From an uncultured Cohaesibacter sp. (GTDB lineage: Bacteria; Pseudomonadota; Alphaproteobacteria; Rhizobiales; Cohaesibacteraceae), in contig NZ_OY821667.1 in the NCBI RefSeq assembly GCF_963682185.1, forward strand, positions 1,986,001-2,050,000: a stretch of 64,000 nt of DNA, read 5' to 3'. Each line of letters starts with the position of its first letter. Within the stretch, counting starts at the first letter, position 1. Below the pieces are notes generated by a model. The model worked only from the letters and a program-made list of their open reading frames with translations, was not told the origin of the DNA and searched no databases. Shown here one piece after another: positions 1-64,000 of this stretch. The translations under genes and the position numbers were made by a program.

Positions 1-34
1 AAGCACAAACCCGAGCTTCAACAGGGGAACGAAT

Positions 35-1546
35 ATGAAGATATCCAAACTGGTATTGAGTACTGCGGTCTACTTGGCGCTTTCGGCGACGTCCTACGCT
101 GATAAAGCGAGCGATACCGTCAATATGGCATTTCTGAAAGAACTCGAATCTGCCGACGTCTTTTTCAACACGGCACGCGAAGGTCTTCTCCTGAACCACT
201 CGGTTTGGGATGGTCTGCTTTATCGCGACCCTGACACTGGCGAATATAAGGGCAACCTCGCTGAATCCTGGACATGGATCAACGACACCACCATCGAATT
301 CAAGCTGCGCGAAGGCGTCAAGTTCCATAATGGCGAGCCATTCAACGCAGACGATGTTGTCTACACCGTCAACTTTGTTGCCGACAAAGCCAATGGCGTA
401 AAAAGCCAGACCAACGTGAGCTGGATGGACCACGCCGAAAAGGTGGATGACTATACGGTCCGCATCATTGCCGACGCACCATTCCCGGCAGCAGAGGAAT
501 TCCTCGCGGGTCCCGTTGCCATGTATCCGAACGAATATTATGCCAAAGTCGGCCCCAAGGGCATGGCTGCCCATCCGGTTGGCACCGGCCCGTTCAAGGT
601 CACCGAGCTGGAGCCTGGCAAGCATTTCGTACTTGAGAAAAACGAAGACTATTTCAACGGTCCCAAAGGCATGGCCAAGGTGTCGAAAATCGACATCCGT
701 ACCATCCCTGACATGAACACCCAGATCGCCGAATTCTTCAACGGCACGCTGGACTTCCTCTGGAACATCCCTGCCGACCAGGCCGAAAAGCTCGACGCCA
801 TGGGCAAGTTTGATGTGGTCAATGCTCCCGCAATCCGCGTTGGTTATATCACCATGGATGCTGCGGGCCGCTTTGATCCAGACGGCCCGATGACCAAGAA
901 AAAGGTTCGTCAGGCCATCTATCACGCCATTGACCGCAAGGCGATCGTGGAAGCCCTCGTGAAAGGCTCATCCACCGTCATCGACAGCGCCTGTTCTCCA
1001 GTGCAGTTTGCCTGTGCTCAGGACCTGCCGACCTACGACTATGACCCGGCAAAAGCCAAGGCCCTTCTGGCCGAAGCTGGCTATCCGGATGGTTTCACCA
1101 CCGATTTCTATGCATACCGCAACCGTCCGTATGCCGAAGCCATGATGGGCTTCCTTAACGAAGTCGGCATCAAGACCAACTTCAGCTACCTGAAATATGC
1201 AGCCCTGCGTGAGAAGCGCGCCAAGGGTGAAGTGCCGATTTCCTTCCAGACATGGGGCTCTTACTCCATCGCAGATGCGTCCGCCATTACCTCCGAATTC
1301 TTCACCGGCGGCGACTGGGATGATGCCCGCGATCCGGAAATCAAGGAATGGCTGACCACCGCTGACAAGACCACCGACAAGGAAGCACGCAAGGCCCTTT
1401 ACAAAAAGGCCCTGACCAAGATTGTCGAGGAAGCTTACTGGGTTCCGATGTTCACCTACAATGTGAACTACGCCATGAGCAAGGAACTCGATTACAAGGC
1501 AACTCCTGACGAACTGGTGCGTTTCTTCACCTTCGGCTGGAAATAA
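35..1546 (+). CDS. Peptide/opine-type ABC transporter substrate-binding protein (SBP family 5)
   Basis: 503 residues, the usual length for DppA/OppA-type solute-binding proteins. An N-terminal signal peptide (hydrophobic stretch about residues 5-20, likely cleavage after the Ser-Tyr-Ala before DKAS) places it in the periplasm. The family 5 hallmarks are visible: a lobe-I segment with LAESWTW and FKLREGVKFHNGEPFNADDV near residues 75-110, and VGTGPFKV near residue 180. The start is preceded by AGGGGAA about 6 bases upstream. It heads a transporter operon with two permeases and a double ATPase directly downstream. The ligand cannot be read from sequence. The peptidase, amidase and D-amino-acid enzymes that follow suggest small peptides, gamma-glutamyl compounds or related amides. 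Confidence 0.93.
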   Translation: MKISKLVLSTAVYLALSATSYADKASDTVNMAFLKELESADVFFNTAREGLLLNHSVWDGLLYRDPDTGEYKGNLAESWTWINDTTIEFKLREGVKFHNGEPFNADDVVYTVNFVADKANGVKSQTNVSWMDHAEKVDDYTVRIIADAPFPAAEEFLAGPVAMYPNEYYAKVGPKGMAAHPVGTGPFKVTELEPGKHFVLEKNEDYFNGPKGMAKVSKIDIRTIPDMNTQIAEFFNGTLDFLWNIPADQAEKLDAMGKFDVVNAPAIRVGYITMDAAGRFDPDGPMTKKKVRQAIYHAIDRKAIVEALVKGSSTVIDSACSPVQFACAQDLPTYDYDPAKAKALLAEAGYPDGFTTDFYAYRNRPYAEAMMGFLNEVGIKTNFSYLKYAALREKRAKGEVPISFQTWGSYSIADASAITSEFFTGGDWDDARDPEIKEWLTTADKTTDKEARKALYKKALTKIVEEAYWVPMFTYNVNYAMSKELDYKATPDELVRFFTFGWK

Positions 1547-1555
1547 CGAGCAATC

Positions 1556-1578
1556 GGGGCCGGATACCATCCGGCCCC
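1556..1578 (+). promoter_or_regulatory. Stable intercistronic hairpin after the binding-protein gene
   Basis: A perfect 10-bp stem, GGGGCCGGAT (1556-1565) against ATCCGGCCCC (1569-1578) with an ACC loop, lies 10 bases after the stop codon of the binding-protein gene. No T-run follows; the next bases are pyrimidine-rich C tracts. Such hairpins after binding-protein genes commonly protect the upstream mRNA from 3' exonucleases, giving an excess of binding protein over permeases. That role is inferred here from position and structure. A factor-dependent terminator is the alternative. Confidence 0.6.
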
Positions 1579-1613
1579 TACCCCTCCCCCAATAATGAGA
1601 ATTCGAGGTCGGA

Positions 1614-2531
1614 ATGTATATCTATATTCTGAAACGGCTTGGTCTTGCCTTACTGGTGGCTTTCACCGTATCCGCAATCAGCTTCAGCCTGCTTTTCATG
1701 GCCGGTGATCCCGCCATCGCAATCGCAGGGGAAAACGCGTCAATGGAAGACATCCAGATGGTCAATGACCGCTATGGATTTGATCGCCCCATCGTCGTGC
1801 AATATTTCGAATGGCTGGGCAAGGCTGCCTCTGGAGACCTGGGCAACAGCTGGTATTTCGATCTGCCTGTTTCCGACCTCATTGTAGACCGCTTGAGCGT
1901 TACCATGCTTCTGGGATTGCTCAGCATCAGTTTTGCGCTGCTTCTGGCTATCCCCATGGGCGTTGCCGCAGCGATGAAACCAAACTCCCTTATAGACCGC
2001 GCCGCCCTGTTCATCTCGGTGGTCGGTCAGGCCATCCCGTCCTTCTGGTTCGGCCTGATCCTGATCGTGGTCTTTTCCATCAAGCTAGGGCTTGTGCCCG
2101 CCTCCGGCTCGACAAGCTGGGCTCATTTCATCCTGCCTACAGTCGTTCTGGGCTATTACGCCACACCGGCCATCATGCGCCTTACCCGTGCAGGCATGCT
2201 CGAGGTGCTGAGCGCAGATTATATCCGCACCGCGCGCGCCAAGGGGCTGGATAGCCGCAAGATCATGTTCAAGCATGCCTTGCGCAATGCCATCATTCCG
2301 GTGATCAGCCTTGCTGCCGTGCAGATGGGCTTCATGCTGGGCGGGTCCATTGTGGTGGAAAGCATTTTCGCGCTGCATGGCGCGGGCTTCCTCGCCTGGG
2401 AATCCATTTCCCGAAATGACCTGCCAACCATGCAGGCACTCATCCTCATTTTCTCGATGTTCTACATCTTCTTCACCTTCCTGGCAGATATCCTCAACGC
2501 CTGGATGGATCCACGCCTGCGCATCGCCTGA
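1614..2531 (+). CDS. Dipeptide-type ABC transporter permease (DppB-like)
   Basis: 305 residues, matching the DppB/OppB class of inner-membrane permeases. The N-terminal MYIYILKRLGLALLVAFTVS membrane segment, the DRYGFDRPIVVQYFEWL periplasmic loop after TM1, and the EAA-like coupling segment DYIRTARAKGLDSRKIMFKH (about residues 201-220) are all present. Five or six hydrophobic segments are apparent. It lies 67 bases after the binding-protein gene with the hairpin between, and 18 bases before the second permease. It should form a heterodimeric channel with the next gene, driven by the fused ATPase. Confidence 0.94.
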   Translation: MYIYILKRLGLALLVAFTVSAISFSLLFMAGDPAIAIAGENASMEDIQMVNDRYGFDRPIVVQYFEWLGKAASGDLGNSWYFDLPVSDLIVDRLSVTMLLGLLSISFALLLAIPMGVAAAMKPNSLIDRAALFISVVGQAIPSFWFGLILIVVFSIKLGLVPASGSTSWAHFILPTVVLGYYATPAIMRLTRAGMLEVLSADYIRTARAKGLDSRKIMFKHALRNAIIPVISLAAVQMGFMLGGSIVVESIFALHGAGFLAWESISRNDLPTMQALILIFSMFYIFFTFLADILNAWMDPRLRIA

Positions 2532-2549
2532 TAGGGAACGGAGAAAATC

Positions 2550-3485
2550 ATGTCAGAGACATCCATCACCTCGACTTCGACCGAAAAACAGGCATCTGCC
2601 CCCAAAAAGCAGAAAACGCCAGTTCATCAGCTTTCACCGCGCGCCAAGATGCTGCATCGGGCGCTGCGCCACAAAGGCTTGCTGTTTGGCCTGTTCGTCA
2701 TGGCGATCATCGTGATTGTCGCCCTGTTCGCGCCGCTGCTTGCCGGTCATGACCCCTATAGCCAAAGCCTGCTCGCCCGCATGAAGCCGCCAGTCTTTCT
2801 TGGTGGCACATGGGAGCACCCACTCGGCACTGACGCCCTTGGCCGCGACTATCTCGCCCGCCTTGTCTATGGCGCCCGCATTTCGCTGCTGATCGGCCTC
2901 ATCGCAGCCACCATCTCAGCCTGCATCGGCACCTTCATGGGTGTTCTGGCCGGCTATTTCGGCGGCCGTATCGACCTGATCGTGACCTTCTTCATCAATG
3001 TGCGCCTCGCCATGCCGGTGGTTCTGGTGGCGCTGGCTGTCGTGGCCCTGTTCGGCGGATCTCTGCTCGTTGTCGTCTCCGTGCTTGGCCTGCTGCTCTG
3101 GGATCGCTTCGCCGTGGTCATGCGCGCAGCCACCATGCAGGTACGCAAACTGGAATATGTTGCCGCAGCTCAAGTGCTCGGAGCCTCTCTGCCGCGCGTG
3201 CTGTTCAAGGATATCCTCCCGAATGTGATGAACCATCTGATCGTCATTTTCACGCTGGAAATGGCCCATGCCATCATCCTTGAAGCCGCCCTCAGCTTCC
3301 TTGGCCTTGGCGTTCAGCCACCAACCCCATCCTGGGGCCTGATGATCTCTGAAGGCAAGGAAATGCTGCTGTTTGAAAGCTGGCTGATCACCATCCCGGG
3401 TGTCGCCCTGTTCTTTCTCGTCCTGTCCATCAACATGCTTGGCGACGGCATCCGCGACGTCACCGCACCGGAGGGCCGCAACTGA
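2550..3485 (+). CDS. Dipeptide-type ABC transporter permease (DppC-like)
   Basis: 311 residues with a hydrophilic N-terminal extension rich in Ser, Thr, Lys and Gln (residues 1-45) before the first membrane segment. This layout is typical of DppC/OppC proteins. The motif HPLGTDALGRDYLARLVYGA (about residues 90-109) and the coupling-loop region KLEYVAAAQVLGASLPRVLF (about residues 197-216) are diagnostic. The C-terminal WGLMISEG is also conserved in the family. A purine-rich GGGAACGGAG precedes the start. Its stop codon overlaps the next gene's start by one base (TGATG), indicating translational coupling to the ATPase. Confidence 0.94.
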   Translation: MSETSITSTSTEKQASAPKKQKTPVHQLSPRAKMLHRALRHKGLLFGLFVMAIIVIVALFAPLLAGHDPYSQSLLARMKPPVFLGGTWEHPLGTDALGRDYLARLVYGARISLLIGLIAATISACIGTFMGVLAGYFGGRIDLIVTFFINVRLAMPVVLVALAVVALFGGSLLVVVSVLGLLLWDRFAVVMRAATMQVRKLEYVAAAQVLGASLPRVLFKDILPNVMNHLIVIFTLEMAHAIILEAALSFLGLGVQPPTPSWGLMISEGKEMLLFESWLITIPGVALFFLVLSINMLGDGIRDVTAPEGRN

Positions 3486-5170
3486 TGACCGACCCTATTC
3501 TCACCATCAAGAACCTGACCGTCGATCTGCCAGAAGGCGGCGACCGCCCCCACGCGGTCGAGAAGCTCTCGGTTGACATTGCCCCGAAGGAAATCGTCTG
3601 CATCGTCGGCGAATCCGGTTCGGGCAAGTCCATCACCTCCTTCACCACCATGGGCCTCTTGCCGAAGGCTCTGAAGCCTTCAACCGGCGAAGTGATTTTT
3701 GAAGGGCAGGATGTGCTCAAGCTCTCCCCGAGGGAACATGCCAAGCTGCGCGGTAGCCGCATGGCCATGATCTTTCAGGAACCCATGAGCGCGCTCAATC
3801 CCTGCTACACTGTCGGAGATCAGATCGAGGAAGTGTTCGAGCAGCATACCAGCCTGTCCAAAGCCGAACGCAAGGCCAAAACCATCAAGCTGCTGGACGA
3901 AGTACAGCTTCCGGAACCGGAACGGATCTATTCCTCCTATCCCCATCAGCTCTCCGGTGGTCAGCGCCAGCGCATCGTGATCGCCATTGCTCTTGCGCTC
4001 GATCCGTCCCTGCTGATCGCAGACGAACCGACCACCGCGCTCGACCTGTCCACGCAGGCCCAGATCCTTCATCTGTTCAAGGAACTGCGCGAGAAACACT
4101 CCGCCGGCATCATGTTCGTGACCCACGACTTCGACGTGGTGGCCGAAATTGCCGACAAGGTTGTCGTCATGAAAGAGGGCAAGATTGTCGAGCAGGGCAC
4201 AGCCGAAGAAGTGCTCAACCGCCCCAAACATCCCTACACCCGCAAATTGATTGATGCAGTGCCGCGCCGCACCGGAACAGTGAATGCCCACATGGCGGAA
4301 AAGCACAAGGTGATGGAAGTGCTTGGCCTCAACAAGACCTTCCACACCAAGGGCACCATGTTCAAACCGTCTCGCACGGTGCATGCCTGCAAGGATATCA
4401 ACTTCATCGTCCATCGCGGCGAGACTCTGGGCATCGTGGGCGAATCCGGCTCGGGTAAATCAACGCTCGTCAAATGCCTCATTCGCCTTGAAGATCCGGA
4501 TAGCGGCTCGGTCATCATCGATGGCAGCGACATCGCGCAATTCACGCCAAAGCTACTGCATCCCTATCGCAAGAGCATCCAGATCGTCTTTCAGGATCCT
4601 TATGGCTCGCTCAACCCGCGCCGCACCATCGGCGACCAGCTGGTAGAGGGACCGGTCAATTTCGGCGAAGACCGCGCCCACGCCATGGAACGGGCCAAGA
4701 AGCTGATGGAAATCGTCCGGTTGGAGCAGGATGCGCTCTATCGCTATCCCGCTCAGTTCTCCGGCGGTCAGCGCCAGCGCATTTGCATCGCCCGCGCACT
4801 GATGGTCGAGCCCGAAGTGCTCATTGCCGACGAAGCCGTCTCGGCGTTGGACGTGTCCGTGCAGAAGGAAGTGCTCAAGCTGCTCAACGAGATCCGGGAT
4901 GAAATGGGCCTGACGGTTCTCTTCATCACCCATGACCTGCGCGTTGCCGCCCAGATCTGCGACAATCTTGTGGTCATGCAGAATGGTGAGATCGTGGAAC
5001 GGGGCAATGTCGACGAAGTCTTCGGACATCCCAAACACGACTATACCAAGAAATTGCTCTCGGCCCAGCCAGGCCAGAACTGGAAGGTCCCTGACATCTC
5101 CAAACTGCCCCCCGTTGATCCGGCCTTGCTGGAGCAAGCGTTGAACCAGTCCATGGGGGCGGTCAGATGA
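3485..5170 (+). CDS. Fused double ATP-binding protein of the peptide ABC transporter (DppD-DppF type)
   Basis: 561 residues containing two complete nucleotide-binding domains in one chain. The first has Walker A GESGSGKS at about residues 42-49, signature LSGGQRQR and Walker B LLIADEPTTALD. The second has Walker A at about residues 318-326, signature FSGGQRQR and Walker B LIADEAVSALD. Alanine replaces the usual proline in the second Walker B extension, but the catalytic glutamate is kept. Each half ends with the oligopeptide-importer extension (HPYTRKLIDAVPR and HDYTKKLLSAQP), which in this family can carry a cluster-binding or regulatory segment. It powers the permeases encoded just upstream. 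Its stop overlaps the following start in an ATGA arrangement. Confidence 0.95.
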   Translation: MTDPILTIKNLTVDLPEGGDRPHAVEKLSVDIAPKEIVCIVGESGSGKSITSFTTMGLLPKALKPSTGEVIFEGQDVLKLSPREHAKLRGSRMAMIFQEPMSALNPCYTVGDQIEEVFEQHTSLSKAERKAKTIKLLDEVQLPEPERIYSSYPHQLSGGQRQRIVIAIALALDPSLLIADEPTTALDLSTQAQILHLFKELREKHSAGIMFVTHDFDVVAEIADKVVVMKEGKIVEQGTAEEVLNRPKHPYTRKLIDAVPRRTGTVNAHMAEKHKVMEVLGLNKTFHTKGTMFKPSRTVHACKDINFIVHRGETLGIVGESGSGKSTLVKCLIRLEDPDSGSVIIDGSDIAQFTPKLLHPYRKSIQIVFQDPYGSLNPRRTIGDQLVEGPVNFGEDRAHAMERAKKLMEIVRLEQDALYRYPAQFSGGQRQRICIARALMVEPEVLIADEAVSALDVSVQKEVLKLLNEIRDEMGLTVLFITHDLRVAAQICDNLVVMQNGEIVERGNVDEVFGHPKHDYTKKLLSAQPGQNWKVPDISKLPPVDPALLEQALNQSMGAVR

Positions 5171-6744
5171 GTGGCAATTTTTCTCGCTCTCAATCCACCC
5201 GCAAACCGGGTGTAACAGCAACAAGCGACGGCGTTGTCGCCGCCCAACATGCTCTGGCGGCGGAAGCCGGAGCCCAAGTTCTGGCCGCCGGTGGCGACGC
5301 GGTGGACGCAGCCGTAGCCGTTAGTTTCGCCATCGGCGTGCTGGAGCCATGGATGTCTGGCCCCATGGGCGGCGGCGCCATGATGCTCTGGCGAGCAGAC
5401 GAGAAAAAGCCTTATGCCCTACACTATGGCATGCGGTCCTCAACCAGCCTTGATGTGTCCCACTATCCCCTCTCTGGAGCAGGCAAGGCATCGGATCTCT
5501 TTCCCTGGGAAGCCGTGGTTGAGGATCGCAATGTCACAGGCGCATCCTCTATCGCCGTGCCCGGCACGGTGGCCGGTGCGGCAGAAGCCCATCGACGCTT
5601 CGGAAAGCTGCCATGGCGTGATCTCTTGCAGCCAGCCATTGCCCATGCCAAAGCTGGCATGCATGTGGACTGGTACGCGGCCCTCATCATCGCCTCCTCG
5701 GCCAGAGAGCTGGCAAAGGACAAGGACGCCGCGGCATTGTTCCTTGAAGATTGTCAATGGCCCAAGATCTTTGGCTGGACAGCTCTTTCCGATATCCGCC
5801 TTGACCAGTCCGGACATGCTGCAACCCTTGAGCGCCTTGCCGAAGCGGGAGCCGAGGATTTCTATACCGGCGACATTGGCGCAGCCCTTATCAAGGATGT
5901 AACCGACAAGGGCGGGTTCCTCACTGCTGAGGATATGGCCAGCTACCGCGCCGAGTGGCAGGACCCGCTGCATATCCCTTACAATGGCGCCAACATCTGG
6001 GCCGTTCCGACCCTCACAGCAGGCCCCACCCTTGCCCATGCCATGAGCCACTGGCAGAGCGCCTATACACCATCCGCTGCGCCGGACGGAACGAGCTTTG
6101 CCGCCATGGCCGAAGCCATGCGTGCCGCCTATGAGGATCGCCTCACCAATATGGGCGATCATGAAAGCGCCAAAGCCCCGGGATGTACCACCCATTTCTC
6201 CATTGTCGACAAAGACGGCAACATGGTCGCCATGACGCAGACCCTGCTCTCCATCTTCGGCTCGCGCACCCTGTCGCCCTCCACCGGCCTGATGATGAAT
6301 AATGGCATCATGTGGTTCGATCCCGAGCAGGGAAAACCCAATTCCCTCGCTCCGGGCAAACGCTGCCTGATGAATGTCTGCCCCGTGATTGGCGAAAAAG
6401 GCGAACGCCGTTTTGCACTGGGCGCTTCAGGCGGACGCAAGATCATGCCCGCAGTGGGGCAAATCTCGTCATTCCTGCTTGACTATGGCATGTCAATGCA
6501 GGATGCCATAGAGGCCCCTCGTATCGACGTTTCAGGCGGCGACACAATCGTCGCCGACGAGCGCCTTTCAGATGATGTCACCGACGCCCTGTCGGCCCGC
6601 TGGTCTCTGGCAACAGCAAAGCGCATGCCCTTCCCCTATGCCTTCGCCTGCCCGGCTGGCGTATTGCGTGACGGAAGCACAAATTCCGGCACCACAGAAA
6701 CCTTTTCCCCATGGGGCGATGGCATTGCAGAAATCAGGGACTGA
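5167..6744 (+). CDS. Gamma-glutamyltransferase-family N-terminal-nucleophile hydrolase
   Basis: 525 residues, similar in size to GGT enzymes, which self-cleave at a threonine to give two subunits. The cleavage motif is clear: CTTHFSIVDKDGNMVAMTQT, with Thr341 as probable nucleophile, and the downstream ASGGRKI segment resembles the gamma-glutamyl-binding GSPGG region. The N-terminal VVAAQHALAAEAGAQVLAAGGDAVDAAVAV is also family-typical. No signal peptide is seen, so it probably acts in the cytoplasm on imported gamma-glutamyl or related substrates. This differs from the periplasmic E. coli enzyme. It is translationally coupled to the transporter ATPase. Some family members are acylases rather than transpeptidases, so substrate identity is open. 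Confidence 0.88.
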   Translation: MSGNFSRSQSTRKPGVTATSDGVVAAQHALAAEAGAQVLAAGGDAVDAAVAVSFAIGVLEPWMSGPMGGGAMMLWRADEKKPYALHYGMRSSTSLDVSHYPLSGAGKASDLFPWEAVVEDRNVTGASSIAVPGTVAGAAEAHRRFGKLPWRDLLQPAIAHAKAGMHVDWYAALIIASSARELAKDKDAAALFLEDCQWPKIFGWTALSDIRLDQSGHAATLERLAEAGAEDFYTGDIGAALIKDVTDKGGFLTAEDMASYRAEWQDPLHIPYNGANIWAVPTLTAGPTLAHAMSHWQSAYTPSAAPDGTSFAAMAEAMRAAYEDRLTNMGDHESAKAPGCTTHFSIVDKDGNMVAMTQTLLSIFGSRTLSPSTGLMMNNGIMWFDPEQGKPNSLAPGKRCLMNVCPVIGEKGERRFALGASGGRKIMPAVGQISSFLLDYGMSMQDAIEAPRIDVSGGDTIVADERLSDDVTDALSARWSLATAKRMPFPYAFACPAGVLRDGSTNSGTTETFSPWGDGIAEIRD

Positions 6745-6836
6745 CCTGACCGCTGCCCCCGCTATTGCCCTTAGCCCGCCCGGACGGTCGCCGCCCGAAA
6801 CCGTTTAAAATTTGACAAGAATAGAGAAGCAGACAG

Positions 6837-8237
6837 ATGAGTGATCGCAATAAGGCTCTGGCCATCAGCGCCAGCTATTTTGATGAGGGCGCTTTCCTCT
6901 CGGACATCAAGCGCCTTGTCTCCCACCCGACCGAAAGTCAGGACCCGCGCGGCAAACCTTATCTTCTGGCCTATCTCACAGATGAAATGCAGCCCCTGCT
7001 GGAAGGTCTCGGCTTCAGTTGCAAGATCTTCGACAACCCTCAGGAAGATGCGCCTCCCATCATGGTGGCCGAGCGCATGGAAGACCCGTCCCTGCCAACG
7101 GTGCTGAGCTATGGTCATGGCGATGTCATCCGCGCGCAGGAAACCCAGTGGCGCGAAGGGCTCTCCCCCTTTGACATGGTGGAGGAAGGCGACAAGGTCT
7201 ATGGCCGTGGCGCTGCCGACAACAAGGGCCAGCATCTCATCAATATCAAATCCATGGCGGCCGTCATCGAGGCTGAAGGCAAGCTGGGCTTCAACGCCAA
7301 GATCCTGCTGGAAATGGCTGAAGAGTGCGGTTCTCCCGGCCTTAAGACCTTCTGCGAACAGCATAAGGAGCTACTCGCCGCCGATGTGCTCATCGCATCC
7401 GATGGCCCGCGCCTTTCCCCCGCCGCCCCAACCATCTTCACCGGCTCGCGCGGTGGCGAACTGTTCGACATGGTGGTGGACCTGCGTGAAAGCGCCAACC
7501 ATTCGGGCAACTTTGGTGGCCTGATTGCCGATCCGGCCATCATTCTGGCCCACGCGATTGCTTCCATCACCGATGAACGGGGCCAGATCCAGATCCCAGA
7601 ATGGCGCCCGACCAGCCTCACCCCGCGCATTCGCGAAGTGATCGCGGCGCTGCCTCCCGTCGATACAGGCTCCATCGAGATTGACGAAAATTGGGGTGAA
7701 GAAAGCCTTACGCCGCAGGAACGTGTCCTCGGCTGGAACAGCTTTGCCGTGCTCGCCATGAAATCCGGCGTGCCGGAGGCCCCTGTCAACGCCATTTCCG
7801 GCTATGCCAAAGCCACCTGTCAATTGCGCTTCGTTGTTGGTACAGACCCCGACGACATTATTCCGGCGCTGCGTCGTCATCTGGCCGCCAAAGGCTTTGA
7901 CAAGGTCGAAGTCGTCAAGGCCGAACGCCATGCCTTCCCAGCCACGCGCCTTGATCCGGACCATCCATGGGTCCGCTTTGCGGCCAAATCCCTCGAAGCA
8001 TCCACTGGCACCAAGCCGCACATCCTGCCAAACCTTGGCGGCTCCCTGCCCAATGACTGCTTTGCCGATGTGCTGGGCCTGCCAACCATCTGGATTCCGC
8101 ACAGCTATGCGGCCTGCAGCCAGCATGCCCCCAACGAGCATATCCTCAAATCCCTTTCCCGACAGGCCCTGCAAGGCATGACGGGGCTGTTCTGGGACAT
8201 CGCCGCCAAAGGGGCGGTGCCTTCCGAAGGAGAATAA
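6837..8237 (+). CDS. M20-family metallo-dipeptidase
   Basis: 466 residues, typical of two-domain M20 dinuclear zinc peptidases. Metal and catalytic elements are visible in order: GHGDVI (about residue 94), GRGAADNKGQ (about residue 123), the Glu-Glu pair in MAEECGSPG (about residue 162), Asp in ASDGPRL, and a C-terminal His in QHAPNEHI. The dimerisation domain lies between about residues 200 and 320. An unusual feature is GHGD instead of the more common GHxDVQ, though the ligands are retained. It probably cleaves dipeptides or N-acyl amino acids brought in by the upstream importer. A 92-base gap separates it from the GGT-like gene, and the permease gene follows after 3 bases. Confidence 0.9.
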   Translation: MSDRNKALAISASYFDEGAFLSDIKRLVSHPTESQDPRGKPYLLAYLTDEMQPLLEGLGFSCKIFDNPQEDAPPIMVAERMEDPSLPTVLSYGHGDVIRAQETQWREGLSPFDMVEEGDKVYGRGAADNKGQHLINIKSMAAVIEAEGKLGFNAKILLEMAEECGSPGLKTFCEQHKELLAADVLIASDGPRLSPAAPTIFTGSRGGELFDMVVDLRESANHSGNFGGLIADPAIILAHAIASITDERGQIQIPEWRPTSLTPRIREVIAALPPVDTGSIEIDENWGEESLTPQERVLGWNSFAVLAMKSGVPEAPVNAISGYAKATCQLRFVVGTDPDDIIPALRRHLAAKGFDKVEVVKAERHAFPATRLDPDHPWVRFAAKSLEASTGTKPHILPNLGGSLPNDCFADVLGLPTIWIPHSYAACSQHAPNEHILKSLSRQALQGMTGLFWDIAAKGAVPSEGE

Positions 8238-8240
8238 AAC

Positions 8241-9056
8241 ATGGCAGCAACCCTCACGCTTTTTGCAGTCATCGCTGGCGCGGGTGCCATTGCGGGCATC
8301 ATCTCAGGCCTTCTGGGCGTGGGAGGCGGCATCATCCTTGTGCCCGCCTTCTTCTATGCCTTCTCCTCTTTGGGTTACCAGCCCGAACAGCTCATGCAAA
8401 TTTGCGTGGCGACCTCCACGGGCACCATCATATTCACCTCGATCCGCTCGGTACTGGCGCATAACAAACGCGGTGCCGTCAGCGTCGAGTTGATCAAGAC
8501 ATGGGGCCCGTACATTGCCTTTGGATCGGTGGTCGGTGTGTTCGCGGCTGCCTCCCTGCGCTCCCATGAGCTGCAACTTGTCTTTGGCTGCATCGGCATC
8601 ATGCTGGGCCTTTACATGCTGCTCGGCAAGAAGGACTGGCGCCTTTCAACCGAATTGCCCGGCCGGATCCTCAGCAAGATCTACCCCATCATCATCGGCT
8701 ACTTCTCGGCCCTCATGGGCATTGGCGGCGGCTCATTCACGGTGCCGCTGCTGACCGCCTATAACGTGCCTCCGCACAAGGCTGTCGGCACGTCCCCCGG
8801 CTTCGGGCTTATGATTTCCGTCCCCGGCTTCATCACCTTTCTCACGCAAGGCTGGGATATCACCGGCAAACCTCCTTTCACCGTCGGCTATGTCAACCTG
8901 CCCGCTGTTGTCGTCATCGTCATGACCACCATGCTGACCGTGCCGCTTGGGGTGCGTCTGGCCCATTCGCTCTCGCCCAAGCAGCTGCGCATCGTCTTTG
9001 CCTTCACAATCCTTATCCTGACGGGCAACATGCTCCGAAAGGCGCTGATGGCATGA
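8241..9056 (+). CDS. TauE/SafE-family membrane permease
   Basis: 271 residues, almost entirely hydrophobic, with about eight membrane segments arranged as two repeated halves. The glycine-rich GIISGLLGVGGGIILVPAFF near residues 15-35 and its internal echo LMGIGGGSFTVPLLTAYNVPPHKAVGTS near residues 155-180 are the family signature. Members move anions such as sulfite, sulfoacetate or other organic acids. The direction and substrate here are unknown. Placement inside an amino-acid and peptide catabolic operon suggests export of an acidic by-product. The start follows the dipeptidase stop by 3 bases and the stop overlaps the dsdA start by 4 bases. Confidence 0.88.
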   Translation: MAATLTLFAVIAGAGAIAGIISGLLGVGGGIILVPAFFYAFSSLGYQPEQLMQICVATSTGTIIFTSIRSVLAHNKRGAVSVELIKTWGPYIAFGSVVGVFAAASLRSHELQLVFGCIGIMLGLYMLLGKKDWRLSTELPGRILSKIYPIIIGYFSALMGIGGGSFTVPLLTAYNVPPHKAVGTSPGFGLMISVPGFITFLTQGWDITGKPPFTVGYVNLPAVVVIVMTTMLTVPLGVRLAHSLSPKQLRIVFAFTILILTGNMLRKALMA

Positions 9057-10393
9057 CGCATTCTTCTCCTTTCCTCAGCAATGACGCCCTTCTAGAGCAG
9101 CTAAGGGCCGCAGAACCAACCCTCTGGTGCAACCCTGATTATGCGCCCCAACGTGACGATGAGGCGCAAGCTGGCTTGCAGCAGGCCGTCGAGAATTGGC
9201 GGATGCTGGCGCCACTCCTCCAGCTTATTTTCCCCGAGTTGGAAGATACAGCTGGCACCATTACCTCCGATCTCATCGAAGTGGATGCTCTTCGCGCCCC
9301 TCTTGGCTATCTGGATCGCACCTTCGGGCGCCTGTTTGTAAAGGCTGACCATGCCTTGCCGGTTGCCGGATCAGTCAAGGCCCGCGGTGGCATCTATGAG
9401 GTCCTCATGACCGCCGTGAATGAAGCCCGGTCCTCTGGCTTCATCGCCCCCACGGATCCTGTCTCCGCTCTCACAGGCGCGGCCGCACACAGTTTCTTTG
9501 CCGAACGCACCATTGCTGTCGGCTCGACCGGCAATCTTGGCCTCAGCGTGGGCATTGCCGCCAGAACCCTTGGCTATAATGCCGTTGTGCATATGTCCGC
9601 CGACGCCAAGCCCTGGAAGATCGAGCGCCTGCGCCGCTTCGGTGTCAAGGTCAAGCAACATCGTGGAGACTATAACCTCGCCGTTGCCGCAGCCCGTGAT
9701 GCTGCCAGCAAAGACCCTATGGTCTATTTTGTCGATGACGAGGATTCAGAGCTGCTCTTTTCCGGCTACAGCGCCGCAGCGCTGGAACTGGCGAGCCAGT
9801 TGATCGAGGCTGGCATCAATATCGGCCCGGACTGTCCGCTCTTTCTCTATCTTCCCTGCGGCATCGGCGGTGCACCGGGCGGCATCGCCTATGGCGCGCG
9901 CGGTGTGTTTGGGTCCAATGTGCATTGCTTCTTTGCCGAGCCGGTGCAATCGCCTTCCGCCCTCGTGCAGATGATGCATGGTCTGGAAAAGCCAATGTCT
10001 GTTTATGATATCGGCCTGACCAACAAGACCGAAGCCGATGGCATGGCGGTTGCCACCATGTCCCATATCGTTGCCCAGAAAATGCACCAACGCCTTGCTG
10101 GCGTTTACACCGTTGGCGATGATGATTTGATGCGCCTGCTCTCCATTGCCTATGGCGCAGCCAATCTCAAGCTGGAGCCCTCAGCCACCATCGGCTTTGC
10201 TGGCCCGCATTTCATGCTTGAAACCGCGCAGGGTCAGGCTTTCAGCAGTCAGCATCTCACTCCCAAAGCGATGGAAAACGCAATTCATGTCGTTTGGACG
10301 ACCGGCGGTTCTTTCGTTCCCGAGTTGCAATTCCAGTCTTTCGTGGACAAGGGCAATGCGCTTGCACCCCAATTCGATTTGAAAAAAGGATAA
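9053..10393 (+). CDS. dsdA: D-serine ammonia-lyase (D-serine dehydratase)
   Basis: 446 residues, the standard DsdA length. It is a PLP fold-type II enzyme converting D-serine to pyruvate and ammonia through 2-aminoacrylate. The PLP lysine is in SVKARGGIYEVL (about residue 107), the phosphate-binding loop in VGSTGNLGLSVGI (about residues 157-169), and LPCGIGGAPGG (about residues 265-275) matches the family's glycine loop. The N-terminal TLWCNPDY is also characteristic of DsdA. It overlaps the upstream permease gene by an ATGA junction. With the RidA gene two positions downstream it forms a coherent pair, since RidA removes the reactive enamine/imine intermediate. Confidence 0.95.
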   Translation: MTHSSPFLSNDALLEQLRAAEPTLWCNPDYAPQRDDEAQAGLQQAVENWRMLAPLLQLIFPELEDTAGTITSDLIEVDALRAPLGYLDRTFGRLFVKADHALPVAGSVKARGGIYEVLMTAVNEARSSGFIAPTDPVSALTGAAAHSFFAERTIAVGSTGNLGLSVGIAARTLGYNAVVHMSADAKPWKIERLRRFGVKVKQHRGDYNLAVAAARDAASKDPMVYFVDDEDSELLFSGYSAAALELASQLIEAGINIGPDCPLFLYLPCGIGGAPGGIAYGARGVFGSNVHCFFAEPVQSPSALVQMMHGLEKPMSVYDIGLTNKTEADGMAVATMSHIVAQKMHQRLAGVYTVGDDDLMRLLSIAYGAANLKLEPSATIGFAGPHFMLETAQGQAFSSQHLTPKAMENAIHVVWTTGGSFVPELQFQSFVDKGNALAPQFDLKKG

Positions 10394-10398
10394 ATAAA

Positions 10399-11907
10399 AT
10401 GGTCAAGCAAACCGCGACGAACCCCGCAGATCTGGGCGTAATCGAGGCGCGTCAGCTGATCGCTCGCAAGGCCCTTTCTCCGGTTGAACTCGCCAATGCC
10501 TGCATCGAGCGGGTCGAAGCTGTAGACCATGCCGTCAACGCGCTGGTCGCACGCCGCTTCGAAGCCCTCTCAGATGAAGCCAAGGCCGCCGAGCAGGCCG
10601 TCATGGATGGTGATCCGCTTGGAGCCCTGCATGGCCTGCCCTTCGGCGTCAAGGACATGATCGATGTGAAGGGCCTGCCGACCACCTTCGGCTCTGAAGC
10701 TTTCAAGGACAATATCGCAACGCGGGATGACCCGATCGTTGCCGCCATGCGCAAGGCCGGTGCCATGCCCATGGGCAAGACCAACAATCCCGAATGGAGC
10801 GCAGGCGGCAACACCCGCAACCGGGTTTATGGCGTCACCGCCAACCCCCATGACCTCACCCGCACCTGCGCTGGCTCTTCAGGCGGGTCTGCCGTCAGCC
10901 TTGCCTGCGGCTATGCGCCCTTGGCAACCGGCTCGGACACGGGCGGCTCCCTGCGCAATCCGGCGGCTTTCTGCGGCATTGTCGGCTACCGCCCCAGCCC
11001 GGGCGTTGTCCCCGGCGACAGCCGCGCCGCAGCCCTCATTCCGATGCCAACCTCGGGGCCCATGGGCCGTACAGTGGCCGATACGGCCCTGATGCTCTCG
11101 GTTCTGGCACGTCCCGATCGCAAAGATCCCTATACCATCATCACCGATGGCAAGACCCCGTGGGATCCGGAAAGCTTTGCGAATCTGCCGCGCGCAGATC
11201 TCTCTTCGCTCAAGATTGCCGTGACCGAAGACTACGATTTCGCCCCGACGGAAAGCATCGTTCGCAATCATTTCCGAGAGATAATGCCACAGCTGGCCCC
11301 CTTCTTTGGCACGGTCGAACAGACAAGCCCCAAATGCACGGACGCAGATCGCATATTTTCTGTGCTGCGCGGTGTTCAATTCTTGGGCATTCATGCAACT
11401 TTAGTAGACACCAAACCCGAATTGGTCGGCCCGAATGTCACCGAGAATGTGAAAGAGGGCCGCAGCTATTCCGCCGAAGATGTGGCGCAAGCCATGTTCG
11501 CCCAGAGCCGTTACTATCGCGACTGGCAGAAATTCTTTGAAAGTCACGACTATCTTATCTCACCGGCCGTAACCATCAGCCCGCGCCCGTGGCGGGAGCT
11601 ATATCCGGCTGAAATCGACGGAAAGCCCACAAAGAGCTATTATCATTGGCTGGCCATGGCCTATGCCTCGACCATCCCCGGCCACCCATCCATCACAATT
11701 CCCTGCGGCTTTGACGCCAACAACATGCCCTTCGGCCTACAGATTGTCGGGCGCCGCCACGATGATCTGGGTGTCCTTGCGGTCGCCAACGAGCTGGAAG
11801 CGATCATCGCGTCCATTTCGGATCTCGCACCAAAAGGCCCGGATCTTGCATTGCTCAAATCGGCAGCGCCAATCAGCCAAGCCGAGGGGTTTCTGAGTTT
11901 CGAATAA
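10399..11907 (+). CDS. Amidase-signature-family amidohydrolase
   Basis: 502 residues from the ATG at 10399, which lies 5 bases after the dsdA stop. A longer reading from 10294 would overlap dsdA by about 100 bases and is not preferred. The Ser-cisSer-Lys triad is clear: Lys85 in PFGVKDMIDVKG, the cis-Ser in CAGSSGGSAVS (about Ser160), and the nucleophile Ser184 in GSDTGGSLRNPAAFCG. Family members hydrolyse carboxamides, carbamates or amino-acid amides. This one cannot be assigned to GatA because the operon has no gatB or gatC. It is probably cytoplasmic and contributes to breakdown of imported amides. Confidence 0.92.
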   Translation: MVKQTATNPADLGVIEARQLIARKALSPVELANACIERVEAVDHAVNALVARRFEALSDEAKAAEQAVMDGDPLGALHGLPFGVKDMIDVKGLPTTFGSEAFKDNIATRDDPIVAAMRKAGAMPMGKTNNPEWSAGGNTRNRVYGVTANPHDLTRTCAGSSGGSAVSLACGYAPLATGSDTGGSLRNPAAFCGIVGYRPSPGVVPGDSRAAALIPMPTSGPMGRTVADTALMLSVLARPDRKDPYTIITDGKTPWDPESFANLPRADLSSLKIAVTEDYDFAPTESIVRNHFREIMPQLAPFFGTVEQTSPKCTDADRIFSVLRGVQFLGIHATLVDTKPELVGPNVTENVKEGRSYSAEDVAQAMFAQSRYYRDWQKFFESHDYLISPAVTISPRPWRELYPAEIDGKPTKSYYHWLAMAYASTIPGHPSITIPCGFDANNMPFGLQIVGRRHDDLGVLAVANELEAIIASISDLAPKGPDLALLKSAAPISQAEGFLSFE

Positions 11908-11960
11908 CACCGTCTGAATCCTCCCGACTGAAGACCAAATAACCTCCCAAGGACTACACT

Positions 11961-12296
11961 ATGGCCAATCTACCCTTCTCCAAAGTCCGCCGCTCCGGCT
12001 CCACCGTCTATCTGTCCGGTGAAATCGGCTTCAATGCGGATGGCTCCCTGCCCGAGGGCATCGAAGCGCAGACCCAAAACTGCCTCGAAGGCATCAAGAA
12101 GACACTGGAAGGCGAAGGCCTATCCCTCTCCAATGTGATCTCCTGCACATGCTACCTGACCGACCGCGCTGATTTTGCTGCCTTCAACGCTGTTTATGCG
12201 ACCTTCTTCTCCGATCCCCTCCCTGTTCGCACCACAATTGGCTGCGAACTTATGGTGGACGCGAAAGTAGAAATCACAGTCATTGCCGAAGCCTGA
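11961..12296 (+). CDS. RidA-family (YjgF/YER057c/UK114) 2-iminobutanoate/2-iminopropanoate deaminase
   Basis: 111 residues, slightly shorter than canonical RidA. The C-terminal segment DPLPVRTTIGCELMVDAKVE holds the arginine that in RidA binds the imino-acid carboxylate. VYLSGEIGFNADGSLPEGIE and QNCLEGIKKTLEGEGLSLSN match the family core. An AAGGA ribosome site lies upstream of the ATG. Known RidA proteins hydrolyse 2-aminoacrylate and related enamines to keto acids. With dsdA in the same operon the likely job is scavenging the intermediate made from D-serine, and possibly imino acids made by the adjacent oxidoreductase. Confidence 0.92.
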   Translation: MANLPFSKVRRSGSTVYLSGEIGFNADGSLPEGIEAQTQNCLEGIKKTLEGEGLSLSNVISCTCYLTDRADFAAFNAVYATFFSDPLPVRTTIGCELMVDAKVEITVIAEA

Positions 12297-12323
12297 GGCT
12301 TCACCCTTTGAAAGAACAAGAAA

Positions 12324-13571
12324 ATGTCAGAGATAATCGTTCTGGGCGCAGGTATGGTTGGCGTCAGTACGGCCCTCGCCCTGCAAGAGCGCGGACACGC
12401 AGTCACCCTTCTGGATCGCACCAACCCGGGCCTTGAAACAAGTTACGGCAACGCTGGCCTGATCCAGCGCGAAGCCGCAGAACCATACCACATCCCGCAT
12501 AATCTGGTGACCCTGTTCCTTTATGGTATCGGTCGCACCAACGACATTGTCTATCACTGGAAAGACATGCCGAACATTATGCCCTCGCTGTGGACCTATT
12601 TCGTCAATTCTGGTGAAACCCAACATCGGCGCATTTCCAAGATCTTCGAACAGATGACCGTCAAATGCACCGACGACCACCAGCCGCTGATCGAGGCATC
12701 CGGAACCGAACGTCTGATCGAACGCAAGGGCTTTTTCAAGCTGTGCCGCAATAAGCGCTCCTATGACGACCAGTCCATCGATGCCGAGCGCATTGCTTCC
12801 ATGTATGATGTGCCTCTGCGCATGGTCGATGGAAAGGAACTGCGTCAGCTCGAACCGGCCCTCAAGATCGATGTCGCTGGCGCTGTGCACTGGACCGACA
12901 CATGGGCCTGCTCCGATCCGGGCGCTCTCACTTCGGCCTATGCCGATCTGTTCATCAAGCGCGGCGGTACCTTCGTCAAAGGCGACGCCATGACGTTGAA
13001 ACAGACGGAAACTGGCTGGGAAGTGCAAAGCGATGACGGCCCGGTTACCGGCAGTGATGTCGTGGTGGCCCTGGGCCCTTGGGCGCCGGATCTGCTCGGT
13101 CCCTTCGGCTACAAGATCAAGATGGTCTACAAGCGTGGCTATCACGCCCATTTCAAAATGGACAATCCGCTGAGCCGCCCGATTCAGGATTACGCCAACG
13201 GCTGCGTTTTCTCCCCCATGGACAAGGGCATGCGCATCGCAACCGGCGCCGAACTGGTCAATCGCAAAGACCCGGCCAACCCCAAGCAGCTCATGCATGG
13301 CCTCAAGAGCGCGCGCGAGCTGATGGATGTGGGTGAAATGGTGGAAGACGAACCATGGTTCGGCAACCGTCCCTGTATGCCTGACATGCTGCCCATTGTC
13401 GGTCCGGCCCAGAAACACAAGGGCCTCTGGTTCCATTTCGGCCACGGCCATCAGGGCTTCACCCAAGGCCCGACGACAGCAAAGCTCCTCGTCGATGTCA
13501 TGGAAGGGAAGACAAGCACCCTGTCGGATGCGCTGTCCCCTGAGAACCGGCCAGTCATCTCGGCACGGTGA
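12324..13571 (+). CDS. FAD-dependent D-amino-acid dehydrogenase-like oxidoreductase (DadA type)
   Basis: 415 residues, matching DadA-like members of the DAO family. The N-terminal dinucleotide motif is VLGAGMVGVSTALALQERGH (residues 4-23), followed by LLDRTNPGLETSYGNAGLI, where the SYGNAG segment is typical of DadA. The C-terminal MPDMLPIVGPAQKHKGLWFH and GHGHQGFTQGP form the conserved FAD/substrate end. It probably oxidises D-amino acids to imino acids, passing electrons to the respiratory chain. It is the last gene of the peptide and D-amino-acid operon, 27 bases after the RidA gene. Proline- or sarcosine-oxidase-like activity is an alternative. Confidence 0.88.
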   Translation: MSEIIVLGAGMVGVSTALALQERGHAVTLLDRTNPGLETSYGNAGLIQREAAEPYHIPHNLVTLFLYGIGRTNDIVYHWKDMPNIMPSLWTYFVNSGETQHRRISKIFEQMTVKCTDDHQPLIEASGTERLIERKGFFKLCRNKRSYDDQSIDAERIASMYDVPLRMVDGKELRQLEPALKIDVAGAVHWTDTWACSDPGALTSAYADLFIKRGGTFVKGDAMTLKQTETGWEVQSDDGPVTGSDVVVALGPWAPDLLGPFGYKIKMVYKRGYHAHFKMDNPLSRPIQDYANGCVFSPMDKGMRIATGAELVNRKDPANPKQLMHGLKSARELMDVGEMVEDEPWFGNRPCMPDMLPIVGPAQKHKGLWFHFGHGHQGFTQGPTTAKLLVDVMEGKTSTLSDALSPENRPVISAR

Positions 13572-13582
13572 TACAAAATACA

Positions 13583-13603
13583 GCGGCCCACATTGTGGGC
13601 CGC
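13583..13603 (+). terminator. Hairpin after the catabolic operon
   Basis: A perfect 9-bp GC-rich stem, GCGGCCCAC (13583-13591) and GTGGGCCGC (13595-13603), with an ATT loop lies 12 bases after the stop of the DadA-like gene. No T-run follows, so it is not a textbook intrinsic terminator. Its position at the end of a long operon suggests transcript-end protection or a factor-assisted stop. Confidence 0.5.
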
Positions 13604-13812
13604 ACCACCCCAACGCGGGACCAAGATAGCACGAAAGGGCAATTCGCGGGGGACAAGACCACGATAAAGTCACGAGCCTTTCAATTAGCTCCAGACGCGC
13701 CATTGCCCATCCTCAAGAATGACGATAAATAAAAAGCAGACCAGATGCTGCTTGGATTTGATGCAGTCGACCACTGCGCGGCACCCCAGCTTTCACGTTT
13801 GAAGGACAAACA

Positions 13813-14808
13813 GTGCTATCAACCCTGCTTGACAGTATTTTCCGCTCGGCGACACGCAAAGAAGTCACCTACGCCTCTCCGTCCCTCGACATTTGTGAAG
13901 AGCAGGCCGTTGCCAGCATTCTGGGCGAGCCCCCGGCCTTCTGCCTGCCTTTCCAGCCCATGAATGCCAAGACCTATGTCGGTTGGGGGCAAAAGTCCGG
14001 ACGTCACGCAAGGCGCATGGCCAAGAAGCGCAACGCGCAGATGCTGCTGCTCGAAGACGGTTTTCTACGCTCTCATGATCGCAACGATCCACCACTGGCG
14101 ATCGCCCTTGATGATCTGGGCATCTATTATGATGCCTATGCTCCGTCCAGACTTGAAAAACTGATCCCCACCGAGCTGACGCCGGATGAAGAGCGCCGCA
14201 TTGCCTCCATTCTGTCGCGCTGGAGAGAGCTTCGCCTTTCCAAATATAATGCCGGTGCGGAATATAAGGGCGAGCTGCCGGAAGATTATGTTCTGGTGAT
14301 CGATCAGGTGCGTAATGACGCATCGATCCGTTTCGGCATGGCCGATGCAAAGGCATTCCAGACCATGCTGGAGACCGCCTGCACGGAAAATCCGGGCCGC
14401 GAGATTGTTGTAAAAATGCACCCGGATATCTATACAAGGTCAAAATCTGGCCATTTTGATATTGGTGAAATAGACAATCAGAAGAATATAAAGGTAATTG
14501 CAGAGGGATGCCTTCCCTCCCGGCTGATCGAAAATGCCGCGAAGATATATACGGTAACGTCACAAATAGGCTTTGAAGCCCTGATATGGGAGAAACCAGT
14601 AAGATGCTTCGGCATGCCCTTCTATGCAGGGTGGGGGCTAACGGAAGACTTTTTACCAGCCCCAAAGCGCCGACAAACCGCAACCTTGGCTCAGTTAGCG
14701 ATGGCAGCATTGGTCTTTTATCCACGCTACGTAGATTTGCTCGCCGGGCAGGCTTGCGAGATTGAAAGAGCTATTGACTATCTGGCAGAACTCAAGCAAA
14801 AAGCTTGA
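13813..14808 (+). CDS. Single-domain capsule Kdo-transferase-like protein, resembling the first half of KpsC
   Basis: 331 residues from a GTG start. It belongs to the capsule_synth family (KpsC/KpsS/LipA). Recognisable segments are YVGWGQKSGRHARRMAKK (about residue 55), LLLEDGFLRS (about residues 77-86), DDLGIYYDAYAPSRLEKLI (about residue 100), VLVIDQVRNDASI (about residue 160), IVVKMHPDIYTRSKSGHF, and YTVTSQIGFEALIWEKPVRC with FYAGWGLTED. E. coli KpsC is about 675 residues with two such modules building the beta-Kdo linker of group-2 capsules. The VVDQ-type segment and the VTSQxGFEAL version fit the N-terminal module better, from memory of the E. coli protein. It lies upstream of the PKS gene, separated by 116 bases, and about 10 kb from the gene for the other half. 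Confidence 0.82.
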   Translation: MLSTLLDSIFRSATRKEVTYASPSLDICEEQAVASILGEPPAFCLPFQPMNAKTYVGWGQKSGRHARRMAKKRNAQMLLLEDGFLRSHDRNDPPLAIALDDLGIYYDAYAPSRLEKLIPTELTPDEERRIASILSRWRELRLSKYNAGAEYKGELPEDYVLVIDQVRNDASIRFGMADAKAFQTMLETACTENPGREIVVKMHPDIYTRSKSGHFDIGEIDNQKNIKVIAEGCLPSRLIENAAKIYTVTSQIGFEALIWEKPVRCFGMPFYAGWGLTEDFLPAPKRRQTATLAQLAMAALVFYPRYVDLLAGQACEIERAIDYLAELKQKA

Positions 14809-14924
14809 ATTCGGTTTTATTTCGCGGAATTTGTTTTTTGTAAAAAGCGTGTATGTTGCGGGGTTTGTTCTTCGTTTTCCTAGGCTACGAGCTGTAAAGA
14901 CAGTGAAAGACAATTGTAATAACG

Positions 14925-17900
14925 ATGAGTGACAACTGGGTTGAAGTAATCGGGCGGTCTTGCCGCCTTCCTGGAGCCAATAGTGTATCCGCGTTCTGGG
15001 ATTTACTGGTTTCGAATAAATGCAGCGTAGGGGAAATCGGACAGGACCGGTTTTCGACCTTTCGTTATTTGCATCCCAAATCGGGCCAGGCTGGCAAAAC
15101 CTATACATTTCGCGCTGGCGTTCTGGACGATGTCTGGGGCTTCGACCCTTCCGTCTTTTCCCTGTCCCCTCGTGAAGCTACGCAAATGGACCCGCAGCAG
15201 CGTTTGCTGCTGATGCTCGTTTGGGAAGCACTCGAAGAAGCCGGTCTGCCCATTTCCGACGTTGCCGGTTCCAATATCGGCGTGTTTGTCGGCAACTCCG
15301 GCAGCGATCACTCAAACCGTTTCTTCTTCGACCCTGCCAGCTCCGACAGCTTCATGATGACGGGCAATACCCTGTCGCTGGTTTCCAACCGCATTTCCTA
15401 CGTTTATGATCTGCATGGCCCAAGCTTCACGGTCGATACCGCCTGCTCATCGTCACTGGTGGCCCTCGACCTGGCACTAAAGCGCCTGCAGTCGGGCGAA
15501 ATTGATACCGCCATCGTTGCGGGCGTCAACCTGCTGCTCTCGCCCTTCCCGTTTGTTGGCTTTGCAGCCGCATCCATGTTGTCGCCGCAGGGGCTTTGCC
15601 GCCCCTTTGATGAAGATGCCAATGGCTATGTGCGCGCCGAAGGGGCCGTTGCCCTCGTACTGCAGCGCAAGGAAGCCTTTGATCCGAAACAGCAAAAGAG
15701 CTTCGGCCGCATCGTTGCCTCCGGCATCAACTCCGATGGCCGCACCTCGGGCGTTGCCCTGCCGTCCATGGATTTCCAGTCGGCGCTGCTCAAGCAACTC
15801 TATTCCGACATCAATCTGGACCCCAATGCGCTCGCCTTCATCGAAGCCCATGGCACCGGCACCCGCGTCGGCGACCCGGCAGAAGCCTTCGCGCTGGGCC
15901 AAGTTCTGGGCCAGAAGCGCGACAAACCGCTGCCGATTGGCTCGGTCAAGTCCAATCTGGGCCATCTGGAGCCCGCCTCAGGCCTCGTCAGCGTTCTGAA
16001 ATCGCTGCTGTCACTTGAAAACAACCTGCTGCCTGCCAGCCTGCATATCGAAAATCCCAATCCGGATATCCCGTTTGAAGACCTCAATCTGGCCTTGAAC
16101 AGCGAAGCCACGGTTTTGAAAAAGGGCAAGGACATCCGTTATGCCGGCATCAACAATTTCGGCTTTGGCGGTACCAACGCGCATGTTCTGGTCTCCGATA
16201 CCAAGCCAGCACGTCCGGCAAAAGCCAAACCTCTCGCAGCCTCGACCAAGTCGGGCGGCGAAACGACTGCCGAGCCAAGCACACCGACGCTCCTTGTTCT
16301 CTCTGCCAGAACCGAAGATGCCCTCAAGGCCCTGGCAGTCAAGAGCGCGGATGCGATTGCTGCGGATGATACCGCGAGCCTTGCAGACTGGAGCAATGGC
16401 TTTGGCTGGCATCGCTCCCTTCTGGACGAACGCCTGAGCATTGTTGCCAAAAGCAAATTGGAGCTGACCGAAGCGCTTGAAGCCTTCGCACAGGAAGAAA
16501 AGCATCCGGCGCTGATCCACGCCACCGCATCTCGCGCAACCAAGGCACCGGTCTTTGTCTATTCTGGCAATGGCGCTCAATTTGCAGGCATGGGGCAGGA
16601 AGCCTATGAGCAGAACGCCGCCTTTGCAGCAGCCTTTGATAAGGTCGACGCGTTCTTCCTGCCGCTTGCAGGCTGGTCCCTCAAGGACAAGCTGTTTGAA
16701 GACAATCTGAAAGAAGATCTCAAACAGACCTCGGTCGCGCAGCCGTTGCTCTTTGCCGTGCAGGTCGCCTTGACCGAAGCGCTGAAAGCCTCCGGCATGA
16801 CCGCCAGTGGCGTCATGGGCCATTCAGTCGGCGAAGTCGCTGCGGCTTGGGCCTGTGGTGCCCTTGATCTCAAACAGTCCGTCGAAGTCATCTATTGGCG
16901 TTCACACCATCAGGAAGCCGTGGCAGGCACAGGCCGCATGGCCGTGATCAAGCTTTCTGTTGCAGAAACTCAGGCCCTGTTGACCGCAGAGGGCTTTGAC
17001 AAGGTCGAGATTTCCGCGATCAACACCGATAAGTCCCTGACGCTTTCCGGCGAAACCACAGAGCTGGAAGCCTTCCTGAAGATCGCTCGCAAGAAGCGCC
17101 TTGCCGCCAAGATGCTGGATATCAACTATCCCTTCCATTCCAACGTGGTTGAGCCCATCAAAGATGGCCTGCTCAAGGATCTGGAAAGCATCAAGCCAAG
17201 CAAGGCAAAACTGCCATTCTATTCCGCGGTTACAGGCACCTGCCTTCAAGGCAAGGAAATGGACGGCCAATATTGGTGGCAGAATGTGCGTCAGCCGGTG
17301 CGCTTCCTAAGCGCTGTCGAAGCCGCCTTCGCCGATGACCAGACCCAGTTTCTCGAAATTGGTCCGCGCGCCATTCTCAAAGGCTACATCGCGGAAACAG
17401 CGCGGGATCGTGCCCAGACCATCGTTGCGACAGAAAGCCTGACGCAGAAGACAGTAAAAGACCTCGACCCTGTGCAACTGGCCATCGGCCGGGCCATTGC
17501 CAACGGCATGCTGTTTGACAAGAAAACCGTTTTTGGCGCCAACAAGCCTTGTTCCGTTGCGCTTCCCAGCTATCCTTGGCAGCTCAAACCCTTCAAACTG
17601 CGCCCAAGCAGCGAAGCCTTTGACATTTTCAACGACAAGGTTGTCCCACACGCCCTGCTCGGACAACAGATCCGTGAAGAAGAGCATGTCTGGTCTACCG
17701 AGTTGGACACGGCACAAATCCCGTATCTTGAGCATCACAAGGTGGATGGCAAGGTCATCCTGCCCGGTGCCGCCTTCGCAGAAATGGCGCTGGCTGCCGC
17801 GCAGATTGCCTTCAAAACCGACCGTGTCGAAATTCGTGACATGGATCTGTTGCAAGCCTTACCGCTTGGAGAAGATCAGATTTCGTCCATTCTCACACGC

Positions 17901-20900
17901 CTTGACACCACTTCGGGCGTGGTTGAAATTTCCAGCCGAGCCCGTCTGGTTGATGACGAATGGCAATTGCATGCAAAATGTCGCGTCGCGAAGATTCCGG
18001 GCGATGTGGGCGAAGACCGTTCAGACTATGAGCTCAAGGCGCCAGATGCGAGCCGTACATCCGCGCCCGAAGAGATCGAAGCGCTCTATGCCATGTCGCG
18101 CGAATTCGGGCTGGATTTCGGCCCGGCCTTTCAGCGCATAACTTATTGCAAGCGCATTGACGATGCGTATATCGAGCTCGTCATCGCTGACCGCGACGCC
18201 TTCACCTCCAAGCGGGAAGAGCTGGCTGCCCCCTATGCCCTGCATCCACTGGATTTCGATGCCTGCTTCCATGGACTGAACACGCTTTATGAAAGTCTGG
18301 AAGACGGCGCAGAGAAAATGGCCTTCATTCCGGTTCGCTTAGGGCGTCTACGCATTCTGCAATCCGGCGTGGCTCTTCGCTCGGCCCGCCTGCATGTGAT
18401 CCGTTCCAACGCACGCGGTATCAAGGCCGATATCGACATGTTCAGCGACGATGGCTCTCTGGTGGCAACCTTAAGGGATGGCCGCTTCCGTGCATCCGCT
18501 CTTGTGCAGCGTCAAGGGCTGGACCGCCTGACCTATTTCTACGATTCCCTGAAACAATCATCTCCCGGTGTGGAAACGCAGGGCGCTCCGATCGACGCGG
18601 CGGCGCTTACCGAAGCCCTCAAGGGCCTCTCCTTGCCAAATCGCGCCCCGATCGACGACGGCCAGATGCTGCTACAGGCAGCCAGTCGGCGTGGTGCCTA
18701 TGATATCCTTCGTCAATTTGCGAAAGACGATCTGACACTGTCCGAATCGTCTCTGCCTCGTCTCACCGTGCGGGACGATCTGGACGGAGAGCATGCAGAT
18801 GAAGATCTCAGAAGCCGGTCGATCCACCGCAAACAGATCTTCGGTGCTCTGGTTTCCATCTGTGAGCAGTCCGGCCTGGTCAGCGCATCTGAAGACGGTT
18901 TGACGCTGGCAGAGGACAGTGGCCTGCCAGAATTCAGCCAGATCCTGCAAATGCTGCTGAGCGAAAATCCGCTTTGGTCGGCAGATTGCGTCATGCTCAA
19001 TCATGCACTGATGCGCATGCCAGAGATGCTGCGCACCATGCAGCAAGATGCAGAAAACCACGCCCAGCCGCAGGATCTCTATTCGCACGATCTGTTCGAA
19101 CAGCATTTGAGCTCCTCGCCTCTGTCTGAAGCCCATGTGGCGCAGGTTACCGCGGCCTTCAAAGCCGCCCTTGACCTGTGGCCGGAAGGGCGTCCGCTGC
19201 GCGTTCTGGAATTCGGTGTAGGCGGCGCCAAGCTGACCAAAGCCATTCTCCCGCTACTGGAAGAGAAAAAAGGCATTCTGGTTTCTGCCGATACCAACAA
19301 GTTGATCATTGACCGCCTGCGCATCCTGTTTGCCAACTCGATCCATTTCGAAGCCGTGGCGCTGCGCTCGGATCTTGAAGCACTTGAGCCGTTCGGTCCG
19401 TTTGATCTCGTCGTTTCGGCCAATGGCCTACAGATGATGGATCAGGCCTCCTCCATGCTTAACCCGCTGTCGGCTCTGCTCGCCAAAGACGGCATGATGC
19501 TGATGAGCCTGTCGGATGCCAACGTCTATCAGGATCTTGTCTTCGGACCAGCCACAAGCTGGTTCGACCATTCCGTTGATCCGTCGTTCCCTGTTTCGCG
19601 CTTTGGTGCTGCCAAGGATTGGTGCAACTGGCTGGGTGAAGCCGGGTTTAGCGCCATAGAGTTGGCTCCTTTTGCCAACGCGCAAGGCGAACCCGATATC
19701 ACCGGAGCCTATCTTCTGACCGCAGCAAGCAAACTATCTGCAAAGGCAGAAGAAACAACTGATATTCCGCTGCTAGACGCAGAGCACAGAACCGTCGTGC
19801 TTCTGACAAATGGCAAAGATGCCGGGGCAACAGCCATTGCTGAAGCGCTCACCACACAAGCACCGGCTCCGAATCTTGTCTGCTTTGACGTCACAAACGC
19901 TGACGAGTGGGAAAAGGCGACCGCCCTCATTTGCGCCAGCCAACCTGATGACAAACTGGATGTCATCTATGCCGCTGGTAGTGAGAGCACGGAAAAAGCA
20001 CACATGGAGCGCCTCACCGGTCGCCTGCATAAACTGGCCGATCTCGTGCGCACCACGTCAAGCATCCCGATGCGCCTCTGGATCATCGCTCCGGGTGGCT
20101 ATCCGGGTGCAGAGAATCAGAAAAGCGATCCGGTTCAAAATTCTGTCTGGGCCTTTGGCCGCACGGTCAGCAACGAATATGACAACCATGACGTACGCTT
20201 GGTCGATTTCGCTGATACGCTGACCGCCTCCGATCAGGCAGCTAGGCTTGCAAGCCTCATCCAAGAACCGGGCGAAGAACGCGAGATCCTGCTTGAAGAT
20301 GAAGCACAGAGTGTCATTCGTGTAAGACGCGGCTGGCCGCAGCCTGTAAGGCATGAAGCAGCCTTCGGCAAGGACGATGGCTGTCAACTTTATCATCCGC
20401 GCACAGGCTCCTTTGATCGCCTGCAATGGGTTCCAACCAAACGCCGCAAGCCGGCCGAAGGCGAAGTGGAAATCGAAGTCGTGGCCGCTGGCCTCAACTT
20501 CCGAGATGTGATGTGGGCGCAAGGACTGCTGCCTGAGGAAGCGCTGGAAGACGGTTTTGCCGGCCCGACCCTTGGCTTTGAATGCTCCGGCCGCATCGTG
20601 GCAACGGGCAAGGGTGTCTCCGATCTCAAGATTGGCGATCCGGTCATGACGCTGGCCCCTGCCAGTTTTGCCTCTCATGTAACGGTCTCCGACAGTGCGG
20701 TTTCCAAATTGCCCGAAACGGTGGATCTTGTTGCCGCAGCGACCATGCCGGTGGCGTTCCTGACCAGCTATTATGCCCTGCATTATCTGGCCCGCCTTGA
20801 AGAAGGCGAATGGGTGCTCATCCACGGCGCAGCAGGGGCCGTTGGCCTTGCTGCATTGCAGATTGCCAAATGGCGCGGTGCCCGCATTATCGCCACCGCT

Positions 20901-22631
20901 GGCAATGATGAAAAACGCGACTTCCTGAGGATGCTTGGCGCAGATCATGTGCTTGACACCCGCTCGCTCGATTTTGTCGATCAGGTGCGCGCCATTACAC
21001 GCAAAGCCGATGGTCCGGATCAGGAAGGCGTCGATGTCGTCCTCAACTCGCTGTTTGGCGAAGCGATGGAACGCAGCATCGAACTGGTGCGTCCATTCGG
21101 TCGCTTCCTTGAGCTGGGCAAGCGTGATTTCTATGGCAACACCCAGATTGGCCTGCGCCCGTTCCGCCGCAACATCAGCTATTTCGGCATTGATGCGGAC
21201 CAGCTGCTCAACAAGCAACCGGCGCGCGCCAAACGTCTCTTTAACGAACTGGCTGACCTGATCGCTGAGGAACAGTTCACACAGCTGCCTTATCGCCTGT
21301 TTGACAGCGCTGATATCGTTGATGCTTTCCGCCTGATGCAGCGCTCTGGCCATATCGGCAAGATCGTCGTCAAGGCGCCGAAACCAATGGCCGATCCGGC
21401 TGATAAAGCGCCATCCAAGGTTAATTCCGAAGGCCATCACATTCTTGTTGGCGGTCTTGGCGGCTTCGGGATCGAGGTGGCGCGCTGGCTGGCTGATCAG
21501 GGCGCAAAATCTATCGTCCTCACCAATCGCTCGGGCAAACTTTCCGATGCGGCATTGGCGCTGCAGACCAAATTGGCCGCAAGCGATTGCGCGCTGGTGG
21601 TCAAGCCATGCGATGTGTCCGATCCGGCTGCACTGGAGAGCCTGTTCGCCGAATTGCGTAAGGAGCGTCCGATCAGCGGCGTCATGCATATGGCCGCCGT
21701 TCTCGATGACGTGTTGCTTGCCAATATGAGCAACGAACAGATCGACAAGGTACTCGGACCGAAGGTGCTCGGCGGCGACAATCTCGATATGGTCACGCGC
21801 AAGGATGATCTGGATTATTTCTGGCTCTTCTCCTCCGTCTCAGTCCTGATGGGCAACCCGGGCCAAGCAAACTATGTGGCGGCCAACAGCTACATGGATG
21901 GTCTGGCACGCAAACGTCAGCAGCAAGGCCTGCCCGCCCTCGCCATCGGCTGGGGTGCGATCACCGACGTAGGCATTCTGGAACGCGACAAGCAGACAGC
22001 AGAGATTCTGGCAAGAACCACGGGCGGCATCGAATTCAAGGCAAGGCAAGCCTTGGATCATCTCGCCAAACTGCTCGCACAGGTGCCTTCAGAAAGCCAT
22101 TTGGCGACCATCACGCTGGCTCCGATGAACTGGGCCTATGCGCATGACAATCTGCCAATTCTGAAAACACCGGCCTATGAATTGCTCAAGAAGGAAGCGG
22201 CTCAATCGTCCAGAAGCGGCCAGCAGTCCCTTGATGTCAGCAGCTTGATCGACGGTCTTGATGACGTAGCGGCGCGTGGTGAAATTGCCAAGATTCTGGC
22301 GCAGGAAGTGGCGGATATCTTCCGCATGCCGGTTGAGGAAATCAACCTCAAGCGCTCACTGACCGATCTGGGCATGGACAGCCTGATGGGTATGGAACTG
22401 CGCACAGCGGCACAGCAGAAGCTCGATATTGAAATCCCCATGGGGGCCATTGCCGATGGCACGACCATTGAGGATATCGCAGCCAAGGTGCTTGAACGCA
22501 TTCGTGGCGATGCCGATAACGGCGGTTTGTCCTTCACAGAGGAAACCCTGCTTCATCAGCATATAAGCAGCGAAAGTGATGCCACAAGCCTTGCATCCAA
22601 ACTCAACGAAATACGCAAGAGCGACATGTAA
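14925..22631 (+). CDS. rkpA: Reducing type I polyketide synthase of the capsule locus (RkpA-like), KS-AT-DH-cMT-ER-KR-ACP
   Basis: 2568 residues with one complete reducing module. KS spans about 1-425 with Cys174 (DTACSSS), His309 (EAHGTGT) and His347 (NLGHLEPASG). AT covers about 540-840 with Ser634 in GHSVGE and YPFHS near 735. DH covers about 905-1190 with His938 (HKVDGKVILP) and an Asp in LDFDACFHGL near 1112. A methyltransferase-like region follows (SAM loop LEFGVGGAKLT near 1430). ER covers about 1845-2150 (HGAAGAVGLAALQ near 1967), KR about 2165-2350 (GGLGGFGIEVARWL; SSVS and YVAANSYMDG), and ACP about 2440-2520 with phosphopantetheine Ser2486 (LGMDSLMGMEL). No thioesterase is present. 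The order with an oxoamine synthase, an SDR and a KpsC-like gene matches the Sinorhizobium rkp-1 region. The product is probably a reduced, perhaps methyl-branched acyl chain made iteratively. Confidence 0.93.
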   Translation: MSDNWVEVIGRSCRLPGANSVSAFWDLLVSNKCSVGEIGQDRFSTFRYLHPKSGQAGKTYTFRAGVLDDVWGFDPSVFSLSPREATQMDPQQRLLLMLVWEALEEAGLPISDVAGSNIGVFVGNSGSDHSNRFFFDPASSDSFMMTGNTLSLVSNRISYVYDLHGPSFTVDTACSSSLVALDLALKRLQSGEIDTAIVAGVNLLLSPFPFVGFAAASMLSPQGLCRPFDEDANGYVRAEGAVALVLQRKEAFDPKQQKSFGRIVASGINSDGRTSGVALPSMDFQSALLKQLYSDINLDPNALAFIEAHGTGTRVGDPAEAFALGQVLGQKRDKPLPIGSVKSNLGHLEPASGLVSVLKSLLSLENNLLPASLHIENPNPDIPFEDLNLALNSEATVLKKGKDIRYAGINNFGFGGTNAHVLVSDTKPARPAKAKPLAASTKSGGETTAEPSTPTLLVLSARTEDALKALAVKSADAIAADDTASLADWSNGFGWHRSLLDERLSIVAKSKLELTEALEAFAQEEKHPALIHATASRATKAPVFVYSGNGAQFAGMGQEAYEQNAAFAAAFDKVDAFFLPLAGWSLKDKLFEDNLKEDLKQTSVAQPLLFAVQVALTEALKASGMTASGVMGHSVGEVAAAWACGALDLKQSVEVIYWRSHHQEAVAGTGRMAVIKLSVAETQALLTAEGFDKVEISAINTDKSLTLSGETTELEAFLKIARKKRLAAKMLDINYPFHSNVVEPIKDGLLKDLESIKPSKAKLPFYSAVTGTCLQGKEMDGQYWWQNVRQPVRFLSAVEAAFADDQTQFLEIGPRAILKGYIAETARDRAQTIVATESLTQKTVKDLDPVQLAIGRAIANGMLFDKKTVFGANKPCSVALPSYPWQLKPFKLRPSSEAFDIFNDKVVPHALLGQQIREEEHVWSTELDTAQIPYLEHHKVDGKVILPGAAFAEMALAAAQIAFKTDRVEIRDMDLLQALPLGEDQISSILTRLDTTSGVVEISSRARLVDDEWQLHAKCRVAKIPGDVGEDRSDYELKAPDASRTSAPEEIEALYAMSREFGLDFGPAFQRITYCKRIDDAYIELVIADRDAFTSKREELAAPYALHPLDFDACFHGLNTLYESLEDGAEKMAFIPVRLGRLRILQSGVALRSARLHVIRSNARGIKADIDMFSDDGSLVATLRDGRFRASALVQRQGLDRLTYFYDSLKQSSPGVETQGAPIDAAALTEALKGLSLPNRAPIDDGQMLLQAASRRGAYDILRQFAKDDLTLSESSLPRLTVRDDLDGEHADEDLRSRSIHRKQIFGALVSICEQSGLVSASEDGLTLAEDSGLPEFSQILQMLLSENPLWSADCVMLNHALMRMPEMLRTMQQDAENHAQPQDLYSHDLFEQHLSSSPLSEAHVAQVTAAFKAALDLWPEGRPLRVLEFGVGGAKLTKAILPLLEEKKGILVSADTNKLIIDRLRILFANSIHFEAVALRSDLEALEPFGPFDLVVSANGLQMMDQASSMLNPLSALLAKDGMMLMSLSDANVYQDLVFGPATSWFDHSVDPSFPVSRFGAAKDWCNWLGEAGFSAIELAPFANAQGEPDITGAYLLTAASKLSAKAEETTDIPLLDAEHRTVVLLTNGKDAGATAIAEALTTQAPAPNLVCFDVTNADEWEKATALICASQPDDKLDVIYAAGSESTEKAHMERLTGRLHKLADLVRTTSSIPMRLWIIAPGGYPGAENQKSDPVQNSVWAFGRTVSNEYDNHDVRLVDFADTLTASDQAARLASLIQEPGEEREILLEDEAQSVIRVRRGWPQPVRHEAAFGKDDGCQLYHPRTGSFDRLQWVPTKRRKPAEGEVEIEVVAAGLNFRDVMWAQGLLPEEALEDGFAGPTLGFECSGRIVATGKGVSDLKIGDPVMTLAPASFASHVTVSDSAVSKLPETVDLVAAATMPVAFLTSYYALHYLARLEEGEWVLIHGAAGAVGLAALQIAKWRGARIIATAGNDEKRDFLRMLGADHVLDTRSLDFVDQVRAITRKADGPDQEGVDVVLNSLFGEAMERSIELVRPFGRFLELGKRDFYGNTQIGLRPFRRNISYFGIDADQLLNKQPARAKRLFNELADLIAEEQFTQLPYRLFDSADIVDAFRLMQRSGHIGKIVVKAPKPMADPADKAPSKVNSEGHHILVGGLGGFGIEVARWLADQGAKSIVLTNRSGKLSDAALALQTKLAASDCALVVKPCDVSDPAALESLFAELRKERPISGVMHMAAVLDDVLLANMSNEQIDKVLGPKVLGGDNLDMVTRKDDLDYFWLFSSVSVLMGNPGQANYVAANSYMDGLARKRQQQGLPALAIGWGAITDVGILERDKQTAEILARTTGGIEFKARQALDHLAKLLAQVPSESHLATITLAPMNWAYAHDNLPILKTPAYELLKKEAAQSSRSGQQSLDVSSLIDGLDDVAARGEIAKILAQEVADIFRMPVEEINLKRSLTDLGMDSLMGMELRTAAQQKLDIEIPMGAIADGTTIEDIAAKVLERIRGDADNGGLSFTEETLLHQHISSESDATSLASKLNEIRKSDM

Positions 22632-22740
22632 TGTCCGCCCTTGCCTTTTCTTCTGGTAAACCGCTACCGTTATTCGTAGATTGTGATTTTATAGCACACT
22701 GACGCGAATGATCCGGAAATCGAGAGGCATGCTTCAGCAG

Positions 22741-22766
22741 ATCAAGAGATCGCGCGATCTTTTGAT
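22741..22766. promoter_or_regulatory. 26-base near-perfect palindrome between the PKS and oxoamine synthase genes
   Basis: ATCAAGAGATCG (22741-22752) pairs with CGATCTTTTGAT (22755-22766) across a CG centre. All 12 positions pair in RNA if one G-U wobble is allowed. It lies in the 181-base gap between the PKS stop (22631) and the downstream ATG (22813). There is no T-run, so it is more likely an operator or an RNA stability/processing hairpin than a terminator. The gap is unusually long for this operon. Confidence 0.5.
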
Positions 22767-22812
22767 GCTTCGTATTGAAAGCCACTCGACAGAGGAATGA
22801 ATGGAGCAATGA

Positions 22813-24180
22813 ATGTCAAAGCAGCAATTTGATCGGGACGCTATTCTGAATTTGTCTCGATCAATGGCCAAAGGTGCCGCGCCCAAACCTGTGCCGACCC
22901 GCGAAACCCGCACAAAGGCCGACCGCTCGAAGACTGATTTTGCAACTCTGGACCTTTATCAGCAGATCGCCATCCAACGACAAATGGCAGAGAAGCTGCA
23001 AACGAGAGATCCATACTTCGCCTTGCATGAAACGCGCGCTGGCGCGACAACCATCGTGAATGGCAAAGAGCTGATCAATTTCGCCTCTTACGACTATCTC
23101 GGCCTCAACGGCCTTGCCGAGGTACAAGAGGCAGCCAAAGCTGCCATTGATGCGTTTGGAACATCCGTATCCGGCTCACGCCCCACATCAGGGGAACGCC
23201 CCTTCCATTCTGCGCTTGAGCGACAATTGGCTGAACTTTATGAAAGCGAAGCAGCGCTCGTTTTCGTCTCCGGGCACGCTACCAACGTGTCCACCATCGG
23301 TGAGTTGCTCGGCCCCACCGATCTGGTGGTGTTCGATGCCTATAGCCACAATTCAGTGACCACCGGCTGCAAGCTTTCCGGCGCCACAAGACGCTCCTTC
23401 AAGCATAATGATCTTGATGATCTTGAACGCATTCTGGAAGAAACCCGCAACGCCCATGACCGCGTCATGATTATTGCCGAAGGCCTCTACTCGATGGATG
23501 GCGACATGCCGGATCTTGCCCGCCTCGTAGAGATCAAGGAACGCTTCGCAGCATGGCTTCTGGTCGATGAAGCCCACTCACTGGGCGTTTTGGGTGCAAC
23601 GGGCAAGGGTCTGTTCGAACAGCAGGGCGTTGATCCCAGCAAGATCGACATCTGGATGGGCACCATGAGCAAGACCATGAGTGGCTGCGGGGGCTATATC
23701 TGCGGCAATCAGGTGCTGATTGATATCCTGAAATTCTTCGCGTCCGGCTTCATGTATAGCGTGGGCCTGTCTGCGCCACTGGCTGTCGCCGGGGCAAAGT
23801 CGCTCGAGATCATGCAGAGAGAACCATGGCGCGTTGAAAAGCTGCAGTCCAATGGTCGCTATTTCAAAAAGGCTGCGCAAGACGCCGGATTGGATACGGG
23901 CCTTAGCGCAGGCTTCTGCGTCGTCCCGGTCATTGTTGGCGACAGCCTGCGCGCTGTCAAATTGAGCAACAACCTGATGGACCGAGGCATTTACGCCTTC
24001 CCCATCACTTATCCTGCAGTGCCCATGAACAGCGCCCGCTTGCGCTTTTTCATCAGCGCCACTCATAGCGAAGAACAATTGCAACAGGCTGTCGACATCA
24101 CAGCTGAGGAATTACGCAAGCTGGAAGAGGCCAACTTCTCCATTGCCACCTCCCTGAGCACCCTCAATACGGAAGAATGA
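22813..24180 (+). CDS. rkpG: PLP-dependent alpha-oxoamine synthase (AONS/serine palmitoyltransferase family), RkpG-like
   Basis: 455 residues, with about 60 extra N-terminal residues compared with BioF-type enzymes. The fold-type I PLP site is intact: Lys287 in MGTMSKTMSGCGGYICG, Asp252 and His255 in VDEAHSLG, GTSVSGSRPTSGERPFHSAL in the substrate loop, and FASYDYLGLNGL near residue 100. Family members condense an acyl thioester with an amino acid, losing CO2, to give an amino-ketone. The adjacent PKS has an ACP but no thioesterase, so this enzyme is a good candidate to release its chain. Amino acid and acyl donor are unknown. The start follows a GGAG site. The stop overlaps the SDR start by 4 bases, indicating coupled synthesis. 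Confidence 0.9.
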   Translation: MSKQQFDRDAILNLSRSMAKGAAPKPVPTRETRTKADRSKTDFATLDLYQQIAIQRQMAEKLQTRDPYFALHETRAGATTIVNGKELINFASYDYLGLNGLAEVQEAAKAAIDAFGTSVSGSRPTSGERPFHSALERQLAELYESEAALVFVSGHATNVSTIGELLGPTDLVVFDAYSHNSVTTGCKLSGATRRSFKHNDLDDLERILEETRNAHDRVMIIAEGLYSMDGDMPDLARLVEIKERFAAWLLVDEAHSLGVLGATGKGLFEQQGVDPSKIDIWMGTMSKTMSGCGGYICGNQVLIDILKFFASGFMYSVGLSAPLAVAGAKSLEIMQREPWRVEKLQSNGRYFKKAAQDAGLDTGLSAGFCVVPVIVGDSLRAVKLSNNLMDRGIYAFPITYPAVPMNSARLRFFISATHSEEQLQQAVDITAEELRKLEEANFSIATSLSTLNTEE

Positions 24181-24968
24181 GCATGCGCCCGCGCTCCATA
24201 TTGATCACTGGAGCCAGTCGCGGACTGGGTGCGGCACTGGCGCGCGCCTACGCCGCTGCGGGTGTTGATCTCATTTTGACCGCCCGCTCGCTGGAGGCCT
24301 TGGCGAGCATCTGCGCAGAGTGCCAAGCATCTGGCGCCAAAGTCCGCTGCCTGCCGCTGGATCTTACCAGCGAAGCCAGCATTGATGACGCATTGGCAGA
24401 AATCGATCTCATCGGCCTGCCGGATCTGCTGATCGCCAATGCCGGGGTTTATTCCGGGCGGCAGGAAAATGGCTTGCTTGAGCCAAGAGATACGCAGAAC
24501 CAACAACTCAGCGTCAACCTGACGGGCACCATCCAGTTTCTCGATCAGTGCGCACAAGGCATGAAGGACAGAGGCTCTGGCCATCTGGCCCTTATCAGTT
24601 CTCTTGCTGCCATCCAGCCGCAACCCGATAGCCCTGTCTATAGCGCAAGCAAAGCAGGCCTTGCCTTTTGGGGCCGATCGATGGCTGAAGATCTCGCCGA
24701 CCATGGTGTACAAATCAGCATCGTCTATCCCGGCCATATCGAAAGCCAGCAAACAGAAATGCAGGTTGGCGCCTTGCCCGGTTTGATGCCAGCCCCTCGC
24801 GCCGCAGAAATCATCCGCAAAGGCATCGACAAGAAACGTGCCCGGATTATTTTCCCACGACATCTTTACTGGCTCATTCTGGTAAGCAATCTCCTTCCCG
24901 GTTGGCTAAGGCGCCGGTTCAACAGACCTTTCCGCTATCACGTCGCGCGTGATGACCGGCCTGAATAG
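24177..24968 (+). CDS. rkpH: Short-chain dehydrogenase/reductase, RkpH-like
   Basis: 263 residues, a classical SDR. The cofactor loop is ITGASRGLGAAL (about residues 9-20), NAG occurs at about residues 88-90, and the active site is Ser in LISSLAA (about residue 142) with Tyr155 and Lys159 in VYSASKAG. After the catalytic core there is a basic, hydrophobic C-terminal stretch (LYWLILVSNLLPGWLRRRFN, about residues 224-243) that could contact the membrane. This resembles reductases acting on long-chain lipid substrates. It is coupled by an ATGA overlap to the oxoamine synthase. It may reduce the amino-ketone product to an amino-alcohol, as 3-ketosphinganine reductase does after serine palmitoyltransferase. 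That chemistry is inferred from pairing. Confidence 0.88.
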   Translation: MSMRPRSILITGASRGLGAALARAYAAAGVDLILTARSLEALASICAECQASGAKVRCLPLDLTSEASIDDALAEIDLIGLPDLLIANAGVYSGRQENGLLEPRDTQNQQLSVNLTGTIQFLDQCAQGMKDRGSGHLALISSLAAIQPQPDSPVYSASKAGLAFWGRSMAEDLADHGVQISIVYPGHIESQQTEMQVGALPGLMPAPRAAEIIRKGIDKKRARIIFPRHLYWLILVSNLLPGWLRRRFNRPFRYHVARDDRPE

Positions 24969-24983
24969 GGAGGCCCTTTCATC

Positions 24984-26099
24984 GTGGCAAATCAGACCAG
25001 AGACTGGATGCAGCGACCGGCCGTGATTTACGGTGTTGGATTCTGGAACAGGAAGTCCATAGCGGGCATGCTCACTTCTTTGCCCGGAAAGCCACGCTTT
25101 ATCCGTTCCTTCAAACGCGCGCTCAAAGCGGCCAAAGACAGCAATGCCAGCCTGTTTGCCTGGGCCACCCGCCTCAGCCCGGAGCAGCGCGCAGCCTGTA
25201 ACGCCGAGGGCGTCCCCATCGTGAATGTAGAAGACGGCTTTATCCGTTCCGTTGGTTTGGGAGCCGCCTTCACTCCGGCAGCATCGCTGATCATGGATGC
25301 AAGCGGTATCTACTACGATCCGTCCCACCCCAGCGATCTGGAAACCATGCTGCAACAGGATACTGTCAGCGGTGAAGAACGCTTACGGGGGCAGGCCTTC
25401 CGCCAAAAGGTCGTTGATTTGGGCGTCTCAAAATACAATCTCGGCAACAAGGCTTCCTCCAAAGGCTGCAGAACTGAGCACACCCCAACAGAAGCCTTGC
25501 GCATTCTCGTCCCCGGTCAGGTCAGCGATGATGCCTCCATCCAGAAAAGCCGCAGCGATAGTCTGGCGCTCGCCTCGGGCGAAAATCCTAACCTTCTGCT
25601 GCTTAAATGGGTACGCGCGCACCACCCCGATGCCCATATCACCTTCAAGCCACACCCGGACGTGACCAATGGCCTGCGCGATGGCAATCTCTCGGACGCG
25701 CAAATGCTGGCATATGCAGACGCGATAGAGCTTGATACCGACATTATCCAATTGATCGAACAGTGTGATTCTCTGCACACGATCAGCTCTCTATCTGGCT
25801 TTGAGGCCTTGTTGCGCGACAAGCATGTGGTCGTGCATGGCCTGCCTTTTTATGCCGGCTGGGGTGTCAGCGAGGATAAAACCAGCTGCCCGCGCCGCAC
25901 CACAAAGCGCAACTTGGATGAACTCGTCTATCTGGCAATGATCAAGTATCCGCACTATGTTTCCCCCCTCACCTTTCACGATTGTGAGGCAGAAGAGACG
26001 GTCGAGCAGCTTTCAGGGTTAAGGAATAATAAAGCCGGATCAGCTAAGGATGTAATAATGCTGCAAATTGCCAGACTTGCCTTCAGACTAGGGCTCTGA
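24984..26099 (+). CDS. Single-domain capsule Kdo-transferase-like protein, resembling the second half of KpsC (RkpJ-like)
   Basis: 371 residues from a GTG start with GGGAGG upstream. It is a capsule_synth-family protein with IVNVEDGFIRSVGLGAA, MDASGIYYDPSHPSDLETML, SKYNLG, ILVPGQVSDDASI, ITFKPHPDVTNGLRDG, and TISSLSGFEALLRDKHVVVH followed by GLPFYAGWG. The VPGQV-DDASI and SLSGFEALL versions resemble the C-terminal module of E. coli KpsC. The gene at 13813 resembles the N-terminal module. Together the two separate proteins could do the work of one KpsC in adding beta-Kdo to the capsule anchor. It follows the SDR gene by 15 bases in the order reported for rhizobial rkpA-G-H and rkpJ. Confidence 0.85.
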   Translation: MANQTRDWMQRPAVIYGVGFWNRKSIAGMLTSLPGKPRFIRSFKRALKAAKDSNASLFAWATRLSPEQRAACNAEGVPIVNVEDGFIRSVGLGAAFTPAASLIMDASGIYYDPSHPSDLETMLQQDTVSGEERLRGQAFRQKVVDLGVSKYNLGNKASSKGCRTEHTPTEALRILVPGQVSDDASIQKSRSDSLALASGENPNLLLLKWVRAHHPDAHITFKPHPDVTNGLRDGNLSDAQMLAYADAIELDTDIIQLIEQCDSLHTISSLSGFEALLRDKHVVVHGLPFYAGWGVSEDKTSCPRRTTKRNLDELVYLAMIKYPHYVSPLTFHDCEAEETVEQLSGLRNNKAGSAKDVIMLQIARLAFRLGL

Positions 26100-26367
26100 G
26101 AAAGACTGGGAGTTAATGCAGCAAAAGCCTTAATACCGTTGAAATTAGGCGCTATCAGTGATATCCAAATTGGCATTGATGAATGTATGTTTCAAATCAA
26201 ACGTGGTGTTTGTGCAACTGTCTGCTCAAAAATGTTGCTAAACAGGATTAACTGATTGATTTAATTTATGCAATTTTTGTATCGTGACTGAAGCATGATG
26301 CAGAAGCTGACGCGCAGATCTCATACGGGGGTGTTATTCCCGTTTGTTACCAACGAGTTATATAACC
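26100..26367. other. Intergenic region upstream of the exporter lipoprotein gene
   Basis: A 268-base AT-rich gap. It probably holds the promoter for the kpsD-kpsS pair. A TTGATT hexamer followed 17 bases later by GTATCG is visible near 26254-26282, but the -10 match is poor, so no promoter is called with confidence. No open reading frame of interest is seen. Confidence 0.4.
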
Positions 26368-27504
26368 ATGCTTAGAATTCTTTTTGCTCTGATAGTCTCC
26401 GCTTCTTTGGCTGGCTGTGTTTTCACGCCAAGAGAAGGGCCCCTATCTGCTGAAATTGAAAAGCAAAGCACCAAGAATGACTATCTTGTGGTTGATGTCG
26501 ATTCGACAGTTGTCGATGGCCTAGCCCGCTTCAACCCCGTTGGTTTGCATAGCAAGTTCAAATCCACGAGCCATCGCCTGCCGATATCCACGGTTGGCAC
26601 CGGCGATATCCTTGCGATCACTGTTTTTGAAGCCGATAATGGCGGTCTGTTCACAGGCAGCTCGGGCAACAGAGCCGAATTCCCCAAGGTTGTCGTCGAC
26701 AACAAAGGTGAAATCTCCCTTCCCTATTCCGGTACCATCAACGTGAAGGGCAAGACACCGCTGCAAATCCAGGATCTCGTGGTAGAGCGTCTGCAAGGCA
26801 AGGCCATTCAGCCACAAGCCATGGTGAATATCGTTCAGAACGAGAACAACGTCGTTACCCTGAGTGGCGACGTGAGCAAGCCAGGCCTTTATCCTTTATC
26901 CTCCAAAGGGGTTCGTCTGCTCGACATTGTCGCACAAGCTGGCGGCACGAAATTCCCGGCACGAGAAACCTATATCACGCTCATGCGCGGCTCCCGTCAG
27001 GGTGTCCAGCTGCTGGAAACCGTGATCGATCAACCGAATGAGAATATCTATGTAGCGCGTGGCGACCGGATCTATCTGTCCCATGATCCGCAACGCTATA
27101 CAGTGCTCGGCGCGGTTAAGAAGCCTTCTGTCTATACCTTTGATTCATCGACAATCTCTGTATTGGAAGCCATTGCAGCAGCAGGTGGCCTGAACGACAA
27201 CAGAGCCGATGCGACAGGCGTCTTCGTCTTCCGCTACGAAGATCCGAAAGTTCTTGATACTTTGAACATTGGCTACACCCATCAGGTCCGTGGCAAAGTT
27301 CCGACTATTTATCGTATTAACATGAAGCACGCACAGTCGTATTTTTATGCGCAGTCCTTCCATTTGCAGGATAAGGATTCAGTATTCGTTTCAAATGCGC
27401 GTGCTGTCGAAGTTGGCAAAATCCTGCAGCTCATGAATATTGCGACTGCGTCCGTAAGAAACATAGCAACGACCGGAAATAAGATTGAAGTTTTCAGCGA
27501 CTGA
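26368..27504 (+). CDS. kpsD: Outer-membrane polysaccharide export lipoprotein (Wza/KpsD-like)
   Basis: 378 residues from the ATG at 26368. An earlier in-frame TTG at 26344 is less likely because the signal peptide begins well at the ATG. MLRILFALIVSASLAGC is a lipoprotein signal with lipobox LAGC and Cys17 as acylation site. The polysaccharide-export domain follows (ISTVGTGDILAITVFEADNG), then SLBB-type repeats with VTLSGDVSKPGLYPLSSKG and YTVLGAVKKPSVYTF. Such proteins form the outer-membrane channel for capsule export, working with the KpsE-type periplasmic protein and the KpsMT ABC transporter encoded nearby on the other strand. Length and lipobox are closer to Wza than to the larger E. 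coli KpsD. Confidence 0.9.
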   Translation: MLRILFALIVSASLAGCVFTPREGPLSAEIEKQSTKNDYLVVDVDSTVVDGLARFNPVGLHSKFKSTSHRLPISTVGTGDILAITVFEADNGGLFTGSSGNRAEFPKVVVDNKGEISLPYSGTINVKGKTPLQIQDLVVERLQGKAIQPQAMVNIVQNENNVVTLSGDVSKPGLYPLSSKGVRLLDIVAQAGGTKFPARETYITLMRGSRQGVQLLETVIDQPNENIYVARGDRIYLSHDPQRYTVLGAVKKPSVYTFDSSTISVLEAIAAAGGLNDNRADATGVFVFRYEDPKVLDTLNIGYTHQVRGKVPTIYRINMKHAQSYFYAQSFHLQDKDSVFVSNARAVEVGKILQLMNIATASVRNIATTGNKIEVFSD

Positions 27505-27515
27505 GGTCGCTGAAA
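27492..27515 (+). promoter_or_regulatory. Hairpin with the kpsD stop codon in its loop
   Basis: TTTCAGCGAC (27492-27501) and GTCGCTGAAA (27506-27515) form a perfect 10-bp stem, with the TGA stop of kpsD within the 4-base loop. A T-rich tract starts about 12 bases later, too far for a standard intrinsic terminator. It may reduce read-through into kpsS or protect the kpsD message. Confidence 0.45.
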
Positions 27516-27552
27516 GCAAGCTGATTTTTAATTTTTACCTCATGGTGTTCGC

Positions 27553-28968
27553 GTGACCCAAGAATTGAAAAATTCTATCGAACCAAGTGGAAAGAGGGTC
27601 TTTCTCTTTCTCCAGGGTCACCCCTCGTTTTTTGCCAGAAATGTGGCAAATCACTTGGAAGAACAAGGGCATACCGCGCTACGCATTAACTTTTGCCTCG
27701 GCGACGCCATTTTGTGGCGGGGAAGAAAATCTCACAATTTCCGCAAACCCTTCTCATCTTGGGAATTATATTTGCGGAAATTCATTCAGGCTCACGGCGT
27801 TACTGATATTATCTATTACGCTGATCGGAAGCCTTATCACCAGATCGCAGCCAAAGTGGCTGCTGATTTAGATATTCCAACCTATGCTTTCGAATTTGGC
27901 TACCTCCGCCCAGACTGGATCACTCTGGAGCGTGGTGGCATGTCGGCCTTTTCTCACTTCCCGACCGAGCCAGAAAAGATCAGTGCTATCGCCCGTCAAG
28001 CCGATGACCCGGATCTGGAACAGAGATACCCCTATACCAAGCCACGAGAGATTTTCTACGAAGTCACTTACAATCTGCTCAGCTATTTCCTTTGGTTCTT
28101 CTATCCATTCTATAAAGCAGACCGCTACTACAACCCGCTGGTAGAATATATTTCGGGCATACCCGGCCTCTTTCTTGAAAGTCGTCGGCATCATGCTGCG
28201 CGCAAAATCGTCACACAACTTGGGCGCAAGAGAAGGCCGTTTTTCATTTTTTCTCTGCAGCTGCAAAGCGATTATCAGCTTCGGTCAAACGCGCCATTTT
28301 CGCATCAGAAGCGCGCGATAGAGCAGGTTATTCGATCTTTTGCGAGAACCTCTGACGAACACACAGACCTGATCTTGAAGGCACACCCTTTAGACAATGG
28401 GCTGGAGCGCTGGGGACACTATATCAAGAAAATTTCCAAGGAACTTGGCGTATCTGATCGGGTGCATTTCATCGTTGGTGGCAACCTGACATTCATGCTC
28501 AAGCACGCTCGGGGATGTGTCATGATCAACAGCACGGTTGGTCTGCATTCCGTTCGCTCTGGCTGTCCGGTTAAAGTCTTGGGCCACGCCATTTTTGATA
28601 TTGAAGGCCTTACCCATCAGGGCAGTCTGGACAGTTTCTGGACGCATCCGCAAGCGCCCGATGAAAATTTTGTCAGAGACTTCGTCAAAGCCGTGGCTGT
28701 TTCCATTCAGGTCAAAGGCAATTTCTTCACGACAAAGGGCAACAAGGCTGCGGTGCCTGCCTTTGCAAAGAACCTAATCGAACGCAAAGTCAATGGCTAC
28801 GACGCCTTTGAAGAAATGCCGCCACGGCTGACAACACTGGTGGCTAATGAACCGCCGCTTTATGCGCCCAAGCCGGTTACCGTTGAAATCGACCCAGTCG
28901 AGCAAAAAGAGGTAACGCCAGATCGAATGCCGGTGTTTGTGAACCCGCCCGCAGCGAAGGCAACCTGA
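27553..28968 (+). CDS. kpsS: Capsule Kdo transferase KpsS-like
   Basis: 471 residues from a GTG start, longer than E. coli KpsS (about 390) because of an extra C-terminal tail after about residue 415 rich in Pro, Val and Glu. Typical KpsS segments are FLFLQGHPSFFARNVANHLE (about residues 17-36), INFCLGDAILW, YADRKPYHQIA, YAFEFGYLRPDWITLERGGM (about residues 111-130), FFIFSLQLQSDYQLR, LKAHPLDNGLERW and VMINSTVGLHSVRSGCPVKV (about residues 318-337). KpsS adds the first beta-Kdo to the lipid acceptor of group-2 capsules. Here that acceptor could be the PKS-derived lipid, which is inference. It is 48 bases after kpsD and is the last + strand gene before the convergent kpsMTE set. Confidence 0.9.
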   Translation: MTQELKNSIEPSGKRVFLFLQGHPSFFARNVANHLEEQGHTALRINFCLGDAILWRGRKSHNFRKPFSSWELYLRKFIQAHGVTDIIYYADRKPYHQIAAKVAADLDIPTYAFEFGYLRPDWITLERGGMSAFSHFPTEPEKISAIARQADDPDLEQRYPYTKPREIFYEVTYNLLSYFLWFFYPFYKADRYYNPLVEYISGIPGLFLESRRHHAARKIVTQLGRKRRPFFIFSLQLQSDYQLRSNAPFSHQKRAIEQVIRSFARTSDEHTDLILKAHPLDNGLERWGHYIKKISKELGVSDRVHFIVGGNLTFMLKHARGCVMINSTVGLHSVRSGCPVKVLGHAIFDIEGLTHQGSLDSFWTHPQAPDENFVRDFVKAVAVSIQVKGNFFTTKGNKAAVPAFAKNLIERKVNGYDAFEEMPPRLTTLVANEPPLYAPKPVTVEIDPVEQKEVTPDRMPVFVNPPAAKAT

Positions 28969-29278
28969 ACTTCAGGCATTTTTCACACTCAACATTCTTG
29001 ACGATGCGTGGATGCAAAGCCTAAGGCAAATTCCGCGCATTCATTGCCTCTTTGCTTAAAATCACGACTATCAGCACAGATATATGAGAAGGCCCATTGT
29101 CGGGAGATGATTCGTGGCCCTCGGGAAATCATCATCTATGGGCATGTGCAGCCGGCCGCTGAAACCCGCCTATAGGATCCAGATTATCAGGCCACAGTCC
29201 GCCTACTCCCAAACGCCAGCGAAGCATCGCCTCACCGACAAAAGGATTGTTGTGAACAGCGCGAGAGAGTGCAAACCA
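28969..29278. other. Convergent intergenic region between kpsS and kpsE
   Basis: About 310 bases without a convincing gene. A short CCTGAA/TTCAGG hairpin followed by TTTTT (28964-28983) could end kpsS transcription, though the stem is weak. A 62-codon frame at 29114-29302 has no recognisable features and runs into the kpsE terminator, so it is not called. Confidence 0.4.
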
Positions 29279-29315
29279 ACAAAAAACGCCCTGCTCCAAT
29301 AATGAGCAGGACGTT
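29279..29315 (-). terminator. Intrinsic terminator of the kpsMTE operon
   Basis: On the minus strand AACGTCCTGCTC pairs with GAGCAGGGCGTT (arms 29304-29315 and 29285-29296, one G-U pair), followed by a run of T residues (29279-29286 are A on the plus strand). It lies about 50 bases past the kpsE stop. Confidence 0.75.
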
Positions 29316-29366
29316 GACTTCTCTAAACAGCTAAACATGACCTCAATAGCAAGTCAGCCGCAGTGA

Positions 29367-30494
29367 TCATGCATGCTCTCGCATCACAGCAAGCGATACA
29401 GACACCATGAAATATACCATCAGTGCGATAATCGCACCGGTCAGTATATTATAACCTCTACGCGGATAGAGAGACGCTTCTGGCATGGTCGGTGCGGACA
29501 CGATCGTCAAAAATCGCATACGACGTGCAGTTTCCAACTGCGCAGCTTCAAGCGCCTCCAAATGCGATTTATAGCGCAGCGTCTTATATTCGATCCTTAG
29601 ATTGATATCCCTGAATTCAGAGTCGATTTCACTGAGGGTACGCCCTGATCCACCTGCCAGCCGCTCGTTTTCCTTTTCAATCTGCTGCTTGAGCGCTTCA
29701 CTCTCCGCCCTCAGCCTGATCAGGGTCGGTGAATTTTCACCGAGCGTCCCTTGGCGGGAGGTAATTTCCGCTTGCTTGGCAGCCAATTGCTGCTCAAGGC
29801 TGGAAATGGTTCCTGCAATGGTTTGCGAAGCAATTTCGGTTGAGAAAATTTTGTTCTTCTGTTGGAAATCCTGAAGAACCTTTTTCTCCTGCATCAACTC
29901 TTCTTCTGATTGCTGCACCACACCTTCAAAGAAAAGCAACTGCGAACGCGACACTTTCTCGTTCAGATTATCGATAAACTTCTGGGAGTGATACAGAATG
30001 CGATCAAGGACTTTCTGCGAATAGGCAGGATCGAAGGTTTGAACAGAGATCTCCAAAAGCTTGGCGTCTTCATCCAGAGTGGCCGTCACCATCTCATTAT
30101 AATATTCGAGCGCGTATTCCCTTTCTGTATCTTTTGACAAACGAGAAAAGAAGTCTGCGTCCGAAGAGGCGAAATGGTCCAGCAACCCCAAATCTTCATT
30201 CAACTTATCAAGCAGCGTTGGGCTTTCGATAAAGGCTTTCAAGACAAGAATATCACGGTCAGACGCCGTCGAAGAAGAGAGCCCCAACATCGAGAGATCC
30301 AGCGGACTGCTCTCGGATTTCGCTTCAGTTATATAAATGGATGCCAAACTCTCATATCGATCTGTCGCGATCAGCCCCTGATAAATGGCAACAATGGCAA
30401 TTGGCAATATGAGAATAAATAGAAACAAATATAGCGACAGATTCAGAGCGGGCAATTTGCTCTTAATATCATTGATCATCTTTGGCTCCGACAT
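29367..30494 (-). CDS. kpsE: Capsule export inner-membrane/periplasmic protein KpsE-like (PCP-3 family)
   Basis: 375 residues, the usual KpsE/RkpR length. A first membrane segment lies at about residues 18-41 (LNLSLYLFLFILILPIAIVA), with a long, charged, Gln- and Glu-rich periplasmic region of coiled-coil character (about 165-320). A second membrane segment lies at about 350-372 (ILTGAIIALMVYFMVSVSLA), preceded by SAPTMPEASLYPRRGYN, a conserved proline-containing junction of these proteins. It links the KpsMT transporter to the outer-membrane channel. The start at 30494 lies inside the 3' end of kpsT, an overlap of 26 bases, so it is the last gene of a coupled kpsM-kpsT-kpsE operon. A second Met five codons later is an alternative start. 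Confidence 0.92.
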   Translation of the reverse strand: MSEPKMINDIKSKLPALNLSLYLFLFILILPIAIVAIYQGLIATDRYESLASIYITEAKSESSPLDLSMLGLSSSTASDRDILVLKAFIESPTLLDKLNEDLGLLDHFASSDADFFSRLSKDTEREYALEYYNEMVTATLDEDAKLLEISVQTFDPAYSQKVLDRILYHSQKFIDNLNEKVSRSQLLFFEGVVQQSEEELMQEKKVLQDFQQKNKIFSTEIASQTIAGTISSLEQQLAAKQAEITSRQGTLGENSPTLIRLRAESEALKQQIEKENERLAGGSGRTLSEIDSEFRDINLRIEYKTLRYKSHLEALEAAQLETARRMRFLTIVSAPTMPEASLYPRRGYNILTGAIIALMVYFMVSVSLAVMREHA

Positions 30495-31893
30495 TTGGCT
30501 CTTGGCGCTCTGAAATTACAGTTTGGACTGGGCGCTGTCCCTGCAGCCCGTCTCCATTTTTGATATTGGCATTGGGACGGTTCTGTCCACGCCGCGAGCC
30601 TGCTTGGGAGGCATGCTCTGCTGTTTCATGTGCACGAGGTCCGCTACGCGGCTTCATCCCGGCATTCGGGCCTTGTTTCCTATTCGCAGGCGGCCCGTTG
30701 CCCTGCCCCATTGCCGCATTGGGACCTGCTCCCTTATTCCTATTGGCTTTAGGCCCATTGCCTCTGTTTCCACCAGCCTTCGGCCCAGCACCGGGCTTGT
30801 GATTGAATGGAGGCCCACCTTCTTGCGCCATTCTGGCCTTCGGACCACCAGCTTGGTGCCTATTCGCATGTGGCCCATTGCCTTGCTTCAACGCAGCATT
30901 CGGACCAGCAGCCTGTTTGTTGAGAGCATTCGGCCCGTTGCCTCTCGCCGCACCAGCATTCGGTCCCATACCTGGCTTTTGATTGAAGCGTGGCTTGCCA
31001 CCTTGACCCGGTCCGATATTCGCTCCGCCACCCGGCGTCCGGTTCGCGTTCGGCCCATTGCCTTGCTTCATCGTCGCATTCGGACCGACAGCCTGATGCT
31101 TGATGGCGTTAGGCCCGCCGCCTCTCTTCACTGCATTTGGACCATTCCCAGCATGCTTCTTGCGCGCATGAGGTCCTATCTTACGCTGCATTCTTTTCTG
31201 GTTAGGGCGCTTTTTCGGAGCAGAAGATTCTGAGCCAATATTCCGCTCATAGACCTCGATAGCCTCTTCGATCGAATTATACATGACCGCACTGCCCTTA
31301 TTCAGCACGAGCCCCATGTTGCATTCATTGCGCAATTCATTAAGGCTATGAGATACCTTGATAAAGGAAGCTGCAGCGCGCTTTTCCTTGAAGACCTTGG
31401 CGCTTTTTTCCTTGAAATTCTTATCACCGACAGCGGTCAGCTCATCAATGATATAGCAATCAAACGTAAAGGCCATCGCAATGGCAAAATTAAGCCTTGC
31501 GCGCATCCCAGAAGAATAGGTTCGCACAGGCATTTCGTAATAATCACCAATTTCCGCGAATTCTTTCACTTCATCAATGATAGTGTCCATCTCTTTTCGC
31601 CGAATCCCCTGCAGTCGGCAGGCAAATCGGGCATTCTCTCTCCCTGTCAAAGACGACTGCATCGAGTTGGCCAAGCCCATTGGCCAGGATATGGAGCCCG
31701 TTCGACGGATCATTCCGGTATTGGCCATGTCAACACCGGCCAGAAGCCGCATCAACGTGGACTTGCCGGTACCGTTTGGCCCCAACACGCCCACCTGTGC
31801 GCCGTCAGGAATGACCAAGGAGACATCCTTGAGAACATAGTGCCGCCCATTGGGCGTCGGGTAATATTTTGAGACCTCGAACAGCTCGATCAT
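30469..31893 (-). CDS. kpsT: Capsule ABC transporter ATPase KpsT-like with a long repetitive C-terminal tail
   Basis: 474 residues from the ATG at 31893, which overlaps the kpsM stop by 4 bases. An upstream in-frame extension to 31962 lies wholly inside kpsM and is not used. Residues 1 to about 215 form a standard KpsT: Walker A GPNGTGKST, signature YSSGMRARLNFAIA, Walker B CYIIDELTAVGD, and a SHSLNELR switch region. KpsT proteins normally end near residue 220. Here about 260 extra residues follow, basic and low in complexity. From about residue 240 to 421 they consist of decapeptide units of the form GPNAxxxxGN. Transport of capsule by the ATPase domain is well supported. The function of the tail is unknown; it should be cytoplasmic and disordered. 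Confidence 0.9.
   Translation of the reverse strand: MIELFEVSKYYPTPNGRHYVLKDVSLVIPDGAQVGVLGPNGTGKSTLMRLLAGVDMANTGMIRRTGSISWPMGLANSMQSSLTGRENARFACRLQGIRRKEMDTIIDEVKEFAEIGDYYEMPVRTYSSGMRARLNFAIAMAFTFDCYIIDELTAVGDKNFKEKSAKVFKEKRAAASFIKVSHSLNELRNECNMGLVLNKGSAVMYNSIEEAIEVYERNIGSESSAPKKRPNQKRMQRKIGPHARKKHAGNGPNAVKRGGGPNAIKHQAVGPNATMKQGNGPNANRTPGGGANIGPGQGGKPRFNQKPGMGPNAGAARGNGPNALNKQAAGPNAALKQGNGPHANRHQAGGPKARMAQEGGPPFNHKPGAGPKAGGNRGNGPKANRNKGAGPNAAMGQGNGPPANRKQGPNAGMKPRSGPRAHETAEHASQAGSRRGQNRPNANIKNGDGLQGQRPVQTVISERQEPNVGAKDDQ
30631..31176 (-). repeat. 30-bp tandem repeat array coding for the KpsT tail
   Basis: About 18 units of 30 bp encode GPNA-type decapeptides, with a few 9- or 11-residue variants. 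A higher-order period of 180 bp (six units) is visible: units reading GPNATMKQGN, GPNAALKQGN and GPNAAMGQGN lie at about 31051-31090, 30871-30910 and 30691-30730, each 180 bases apart and followed by a similar series. The array therefore grew by duplication of 180-bp blocks and later diverged. Confidence 0.85.
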
Positions 31894-32723
31894 GATTGCA
31901 GCAACTTGAAACGATACTTGAAGTAAAGAGCATAACCGATCCCGAGACCGATCACAGCCCATTCGAGCGGATAAGACAGATCAGAATCAGCAAACAAAGG
32001 CACTCCCAGAGCCCCTGCCCGGAAACCGTTCGTCAGATGGATAATGGGATTATAAGCCAGAACTTTCTGGATGTTTGCCGGAAGATCAAGAATCGAAAAA
32101 ATGACGCCAGAAATAATCATGAGCGGACTCGTTACAATCCCAACAACCTTGAATAAATTCTCATTAAGCGTCCCAAGAACCGCTAGCGGTGTTGCGATCC
32201 CCATGGCAAACAGCATCGAAATCAGAATAACTTCAACACATAATAGTGGGTCGGGGAAATCCGGCACGGCACCAAACAGCCACCAGACCAACAAAATCAA
32301 GAGGACACTTGCCCATGCATGCATGAACATGGCGGTGATGAAACGCGCCAATATCGTATCCAAAGGCTTCACCTGAGGATAATTGAGCAGAGCCATATTG
32401 GCTTGAATGGCATGAGCCAGATAGCCGAACCCGTTTCGGACCGTATTGAAAACAATAAAACCGCAGCCGACAAAAAGAGTCACGTGGACGCCGCGAATAC
32501 TGGTTCGTCCGGAGGCCCACCAGACGGCGGTAATGATACTCATCCCGACAATCGGCTCAAAAAGCGACCAGAACAGACCAATCCGACTCTTTCCCAGACG
32601 GATTTTATATTCCTTGAAGACAAGCGCCCAAATAGCGGAAACCTGCTTTTGAAAACCGCGCTTATACAAATAAAGCTCGCCTCTATTGTCTAAGCCTTTG
32701 GATTTCAACTTAACATTCTTCAA
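31890..32723 (-). CDS. kpsM: Capsule ABC transporter permease KpsM-like
   Basis: 277 residues with a hydrophilic N-terminus and six hydrophobic segments, as in ABC-2 polysaccharide exporters. Characteristic segments are IWALVFKEYKIRLGKSRIGLFW (about 31-52, amphipathic entry helix), FGYLAHAIQANMALLNYPQVKP (about 98-119) and VLAYNPIIHLTNGFRAG (about 220-236). The start is TTG at 32723 with GGAG 8 bases upstream; no better ATG is available. It forms the membrane channel with the KpsT ATPase, whose start overlaps its stop by 4 bases (ATGA). It is the first gene of the kpsMTE operon. Confidence 0.92.
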   Translation of the reverse strand: MKNVKLKSKGLDNRGELYLYKRGFQKQVSAIWALVFKEYKIRLGKSRIGLFWSLFEPIVGMSIITAVWWASGRTSIRGVHVTLFVGCGFIVFNTVRNGFGYLAHAIQANMALLNYPQVKPLDTILARFITAMFMHAWASVLLILLVWWLFGAVPDFPDPLLCVEVILISMLFAMGIATPLAVLGTLNENLFKVVGIVTSPLMIISGVIFSILDLPANIQKVLAYNPIIHLTNGFRAGALGVPLFADSDLSYPLEWAVIGLGIGYALYFKYRFKLLQS

Positions 32724-33153
32724 ACCCGCTCTCCATGATCACGCATGCCGATAAGTAAAGTCGGAGACAATCGAAAAGGTGGCTCCTGGGACGAGATTGC
32801 ATAAAGCCCCGGATATAGATGAGATTATAGTTTATTTGGGGTGAAATTTTGTCTCACCCGAAGCAATGATTCCATATAGTTAATCTGTCGTCTCACACGG
32901 CTAACGTAACGTCAAGAGGTACGACGCGAGTTGCCATCCAGAGACATAAATTTGCCATACAACGGCACGACAGTGTGCCGCGATAAACTCAGACAGAGCA
33001 TCAGCCTTTTTGCCCCTGCAAGATCCCAGTAAATCCAGAACCAATCTTGCCGAATTTTTAGCGGCGATTGGTAGACAAACACCAATGCACAACGATATAA
33101 AGGCCCCAATGTTTACCTGCTGATTACACAATCATGTATGACAGCAAACTCTG
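32724..33153. other. Divergent intergenic region between kpsM and the first cysD
   Basis: 430 bases without a supported gene, AT-rich in the middle. A 76-codon minus-strand frame at 32901-33131 has no recognisable content. The region should hold the promoters for kpsM on the minus strand and cysD copy 1 on the plus strand. The inverted repeat begins at 33154, so this sequence is unique to the left copy. Confidence 0.5.
32824..32829 (-). promoter_or_regulatory. Possible -10 element for kpsMTE
   Basis: A perfect TATAAT on the minus strand lies about 95 bases upstream of the kpsM start. A weak -35-like GAGACA is about 20 bases further upstream. The match to the -10 consensus is exact but the -35 is poor, so this is tentative. 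Confidence 0.35.
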
Positions 33154-35884
33154 TCGCTTAATCCCAGAAGTTAGTTGAGTTAGCCAATGCATTTTACTCA
33201 CTTAAAGGCCCTCGAGTATGAGAGCATCCATATTATTCGCGAGGTTGCATCGGAGTTCAAGAACCCGGTGATGCTATACTCGATCGGCAAAGACAGTGCC
33301 GTGATGTTGCATCTGGCTCGCAAGGCCTTTTATCCCTCGCGTTTGCCGTTTCCCTTGATGCATGTTGATACGACGTGGAAGTTCCGGGAAATGATCGAGT
33401 TTCGCGACCGGATTGCCAAGGAATATGACCTTGATCTGATCGTGCATACGAATGAAGAAGGCCGGGCGAACAATGTGAACCCGTTCACCCATGGCTCTTC
33501 GCTTTATACGCAGATCATGAAGACGGATGCGCTAAAGCAGGCACTGACCGCACACAAGTTTGATGCAGCCTTTGGTGGCGCACGACGCGATGAAGAGAAA
33601 TCCCGCGCCAAGGAGCGCATCTTCTCCTTCCGGACAGAAAATCACAGCTGGGATCCGAAGAACCAGCGTCCGGAGCTTTGGAACATCTTCAACACCCGCA
33701 CCAAGCCGGGCGAAAGCATCCGGGTCTTCCCTCTGTCCAACTGGACCGAGCAGGATATCTGGCAATATATCATGCTGGAGAATATTCCGATTGTTCCGCT
33801 CTATTATGCCAAGGAGCGCCCTGTCGTGAAGCGCGATGGCACCTTGATCATGGTGGACGACGACCGCATGCCGCTCAATGAAGGCGAAGTGCCGGAAATG
33901 AAGATGGTGCGCTTCCGCACCCTTGGCTGCTACCCGCTGACGGGCGCGGTTGAAAGCTCGGCCTCGACGTTGGAAGAGATCTTCGAAGAAATGCTGATTG
34001 CCCGGACCTCCGAGCGCGAAGGACGCATGATTGATCATGACGACACCGCATCGATGGAGAAGAAGAAAAGGGAGGGCTATTTCTGATGAGCGACATGGAA
34101 ACAACCTCGAAATCATCGCTGGAAGGCGGCCAATTTGCCCGTCAGGAAAGCCGGGACATTCTGCGCTTCCTTACCTGTGGCAGTGTTGATGATGGCAAGT
34201 CCACCCTGATCGGGCGGCTGCTTTACGATAGCAAGACGATCTTTGAAGATCAGCTCTCTGCGCTGGAAGTGGTCAGCCGCAAGCATGGCACGACCGGGGA
34301 CGATATGGACCTTGCGCTGCTGCTTGACGGGCTTCAGGCCGAACAAGAGCAGGGCATCACGATTGACGTGGCCTATCGCTTCTTTGCGTCCGACAAACGC
34401 AAATTCGTTGTCGCCGATACGCCGGGGCATGAGCAATATACCCGCAACATGGCGACCGGTGCGTCCAACTGCGATCTGGCGGTCATTCTGATTGACGCGC
34501 GCAAGGGCGTGCTGACCCAGACCCGTCGTCACAGCTTCATCACCTCACTGATCGGCGTGCGCCATGTGGTGCTGGCGGTCAACAAGATGGACCTGATGGA
34601 CTTCAGCCAGGAGGTGTTCGACAAGATCGTCGAGGATTATAACGCCTTTGCGCAAGGGTTCGAGTTCGAGACCATCATGGCGGTGCCGATGTCTGCACGC
34701 TATGGCGACAATGTCGTGGTCAAGAGCGACAAGACCCCATGGTATGAAGGCCCGAGCCTTCTGTCCTATCTGGAAGATATCGATGTCGAGAGTGCAGACC
34801 GGTCTCTGCCTTTCCGCTTCCCGGTTCAGTGGGTCAACCGTCCGAACCTCAACTTCCGTGGCTATTCGGGCACGGTGGCCTCTGGTGTGGCGCATGTGGG
34901 GGACGAACTTGTTGTCGCCAAGTCCGGCAAGGTCTCCAAGATCAAGTCCATCGTGACGATGGATGGGGATTTGCAGGAAGTGGAAGCCGGACAGGCTGTC
35001 ACGATCACGCTGGAAGACGAGATCGACATCTCGCGCGGCGACCTCCTGGCTCCGCCACAGCATCGCCCGCAGGTGACCGATCAGATCTCGGCCCATCTCA
35101 TCTGGATGGATAGCAGCCGACTGATGGTTGGCCGGGCCTATATCATCAAGATGGGCAACCAGCAGGTTCAGGCGACGGTTACCGAGCTCAAGCACAAGAT
35201 CGACGTCAACAACGCCTCCCACAAGGATGCGGGCAAGGCGCTGGATCTCAACGAGATCGGCTTCTGCAACATGTCCTTTGCGGAGCCTCTGGCGATGGAC
35301 ACCTATGAAGAGAACCCGCATACGGGCTCCTTCATCCTGATTGACCGCTATTCCAACCAGACGGTTGCGGCTGGTCTTGTCTGGTTTGGCCTGCGCCGTG
35401 CCGAGAATGTGCATTGGCAGGCGGTTGATGTGGACAAGGCAGCGCGCGCCGAGCAGAAGGGTCAGAAGCCACGGGTTCTGTGGTTCACCGGTCTGTCCGG
35501 GTCTGGCAAGTCCACCATTGCCAATCTGGTCGAGAAGAAGCTGCATGGGGAAGGCCGTCACACCTATCTGCTGGATGGGGACAATGTGCGTCATGGCCTC
35601 AACCGTGACCTTGGCTTTACCGATGTGGACCGGGTCGAGAATATCCGCCGGATCGGCGAGGTCTCCAAGCTGATGGCTGATGCGGGTCTGATCGTTCTGA
35701 CCGCCTTCATCTCCCCTTATGCCGCCGAGCGACGCATGGTGCGCGAGATGCTTGAAGAGGGCGAGTTCATCGAGGTCTATGTGGATACGCCGATGGAGGT
35801 ATGTGAAGCACGCGATGTGAAGGGCCTCTACGCCAAGGCACGCGCGGGCAAGATCGAGAACTTCACTGGCATCGATGCGCCATA
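33154..35884 (+). repeat. Left arm of a 2731-bp inverted repeat (cysD-cysNC)
   Basis: This segment is repeated in reverse orientation at 41820-44550, with every paired coordinate summing to 77704, so there are no insertions or deletions. Identity begins 33 bases before cysD and ends within the codons after GIDAPY of cysNC. Proteins in all reading frames of the two arms read the same, which implies near-perfect nucleotide identity. No terminal repeats or transposase are seen. Confidence 0.95.
33187..34086 (+). CDS. cysD: Sulfate adenylyltransferase small subunit, copy 1
   Basis: 299 residues, the standard CysD length. The PP-loop ATP-pyrophosphatase motif is [10 protein letters not shown] (about residues 32-41), followed by [11 protein letters not shown] and the conserved [19 protein letters not shown] (about residues 129-147). 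With CysN it makes adenosine 5'-phosphosulfate from ATP and sulfate. The gene's final base overlaps the cysNC start (TGATG). In the context of adjacent sulfotransferases its purpose is probably activated sulfate for glycan sulfation rather than, or as well as, cysteine synthesis. The same protein is encoded at 43618-44517. Confidence 0.97.
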
Positions 35885-35981
35885 CCAAGCACCTCGTCAT
35901 CCTGAAATTTATGTAAATACTGACGAGATGTCTGCCGAAGATGCTGCAGATGCCATTGTTGCGTATTTGACAAAGGACTAA
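34086..35981 (+). CDS. cysNC: Bifunctional sulfate adenylyltransferase GTPase subunit / APS kinase, copy 1
   Basis: 631 residues, a CysN-CysC fusion of the NodQ type. The GTPase part (about 1-440) shows G1 [15 protein letters not shown] (near residue 33), G3 [12 protein letters not shown] and G4 NKMDLMD. The APS-kinase part (about 455-631) has P-loop [11 protein letters not shown] near residue 466 and later [15 protein letters not shown] and [22 protein letters not shown]. The two activities make PAPS, the sulfate donor for sulfotransferases. The last 30 or so residues ([19 protein letters not shown]... ) differ from copy 2, where the repeat ends. cysQ follows after 3 bases. Confidence 0.97.
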
Positions 35982-35984
35982 CTC

Positions 35985-36773
35985 ATGACGCCTTTTCTCA
36001 AGAGCTTGATCGAAGCAGCCCTTTGTGCTTCCGAGACAATTCTCGATATCTACGAAACAGATTTTGATGTCGAAATCAAAGGTGATGATTCACCGGTCAC
36101 GCAGGCCGACAAGGCCGCAGAGGCCGTCATTCTGAAGCATCTGGCCGCATTGGCGCCTGATATTCCTGTCGTAGCGGAAGAATCCGCTGCGGAAGGAAAT
36201 ATTCCTGATGTGGTCGGAGACTTCTTTCTCGTCGACCCACTGGATGGAACGAAGGAATTCATCAAGAAGAATGGTGAATTCACGGTCAACATCGCCCTTA
36301 TTCGTGACAATGTTCCGGTAATGGGTGTGATCTTCACACCCGCCAAAGGCTGGCTCTATGCTGGCGATGTGGAAACAGGTTGCTGGAAGGGGGATGTAGC
36401 AGATCCTCGCAGTTCTCATACGATTGAAAACTGGCACGAAATAAAGACGCGTCCAATAACGGATAAGGTCGATGTGGTCGGCTCTCGGTCCCATCACACA
36501 CCGGAAGCAGAAGCCTATCTTAAGGACTTCACCGTGGGTGAACAGAAATCTATCGGCTCTTCGCTTAAATTCTGCCTTCTGGCAGCCGGCGAAGCCGATT
36601 TATATCCGCGCTTTGGACGCACGATGGAATGGGACACCGCCGCTGGCGACGCAATTCTCTCAGCGGCTGGCGGCACGGTAATCACCCCTGATGGCAAACG
36701 CCTGCAATATGGCAAAGTCGTTCAGGATGATGCGCCATTTGCCAACCCGTTCTTCATTGCAAAGACGTTCTGA
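35985..36773 (+). CDS. cysQ: 3'(2'),5'-bisphosphate nucleotidase
   Basis: 262 residues, an inositol-monophosphatase-family enzyme. Metal-site motifs are visible: the Glu-Glu pair in PVVAEESAAE (about residue 67), DPLDGTKEFIKKNGEFTVNI (about residues 84-103) and the C-terminal EWDTAAGDAIL (about residue 209). CysQ removes the phosphate from PAP, the by-product of sulfotransferases, which otherwise inhibits them. It is 3 bases after cysNC copy 1 and so completes a make-and-recycle module for PAPS. Copy 2 of cysNC has no cysQ behind it. A strong terminator follows. Confidence 0.95.
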   Translation: MTPFLKSLIEAALCASETILDIYETDFDVEIKGDDSPVTQADKAAEAVILKHLAALAPDIPVVAEESAAEGNIPDVVGDFFLVDPLDGTKEFIKKNGEFTVNIALIRDNVPVMGVIFTPAKGWLYAGDVETGCWKGDVADPRSSHTIENWHEIKTRPITDKVDVVGSRSHHTPEAEAYLKDFTVGEQKSIGSSLKFCLLAAGEADLYPRFGRTMEWDTAAGDAILSAAGGTVITPDGKRLQYGKVVQDDAPFANPFFIAKTF

Positions 36774-36790
36774 AGCGGTTTACAGCGTAT

Positions 36791-36826
36791 AAAAAGCCCG
36801 CTGCGATGAAACGCAGCGGGCTTTTT
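36791..36826. terminator. Strong bidirectional intrinsic terminator
   Basis: AAAAAGCCCGCTGCG (36791-36805) and CGCAGCGGGCTTTTT (36812-36826) form a perfect 15-bp stem with a 6-base loop. T-runs follow in both directions. It ends cysQ on the plus strand and can end the convergent sulfotransferase operon on the minus strand. Confidence 0.92.
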
Positions 36827-36905
36827 TTAAATTTTAGCTAGCCATTACTTCCTAAGAACGCCAGTCGCTGAAAGCGAATCTTCAGAAGCAATCCTACTCT
36901 TAGAT

Positions 36906-37925
36906 TTAAGATAGTTGCTTTTCGGCAAGCCGAACGACAAGACCAAGAAGTGCTTTTCGATTGATCTGTTTAAACTGGGTGTTGTCCGCGCGACCCGATG
37001 TTCTCTCTGGGAAGAATTCATCAGCAGAAATGCTAGTCCCTGAGAAAGTTTGTTCATTGTCTTGTCTAAAATGTTGCCGTATTTTTTCTACCTGACTATC
37101 TGAAAGTGACATTTTTTCTGTTTTCGAAGGCAAAAACTCTTCTTTAGCTAACATATTAAGAATAATCCCGCGCAATCTCTGCTTTTTTGCCCAAGGTGCT
37201 TTGGGGTTCATTCGGTTTATCTCGCGATTGAGATGTCTCATAAGAGCAACCATACGAAAATCTAACCCCTCATTTTCAGAGGAAGCCCGCTCCAAACCAA
37301 CAATGTCTGCGCCAATCTGATTAACAAAATCAAAGAATAAATCTTCGCCATGCCAAAATTTTCTGTCATAGGGGCGCACAGTTACCTTGTCGGAACCAAA
37401 GACATCTCGCCATATTTGAACTCGTTTGGAGAAGTAGTTTTGTTTCAGATCAATACTATTATCCAAATTGAAAGGCTTTACAGACCCCGTCTTTATTTCC
37501 TGCTGGTAAAAAGAAAGAATATAATCATCTTGGCGCCGCACATAAGCAATCACGTCAACATCAAAATTGGCAAAGTAGTCGTATATCTTTTGGGCTTCTT
37601 TTTGTGTGACATCAATCGCACCGAATGCCTCAGAAGACAGAACGACGGTTTGAGCGTTAGACTCCTCAATGTGCTTCATGAGGGGCTGCATAACGCCATC
37701 AAAGTCACCAGAATATTTTTTAAGAAGCCAGTAAACAGGCAAACCAGTCAATGCGGCAGCAACCGGCACATGCTGAGAATTCTGCAAATATTTTACTTGT
37801 TGTTCGCAAGGATACAAAATGCCTTTACTAAGCAGCTGAGGGGCATTTTGATGTAAACATTTTTGCAGATAAGAGCTACCCGTTTTATTGAATCCAATAT
37901 GCAGAACTAGTCTTTTTCTAACCAT
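36906..37925 (-). CDS. Sulfotransferase-family protein (PAPS-dependent, P-loop)
   Basis: 339 residues. The N-terminal strand-loop-helix LVLHIGFNKTGSSYLQKCLH (residues 6-25) is the 5'-phosphosulfate-binding loop of sulfotransferases of the HIGxxKTGT type. A later VVLSSEAFGA and DVIAYVRRQDDYILSFYQQE (about residues 124-143) fit the 3'-phosphate-binding and core helix. The C-terminal part is not recognised. It should move sulfate from PAPS to a sugar, probably of the capsule or LPS, but the acceptor is unknown. Base composition is visibly more AT-rich than in neighbouring genes, hinting at transfer. It follows the other sulfotransferase gene by 17 bases, convergent with cysQ. Confidence 0.8.
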   Translation of the reverse strand: MVRKRLVLHIGFNKTGSSYLQKCLHQNAPQLLSKGILYPCEQQVKYLQNSQHVPVAAALTGLPVYWLLKKYSGDFDGVMQPLMKHIEESNAQTVVLSSEAFGAIDVTQKEAQKIYDYFANFDVDVIAYVRRQDDYILSFYQQEIKTGSVKPFNLDNSIDLKQNYFSKRVQIWRDVFGSDKVTVRPYDRKFWHGEDLFFDFVNQIGADIVGLERASSENEGLDFRMVALMRHLNREINRMNPKAPWAKKQRLRGIILNMLAKEEFLPSKTEKMSLSDSQVEKIRQHFRQDNEQTFSGTSISADEFFPERTSGRADNTQFKQINRKALLGLVVRLAEKQLS

Positions 37926-37942
37926 AGAAGATACCGCCTCTA

Positions 37943-38764
37943 CTATCCTCGTAAATCAACGAGAGGGTTTCTGAGCACATATTTTCCCAACAGATTGCGG
38001 TCGATAAATTTCTGCTTTAGCTCTTCACCGTTCTGAATTTTTTTGAACGGGCCTACAACACCATCCTGCCGCTGGAATGTCGGAGGGGTTACATCAGCTG
38101 GAAAATCAACCGGAATACCCTGCCCACGAAGATAGAGATACTGCTGTTCCAAAAGAAACGGTTTGGTTACGTTGATATCCGCCTCATAAGAGAAGGTCAT
38201 GTATGATTTTCCAGCCTTATGCACACGCTCTTCGGCGGCTAGATACCAGCGATCTTCTACCTCGGCCCACTCCATAAATTCGTCAAACTCGATCTCAGGT
38301 TTCACATTTTTGGTGTCTGTATTTACCCAGACATCAGAGAGCATCGCCTTTTTGTAGGAAATGAAGGTATCAATACGACTACGAACAATAAACATGATCA
38401 GGCTATCCGGCTTACTTATCATCTGATCAAGCTCTTCACCCGACATCTGATGCGGAAATACCTTATAGGAATAGGCCAATTTACCAGCTCTATTCATAGC
38501 GTCTCTGAGAGATTCAAGAAATGCCAACCGATTGTCCGCAACATATTTGGTAAGGGCAGGATCTGACTGATCTTGAAAGTCTATGCCAGCCGTTTCGCGA
38601 AGACTTGCCAGAATTTCAGGAAAGCGTGCCAGTCCAAAAGCACCGCGTGGGTTGAAAATCTCGAACAAATTGGCAAAATTATCAAACTCACCAAGACTGT
38701 CACAGAAATAGTTTGTTCCCGTTCTAGGTGCAGCAATAATTGTGATTTCTCGAGCAGTTGTCAT
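37943..38764 (-). CDS. Stf0/LpsS-like sulfotransferase
   Basis: 273 residues. The start ITIIAAPRTGTNYFCDSLGE (residues 8-27) is a PAPS-binding loop, and the next segment ending FEIFNPRGAF resembles the Stf0 family, which includes the rhizobial LPS sulfotransferase LpsS. The later LIMFIVRSRIDTFISYKKAM (about residues 122-141) matches the arginine-containing helix of that family, followed by a Trp-containing segment. The acceptor is not known. Together with the 36906-37925 product it gives two sulfotransferases of different families next to PAPS-making genes. It is AT-rich like its partner. Upstream is a 237-base gap that may contain its promoter. Confidence 0.72.
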   Translation of the reverse strand: MTTAREITIIAAPRTGTNYFCDSLGEFDNFANLFEIFNPRGAFGLARFPEILASLRETAGIDFQDQSDPALTKYVADNRLAFLESLRDAMNRAGKLAYSYKVFPHQMSGEELDQMISKPDSLIMFIVRSRIDTFISYKKAMLSDVWVNTDTKNVKPEIEFDEFMEWAEVEDRWYLAAEERVHKAGKSYMTFSYEADINVTKPFLLEQQYLYLRGQGIPVDFPADVTPPTFQRQDGVVGPFKKIQNGEELKQKFIDRNLLGKYVLRNPLVDLRG

Positions 38765-39001
38765 TCTTGATTATTTCCTTGTTCCTGTCTTAGGAAGAAA
38801 TCCTCTTCTCGAAAGAGGATGCATATAAAGCAATCGCCCTTGGTTCAGAGCCAAACCAACTGAAACCCACATTATCGATCACACTCAAATCACGCAAGAA
38901 TGGCTCCATTTCTTTCAAACGCAGCCTGCCTGTTGGTTAACCTGATAGAGTAAGCAAGCGAACCGCTCATTGAAAAAGTCACACGAATGAGGGGTCAGAA
39001 C
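38765..39001. other. Intergenic gap upstream of the sulfotransferase pair
   Basis: 237 bases without a gene. It contains a perfect 8-bp hairpin ATCCTCTT/AAGAGGAT (38800-38807 and 38813-38820) in what would be the 5' leader of the Stf0-like gene on the minus strand. A promoter is expected here but none is clear. Confidence 0.4.
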
Positions 39002-39988
39002 TCAGAATTCTTGCAGGAACTCAAATCTCTTATTCAAAAATATCGCGGCGATTTTTCGCACGTCCTTGGCATTGTATCCCGAAGAAGAAAGTACCTCCCA
39101 AAACGTATGGGCAGGCAATTCTTTTAGCAGCGGGTTGGCTCGCTCGAACACTTCGTTCAAAAATCCTGGAGGCACATAGCGACTGCACCAGAGAATGTGT
39201 TTATTCAGCCACTTGGTGTAATCCTGCGTGTAAATATCAAACAGATCGTCGCCCTTGAGCTTGTCCATCATGATCTTGGCGTGATCAAAAATCTTGATGA
39301 AGCGCGCACCGTTGGCGCCAATCGTTTGCCCGGTCCGGTTCATGCGATGGACATGGGTAATCTCATTGAGGAAAAGGAATTTGTCGGCCTTGGTGGTCGT
39401 CTCCCAATGGAATGGATTGTCCTCAAAGAAAAAATCTCCAACGGGGAAGCGTATGGCCTTTTCTTCCAGAAAAGAGCGCCGATAAATTTTGCGCCATGGA
39501 AAGGGAGCCATTTCCAGAAGGGTATTTCTTAGCCTGTCAGTGCGCCATTCAGCGGCAACCTGTCCCCAGAGATGATGCTCGGGATAATGGCTGTATTTGC
39601 CATCATGGTTCCAATATTCGCTACAGTTGCAAACGATGAAATCTGCTTTGCTTTTCCAAAGCATCTCAACGGCCTGCTTGGTATATTTTGGAATGACCCA
39701 ATCGTCGCCATCCACAAACAGGATAATGTCACCCGTCGCCAGATCGAGACCTGCATTGGCTGCCGTGGCCACACCGCCAATGGTGTTTTTGGAGAAGAAT
39801 ACCGGCTTGATTGTCACGTCCCGCCGATCATCGGCAATCGCCTTTATAATGGCTTGCGTGCCGTCGGTTGAGCAGTCATCAACCACAATCAATTCAAGAT
39901 CATCAAACCCGCAATCAAGCACAGACTGGAGCGTGATGGCCACATATTCTTCAACATTATAGCAAGTGACAATAGCACTAATTTTCAC
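39002..39988 (-). CDS. Family 2 glycosyltransferase
   Basis: 328 residues of GT-A fold. The N-terminal ISAIVTCYNVEEYVAITLQS (residues 3-22), the nucleotide-binding VDDCSTDGTQ and the metal-binding DGDDW motif within ILFVDGDDWVIPKY (about residues 90-103) are standard for GT2 enzymes. The segment PFPWRKIYRR (about residue 165) and FFEDNPFHWET are typical of capsule and teichoic-acid-type transferases with extended C-termini. It probably adds a sugar during capsule or surface glycan synthesis at the cytoplasmic face. It overlaps the next GT2 gene upstream by 11 bases, so the two are co-expressed. Confidence 0.9.
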   Translation of the reverse strand: MKISAIVTCYNVEEYVAITLQSVLDCGFDDLELIVVDDCSTDGTQAIIKAIADDRRDVTIKPVFFSKNTIGGVATAANAGLDLATGDIILFVDGDDWVIPKYTKQAVEMLWKSKADFIVCNCSEYWNHDGKYSHYPEHHLWGQVAAEWRTDRLRNTLLEMAPFPWRKIYRRSFLEEKAIRFPVGDFFFEDNPFHWETTTKADKFLFLNEITHVHRMNRTGQTIGANGARFIKIFDHAKIMMDKLKGDDLFDIYTQDYTKWLNKHILWCSRYVPPGFLNEVFERANPLLKELPAHTFWEVLSSSGYNAKDVRKIAAIFLNKRFEFLQEF

Positions 39989-40922
39989 GACGCCACTCCT
40001 GGCTTTTGGCTTTGAAAACTTCTATTTCCGCTTGATAGCGCTCTTTCCAGAACAGGCTGGTCTCGCTTTCATCGCGGCACAACCCGTTGAGAAGCCAACT
40101 GAAAACATCTTCGGTGAAGCCATCATAAGCAGCATAGAGCTCATCATTGGTTTCATGATGCTGAATCTCTTTTGAAATATCTTCCAGCATCGGAAACAGC
40201 TGCAAACGCATTTCACCAATATAGTTGGTCGCACGCTCTCCTTCAGGCGATTCAAAGTGGACCACAAGCGGAGGTGCCCAGCCCAGAATTCCGCAATAGG
40301 AAGATTTGAGAAAACTCATCCAGTGAGGCTGGATGTCTTCATGATACCGTGCTTCGGGGAAACAGATGCCGCTTTTGACATAGAAGTCGCGGTTATAGGT
40401 CTTGTTCCATGGGAAATTCACGGTTTTGAGAACGCCGGGAACCTCACGCAACGAAAACATGCCCGCAGGATATCTGGAGCTTCCGATCGAGGAAAAGAAG
40501 GAACGGTCCACTTCGTGCATTTCATAGGTCAGAGGATCATCTTCATGCGCGGCCAGATGATACTTGTAGATGACGAAATCTGCACCATTCTTGAGAACCG
40601 ATGACTTGATATAGAAAAAGAAGCTATCGCAGATCACGTCATCTGCGTCGATGAAGGTCAGATACTCTCCACTCGCGAGCGATGCTCCGAGATTTCTGGC
40701 AGCGCCCGGTCCGCTATTCTGGTCCTGCTTATGGTAGATCAGCTTGATATTATTGGGCATTTCAAAGCGAGCAATAACGCCCTCGGTGTCATCGGTTGAA
40801 CAATCGTCAACAATAATCACCTCAAGAGCCTCTTGCCGCCTGGAAAAGAACTCCAGATGGCGCGCAATTCCCTTCTCATCATTATATGCGGGAATCACAA
40901 AAGAGTATTCAGCATGGACCAT
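39978..40922 (-). CDS. Family 2 glycosyltransferase
   Basis: 314 residues with YSFVIPAYNDEKGIARHLEF (residues 6-25), IIVDDCSTDDTEGV and the metal-binding DADD in YLTFIDADDVICDSF (about residues 89-103). NFPWNKTYNRDFYVKSGICF (about residues 169-188) and RYHEDIQPHW are comparable with the region in the downstream GT2, so the two are probably distant paralogues. No membrane segments are seen. Donor and acceptor sugars are unknown. It is in the middle of a three-gene minus-strand group with an unknown protein upstream (44-base gap) and the second GT2 overlapping downstream. Confidence 0.9.
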   Translation of the reverse strand: MVHAEYSFVIPAYNDEKGIARHLEFFSRRQEALEVIIVDDCSTDDTEGVIARFEMPNNIKLIYHKQDQNSGPGAARNLGASLASGEYLTFIDADDVICDSFFFYIKSSVLKNGADFVIYKYHLAAHEDDPLTYEMHEVDRSFFSSIGSSRYPAGMFSLREVPGVLKTVNFPWNKTYNRDFYVKSGICFPEARYHEDIQPHWMSFLKSSYCGILGWAPPLVVHFESPEGERATNYIGEMRLQLFPMLEDISKEIQHHETNDELYAAYDGFTEDVFSWLLNGLCRDESETSLFWKERYQAEIEVFKAKSQEWRREN

Positions 40923-40966
40923 TCTAATAATTACCTACAAAATATAAAGATTCGAGAAACCTGCGA

Positions 40967-41530
40967 TCAAACCTTGATATGCTCGATTGCGAAGAGGCTC
41001 AAATCAAATTTTGTACCATCAAAGAACCAGATGATCTCAATATTCCGCGCTTCCTGAAGCAGCTCTTCTTCCATTTTGTGAATCACAAACTGCTCTGTGC
41101 GTCCATCGGTAAAGACCGTCAGCGGGCTGTTGAACCGATCAACAAAACGCTCTTCCAGATGATAGCGTACACAGGGGCGGAAAGCCGTCATGCCTTTGCT
41201 GTGAGCATCAATCAAGCTGACAATATAGCGAGCGTCTTTGGCCTGAGCGATCGGAACCAGAAAATTGATGGAAACCCATTTGGCTTTTGCCCGGTCTTCA
41301 ACACAAAAACGTAGCCCGCTTTCGTCTTGCGCTTGTTCCAGCTTGAATTTGGCTTCGCTATCAGGCTGTACATCGATGCGAATGCCACGCGCAAGCTCCA
41401 CATGCGAAGAGACCTCTTCAGCAGGTTTCTCTGACAGTGCCATTTGTGTTAACTGATTGAGATCAGCAAAAGGGGCTGCGGCTTCTTCCAACTCAGAAAT
41501 AAGTTTGGCAAGAATTGAAGTTTGCATCAT
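40967..41530 (-). CDS. Protein of unknown function in the sulfation/glycosyltransferase cassette
   Basis: 187 residues from the ATG at 41530, which has AAGGA 5 bases upstream; a second ATG follows directly, and a longer TTG start at 41560 is less likely. I do not recognise the family. The N-terminal third is acidic and helical in character (ILAKLISELEEAAAPFADLN). The rest looks like an alpha/beta or beta-rich domain ending in IEIIWFFDGTKFDLSLFAIE. No signal peptide or membrane segment is seen. It is the first gene of the minus-strand group with two GT2 genes, so a role in surface glycan assembly or modification is likely but not shown. Confidence 0.7.
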   Translation of the reverse strand: MMQTSILAKLISELEEAAAPFADLNQLTQMALSEKPAEEVSSHVELARGIRIDVQPDSEAKFKLEQAQDESGLRFCVEDRAKAKWVSINFLVPIAQAKDARYIVSLIDAHSKGMTAFRPCVRYHLEERFVDRFNSPLTVFTDGRTEQFVIHKMEEELLQEARNIEIIWFFDGTKFDLSLFAIEHIKV

Positions 41531-41683
41531 TAGTGTCCTTGACGTTTCTTGGCTTTGCAACAGTTCAGCCGAATCCTGCGCGAATACTGACTTGTCCTCG
41601 CATAATAAGTGATTTCACGAGAGATTATAGTGAGAAATAAAACTCTCTGCCTTTAGCCTATGGGCCTTATCAGCAGAGCCTGA

Positions 41684-41713
41684 AATGCCCGAAACCGTAT
41701 AGCTCCGGGCATT
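41684..41713. terminator. Hairpin after cysNC copy 2
   Basis: AATGCCCG (41684-41691) and CGGGCATT (41706-41713) form an 8-bp stem with a 14-base loop, 7 bases beyond the cysNC copy 2 stop on the minus strand. The T-run (TTTTTTT) is on the plus-strand side, so termination would be more efficient for plus-strand transcripts, for which no gene is present upstream. This mismatch is notable given the invertible arrangement. Confidence 0.5.
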
Positions 41714-41719
41714 TTTTTA

Positions 41720-43618
41720 TCAATCTTTCTCTTGCAGCGCCTTGACGATGAGATCGGAGGCCTGCTCCGCAGACATTTTGGCGGTGTTGACATAGATCTC
41801 CGGATTGACCGGCTCTTCATATGGCGCATCGATGCCAGTGAAGTTCTCGATCTTGCCCGCGCGTGCCTTGGCGTAGAGGCCCTTCACATCGCGTGCTTCA
41901 CATACCTCCATCGGCGTATCCACATAGACCTCGATGAACTCGCCCTCTTCAAGCATCTCGCGCACCATGCGTCGCTCGGCGGCATAAGGGGAGATGAAGG
42001 CGGTCAGAACGATCAGACCCGCATCAGCCATCAGCTTGGAGACCTCGCCGATCCGGCGGATATTCTCGACCCGGTCCACATCGGTAAAGCCAAGGTCACG
42101 GTTGAGGCCATGACGCACATTGTCCCCATCCAGCAGATAGGTGTGACGGCCTTCCCCATGCAGCTTCTTCTCGACCAGATTGGCAATGGTGGACTTGCCA
42201 GACCCGGACAGACCGGTGAACCACAGAACCCGTGGCTTCTGACCCTTCTGCTCGGCGCGCGCTGCCTTGTCCACATCAACCGCCTGCCAATGCACATTCT
42301 CGGCACGGCGCAGGCCAAACCAGACAAGACCAGCCGCAACCGTCTGGTTGGAATAGCGGTCAATCAGGATGAAGGAGCCCGTATGCGGGTTCTCTTCATA
42401 GGTGTCCATCGCCAGAGGCTCCGCAAAGGACATGTTGCAGAAGCCGATCTCGTTGAGATCCAGCGCCTTGCCCGCATCCTTGTGGGAGGCGTTGTTGACG
42501 TCGATCTTGTGCTTGAGCTCGGTAACCGTCGCCTGAACCTGCTGGTTGCCCATCTTGATGATATAGGCCCGGCCAACCATCAGTCGGCTGCTATCCATCC
42601 AGATGAGATGGGCCGAGATCTGATCGGTCACCTGCGGGCGATGCTGTGGCGGAGCCAGGAGGTCGCCGCGCGAGATGTCGATCTCGTCTTCCAGCGTGAT
42701 CGTGACAGCCTGTCCGGCTTCCACTTCCTGCAAATCCCCATCCATCGTCACGATGGACTTGATCTTGGAGACCTTGCCGGACTTGGCGACAACAAGTTCG
42801 TCCCCCACATGCGCCACACCAGAGGCCACCGTGCCCGAATAGCCACGGAAGTTGAGGTTCGGACGGTTGACCCACTGAACCGGGAAGCGGAAAGGCAGAG
42901 ACCGGTCTGCACTCTCGACATCGATATCTTCCAGATAGGACAGAAGGCTCGGGCCTTCATACCATGGGGTCTTGTCGCTCTTGACCACGACATTGTCGCC
43001 ATAGCGTGCAGACATCGGCACCGCCATGATGGTCTCGAACTCGAACCCTTGCGCAAAGGCGTTATAATCCTCGACGATCTTGTCGAACACCTCCTGGCTG
43101 AAGTCCATCAGGTCCATCTTGTTGACCGCCAGCACCACATGGCGCACGCCGATCAGTGAGGTGATGAAGCTGTGACGACGGGTCTGGGTCAGCACGCCCT
43201 TGCGCGCGTCAATCAGAATGACCGCCAGATCGCAGTTGGACGCACCGGTCGCCATGTTGCGGGTATATTGCTCATGCCCCGGCGTATCGGCGACAACGAA
43301 TTTGCGTTTGTCGGACGCAAAGAAGCGATAGGCCACGTCAATCGTGATGCCCTGCTCTTGTTCGGCCTGAAGCCCGTCAAGCAGCAGCGCAAGGTCCATA
43401 TCGTCCCCGGTCGTGCCATGCTTGCGGCTGACCACTTCCAGCGCAGAGAGCTGATCTTCAAAGATCGTCTTGCTATCGTAAAGCAGCCGCCCGATCAGGG
43501 TGGACTTGCCATCATCAACACTGCCACAGGTAAGGAAGCGCAGAATGTCCCGGCTTTCCTGACGGGCAAATTGGCCGCCTTCCAGCGATGATTTCGAGGT
43601 TGTTTCCATGTCGCTCAT
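41720..43618 (-). CDS. cysNC: Bifunctional sulfate adenylyltransferase GTPase subunit / APS kinase, copy 2
   Basis: 632 residues, identical to copy 1 through GIDAPY and then divergent ([21 protein letters not shown] and onwards), one residue longer. The same GTPase motifs ([24 protein letters not shown]) and APS-kinase P-loop (GLSGSGKST) are present, so both copies should be active. The divergent ends still align at PEIYVNT and MSAE, indicating older paralogues homogenised upstream. No cysQ follows; a hairpin lies just beyond the stop. It is coupled to cysD copy 2 by the same TGATG overlap. Confidence 0.97.
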
Positions 43619-44550
43619 CAGAAATAGCCCTCCCTTTTCTTCTTCTCCATCGATGCGGTGTCGTCATGATCAATCATGCGTCCTTCGCGCTCGGAGGTCC
43701 GGGCAATCAGCATTTCTTCGAAGATCTCTTCCAACGTCGAGGCCGAGCTTTCAACCGCGCCCGTCAGCGGGTAGCAGCCAAGGGTGCGGAAGCGCACCAT
43801 CTTCATTTCCGGCACTTCGCCTTCATTGAGCGGCATGCGGTCGTCGTCCACCATGATCAAGGTGCCATCGCGCTTCACGACAGGGCGCTCCTTGGCATAA
43901 TAGAGCGGAACAATCGGAATATTCTCCAGCATGATATATTGCCAGATATCCTGCTCGGTCCAGTTGGACAGAGGGAAGACCCGGATGCTTTCGCCCGGCT
44001 TGGTGCGGGTGTTGAAGATGTTCCAAAGCTCCGGACGCTGGTTCTTCGGATCCCAGCTGTGATTTTCTGTCCGGAAGGAGAAGATGCGCTCCTTGGCGCG
44101 GGATTTCTCTTCATCGCGTCGTGCGCCACCAAAGGCTGCATCAAACTTGTGTGCGGTCAGTGCCTGCTTTAGCGCATCCGTCTTCATGATCTGCGTATAA
44201 AGCGAAGAGCCATGGGTGAACGGGTTCACATTGTTCGCCCGGCCTTCTTCATTCGTATGCACGATCAGATCAAGGTCATATTCCTTGGCAATCCGGTCGC
44301 GAAACTCGATCATTTCCCGGAACTTCCACGTCGTATCAACATGCATCAAGGGAAACGGCAAACGCGAGGGATAAAAGGCCTTGCGAGCCAGATGCAACAT
44401 CACGGCACTGTCTTTGCCGATCGAGTATAGCATCACCGGGTTCTTGAACTCCGATGCAACCTCGCGAATAATATGGATGCTCTCATACTCGAGGGCCTTT
44501 AAGTGAGTAAAATGCATTGGCTAACTCAACTAACTTCTGGGATTAAGCGA
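41820..44550 (-). repeat. Right arm of the 2731-bp inverted repeat (cysD-cysNC)
   Basis: Reverse-complement partner of 33154-35884. It ends 33 bases before the cysD copy 2 start. Beyond 44550 the upstream sequence differs entirely from that of the left copy, so the two cysD genes have different promoters. The spacer between the arms is 5935 bases (35885-41819). Confidence 0.95.
43618..44517 (-). CDS. cysD: Sulfate adenylyltransferase small subunit, copy 2
   Basis: 299 residues, the same protein sequence as copy 1, including [10 protein letters not shown] and [16 protein letters not shown]. It makes APS with CysN. The upstream sequence (44551-44677) is unrelated to that of copy 1, so control may differ. 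Duplicate PAPS-synthesis genes are known in rhizobia (nodPQ), where they supply sulfotransferases. A like role here is inferred from the neighbouring sulfotransferase genes. Confidence 0.97.
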
Positions 44551-44677
44551 TAACAACAGCTTCACCTATTATCAAATTCAGCGCGTTTGTATACCCCTTG
44601 AAGCTGTAAATCTTGTCGACATTCGTCCGTGTTCTCAAGAAGGGGCGTCTTTAAACACGCAAGACGATACAAGAGTA

Positions 44678-45844
44678 CTAATCCGAACCGAACAGATCCC
44701 GCGTGAAGACCTTGTCCGTTACGTCCAATATTTCCTTGGCCATTCGGTTTGCAACGATGATATCTGACTTAGACTTGAACTCAGCAAGATCTGTAATCAC
44801 GGGTGAATTGAAGAAATGCTCTTCATCCAGAGAAGGTTCATAAACGATCACTTCAATCCCCTTGGACTTGATGCGCTTCATGATCCCCTGAATGGAGGAG
44901 CTGCGGAAATTGTCCGAATTGGCCTTCATCACCAGGCGGTAGATGCCAACCGTTTTGGGTTGTTTGGCGATAATCGTATCCGCAATGAAATCCTTGCGCG
45001 TCGTATTGGCATCAACGATCGCCCGGATGAGCACCTGAGGCACCTGAGAATAATTGGCCAAAAGCTGTTTGGTATCCTTAGGCAGACAATAGCCACCATA
45101 GCCGAACGAGGGATTGTTATAGTGATCACCGATGCGTGGATCGAGTCCGACACCATCAATCAACTGGCGGGTATTCATGCCAAAGGCCATGGCATAACTG
45201 TCCAGTTCATTGAAATAGGCAACGCGCATGGCAAGATAGGTATTGGAGAAAAGCTTGATGGCTTCCGCTTCGCACGCATCGGTAAAAAGCACAGGCGCGT
45301 CTTTCTTGACCGCCCCCTCAATCAGCAAGTCGGCAAACTGTCTAGCACGCTCTGACTTCTCCCCCACAATGATGCGCGAAGGGTAGAGATTGTCATAAAG
45401 CGCATGTCCTTCACGCAGGAATTCAGGCGAAAAGACGACCTGCCCGGTGTTCATTCGCTCGCGCACATCATCAACAAAGCCAACCGGAATGGTCGACTTG
45501 ATCATGATCGTCGCGGTGCTATTGACCGCCATAACCGCCCGGATAACAGCTTCCACCGACTCGGTGTTGAAATAGTTGGTTTCAGGATCGTAATTGGTTG
45601 GCGTGGCAACCACGACAAAGTCAGCATCCAGATAGGCACTTGCTCCATCAGTCGTCGCCGTCAAATTCAGAGCTCGGGTTGCAAGAAAATCCTCGATTTC
45701 ATCATCAACAATCGGGCTTTTCTTGTCGTTCAGCATCTGAACCTTGGTTTCGCTGATATCGACCGCAACAACCTCGTGATTTTGCGCGAACAAAATAGCG
45801 TTCGACAAGCCCACATAGCCGATACCTGCCACTGCAATTTTCAT
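44678..45844 (-). CDS. ugd: UDP-glucose 6-dehydrogenase
   Basis: 388 residues from the ATG at 45844; a TTG three codons earlier is possible. The NAD loop is [20 protein letters not shown] (residues 1-20), and [17 protein letters not shown] and the catalytic cysteine motif [14 protein letters not shown] follow in the expected order. The length matches the E. coli Ugd/KfiD type. It oxidises UDP-glucose to UDP-glucuronate, a precursor for acidic capsules. It stands alone, 127 bases upstream of the right repeat arm, and points the same way as cysD copy 2. Its presence supports an acidic capsule that could also be sulfated. Confidence 0.93.
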
Positions 45845-46162
45845 CTTATACAACCCGTCAACAAACCATCTGCAAATATGTGCCCCCGAAATATCGAACC
45901 ACTTCTACTTCATAAATCAGGCAGCGTCCAACATGTCTTCATATGCAGAATAAATAAGCGCAAATTTTGTCAGCCCATAACAATCGCATAAGAAGAGAGC
46001 AAAAAGCATAGGAAAGCCAAACAAAAAGAGCGCCAAAGATAGAGTGCCAACCCCTCTCCCTTAGCAAACCCTGACATAGCACAAACCCTGTTACACTATT
46101 TTGACCATTTGGTTCGCGATAGCAGACGAGAGAGGGATCGGCAACCATCATCATGAAACGCA
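45845..46162. other. Intergenic region upstream of ugd
   Basis: About 320 bases with no supported gene. An 87-codon minus-strand frame (45939-46202) runs through the terminator below and has no recognisable features. The ugd promoter should lie here. Confidence 0.5.
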
Positions 46163-46188
46163 AAAACCCGCCATCTCTGGCGGGTTTT
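46163..46188. terminator. Intrinsic terminator after the DUF4167 gene
   Basis: AAAACCCGCCA (46163-46173) and TGGCGGGTTTT (46178-46188) form a perfect 11-bp stem with a TCTC loop. On the minus strand the stem ends in TTTTT, 27 bases past the stop of the DUF4167 gene. Confidence 0.88.
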
Positions 46189-46214
46189 GACATATCATTC
46201 ACGTCCGTGGCGCT

Positions 46215-46844
46215 TTACTCTTCAGCAGCCACCGGCTGCGGCGCCTCAGGAGCAGATGGTGCTGCATCACCATCTTTCTCGCCTGCCACTGGCCGCTTGC
46301 GTGAGCGATAGGTGGTGCGGCGGCGACGACGCGGAGCCCCGTCCTTGCCGTCTTCGTCCCCATCTACTGCAGCTTTTGGAGTCCGTTTTCTTTTCGGCTT
46401 TTCCTCGGGCTGCGGCTCATCATCCGATTTCTCGACAACGGCAACTTCCATTTCAACCGCGGTATTTTCAAAACCGCTGATCTCCGGCTGAGGTTCATCA
46501 CCGGTAATTTCGGGCTGTGGAGCCGGTTTTGGACGGACCGGACGCTCGGAATTGGAGGATTGATCATTATTGGAATTATTGTTGCGCGCGTCATCGCGAG
46601 GAGAAGGCTGCGCGGCAGCTATGATGCGCAAATAATGCTCGGCATGCTGATAGTAGTTTTCAGACATGACCATATCGCCAGACGCCAGGGCATCTCGTGC
46701 AAGCGACTGATATTTCTCTGCAATATGGCTCGCTGTACCACGAATCTTTACATCAGGTCCATTGCTATCATAGGAGCGGGACAACGGATTGGATGGCTTG
46801 CGCCCGCGACTGCGTGTCCGGCTGCTTTTCTGGCTCTGTCGCAT
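46215..46844 (-). CDS. DUF4167 domain-containing protein
   Basis: 209 residues from the ATG at 46844 (GAGAG upstream); the open frame extends further but only this start gives the conserved N-terminus. Residues 1-80 (basic RTRSRGRKPSNPLSRSYDS, then GTASHIAEKYQSLARDALAS and YYQHAEHYLRII) form the DUF4167 domain found across alphaproteobacteria. The remainder is low-complexity, acidic then basic, ending in KRKRTPK, RRRRRTTYRSRKR and an Ala/Pro-rich tail. The function is not established; the basic blocks suggest nucleic-acid binding. It sits immediately after prmC and prfA, a frequent arrangement in Hyphomicrobiales. Confidence 0.88.
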   Translation of the reverse strand: MRQSQKSSRTRSRGRKPSNPLSRSYDSNGPDVKIRGTASHIAEKYQSLARDALASGDMVMSENYYQHAEHYLRIIAAAQPSPRDDARNNNSNNDQSSNSERPVRPKPAPQPEITGDEPQPEISGFENTAVEMEVAVVEKSDDEPQPEEKPKRKRTPKAAVDGDEDGKDGAPRRRRRTTYRSRKRPVAGEKDGDAAPSAPEAPQPVAAEE

Positions 46845-47224
46845 TGTTTTTCTCTCGTAAATAGGCTGACCAAAAGGTCCAGCAAGGCAAACTGATTGCC
46901 AAATGTCCCCACGGACACGTGCCCTGACCTGATCTCGCAGACCATAACACCGCGTTGTCAACCTGTTTGAAAAGTCACGAGCTATTTCGATTCAACGATC
47001 GAGTTGCTTCTTTGACTGAATAAAATCTGAAATCCGCTACGGGAATCCTAAAAATACAGATGAATCTGACCGGAACCCCACCGCCAGCTGTTTTTTGCTA
47101 CGCAAATCAGCCGGATTTTGCTCTTGGTGCCTTCAATCTATCGAGTTACGTCACAAATTCAAGCCCATTGACGTTTTTTTGTCAGACCGCACGCAGTACT
47201 TTCAACAGAAGTTTGGCAAAAAGG
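46845..47224. other. Intergenic region between DUF4167 gene and prmC
   Basis: 380 bases, AT-rich toward 47224, without a supported gene. It should hold the promoter for the DUF4167 gene and the end of the prfA-prmC transcript. I see no clear intrinsic terminator. Confidence 0.4.
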
Positions 47225-48091
47225 CTAATTTTGACGCCTTTGCAGCAATAAAATTCGGTTTTTCCCCGCAAGATCCTTCAAAATATGGCCTTCCTCACCA
47301 ATCGCAGACGTCAACCCGCTCTTCCGAGCAACAGCACGCACGGCGTCAGCCTGGCGATAGCCGAACTCGAACGCCATGATGGATGGTTTCACATCCCACG
47401 CTGCAATCGCAGAGAAAAGCGCCTCATAGGCTTCCAGCCCCGTCTCTCCAGAGACCAGAGCATTGGTCGGATCATAGTCGGCGACGTCTTTTTCTATGTC
47501 AGCCATTTCATCTGCGGCCAGATAGGGCGGGTTGGAGATGAGAATATCCATCCCTCCAGCAAAAGCCTCAGCATAGCTGGCACGTAGAAACGCGCAACGC
47601 TCCGAAAAGCCCAGATCCAACGCATTCTGCCGCGCCACGGTAAGCGCAGCCGAGCTGATATCCGATCCGACGCCAAACGCATTGGGCAATTCAGACAGAA
47701 GTGAGAGCAACAGGCACCCCGTGCCGGTCCCGATATCGACAATAGAGAGCGGTGCCTGTTTGCTTTTCACCACATCAAGCACCCCCGCCACAAGCGTTTC
47801 ACTATCGGGGCGCGGCACAAGCGTATCAGCGGTCACCTTGAAAGGCAGCCCCCAGAATTCGCGATAGCCCAGAATATGCGCAATTGGCTCTCTCGTGAGC
47901 CGACGCTCGACCAGTCCATTCAACAGACTGATCTCATCAGACTGAAGGGCCCTGTCAAATTGCAGGATGATATCGGTTTCTGACAGACCCAAGCCATGAC
48001 AGGCCAGCAGCCGCGCATCAAGACGCGCGGTTTCTATGCCCTCTTGCGCCAGAGCCCTCGACATTCCCGCGATCATCTGATCCAAACGCAT
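47225..48091 (-). CDS. prmC: Peptide chain release factor N5-glutamine methyltransferase
   Basis: 288 residues, typical length. The catalytic NPPY is in ILISNPPYLAADEM (about residues 183-196), and the SAM loop is DIGTGTGCLLLSLL (about residues 117-130). The N-terminal domain contains PIAHILGYREFWGL, conserved in PrmC. It methylates the glutamine of the GGQ motif in release factors. It follows prfA by 49 bases on the same strand, the common prfA-prmC pairing, so substrate and modifier are co-expressed. Confidence 0.95.
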   Translation of the reverse strand: MRLDQMIAGMSRALAQEGIETARLDARLLACHGLGLSETDIILQFDRALQSDEISLLNGLVERRLTREPIAHILGYREFWGLPFKVTADTLVPRPDSETLVAGVLDVVKSKQAPLSIVDIGTGTGCLLLSLLSELPNAFGVGSDISSAALTVARQNALDLGFSERCAFLRASYAEAFAGGMDILISNPPYLAADEMADIEKDVADYDPTNALVSGETGLEAYEALFSAIAAWDVKPSIMAFEFGYRQADAVRAVARKSGLTSAIGEEGHILKDLAGKNRILLLQRRQN

Positions 48092-48140
48092 GGTGCGCCT
48101 TCCGGCTCCAGACAGCCCACATCAAGCAAGCTGCAGCAAA

Positions 48141-49232
48141 TTAAACGGCGTCGTCTTCAACAGCGGCCAACAATTGCGCCTGATTTTCTGCAATCAGGGC
48201 ATCGATCAATTCACCCAGCGCTTCACCGGCCAGAATCTTGTCCAGCTTGTAGAGCGTGAGATTGATACGATGATCCGTCACGCGCCCTTGCGGGAAGTTA
48301 TAGGTGCGAATGCGCTCGGACCGGTCACCCGATCCAACCTGCCCGCGTCGCTCTTCAGAGCGTTCGCTTGCCGCGCGATCCCGTTCGGCTTCATAAAGGC
48401 GAGCCTGTAGCACCTTCATCGCGTTGGCGCGGTTCTGGTGCTGGGACTTTTCCGAAGACGTCACCACAATGCCCGTCGGCAAATGCGTGATGCGCACCGC
48501 GGAGTCCGTCGTGTTCACATGCTGCCCACCGGCACCGGATGCACGCATGGTATCAATGCGGATATCATCAGGGCGAATGTCGATATCCACCTCTTCAGCC
48601 TCCGGCAGCACCGCCACCGTTGCAGCCGAAGTATGAATACGCCCGCCGGATTCGGTTTCCGGCACGCGCTGCACCCGATGAACACCGGATTCATATTTCA
48701 TTTTGGCGAACACCCCGACGCCTGACACGCTGGCAATGATTTCCTTATAGCCGCCCATATCGCCTTCGCTGACTGACATGACCGAAACCTTCCAGCCATG
48801 ATCCTCGGCATAGCGCTGATACATGCGAAACAGATCACCGGCAAACAGGGCTGCCTCGTCGCCGCCCGTTCCGGCCCGCACCTCCAGAATGGCGCTCTTG
48901 TTATCAGCGGCATCCTTCGGCAAAAGCAGGATTTGCAGCTCGGCTGCCAGTTCCTCGATCTTTTGTTCCGTGGGCTTGACATCCTCATATGCCAAATCGC
49001 GCATTTCGGCATCCATCTCGGGATCGTTCAGAATCTCCTGAAGATCCTCAAGCTCCTTGAGAGCTGCCAGATAATCACGGGACTTGATGGCCACCGGCTC
49101 CAACTCTGCATAATCCCGGCTTAGCTTGACATAGACATCAGGCTCAGGCCCCGCCGCCATTTCAGCCGACAGGGCATCAAACCGTTGTATGAGGGCCTCA
49201 ACGCGCCCAAGCGGAATGGAAACACCAACCAT
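48141..49232 (-). CDS. prfA: Peptide chain release factor 1
   Basis: 363 residues from the ATG at 49232; the open frame extends 30 codons further, but [18 protein letters not shown] is the normal RF1 start region. The peptidyl-hydrolysis motif GGQ is in [20 protein letters not shown], and the conserved [20 protein letters not shown] follows. The RF1 codon-recognition region lies in the middle domain. It ends translation at UAA and UAG. It is first of the prfA-prmC pair and starts 99 bases after ptsP ends. Confidence 0.96.
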
Positions 49233-49331
49233 TTTATTCAGTCCTGTTGCAAGCGGCCAAAAGCATGACACGCGTCCATCGCACAATACCGCAGCCCGAA
49301 CCGCAGCAACGTCGATTGGCACGATGTGTCG

Positions 49332-51614
49332 CTAAAGATTTCCGGCCGGAATGTGAATGTCGTAACGCTCGGCAAAATCCTGAAGGAATTGCTTGATTTC
49401 ATCGGCATGCACGGCTTTGGCAAGCGCTTCGGCGAATTCTGCCTCAAGCTGCTCAAGCGGCAGTTCCAGCAACATGGCCTTGACCGGCCCAACCGAAGAG
49501 GGCGCCATGGACAAGCGACGATAGCCAATAGCCAACAGCGCCATCGCACCGGTTGCTCGCCCGGCCAACTCACCGCATACGGTCACCGGCACTCCTTTTT
49601 CCTGCCCCTTGTCGATAATGCTTTTCAAGGCGCGCAGGAAAGAAGGCGTCAGGGAACTATATCGCCCAGAAAGACGCGTATTGCCCCGATCACACGCCAT
49701 CATGAACTGGTGCAGATCGTTTGTACCAATCGAGATGAAATCAGCGCGATCCAGCAAGGCATCCAGCTGGAACAGCAAGGACGGCACTTCGAGCATGGCG
49801 CCAAGATGGATCTTCTTGGGCTTTTCATAGCCGTGCCGCTCCAAGTGCGCCACCTCGCGCATGAAGAGATCCTTGGCTTCTTCGAATTCGAAGACATCGG
49901 TGATCATGGGGAACATCAGGCGCAGCGACCGACCAGCGGCCGCATGCAGCAAGGCGCGCATCTGAGTGCGCAACAACCCCGGACGATCCAGCCCGAGCCG
50001 AATGGCGCGCCAGCCCATGGCCGGATTTTCTTCCGCAGCCATGCGCAGGAAGGCCAAAACCTTATCCCCGCCCACATCAAGAGAGCGGAATGTCACGGGC
50101 ATTTCAGCCGCGCTGTCCAGCACCTGCCGATACACCTTCTCCTGCTCACGCATGCGCGGGAAGCTAGCCGCGACCATGAATTGCAGCTCGGTGCGGAACA
50201 GGCCGATACCCTTGGCCCCTGCCCCTGTCATATTGGGCAAGTCCACCAACAGGCCAGCATTCATATAAAGATCGACAGGAACCCCGTCCTTGGTGACAGC
50301 GGGTTTGTCGCGCAGCTTGCGATATTGCTCCTGCCTATGGGCACGGAACTTGACCTGATCGACATAGGACGCCTCGACATCTGCCGGAGGGCGCATATGC
50401 ACATGGCCGGTATCGCCGTCGACAATGATCGGATCGCCATCTTCGCACAGGTTGACCGCTGTCGAAACCTGCCCGACTGTGGGAATACCAAGCGCTCTGG
50501 CAACGATCACCACATGACTGGTGGGCGCCCCTTCTTCCAACACAAGGCCGCGCACCCGATCCCGCCCGTAATCAAGCAGCTCGGCAGCGCCCATGTTGCG
50601 GGCAACGATGATGGAATCTGTAGGCTTCTCGCCGTTCTTTTCTGCCAGTTGATCGCCATTCAGCTTGCGCATCAAGCGGTTGGCAAGATCATCAAAATCA
50701 TGCAATCGATCCCGCAAATAGGGATCGGTCGAGCGCATCAGGCGCGCCCGCGTATCACTCTGCACACGTTCAACCGCAGCTTCCGCCGTCAGGCCCGTGT
50801 GGATCGCCTCGATCATCCGGCGCACCCAGCCGCGATCATAGGCAAACATGCGATAGGCTTCCAGAATGTCGCGATGTTCGCCAACATGGGAGATATCGTC
50901 GCGATTGAGCAGATCATCAACGGACAGGCGCAAATGCTCGATCGCCGCTTCCAGACGCTTTTCTTCGGCCTGAGCATCTTCGGCGATCAGATTGGTAACC
51001 ACGATCCGCGGCTCATGCAGCACGACACGCCCCAGACCGAGCCCTTCGGCCATGGAGAGACCTTCCAGCCGCAACGGACGCACCAGATCGAGATCGGCAC
51101 CGGGGCCGGACATGCCTTTAAGCTCACCCGAAGCGATCAGCTCAGCCAGCACCATTGCCGTGGTTTGCAGCGCCTCGACTTCCTCATCGGAATAGACGCG
51201 CTGCGTTTTGTTCTGAACAACCAGAACACCCAGCGTCCGACCAGAACGCAGGATCGGCACACCCAGAAAGGCATGATAGATTTCTTCGCCCGTCTCTGGG
51301 CGATAGGCAAAGGCGGGATGCTCTTGCGGCTCTGAGAGATTGAGAATACGGGCTTCGGACGCGATATGACCGACCAGACCTTCCCCTACCTGCAGACGCG
51401 TTTCATGAACCGCAAGCGGGTTCAGACCTTCGGTCGCATAGAGTTCCAGCAGGTTATCGGAACGAAGAACATAGACAGAGCAAACCTCGGCCACCATGTT
51501 GGCCGCGATCAATCGCACAATCTCGTTTAATCGTTCCTGCGCACCGGTCGGCTTTGCCATCGTCTCGCGAAGACGCCGAAGAAGGATACGCGGCCCAGCC
51601 AGATTTCCCCGCAT
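49332..51614 (-). CDS. ptsP: Nitrogen-PTS phosphoenolpyruvate-protein phosphotransferase (EI-Ntr)
   Basis: 760 residues, the length of GAF-containing PtsP. Residues about 20-165 form the GAF sensor domain (MVAEVCSVYVLRSDNLLELY). The enzyme I part follows: active-site histidine in GAPTSHVVIVARALGIPTVG (about residue 365), PEP-binding segments FRSLDVGGDKVLAFL and GWRAIRLGLDRP, and the C-terminal ISIGTNDLHQFMMACDRGN and VCGELAGR. It starts the phosphorelay to NPr and EIIA-Ntr, which in alphaproteobacteria links nitrogen and carbon state to potassium transport and polymer storage. GAF domains in this family can sense glutamine. lysC lies 259 bases upstream, as in many related genomes. Confidence 0.95.
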   Translation of the reverse strand: MRGNLAGPRILLRRLRETMAKPTGAQERLNEIVRLIAANMVAEVCSVYVLRSDNLLELYATEGLNPLAVHETRLQVGEGLVGHIASEARILNLSEPQEHPAFAYRPETGEEIYHAFLGVPILRSGRTLGVLVVQNKTQRVYSDEEVEALQTTAMVLAELIASGELKGMSGPGADLDLVRPLRLEGLSMAEGLGLGRVVLHEPRIVVTNLIAEDAQAEEKRLEAAIEHLRLSVDDLLNRDDISHVGEHRDILEAYRMFAYDRGWVRRMIEAIHTGLTAEAAVERVQSDTRARLMRSTDPYLRDRLHDFDDLANRLMRKLNGDQLAEKNGEKPTDSIIVARNMGAAELLDYGRDRVRGLVLEEGAPTSHVVIVARALGIPTVGQVSTAVNLCEDGDPIIVDGDTGHVHMRPPADVEASYVDQVKFRAHRQEQYRKLRDKPAVTKDGVPVDLYMNAGLLVDLPNMTGAGAKGIGLFRTELQFMVAASFPRMREQEKVYRQVLDSAAEMPVTFRSLDVGGDKVLAFLRMAAEENPAMGWRAIRLGLDRPGLLRTQMRALLHAAAGRSLRLMFPMITDVFEFEEAKDLFMREVAHLERHGYEKPKKIHLGAMLEVPSLLFQLDALLDRADFISIGTNDLHQFMMACDRGNTRLSGRYSSLTPSFLRALKSIIDKGQEKGVPVTVCGELAGRATGAMALLAIGYRRLSMAPSSVGPVKAMLLELPLEQLEAEFAEALAKAVHADEIKQFLQDFAERYDIHIPAGNL

Positions 51615-51832
51615 CCGGGTTTCTCCGATTTTCCGCTTTTGTCATTAAGGGCCACTCACGTGACACCCTTGCACGAAGTCTCCATTGCCCTGCATGAGGC
51701 CATCAAAAAGCAACATATTGGCAATTGGGATTCGTCTCATGCGCACTATGGCACGAGGCGATCAGACAGATCAATCATCTGCCCGGTTTTTAGAATGATT
51801 GAAAAGACACTCCAAACTGGAACAGCAAGACG

Positions 51833-51863
51833 AAAAGAGGAGGCCTGCAATGAGGCTTCCTCT
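51833..51863 (-). terminator. Intrinsic terminator after lysC
   Basis: On the minus strand AGAGGAAGCCT pairs with AGGCCTCCTCT (arms 51853-51863 and 51836-51846, one mismatch), followed by TTTT. It begins 11 bases past the lysC stop. Confidence 0.75.
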
Positions 51864-51873
51864 CCCTATCACT

Positions 51874-53127
51874 CTATTTCTCATCCAGACCATAAAGCGA
51901 GTGCAGTGCACGTACTGCCAGCTCGGCATATTCGGCGTCGATCAGAATGGAAATCTTGATCTCGGACGTCGTAATGGCGCGAATGTTGATGCCTTTGTCC
52001 GCCAATGCCTTGAAGGCCTTGGAAGCAACGCCAGCGTGACTGCGCATGCCGATACCGATGACGGAGACCTTCACCACATCGGTCGAGCCTTGCAGCATGT
52101 TATAGTTGATATTGCCGCGCGCCTGCTCAAGCACATCCTTGGCGCGCTCAAAATCACCTTTGGGCACGGTAAAGGTCATGTCGGTGATCGTGCCGTCTTC
52201 AGAAATATTCTGCACGATCATATCAACATTGATGTTGGCCTCTGAGAGAGGACCAAAGACATGCGCAGCGATACCCGGCTTGTCTTCGAGCCGACGCAGA
52301 GAGATTTGCGCTTCGTCCTTTGAGAAGGCAATTCCGGTTACAACCTGTTTTTCCACAATCTCATCCTCATCACAGATCAAAGTTCCGATGGGCTGGTCCG
52401 TATTCATAAGTTCTGGCGCATCCGGCTCGACAAAAGAGGACCGCACGAAGGTACGCACATTATGAACCATCGCCATTTCAACAGAGCGCACTTGCATGAC
52501 TTTCGCGCCGAGCGAAGCCATTTCCAGCATTTCCTCAAAAGAGATATGCTCAAGCCGTCGTGCTTCGGGCACGATCCGCGGGTCGGTGGTGTAAACCCCG
52601 TCCACATCGGTGTAGATATCGCACCGGTCTGCATTGATCGCCGCAGCGATCGCCACCGCACTGGTGTCGGACCCGCCGCGCCCCAATGTCGAAATGCGAT
52701 TGTCCGGAGCAATGCCCTGGAACCCGGCCACAACGGCCACCTGGTTCATTTCCAGACGCTCGATCAAAACCGATCCATCGATCTCTTCAATGCGAGCAGC
52801 ACCATGCACACTGTTGGTTTTAAAAGGAATTTGCCACCCGAGCCAAGACCGGGCATCGACGCCCATATTCTGCAGGGTCAAAGCAAGAAGCCCCGAAGTC
52901 ACCTGTTCGCCTGAGGAAACAACGGCATCATATTCACGCGCATCATAGAGCGGAGACGCTTCCTGCACCCAACCAACCAGCTCATTGGTTTTGCCAGCCA
53001 TGGCAGAAACCACAACGGCCACCTGATTACCCGCGTCCACTTCACGCTTCACATGTCGGGCTACGCGTCTGATGCGCTCGATATCAGCAACAGACGTACC
53101 CCCGAACTTCATGACAAGACGAGCCAT
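51874..53127 (-). CDS. lysC: Aspartate kinase
   Basis: 417 residues, a monofunctional aspartokinase. The N-terminal VMKFGGTSVADIERIRRVA (about residues 4-22) and the ATP-binding STLGRGGSDTSAVAIAAAIN (about residues 146-165) are family signatures. Two C-terminal ACT domains (about 265-410) carry the VPKGDFERAKDVL and VIGIGMRSHAGVASKAF segments that bind lysine and threonine for feedback control. It makes aspartyl phosphate, entry to lysine, threonine, methionine and diaminopimelate. It is divergent from ubiG across 242 bases. Confidence 0.97.
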   Translation of the reverse strand: MARLVMKFGGTSVADIERIRRVARHVKREVDAGNQVAVVVSAMAGKTNELVGWVQEASPLYDAREYDAVVSSGEQVTSGLLALTLQNMGVDARSWLGWQIPFKTNSVHGAARIEEIDGSVLIERLEMNQVAVVAGFQGIAPDNRISTLGRGGSDTSAVAIAAAINADRCDIYTDVDGVYTTDPRIVPEARRLEHISFEEMLEMASLGAKVMQVRSVEMAMVHNVRTFVRSSFVEPDAPELMNTDQPIGTLICDEDEIVEKQVVTGIAFSKDEAQISLRRLEDKPGIAAHVFGPLSEANINVDMIVQNISEDGTITDMTFTVPKGDFERAKDVLEQARGNINYNMLQGSTDVVKVSVIGIGMRSHAGVASKAFKALADKGINIRAITTSEIKISILIDAEYAELAVRALHSLYGLDEK

Positions 53128-53369
53128 TCACTATCGCTTTCTGTCACTGGTTTATAGGTTTTAAGCGGCACAATCATAAGGGCCGATTGACCTTGCCGCC
53201 GGTTGCGCATAGTCATACTCGGCAGTTGCCTCTCATGCAAGCTTTCAAAGCCTTGACTTTTCCATTTGCGGAAAGAAGTTATTGATAACATGACAGGCAC
53301 AACCGATCCAAAGGCCATTCCGTTTCGTATAATCTTGCTAAAGACGAAAGAGCAAATAAGGGGCAGACA

Positions 53370-54143
53370 ATGACATCCCAGAGCACCAAGGAAGCGCAAG
53401 CCAAAGCAACCACCGTCGACGACGAAGAGATTGCCCGTTTCTCTGCGATGGCTCAGGAATGGTGGAGCCCCAAGGGCAAATTTCGCCCGCTTCACAAGTT
53501 CAATCCCACTCGCGTCGCCTATTTGCGCGAGACACTTCTCAGCCATTTCGGCCTTGACGCAAATGCCAAAGCTCCGCTTGAGGGCCTCGATATTCTCGAT
53601 GTCGGCTGCGGAGGGGGCCTCCTGTGCGAACCGCTCTGCCGGTTGGGCGCCAATGTCGTGGGTGTTGATGCATCCGAGACCAATATCGGCATTGCCTCCA
53701 CCCACGCCAAGGAAAATGATCTGGACATCACCTACCGGGCAACAACGGCGGAAAGCCTCGTTACGGAAGGGGCCAAGTTCGATGTGGTTCTGACCATGGA
53801 AGTGGTCGAGCATGTATCAGACGTGGATCTTTTCATTTCCGAATGCGCCAGCATGGTCAAGCCCGGCGGACTGATGCTGATCGCAACCCTCAACCGGACC
53901 CTCAAATCCCATGCGCTGGCCATCGTGGGGGCCGAATATATTCTGCGCTGGTTACCTGTAGGCACACACACTTGGGACAAATTCGTAACGCCGGATGAAC
54001 TGGAGCGCGCCCTTGCCCCTACCGGGTTGAATGTCATTGAAAAGGTCGGCGTCAGCTACAACCCCTTGTTCGACAAATGGTCCCGTTCAAAAGATCTCGA
54101 CGTCAATTACATGGTGCTTTGCTCCCGCAAAACCACGCAGTAA
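53370..54143 (+). CDS. ubiG: Ubiquinone biosynthesis O-methyltransferase
   Basis: 257 residues. The N-terminal [20 protein letters not shown] (about residues 20-39), [12 protein letters not shown] motif [19 protein letters not shown] (about residues 74-92) and the C-terminal [14 protein letters not shown] are distinctive for UbiG. It methylates two hydroxyl groups on the ring during ubiquinone synthesis at the inner membrane. Divergent placement against lysC is widely conserved in Hyphomicrobiales. A GGGGCAG purine tract precedes the ATG. Confidence 0.96.
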
Positions 54144-54478
54144 AAGAACTGGTAAACCTGACCATTATCACAGAAATAAAAACAAGAACTATACGATCAA
54201 TACTACTGAACCCGCGAAAATAACTCGCAATAGTTTCAATAAAAAATATATATAATTTCAGATAGTAAATCTCTCTCGCAAAATTCATATATTGGTATTA
54301 CCCACTACAGAATGAAATATTATTTTACCTCCTTTTAACTTGTCCAGATGATCATAACATTCAATTCTTTGATTGTTATAACAGCTCAAGGAAGCCTTAG
54401 AAAACTCGGCATCGAGCCCGCCGGGTAAATCAGCAGTGTATCAGCAAGTCTGAATGGCACCTAACAAGGTTTTATACA
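54144..54478. other. AT-rich intergenic region upstream of the chemoreceptor gene
   Basis: 335 bases, much richer in A and T than its surroundings. No gene is supported. An inverted repeat with arms 54354-54364 and 54369-54379 (ATAACA-x-TCAA against TTGA-x-TGTTAT, one central mismatch per arm) lies about 100 bases before the chemoreceptor start and could be an operator or a weak terminator for ubiG. The promoter for the chemoreceptor should be here. Confidence 0.45.
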
Positions 54479-56668
54479 ATGAACCTCCATTCCATTCGCG
54501 TACGCATCGTCGCTTTCACAGCCATATGTGTCATCGGATCCACCGGCACGATCGTTGGGTATAATCTTTGGTCGGCCAGTAAAAACGCAGACTATGTAGC
54601 CTCGAACGTAGGAGACCTACTCGGCCGCAACAGCCAGTCTTCCCTGTCCCACCTTGCCGCCGCTCAAGCCGGTGTCATCAAGTCCGAGGTGGAAACAGCC
54701 TTTTCAACCGCCCGCAGCATGGCAAAGGCACTTGAGACCATTGCCATGACGGAAAATAAAGGCGGGTCTCCGGACGAAGTTCGACGCACCCAGTTGAACG
54801 AGCTGCTTCATCGCTCCCTTAAAGACAATCCCCGTTTCAACGGCACCTACAGCGCTTGGGAACCGGATGCCCTTGACGGCATGGACGCCATTTACAAATC
54901 CGACGCCGCCATGGGGTCGGACACAACGGGACGCGCGCTACCCTATTGGACCCGCGATGGCAACGGCAAGATCGCCGTACAGCCTCTTGTAGAATATGAC
55001 AGCTCGGACAAGCATCCAAACGGACTTGTCAAAGGCGGCTGGTTCCTGAACCCGCAACGGACAGGAAACGAGAATATCCTCGCCCCCTTACCCTATATCG
55101 TTCAGGGCAAGTCGGTTTATCTGGCAACCATATCCGTCCCCATTGTGGTGAACGGTAAATTTGCAGGTGTTGCAGGCGCCGACTTCGAGCTTTCTTTCGT
55201 TCAGGAGTTGGCCAACAAGGTCGATAACAGCATCTATAATGGCAGTGGGTCAGTGCAAATCGTCACAAATGACGGCCTGCTGGTTGCCTCCAGTCTCGAC
55301 CCGATGAGCATCGGCGGAAAATTCTCATTCGATCAGGGCAATGGCTCAGCAGAAGCCAAAGCGCTGAGCGAAGGTGCCTCCAAGATTTTTGTTGACGAGA
55401 AAGACGATACCCTGCGGGTCTTCTCTCCAATCGCTCTTGGACGTACAGACCAAAGCTGGTCTGTGGTTATCGATGTACCGCGCTCGGTTGTAATGGCAGA
55501 ATCCATCGCCATGGGTCAGGCCATGGACGAGCGCAACAACAACGCCCTCTTCTGGCAGTTGGCCGTTGCCCTCATCGTTGCATTGGTAGCCATGGCTGCA
55601 ATGGCTTTGGTCGCGCACAATATTTCCGCTCCGATCGTCAAGATGGCCAATATTCTCCGCCGCATTGCATCCGGAAACACAGTTGACCGCGTTGAAGGCG
55701 CCGACCGGAAGGATGAAATCGGCGAAATTGCCCAAGCCTCTGAAATCTTGCGCACGGGCCTTCAGGAAGCTGAGAAATTGCGCCAGGAAGCAGCGAGCCG
55801 CGAAGAAGAAGAACGCAAGCTTCTGGACCGCCGCGCCAAACTGGCTCAGGACTTTGTCTCCCGTATGCAGGCCCTCTCCACCGGCATCGCCTCTTCGTCC
55901 AGCGAAGTAGCGACCGCAGCACAAGACCTGTCTGAAACGGCACGGGAAACAACACGGCAGTCCCAATCTGTTGCCGTTGCAGCCGATCAGGCCTCGGCTA
56001 ACGTTCAGACTGTAGCCAGTGCCACCGAAGAAATGTCGGCCTCTGTGCGCGTCGTCAACGATCAGGTTATCCATTCTGCACAAATCGCGGATAAGGCCAA
56101 TGCAGAAGCAGATGCTGCTAACGAACGCATTCAGTCTCTGGCAGCCGCAGCCGCGGCCATTGGCGACGTCATCGAGCTGATCAATGGCATCGCAGCCCAG
56201 ACCAACCTCTTGGCTCTTAACGCGACTATTGAGGCAGCGCGTGCAGGGGAAGCGGGCAAAGGTTTCGCGGTCGTTGCCGCCGAGGTCAAAGAACTGGCGT
56301 CACAAACCGCAAGGGCCACCGAAGAAATCGGATTGAAGGTCTCCGAGATCCAACAGGCAACTGACGGTACTGTCCGGTCCGTTGGCGAGATTGCCCAAGT
56401 CATCGCCAGCATCAAGGAAACCGCATCCCAGATCACGACAGCCGTCGATGAGCAGGGCTCTGCCACAGCCGAGATCGCAAGCAACTGTCAGCAGGCCGCA
56501 ACCGGCACCGATGAAGTGACCAAGAATATCGGCGGCGTCAGTGTTGCAGCCGAGCAGACTGGCACAGCATCCACCAAGCTGCAGGATCTCTCCAAGGGTC
56601 TGTCAGAACAGGCTGGCGATCTCAGCAACATCGTGGAGAAATTCGTCGAAGACTTCGCTGCGGCCTAA
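54479..56668 (+). CDS. Methyl-accepting chemotaxis protein with dCache-type sensor domain
   Basis: 729 residues. TM1 is about residues 9-28, and a periplasmic double-Cache-like sensor spans about 40-350 (PYWTRDGNGKIAVQPLVEY and VSVPIVVNGKFAGVAGADFEL-type segments). TM2 is about 358-380 and HAMP about 381-435. The signalling coiled coil contains the conserved hairpin tip NLLALNATIEAARAGEAGKG (about residues 578-597) and flanking KELASQTARATEEIG. Cache sensors often bind amino acids or carboxylates; the ligand here is unknown. No pentapeptide tether is seen at the C-terminus. It stands alone between ubiG and a convergent DUF1178 gene and ends at a strong bidirectional terminator. Confidence 0.95.
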   Translation: MNLHSIRVRIVAFTAICVIGSTGTIVGYNLWSASKNADYVASNVGDLLGRNSQSSLSHLAAAQAGVIKSEVETAFSTARSMAKALETIAMTENKGGSPDEVRRTQLNELLHRSLKDNPRFNGTYSAWEPDALDGMDAIYKSDAAMGSDTTGRALPYWTRDGNGKIAVQPLVEYDSSDKHPNGLVKGGWFLNPQRTGNENILAPLPYIVQGKSVYLATISVPIVVNGKFAGVAGADFELSFVQELANKVDNSIYNGSGSVQIVTNDGLLVASSLDPMSIGGKFSFDQGNGSAEAKALSEGASKIFVDEKDDTLRVFSPIALGRTDQSWSVVIDVPRSVVMAESIAMGQAMDERNNNALFWQLAVALIVALVAMAAMALVAHNISAPIVKMANILRRIASGNTVDRVEGADRKDEIGEIAQASEILRTGLQEAEKLRQEAASREEEERKLLDRRAKLAQDFVSRMQALSTGIASSSSEVATAAQDLSETARETTRQSQSVAVAADQASANVQTVASATEEMSASVRVVNDQVIHSAQIADKANAEADAANERIQSLAAAAAAIGDVIELINGIAAQTNLLALNATIEAARAGEAGKGFAVVAAEVKELASQTARATEEIGLKVSEIQQATDGTVRSVGEIAQVIASIKETASQITTAVDEQGSATAEIASNCQQAATGTDEVTKNIGGVSVAAEQTGTASTKLQDLSKGLSEQAGDLSNIVEKFVEDFAAA

Positions 56669-56692
56669 GAGAGCAACAGCCTTTTCCAACAA

Positions 56693-56727
56693 AAAACCCG
56701 CATCTGCCATCAGCAGGTGCGGGTTTT
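56693..56727. terminator. Bidirectional intrinsic terminator
   Basis: AAAACCCGCATCTGC (56693-56707) and GCAGGTGCGGGTTTT (56713-56727) form a 15-bp stem with one wobble pair. T-runs exist on both sides. It serves the chemoreceptor gene on plus and the DUF1178 gene on minus. Confidence 0.9.
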
Positions 56728-56758
56728 CATTTGCCATCTAGAGAAAAAATTTGACTGA

Positions 56759-57292
56759 TCAGTTCTGATCTTCGGGCAAAACCGGCATGGGAAGACAATC
56801 GATCCCGTCTTCTGCCAGCGACTTCACCTCGTCAACGGTTGCCTCACCATAGATGCCGCGCTCTTCAGTTTCCTTGAAATGCATCTTTCGGGCTTCTTCG
56901 GCAAAATTGTCGCCAACATAATCGGCATTCTTGACCACATGCTCGCGAAAGGCTCGTAGCATCTTCTGAACTTGCTGGGGATCGGGCCCTTCTTGTGGGG
57001 CTGTCATCGCGGTACCTCCTTGAGGCACGACAGCATTCGGCGTCGCTGGCTGTGGCACAGCGGATGAAGGGGCAGTCTCAGCGGCACCCAGCCCCTCAGT
57101 TGGGCGCACGGCACTGTCTTGTGTGCGCGTTCCGGTGACGCGCGGCGCCATCAGGGATTTGGAGATTTTCGTCGATGCACAAAAAGGACATTCAACATGG
57201 CCATCACGGGTCTGCATCTCGCAATCATCACTATTGCGAAACCATCCCTCAAACACATGATCATGCTCGCAGCGCAGCGAATACTTAATCAA
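56759..57292 (-). CDS. DUF1178 family protein
   Basis: 177 residues. The N-terminus MIKYSLRCEHDHVFEGWFRN and the CPFCASTKISKSLMAP segment (about residues 36-51) contain cysteines C8, C36 and C39 that could bind a metal, as is typical of DUF1178. The C-terminal KMHFKETEERGIYGEATVDE and DGIDCLPMPVLPEDQN are also conserved in the family. The middle is Ala/Pro/Gln-rich and variable. Its function is not known. In Hyphomicrobiales it is commonly found next to the nitrilase-family gene, as here. Confidence 0.92.
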   Translation of the reverse strand: MIKYSLRCEHDHVFEGWFRNSDDCEMQTRDGHVECPFCASTKISKSLMAPRVTGTRTQDSAVRPTEGLGAAETAPSSAVPQPATPNAVVPQGGTAMTAPQEGPDPQQVQKMLRAFREHVVKNADYVGDNFAEEARKMHFKETEERGIYGEATVDEVKSLAEDGIDCLPMPVLPEDQN

Positions 57293-57400
57293 GTCAAACC
57301 CCTAATTCCATTTCAGACAAACTGTGCATCGCGCACAAAAATCCATTTCGCACCACTTGGCAAGCGAAATTTGATCCTCTGAATTATACGCTACTTGCGA

Positions 57401-58231
57401 TCATATTTCAAAAGCACGGTCATGCTGTAAGGACGGGATCGCCTTGCGACAGACATCCACGCGCGTCATGTCGATATCGGCCGCGATGAAACAGGGTTCA
57501 TCCTGAGCCTCGGCCAACACGGTGCCCCACGGGTCCACGATGATAGAATGACCATAGGTCTTGCGACCATTCTCATGCTTGCCCCCTTGCGCGGCGGCAA
57601 TCACGAAGGCACCATTTTCAATGGCTCTGGCCCGCATCAGCACTTCCCAGTGCGCCTGACCGGTACGCTTGGTGAAAGCAGCGGGAATAGCCAGAATATT
57701 GGCGCCCTTCTGATTGCACAAAGCCCGATAGAGATAGGGAAAGCGCAGATCATAGCAAATGGTCAGGCCCAATGTACCCCAAGGCAAAATGGCGCTCACA
57801 GCTTTTTCTCCGGGCACGAAGCTGGCTGATTCACGGTAGCTCTCGCCATTTTCCAGATCCACATCAAACATATGGACCTTGTCATAGCGCGCAGCAATCC
57901 GCCCGGCAGGCGAGATCAGAAGGCTGCGATTGGCCGCCTTCACCTCATCACATGTCTTGACCAGAAAGGACATTGAGCCAATATGCAGCCAGATATCCAG
58001 TTCTTCGGCCAGCGCCTGCATCCGCTTGAGACCTTCATCATCATCCTCGGATGAGAGCACGGCCATCATCGCCTTGCGGTTCATCTCCATGGTCGCGGTC
58101 TGCTCGGGCGTCTGGATATATTCAGCCCCATCACGACGCGCCTCGCGGATCAGCCGTTCGGCTTCATCAAGATTATGCGCCGGATCGCGACCGGAACGCA
58201 GTTGAACGCAGGCAGCGCGAAAGGACGTCAT
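57401..58231 (-). CDS. Carbon-nitrogen hydrolase (nitrilase superfamily, Nit/omega-amidase-like)
   Basis: 276 residues. The Glu-Lys-Cys triad is visible: Glu in IQTPEQTATME (about residue 43), Lys in ARYDKVHMFDVDL (about residue 117) and Cys in LGLTICYDLRFPYLYRAL (about residue 158). The MRARAIENGAFVIAAAQGGKH and YGHSIIVDPWGTVLAE segments are typical of the Nit1/Nit2 branch. These enzymes repair deaminated glutathione or act on 2-oxo acid amides. Cytoplasmic location is likely because no signal peptide is present. Together with the adjacent glutaredoxin gene it suggests a thiol-repair neighbourhood, though the specific substrate is inferred. Confidence 0.9.
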   Translation of the reverse strand: MTSFRAACVQLRSGRDPAHNLDEAERLIREARRDGAEYIQTPEQTATMEMNRKAMMAVLSSEDDDEGLKRMQALAEELDIWLHIGSMSFLVKTCDEVKAANRSLLISPAGRIAARYDKVHMFDVDLENGESYRESASFVPGEKAVSAILPWGTLGLTICYDLRFPYLYRALCNQKGANILAIPAAFTKRTGQAHWEVLMRARAIENGAFVIAAAQGGKHENGRKTYGHSIIVDPWGTVLAEAQDEPCFIAADIDMTRVDVCRKAIPSLQHDRAFEI

Positions 58232-58363
58232 GCAACTCTCCAGTTTATCTCGGGATTGACGGCCCGACAGGGCCGCAACAGGATCACCTTTGAGTATTAC
58301 CCAAGCCCATCCTTAATGACAAGCGGACAAAAGGGTTCGCAATAAAGAGCTGTCTGCAGTTCC

Positions 58364-58618
58364 TCAAGCGGCCAGCATTTCGTCCAGTTTGCCCGCTTTA
58401 TCAAGGGCAAACAGATCATCGCATCCGCCAACATGCTCTTCATCAATGAAGATTTGCGGAAAGGTGCGGCGACCGGATTTTTTCATCATTTCCTGCTTGA
58501 TATCAAAATCGAAGGTCGCATCCAGTTCACGGAAAGCAACACCCTTGTCGGTGAGCAGTTTTTTGGCTGCGGTGCAAAATCCGCACATTTTACGCGTATA
58601 AATAACAACTTCTGCCAT
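58364..58618 (-). CDS. grxC: Glutaredoxin 3
   Basis: 84 residues from the ATG at 58618, which has GGAG 8 bases upstream; ATGs at 58630 and 58654 would add non-conserved residues. The redox motif is CGFC in IYTRKMCGFCTAAKKLL, where many class I glutaredoxins have CPYC. TFPQIFIDEEHVGGCDDL carries the cis-Pro and the GG-x-DD glutathione-binding region. It reduces disulfides using glutathione. It lies between comF and the nitrilase-family gene in a conserved order. Confidence 0.94.
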   Translation of the reverse strand: MAEVVIYTRKMCGFCTAAKKLLTDKGVAFRELDATFDFDIKQEMMKKSGRRTFPQIFIDEEHVGGCDDLFALDKAGKLDEMLAA

Positions 58619-58703
58619 TTCGGTCTCCATTCGACCAAACCAGCCCTTTGCCATTTCGGGAAGGATGCAAATGCCAGTTTGGATTTATTCAAAACTCAAT
58701 CAT

Positions 58704-59522
58704 TTATATGGGCATTTCAGAGCCAGCGGCAACCCGTGCAAAAGTGATAATGCAAATTTCTCCCGCATCGGAACGCCTCAACACACGACAGCAGGCATCA
58801 AGCGTTGCCCCAGTCGTCCAGACATCATCCACCAGCACCACCGTTCGACCCGAGAGAGATGTCTTGTCATCCAGATTGATCTGAAAGGCACCCTCCACAT
58901 TGACCCGGCGCTCAGCCTCGCTCAACCCTACCTGCTGACGCGTGGGCCGCGTGCGCTGAAGAAGGTCTGGCATGAAAACGGTTCCCGTCTCCTTTGCAAT
59001 CACCTTGGCCAGCAGCGCCGACTGATTGAACCGCCTCCGCCACAGGCGCCTTTTATGCAGGGGCACAGGAACGATAAGGGCATCAGGGTCAGTAAGGCAA
59101 TCCGCTCCAGCCCGCACCATCCAGCGCCCCATGACGGTGGCCAGATCGGTTCGATCCAGATATTTGAGTTGATGCACCATGCGCCTTGCCGTGCGCCCGA
59201 ACAGTGCCACAGAGCGTGCGCGATCATAAACGGGGGGATTGGCCAGAACATCCGGACTGACAAGCGCTTCGCCCAGATCGTAGGAAAAAGGGACGCCTGA
59301 TACGGAACAATAGGGCCGCGCGATCCATTCCATTTCGCCCCAGCAGGCCCCGCACAGACTATTGGCATCCTGCACGATCTTGCCGCAGCCTGCGCATCGA
59401 GGTGGAATGATGAGATCCTGCACCGCACGACCTGCCCGCAAAAGAGGGCGCCCGATCAGCCGAGCGCCATTCAGCAGGCTTCCATCAAGGCCGCCCTGTC
59501 CGCTCTGGAGAAATTTCAGCAT
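58704..59522 (-). CDS. ComF-family phosphoribosyltransferase-like protein
   Basis: 272 residues from the ATG at 59522, chosen because GGGGGAGG lies just before it; the frame extends upstream without family similarity. A zinc-ribbon-like CAGCGKIVQDANSLCGACW segment (about residues 41-59) is followed by a phosphoribosyltransferase domain with VVLVDDVWTTGATLDACCRV (about residues 227-246). VPVPLHKRRLWRRRFNQSALLA is typical of ComF. ComF is required for DNA uptake in some competent bacteria; in alphaproteobacteria its role is unclear. It is divergent from the methyltransferase gene. Confidence 0.92.
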   Translation of the reverse strand: MLKFLQSGQGGLDGSLLNGARLIGRPLLRAGRAVQDLIIPPRCAGCGKIVQDANSLCGACWGEMEWIARPYCSVSGVPFSYDLGEALVSPDVLANPPVYDRARSVALFGRTARRMVHQLKYLDRTDLATVMGRWMVRAGADCLTDPDALIVPVPLHKRRLWRRRFNQSALLAKVIAKETGTVFMPDLLQRTRPTRQQVGLSEAERRVNVEGAFQINLDDKTSLSGRTVVLVDDVWTTGATLDACCRVLRRSDAGEICIITFARVAAGSEMPI

Positions 59523-59635
59523 TACCTCCCCCAATCCTCGCCTCTGCCAACCCCGGATCGATGATACTGATAGCACAATGCAACAAGCAGCGTTATCATA
59601 CAAGTTGATCCAGAATCGAAAAAGGCATCGCTCTC

Positions 59636-60535
59636 ATGGTAACAGACACGACCGGCGTCCCGCGCCTTTTCGACACGAGATTGCTGGCCAACCGTCGCAA
59701 AAGGGCATTGGCGCACCATGGTGACGCGGGCGACTTCCTGCTCAAGGACGTTACCAGTGACATGCTCGATCGTCTTTCCATCATTCTGCGCCCCTTTCCC
59801 GTCATAGCTGAGCTGGGCGGCCATACCGGAGCTCTTGCCCGACAGCTTAAAAATCGGGAGGGAACGGACTATGTGTTCCGCCTCGAACAGGCCTCGACGT
59901 TTCTGGCAAAGGAAGACAACGGGCTCTTGTTCGACCCCGAGTTTCTGCCCATCAAGCCGCAAAGTCTCAATCTTCTGGTTTCTCCGCTCTTTTTGCACTG
60001 GGTCAACGATCTGCCCGGCACCTTGGTGCAAATCCGCCAGAGTCTGGTTCCCGATGGCCTGCTGTTGGCCACCCTGCTCGGACGAGAAAGCCTGAAAGAA
60101 CTGCGCGAAGCATTCCTCGTGGCCGACAGCGAAATAACAGGCGGCGCAAGCCCGCGGGTTGCCCCGTTGCCCGACCTTAAGGATATGGGGAGTTTGCTGC
60201 AACGGGCAGGCTTTTCATTGCCCGTTGTGGATCATGACACGCTGACGGTGCGCTACAGCTCACTCTTCTCGCTCATGCAGGATTTACGGCGCATGGGAGC
60301 GACCAATGTGCTGACAGACCGCTCGCGCCATTTCATGCGACGTGATTGTCTCATGCGCGCGGCGGAAATCTATCAAGACCGCTTTTCTGATCCAGATGGC
60401 CGTATCCGCGCCACCTTCCAGATCATATCCCTATCCGGCTGGGCTCCGGATGAAAGCCAGCAAAAGCCGCTCAAGCCGGGCAGCGCCAAGATGTCTCTTA
60501 CCAGTGTTTTGGGGGATAAGTCGGCTGAAATTTGA
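59636..60535 (+). CDS. SAM-dependent methyltransferase-like protein (NDUFAF5/BioC-related)
   Basis: 299 residues. LFDTRLLANRRKRALAHHGD (about residues 11-30) and the SAM loop VIAELGGHTGALARQL (about residues 61-76) are followed by LNLLVSPLFLHWVNDLPGTL and a C-terminal LMQDLRRMGATNVL, all typical of the family related to the mitochondrial complex I assembly factor NDUFAF5. The glycine loop reads ELGGHTG instead of the standard DxGxGxG, so the cofactor site is altered, although this also occurs in relatives. The mitochondrial homologue hydroxylates an arginine of a complex I subunit. The reaction here is not known. It is divergent from comF, a conserved pair. Confidence 0.85.
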   Translation: MVTDTTGVPRLFDTRLLANRRKRALAHHGDAGDFLLKDVTSDMLDRLSIILRPFPVIAELGGHTGALARQLKNREGTDYVFRLEQASTFLAKEDNGLLFDPEFLPIKPQSLNLLVSPLFLHWVNDLPGTLVQIRQSLVPDGLLLATLLGRESLKELREAFLVADSEITGGASPRVAPLPDLKDMGSLLQRAGFSLPVVDHDTLTVRYSSLFSLMQDLRRMGATNVLTDRSRHFMRRDCLMRAAEIYQDRFSDPDGRIRATFQIISLSGWAPDESQQKPLKPGSAKMSLTSVLGDKSAEI

Positions 60536-60571
60536 GAGCACTTTCAGCCCGAATGCGAACGAGTAAACAAC

Positions 60572-60601
60572 AAAAAGCCGCGGGTCACATGGAAACGCGG
60601 C
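60572..60601 (-). terminator. Intrinsic terminator after the Flp pilin gene
   Basis: GCCGCG and CGCGGC arms (60596-60601 and 60577-60582) with a 13-base loop are followed by TTTTT on the minus strand, 28 bases past the pilin stop. The adjacent convergent methyltransferase gene on plus may also stop here. Confidence 0.7.
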
Positions 60602-60629
60602 GCAAGACACTCTGTGAACCACGAGTTCC

Positions 60630-60806
60630 TTAAGGCACAGTAGCGCTGATATAACCGGCAAATGCATTCAGAATACGAGTGATATTCGGAACCACAAGAC
60701 TGGATCCGATCACCAACGCAGCAGCCACCAAGCTGGCAATAATGCTATATTCAATAGCCGTAGCGCCATTTTCATCTTTCATAAAAGCGTGAAATTTTTG
60801 TAGCAT
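60630..60806 (-). CDS. Flp/Fap-type IVb pilin
   Basis: 58 residues from the ATG at 60806 with AGGA upstream. MLQKFHAFMKDENGATAIEYSIIASLV contains the prepilin leader, a peptidase site after Gly14 with Glu at the +5 position, and the hydrophobic helix SIIASLVAAALVIGSSLVV (about residues 21-39). Flp pilins assemble into Tad pili used for surface adhesion. No tad/cpa assembly genes are within the window, so it is an orphan pilin gene that must rely on machinery elsewhere. It is placed between conserved housekeeping genes and is probably expressed from its own promoter. Confidence 0.9.
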   Translation of the reverse strand: MLQKFHAFMKDENGATAIEYSIIASLVAAALVIGSSLVVPNITRILNAFAGYISATVP

Positions 60807-60971
60807 ACTGATCCTAACAATTCGCCGCAGGAAAGATCTGGCTCCTGCAAGAAACCATCTGGGAGTAATTTTATCAAAATTTATAAATAAAATCTCAAAA
60901 GCCAGACAATTTCTCTTTCCAACCTGAAATATTAGCAACCAAACTATTAATTTCAGAAAAGAAATCCGGAT

Positions 60972-61409
60972 CTACGCCCCGAGCAGATCGACCAAAGGGG
61001 CAATCAACGGCAAGTCTGCCGGAGGCATCGGATAGTCACGCAATGCACCGGCCCGCACCCATTTAAGCGCCTGCCCCTCACGAGACTGCGGCACCCCTTC
61101 CCAGCGGCGGCAAATGTAAAGAGGCATCAAGAGGTGGAAATCATCATAGGCATGGCTGGCAAAGGTCAGCGGCGCCAGACAAGCTTCTTTGGTCTTGATA
61201 CCCAGCTCTTCTTCCAGCTCGCGAATAAGCGCCACTTCCGGTCGCTCCCCCGCTTCCAGCTTACCGCCGGGAAATTCCCATAGCCCGGCCAGATTCTTGC
61301 CCTCAGGGCGCTGGGCGATGAGGATGCGATTATCCTCATCCACCAAAGCGACAGCAACCACCAGCAACAGCCGGATCGACGGCTCGTTCGTTCCTTCAGG
61401 TGCAGACAT
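60972..61409 (-). CDS. mutT: 8-oxo-dGTP diphosphatase, MutT-type Nudix hydrolase
   Basis: 145 residues from the ATG at 61409 (a TTG one codon earlier is possible). The Nudix box is complete: GGKLEAGERPEVALIREL followed by EEELGI, about residues 46-69. LLVVAVALVDEDNRILIAQR is typical of MutT, and LMPLYICRRWEGVPQSREGQ with LKWV matches the C-terminal half. It removes 8-oxo-dGTP from the nucleotide pool. It lies 11 bases after argJ on the same strand, a common arrangement in Hyphomicrobiales, so it is probably co-transcribed with argJ. Confidence 0.92.
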   Translation of the reverse strand: MSAPEGTNEPSIRLLLVVAVALVDEDNRILIAQRPEGKNLAGLWEFPGGKLEAGERPEVALIRELEEELGIKTKEACLAPLTFASHAYDDFHLLMPLYICRRWEGVPQSREGQALKWVRAGALRDYPMPPADLPLIAPLVDLLGA

Positions 61410-61420
61410 CAAACCAAACC

Positions 61421-62665
61421 TTAGCTGCGATAATCGCCATTGATCGTGATATAGCCATGGGTAAGATCACAGGTCCAAACCGTCGCGGTTCCCTCGCCAA
61501 CCCCGAGATCGGCACGGATCTCGATCTCGCCATTTTTCATATAGTCGCTGGCAAGCTCTTCGGAATAATCCGGATCGCGCATGCCATCCACAGCCAGACG
61601 ATAGGGCCCGAACCAGATGGCGAGCTTGTCCCGATCAGCCATCTCACCGGCCTTGCCAACAGCGGCAACAACACGCCCCCAGTTGGCGTCTTCCCCGGCA
61701 GCAGCCGTTTTCACCAATGGGCTATTGGCAACAGCGAGCGCAACACGCTTGGCTGCGGCATCATTCTCTGCACCACTGATCGTGATCTCAAGGAACTTGC
61801 TTGCCCCTTCGCCATCGCGCACGACCATCTTGGCCAGATCCTGCAAGAGAGCCGAGAGCGCATCGGAAAAGGCTTCAAGACGCGGATCGTCTGCCTTCTC
61901 GATCTCTGGACAGCCGCGCCCCTTGGCAGCGCCGGAAGCAAAGACCATCAGGGTATCGCTGGTCGATGTATCGCTATCCACGGTGATGGCGTTAAAGGAG
62001 GTATCCACATGCTTGGAGAGCAGCCCCTGAAGAGCCTCGGAGGCAATCGGCGCATCGGTAAAGACAAATCCCAGCATTGTGGCCATATCCGGCGCGATCA
62101 TGCCCGAGCCCTTGGCGATGCCATGAATGGCAACCGTCGTACCATCGATATCCACGCTCGCGGTGGCCACCTTGACGAAGGTGTCCGTTGTCATGATCGC
62201 CCGTGCCGCATCCATGAAGGACGCATCGGCCTTTTCGGGATCGAACAATGTACCGAACAGGGATGTGATCGGGCCCGGATCAAGCGGTTCGCCAATAACA
62301 CCGGTCGAGGCCATGAAAATTTCCGAAGCCTTGCCGCCGCAGGCTTCAGCAGCAGCGGCCGCAACAGCCGATACCGTTTTCTCACCCGCAGAGCCGGTGA
62401 AGGCATTGGCATTGGATGCATTGACAACAAGCGCCCGCGCGCTGCCGCCGCCAAGATGGGCCTTGCACCAGTCAACCGGAGCCGATGGGCATTTGGATTT
62501 GGTATAGACCCCGGCGACGGAGGTTCCCTCAGCCATCTCGACAATCAGTAAGTCGTTGCGTCCCTTGTATTTTACGCCGGTCGCAGCAACACCAAGACGA
62601 AATCCTCCGATCGCATCAAGCGCGGGATAATCGGTTGGTGCAAAAGGTGATGGCTTGAGGTCCAT
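61421..62665 (-). CDS. argJ: Bifunctional glutamate N-acetyltransferase / amino-acid acetyltransferase
   Basis: 414 residues from the ATG at 62665, with AAGG 9 bases upstream; the open frame runs back through a terminator hairpin, so the longer reading cannot be right. The self-cleavage site is the threonine in SGMIAPDMATMLGFVFTDA (about residues 179-197). GVAATGVKYKGRNDLLI near residue 20 and SDTSTSDT are typical. ArgJ recycles the acetyl group from N-acetylornithine to glutamate in arginine synthesis. It is between the parvulin gene and mutT, the usual order in the group. Confidence 0.96.
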   Translation of the reverse strand: MDLKPSPFAPTDYPALDAIGGFRLGVAATGVKYKGRNDLLIVEMAEGTSVAGVYTKSKCPSAPVDWCKAHLGGGSARALVVNASNANAFTGSAGEKTVSAVAAAAAEACGGKASEIFMASTGVIGEPLDPGPITSLFGTLFDPEKADASFMDAARAIMTTDTFVKVATASVDIDGTTVAIHGIAKGSGMIAPDMATMLGFVFTDAPIASEALQGLLSKHVDTSFNAITVDSDTSTSDTLMVFASGAAKGRGCPEIEKADDPRLEAFSDALSALLQDLAKMVVRDGEGASKFLEITISGAENDAAAKRVALAVANSPLVKTAAAGEDANWGRVVAAVGKAGEMADRDKLAIWFGPYRLAVDGMRDPDYSEELASDYMKNGEIEIRADLGVGEGTATVWTCDLTHGYITINGDYRS

Positions 62666-62682
62666 GACTGGCATCCTTCCAT

Positions 62683-62732
62683 AAAAAAGAGGGAAAGCCC
62701 CCAAGGCCCTTGGGCACATGGGGCTTTCCCTC
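62683..62732 (-). terminator. Strong intrinsic terminator directly upstream of argJ
   Basis: GAGGGAAAGCCCC (62720-62732 read on minus) and GGGGCTTTCCCTC (62689-62701) form a perfect 13-bp stem with further pairing in the loop, followed by TTTTTT on the minus strand. It lies 121 bases beyond the parvulin stop and ends only 17 bases before the argJ start, abutting its ribosome site. It can be a plain terminator or an attenuator. Confidence 0.88.
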
Positions 62733-62853
62733 TCCATAAACCGTGCTCTGAACAAATGCCAGCCAATTTTAGCAATTATTCGCTGACTTTAGCGGCGGGC
62801 GCGCCTTGGCCCGCCATCCTCTTTTCATGGTCAGAAGCAATTGGTCTTCAAGA

Positions 62854-63678
62854 TCATTCAGGGATCTTGACGTCCGCTTCCTTACGCAGATCGTCGAGCA
62901 AAGACTGGAATTTCTGCTGAGCGACAAATGCACGTAGGTTATCTTTTACCGATTCAAGCGTTGGCTTTGGCGCATCCCGCTTGTCTTCGACCAGAATGAC
63001 ATGCCAACCGAAATCGGATTTGACAGGCTCTTCGGTATATTTGCCTTTATCCAGTGCAAAGGCTGCAGCTTCAAAGGCAGGAACCATTTGTCCCTGACCG
63101 AAATAGCCAAGATCACCACCCTGAGCACCGGACGGCCCTGTGGATTTTTCCTTGGCCAGCTCGGCGAAATCCGCTCCACCATCAAGTTCTTTGATGATGT
63201 CTTTGGCTTCATCTTCGGTCTTGACCAGAATATGACGGGCCTTGACCTGCTGACGCACCGGCAACGCGCCGATCTGTTCATCATAGACAGCCTGCAAATC
63301 GGCATCCGTGATGGCCTCATCCACATTCTTGCGGAAAAATTCGGTCTGCAAGGCACGCTTCTTCAAGAATTCTGCCTGCTTCTTGAAGCTTTCAGTCTTA
63401 TCCAAACCCTGTTTGATTGCAGCCTGAGAGACCAGTTCCATGTTGACGAGCATCGTCGTCAGGGTTTCTTTTTTCTGCTCGGGCGTCATCTTCTGGGTTT
63501 GTTGGCCAAGCTGATCTGCAATAAAATCAAACTCGCCCGCGGTGATCTCTTTGCCATTGACAGTAGCAACCACACTGTCGTCTCCCGCATCCTGAGCGAG
63601 AACACTCGGAACAGAGCCAATCAGAAATAGAGAAGCCGCTACAGCCATTGCAGAGCGTTGGAAATAGGCACGAACCAT
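62854..63678 (-). CDS. Periplasmic parvulin-type peptidyl-prolyl isomerase
   Basis: 274 residues. A signal peptide (hydrophobic about residues 9-27, cleavage likely after VLA before QDAGDD) directs it to the periplasm. The SurA/PrsA-like N-terminal region (about 30-130) is followed by a parvulin domain (about 140-235) with VKARHILVKTEDEAKDII, SGAQGGDLGYFGQGQMVPAF and FGWHVILVEDKR. It probably assists folding of exported and outer-membrane proteins. It is divergent from secA, a conserved pair that links export and folding. Confidence 0.93.
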   Translation of the reverse strand: MVRAYFQRSAMAVAASLFLIGSVPSVLAQDAGDDSVVATVNGKEITAGEFDFIADQLGQQTQKMTPEQKKETLTTMLVNMELVSQAAIKQGLDKTESFKKQAEFLKKRALQTEFFRKNVDEAITDADLQAVYDEQIGALPVRQQVKARHILVKTEDEAKDIIKELDGGADFAELAKEKSTGPSGAQGGDLGYFGQGQMVPAFEAAAFALDKGKYTEEPVKSDFGWHVILVEDKRDAPKPTLESVKDNLRAFVAQQKFQSLLDDLRKEADVKIPE

Positions 63679-63947
63679 CTGTATCTTTCCTATCGTTGTT
63701 CACTTTGGAACGAAAAAACTTTAAAAACTGCCTTTCATGTGACCTACCCGCCTTTCTTGGCGTTGACAAGACAAAGACCCAATCTTATCTGTCAGCCGTG
63801 CAGTTTATTGCCAATCAGGTTATCTGGCTGTTGACATTCATGTTAAAGCCGAGACTTGCGTCCCGCTTGACCTAGTCTCGCCGCAATTGCGTTACAAATA
63901 AGGCCGTCACAAAATTGTGGGGGCATTTTCAAGGAAGGATCCGGTCT
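63679..63947. other. Divergent promoter region between parvulin gene and secA
   Basis: 269 bases without a gene. A TTGACA hexamer near 63832 and a CTTGAC near 63868 are candidate -35 elements for secA, but neither has a clear -10 at proper spacing. AAGGA is positioned before the secA start. Confidence 0.45.
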
Positions 63948-64000
63948 ATGGCTGGTCTTGGAGCTATCGCTCGCAAACTCTTTGGAACGGCAAATGATCG
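63948..64000 (+). CDS. secA: Preprotein translocase ATPase SecA, N-terminal fragment (runs off the window)
   Basis: Only the first 17 or 18 codons are present: MAGLGAIARKLFGTANDR. This matches the start of alphaproteobacterial SecA (LGxxARKLFGSxNDR). An AAGGA ribosome site lies about 12 bases upstream. SecA is the motor that drives proteins through SecYEG. The divergent parvulin gene and downstream argJ support the assignment, since this order is common in Hyphomicrobiales. The rest of the gene is beyond base 64000. Confidence 0.88.
   Translation, partial: MAGLGAIARKLFGTAND

Follow-up and report, generated by a model that had tools for sequence, protein, structure and literature searches.

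What do a polyketide synthase (PKS), a PLP-dependent alpha-oxoamine synthase (AOS) and an SDR make within a capsule locus, and does the capsule use their product? This question is raised by the window analyzed here, i.e. the whole stretch of 64,000 nucleotides from an uncultured Cohaesibacter sp. (GCF_963682185.1, NZ_OY821667.1, positions 1,986,001 to 2,050,000, forward strand). An earlier note on this DNA had described the three genes as part of a capsule locus with KpsC-like and KpsS-like Kdo transferases, which was confirmed by open reading frames and Pfam matches (Table 1).

Table 1. Predicted genes of the capsule locus, with positions counted from the first letter of the window.
Predicted product	Position	Strand	Evidence
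KpsC N-module-type beta-Kdo transferase, free-standing KpsC half, 331 aa, GTG start	13813..14808	+	PF05159 5.4e-44
Monomodular highly reducing PKS, 2568 aa	14925..22631	+	Pfam domains, motifs
PLP-dependent AOS, predicted serine C-acyltransferase, 455 aa	22813..24180	+	PF00155 1.2e-53
SDR, predicted 3-keto-sphinganine reductase, 263 aa	24177..24968	+	PF00106 1.2e-41
KpsC C-module-type beta-Kdo transferase, 371 aa, GTG start	24984..26099	+	PF05159 3.2e-39
KpsD/Wza-type polysaccharide export protein	26344..27504	+	PF02563 and SLBB
KpsS-type first beta-Kdo transferase, sphingoid-linked group	27553..28968	+	PF05159 5.3e-73
KpsE/BexC/CtrB-type protein	29367..30494	-	TIGR01010 3.8e-80, 270 bits, cut-off 437.5 not reached
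KpsT-type ABC ATPase, long C-terminal extension	30469..31962	-	PF00005 4e-15
KpsM-type ABC permease	31890..32723	-	PF01061 6.3e-15; NF050053 1.9e-30, below cut-off

The PKS-AOS-SDR set is flanked directly by two half-length KpsC-type genes (13813-14808 and 24984-26099), the end of the SDR gene lies 2.6 kb from the KpsS-type gene, and KpsD-, KpsE-, KpsT- and KpsM-like genes are found within 26344-32723. The group 2 (ABC-dependent) set is complete, comprising KpsS, both KpsC modules, KpsM, KpsT, KpsE and KpsD, with KpsS (NF050054, 240.7 bits vs a cut-off of 600), KpsM and KpsE scoring under the NCBIfam cut-offs. Among its solved relatives, the first KpsC half matched 6mgb (193 bits) and 6mgc, the KpsC-N of E. 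coli (183 bits), best, and 6mgd less well (149 bits); as 6MGD is the beta-2,7 enzyme, we assigned this half to the N-type and the second one to the C-type. Beyond these three, no PF05159 gene was found in the single-contig genome of 5.39 Mb. Five of the six same-genus relatives examined (L200, L201, L202, L204 and L206; not L199) share the order kpsC-PKS-AOS-SDR-kpsC-kpsD-kpsS, and therefore the arrangement is not due to chance. In L203, which belongs to another genus of the same family, the examined stretch holds PKS-AOS-kpsD, and KpsS lies ~0.6 Mb off.

In order to gain insights into the product, we inspected the three enzymes. Pfam divided the PKS into KS (residues 6-376), AT (543-831), DH (909-1191), a weak MT (1416-1579), ER (1845-2149), KR (2170-2347) and ACP (2458-2520) domains; the methyltransferase-like stretch is under the Pfam cut-offs, and this search found no thioesterase in the PKS, in line with the earlier description of a reducing PKS with a terminal ACP. 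Motifs which we take to be signatures of the respective domains were found for KS (DTACSSS, HGTGT and NLGH), AT (GHSVGE), DH (HxxxGxxxxP), ER (GAAGAVG), KR (GGLGGFG and S..Y..N) and ACP (LGMDSL). Alignments of the AOS to solved SPTs showed conservation of H179, D252, H255, K287 and R411, presumably the functional residues of the enzyme, in agreement with the intact PLP site that had been proposed, and the open reading frame coordinates likewise bore out that the last 4 bases of the AOS gene are shared with the start of the SDR gene. The AOS reached 354 bits with bioF, 309 with a BioF/Kbl subfamily, and 301 and 295 with two SPT models, and did not attain the curated cut-off of any of them; for the canonical bacterial SPT model NF047599 (301 bits) this cut-off is 500. 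We rejected a biotin enzyme: bioF is the best model but stays below its cut-off, and relatives of the AOS occur together with a PKS in 77/80 named loci. The sole other AOS of the genome, with 33% identity to the window AOS, is probably 5-aminolevulinate synthase. The SDR is 36–41% identical to KpsS-adjacent SDRs of related loci (L037, L039, L053, L065 and L070-L074), and we infer a KDSR-like reductase; the PKS-negative KpsS loci examined (n=31) gave a single SDR match (39 bits, in L087).

The earlier note stated that, for gene sets of this kind, no chemical product had been defined, which is outdated: in Pseudomonas fluorescens MYb115, SgaA and SgaB yield C24-C28 sphinganines and SgaB strongly favors serine, according to the accessible text of a recent study (Nat Commun 2025, PMC12134224). 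That text contains no matches for capsul, rkp or wcb, and does not name a phosphoglycerol transferase (PGT) as part of the sga cluster. The window locus resembles SgaABC in its monomodular reducing PKS ending in an ACP without thioesterase, the adjacent AOS and an SDR in the locus, and differs with regard to the PGT, which is present in relatives of the sga cluster but was not found in the window genome. Similarity was measured on the close relative L137 (P. putida) rather than on the MYb115 sequence itself, and amounted to 35% identity over 2578 aligned positions for the PKS and 54% over 389 residues for the AOS; the published sgaA 5′ primer matches this locus at the PKS start (22/22), and the PKS end gives 20/24. 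Overall, the window AOS is ~50% identical to a Pseudomonas group closely related to SgaAB, and 20/22 hand-picked columns around the PLP site are identical in nine sequences, window and Pseudomonas included. PKS-AOS stands together with KpsC-type genes, PGT, SDR and KpsS in L137, L145, L152 and on plasmid L208. The idea that a PKS chain, SPT-like off-loading and an SDR would give an amino-alcohol is well supported, as the set is related to SgaAB/SgaC, for which measured products are available, and a sphingoid product of the window set appears highly probable. The canonical SPT pathway of Caulobacter and Sphingomonas shares the AOS chemistry, but has a free ACP and an acyl-ACP synthetase where the window has a PKS (PMC9386255, accessible text). 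The Swf PKS of sponge symbionts was discarded as a model: its authors set it apart from WcbR/RkpA, and the operon listed in the accessible text (PMC3908369) has no oxoamine synthase.

Next, we analyzed whether the Kdo transferases follow the lipid pathway. On the KpsS trees, the PKS label required 2 changes vs 17–25 in shuffles, and 0/500 shuffles were as low. KpsS contacts the lipid, whereas KpsC contacts Kdo only. The E. coli KpsS lies outside the group of the window and clusters with the PKS-negative rows, which represent a hand-picked 30/57 of such genomes; L091, having no KpsS row, is absent from the KpsS trees. Only four members of the sphingoid-linked group are PKS-negative, and all of them carry an SPT of 595–608 bits, the canonical enzyme being their alternative source of sphingoid base; PGT adjoins KpsS in three and is one gene off in G263. 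G103 possesses SPT and KpsS, yet its KpsS falls outside the group. In a matched set of 31 loci, a single branch separated the KpsS of the 14 PKS-positive loci from the others (SH-aLRT 94, not starred), while for KpsC this separation was rejected (AU p = 1e-5, or 7e-4 after removal of L152, whose usable KpsC row is not the KpsS neighbor; loci with KpsC under 600 aa excluded). In a 33-locus version of the test, SPT loci had been added after tree inspection. These results suggest that KpsS groups by lipid pathway and apart from E. coli KpsS, whereas no such separation is seen for the KpsC of these loci. Gene linkage as a general cause was considered and dismissed, as the KpsC control counts against it.

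Across the genome sample (n=397), KpsS was present in 18/20 AOS-positive vs 57/377 other genomes (Fisher p = 2e-12), while SPT alone showed no association with KpsS (p = 0.6); both tests are uncorrected for shared ancestry. The 20 Cohaesibacteraceae genomes comprise 13 with both AOS and KpsS, six with neither, one with AOS only and none with KpsS only.

The earlier note had overlooked the GacH/LtaS-like PGT, which is part of the set in many relatives, including Sinorhizobium rkp-1. The best match of its profile is the phosphoglycerol transferase GacH (2e-32), and a sulfatase was rejected: Pfam names the family Sulfatase, but the solved relatives of the profile are GacH and LTA enzymes. All 16 PGT genomes carry AOS or SPT, compared to 40/381 others (n=397), and none of the 52 KpsS genomes lacking both AOS and SPT has a PGT. 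In the loci of relatives, the gene often adjoins SDR and KpsS. We found no PGT in the 5.39-Mb window genome, whose two PF00884 proteins look like ordinary sulfatases, nor in six other sampled genomes nearest to the window KpsS; two members of the window's KpsS subclade do carry one (L150 and S. meliloti L207). The enzyme could yield phosphoglycerol-sphinganine, which would closely resemble lyso-PG. Since enzymes of the LtaS/GacH type are active outside the cytoplasmic membrane and KpsS inside, this lipid would have to flip.

The enzyme might instead place phosphoglycerol on the exported polysaccharide, as GacH decorates a streptococcal carbohydrate, and be unrelated to the lipid. Its closest solved relative and the outside location of such enzymes are in line with this, but strong matches occurring, among the 397 genomes, only in those with a sphingoid synthase, the frequent SDR and KpsS neighbors and the +154 Da lipids of MYb115, most likely PG-sphingolipids (PMC12134224, accessible text), make it quite improbable. 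The lipid itself could also serve elsewhere: the products of PKS, AOS and SDR would be free sphingolipids that serve in the outer membrane or in signaling, the capsule would stay on (lyso)PG, and the set would occur in capsule loci because both envelope functions travel together. In three AOS-positive genomes (G012, G270 and G405), PKS-AOS is present but a strong KpsS is not, and hence the lipid can also be used in other ways; some AOS loci encode a YghO-like sphinganine N-acyltransferase, as for ceramide synthesis (none was found elsewhere in the window genome), and the MYb115 sphinganines go along with nematode host protection (PMC12134224, accessible text). However, linkage alone leaves unexplained why KpsS is split by lipid while KpsC of the same loci is not, and PKS-less SPT genomes share the same KpsS group, so we regard this reading as unlikely.

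It is more improbable still that the anchor is a deoxy-sphingoid or another aminoketone, formed by an AOS that takes glycine or alanine or from a branched or hydroxylated PKS chain. The top score of the AOS with bioF rather than SPT and a possible activity of the weak MT stretch would fit, but the serine preference of SgaB and the PLP-site columns shared by window and Pseudomonas argue for serine.

The set is not unique to the window, as the earlier note had already pointed out for Sinorhizobium rkpA/G/H: in S. meliloti Ak57 (L207), PKS, AOS, SDR, PGT and KpsS are consecutive. PKS, AOS, SDR and KpsS-like genes have the same order and direction in rkp-1 (rkpA-J) and in the window, and the S. 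meliloti KpsS falls within the window's KpsS subclade. Between SDR and KpsS, however, a 512-aa PGT-like gene is found in S. meliloti, which by gene order would occupy the rkpI position, and in the window a KpsC half and KpsD are located there; four of the five genes of the rkp-1 type set are found in the window, PGT not being among them. Compared to E. coli group 2 loci, the window shares KpsS, both KpsC modules, KpsMT, KpsE and KpsD, but its KpsC is split around the lipid genes, a lipid pathway is added, and its KpsS lies outside the E. coli group. Production of a "specific lipid carrier" by rkp-1 had already been claimed earlier (Kiss 1997, as cited in the accessible text of PMC4881576). The KPS of S. 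meliloti 1021 was reported with a "phospholipid anchor" (PMC7902896, accessible text; see also the title of Fraysse 2005), which may denote a glycerophospholipid and would then speak against a sphingoid anchor.

Our preferred reading is that the PKS would use its own ACP to assemble a saturated acyl chain, which the AOS would join with serine to 3-keto-sphinganine, released without a thioesterase, and the SDR would reduce this to sphinganine. In many relatives, PGT would first convert sphinganine to the lyso-PG-like phosphoglycerol-sphinganine. KpsS would add the first beta-Kdo to sphinganine or to a derivative with a head group, after which the Kdo linker would be lengthened by the two KpsC-type halves and the finished chain exported by KpsMT-E-D. 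Since the window genome has no PGT, its KpsS may use sphinganine directly or another derivative. Because of the KpsS grouping, the co-occurrence, the KpsC control and the PGT, we infer that KpsS acts on a sphingoid lipid, and the earlier proposal that the product replaces lyso-PG as its acceptor thereby receives strong but indirect support. The entire chain, with a long-chain sphingoid base from the three genes as the lipid foot of the capsule, seems reasonably probable. A bolder version remains doubtful: KpsS enzymes might fall into two acceptor classes, (lyso)PG and sphingoid, the latter receiving its lipid from PKS-AOS or SPT and occurring across alpha-, beta- and gamma-proteobacteria, with the window KpsS placing Kdo directly on the 1-hydroxyl of sphinganine and the capsule being a giant Kdo-glycosphingolipid.

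In a literature search with few subscription journals, none of the matches listed connected sphingolipids with KpsS-type capsule anchors, and the proposed link of the PKS-AOS sphingolipid set to the KpsS-type capsule would be new. If true, it would explain what the PKS of rkp and wcb-type capsule clusters is for, make rkpI a candidate phosphoglycerol transferase, account for the PG-sphingolipids of Pseudomonas and reveal that a second class of lipids can anchor capsules. Sphingolipid-footed capsules would then be present in many plant-associated and marine Proteobacteria that are not thought to be sphingolipid producers.

The genome that carries the window is a single contig of 5.39 Mb, and its nearest AOS relatives carry the name Cohaesibacter. 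The polyketide synthase (PKS), with the domain order KS-AT-DH-ER-KR-ACP and intact motifs, lacks a thioesterase and includes a methyltransferase stretch that scores below threshold. Across the whole genome, PF05159 (KpsC/KpsS-type Kdo transferases) was found solely in the two KpsC-type halves and the KpsS-type gene. Two oxoamine synthases are encoded, the AOS of the locus and another that is 33% identical, and no protein attains the model cut-off for canonical serine palmitoyltransferase (SPT). Sulfate activation genes in two copies, an accompanying inositol-monophosphatase-type (CysQ-like) gene and a weak sulfotransferase match (E 0.018) suggest that the capsule is probably sulfated.

Features of the window and of one Sinorhizobium meliloti locus
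Feature	Sequence	Position	Strand
KpsC N-type half, reducing PKS, AOS, SDR, KpsC C-type half, KpsD-type, KpsS-type (in this order)	window	13813-28968	+
PKS	window	14925-22631	+
Alpha-oxoamine synthase (AOS)	window	22813-24180	+
Short-chain reductase (SDR)	window	24177-24968	+
KpsE, KpsT, KpsM	window	beyond KpsS-type gene	-
CysD-CysNC-type genes, one copy	window	33187-36773	
CysD-CysNC-type genes, other copy	window	41720-44517	
Sulfotransferase match	window	37943-38764	
GacH/LtaS-like ORF at the rkpI place; no gene listed in the pSymB table	L207 (S. meliloti)	16295-17833	

In Pseudomonas fluorescens MYb115, SgaA (PKS) and SgaB (AOS) make C24, C26 and C28 sphinganines, with an almost exclusive preference of SgaB for serine vs alanine and glycine, SgaC (SDR) as the presumed reductase and lipids of +154 Da as most likely phosphoglycerol sphingolipids (PMC12134224); the strings capsul, rkp and wcb do not occur in the main text of that paper. 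The window was linked to this pathway via named loci (best 80 of 580 matches). At the PKS start of P. putida 31753 (L137), 22/22 positions of the published sgaA forward primer match, and at its PKS stop 20/24 of the sgaA end primer; the values are 18/22 at the start in two further Pseudomonas loci, L152 and L161, and 20/24 and 21/24, respectively, at the end. Neither primer matched the PKS start or end of L145, and the sgaB end primer reached at most 16/22 at any position in the loci compared. Identity between the window and L137 is 54% for AOS (389 residues) and 35% for PKS (2578 positions); 20 of 22 hand-picked columns around the PLP site are identical across nine AOS sequences. By comparison of sequences, it is well supported that the window chemistry would be a new member of this known pathway. 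AOS relatives (43-48% identity) also occur on Planktothrix and Streptomyces plasmids (hits H17-H19), the Planktothrix one annotated inside a polyketide synthase.

In Pseudomonas, the PKS-AOS clusters belong to capsule loci: beyond PKS-AOS, L137, L145 and L152 have KpsC-type genes, a GacH/LtaS-like phosphoglycerol transferase (PGT), SDR and KpsS; the sequence of the fourth, L161, stops 0.9 kb past AOS. On the annotated plasmid of Pseudomonas sp. TMW 2.1634 (L208), where the sgaA primers found no match, exactly four genes separate AOS from SDR (phytanoyl-CoA dioxygenase, capsular protein, GNAT, LTA synthase family), and farther on lie KpsS- and KpsC-type genes followed by a phosphotransferase, KpsF, KdsB and KdsA. 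The interval between the MYb115 locus tags of AOS (RS19800) and SDR (RS19775) would accommodate four genes, provided that tags are numbered in steps of five. Of the 80 named loci (best 80 of 580 matches), many stop short at a contig end or at the limit of the 10 kb flank; 77 showed PKS, 35 PGT and 24 KpsS, 38 any Kps-type gene, 58 a Kps-type gene or PGT, and 22 neither.

In an evenly drawn sample of 397 Pseudomonadota genomes, AOS reached at least 426 bits in 20 (next best match in another genome: 351 bits), and 75 showed a KpsS-strength PF05159 match (best E <=1e-40, a threshold set by us). KpsS was present in 18/20 AOS genomes vs 57/377 others (p = 2e-12), the exceptions being G012 and G270. 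Among the matches listed, AOS and PF05159 lie on one contig, at most ~15 kb apart, in 12/20 AOS genomes and on separate contigs in 6/20. SPT alone showed no association with KpsS (7/38 vs 68/359, p = 0.6). Within Cohaesibacteraceae (n = 20), 13 genomes have AOS and KpsS, six neither (two of the six are <90% complete, and one, G402, has a single 20-bit PF05159 match, left uncounted), one (G405) AOS only and none KpsS only. In the locus of G405, a Cohaesibacter relative (L199), PKS-AOS is followed by a protein of 615 aa, whose end resembles a thioesterase, and by an SDR; KpsS and KpsC were not found there.

KpsS trees comprised 52, 75, 78 or 80 rows, the PKS-negative ones representing 30 of the 57 such genomes, hand-chosen from the top of the list and including ten from one family (f18). 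On every tree the PKS label required 2 changes vs 17-25 with shuffled labels (0/500 as low). PKS-positive rows of alpha-, beta- and gamma-proteobacteria group together with set support of 92 (52 rows), 99 (75) and 98 (78), the grouping being one side of a branch on trees of unknown root. E. coli KpsS falls outside it, as do the PKS-negative rows of f2 and f4, two families that include PKS-positive rows too. Four PKS-negative rows and no others lie inside: G249, G344, G273 and G263. Each of these genomes has canonical SPT (595-608 bits), and PGT adjoins KpsS in the first three and is one gene off in G263. G103 is a counter-case, with SPT and KpsS, no PGT, and KpsS outside the set. These groupings suggest that KpsS follows lipid type. 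Paired KpsS paralogues were observed in Stappia and related genomes (L043, L045, L067, L069, L172, L173).

KpsC links one Kdo to another and would be expected to be indifferent to the lipid. The matched tests cover loci with an unsplit KpsC and thus leave out the window. In 31 loci that hold both genes (14 of them PKS-positive; two SPT loci excluded), a single branch set the PKS-positive KpsS rows apart from the rest (SH-aLRT 94, not starred); for KpsC the same grouping was rejected, with a difference of 175 log units and an AU p of 1e-5. Removal of L152 (30 loci) again gave such a branch for KpsS (94) and rejection for KpsC (p = 7e-4). Inclusion of the two SPT loci gave 33 loci, 16 of them positive, and a grouping defined after the tree had been seen; it was not rejected for KpsS (p = 0.47) and was rejected for KpsC (p = 5e-9). 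KpsC is non-random too, with 5 label changes vs ~11 in shuffles.

PGT (~500-540 aa, PF00884 match) adjoins SDR-KpsS in many relatives, and the best matches of its profile among solved structures are the GacH phosphoglycerol transferase (2e-32) and LTA enzymes. At least 368 bits were reached in 16/397 genomes (next: 275 bits), all 16 with a sphingoid synthase (AOS in 12, SPT without AOS in four) and 15 with KpsS; PGT was found in 0/52 KpsS genomes of this sample lacking both AOS and SPT. By our own arithmetic, sphinganine plus glycerol phosphate gives +154 Da, which agrees with the MYb115 lipids. S. meliloti Ak57 (L207) has the order PKS-AOS-SDR-PGT-like-KpsS, its 512-aa PGT-like protein matching the PGT profile with probability 100 and GacH at 4e-9; given the rkp order rkpABCDEFGHIJ (PMC7902896), it should be RkpI. 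PGT was not found in the window genome, nor in the six other genomes (G215, G217, G346, G393, G155, G353) that share its 11-row set on the first tree. Since the later-added L150 and L207 in the same KpsS subclade have it, the window lineage may have lost PGT. In L051 (G270), L170, L175, L181 and L183, from G270, Ralstonia, Burkholderia lata, Paraburkholderia and Cupriavidus, PGT lies upstream of PKS-AOS, and KpsS was not found within the stretch read; L051 has an LpxC-like gene (221.7 bits) between PKS and AOS.

Lipid genes vary among the loci. L055 carries PKS, AOS, a YghO-like acyltransferase and KpsS on one strand, an order that hints at a ceramide form. YghO-like sphinganine N-acyltransferases (31-36% identity to E. 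coli YghO) occur in AOS loci L036, L046, L055, L056, L058, L060 and L062, which would be ceramide-type variants. A formyltransferase-like gene, whose product may cap the sphingoid amine, lies near SDR-KpsS or AOS in L037, L039, L065, L068, L074, L128, L140, L141, L151, L166, L167, L171, L176 and L185 (PF00551 tested solely in the first three; named loci are BLAST matches of 76-96 bits).

PGT relatives act outside the membrane and KpsS inside, so a flip would be required if both act on one lipid. The S. meliloti 1021 capsule (KPS) is said to carry a phospholipid anchor (PMC7902896), which fits phosphoglycerol-sphinganine or plain phosphatidylglycerol (PG). The E. coli enzyme uses (lyso)PG as the acceptor for the first Kdo added by KpsS (PMC7694667, PMC10148158). 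A sphingoid lipid as capsule anchor, a proposal well supported by comparison, would make this a new form of ABC-dependent capsule.
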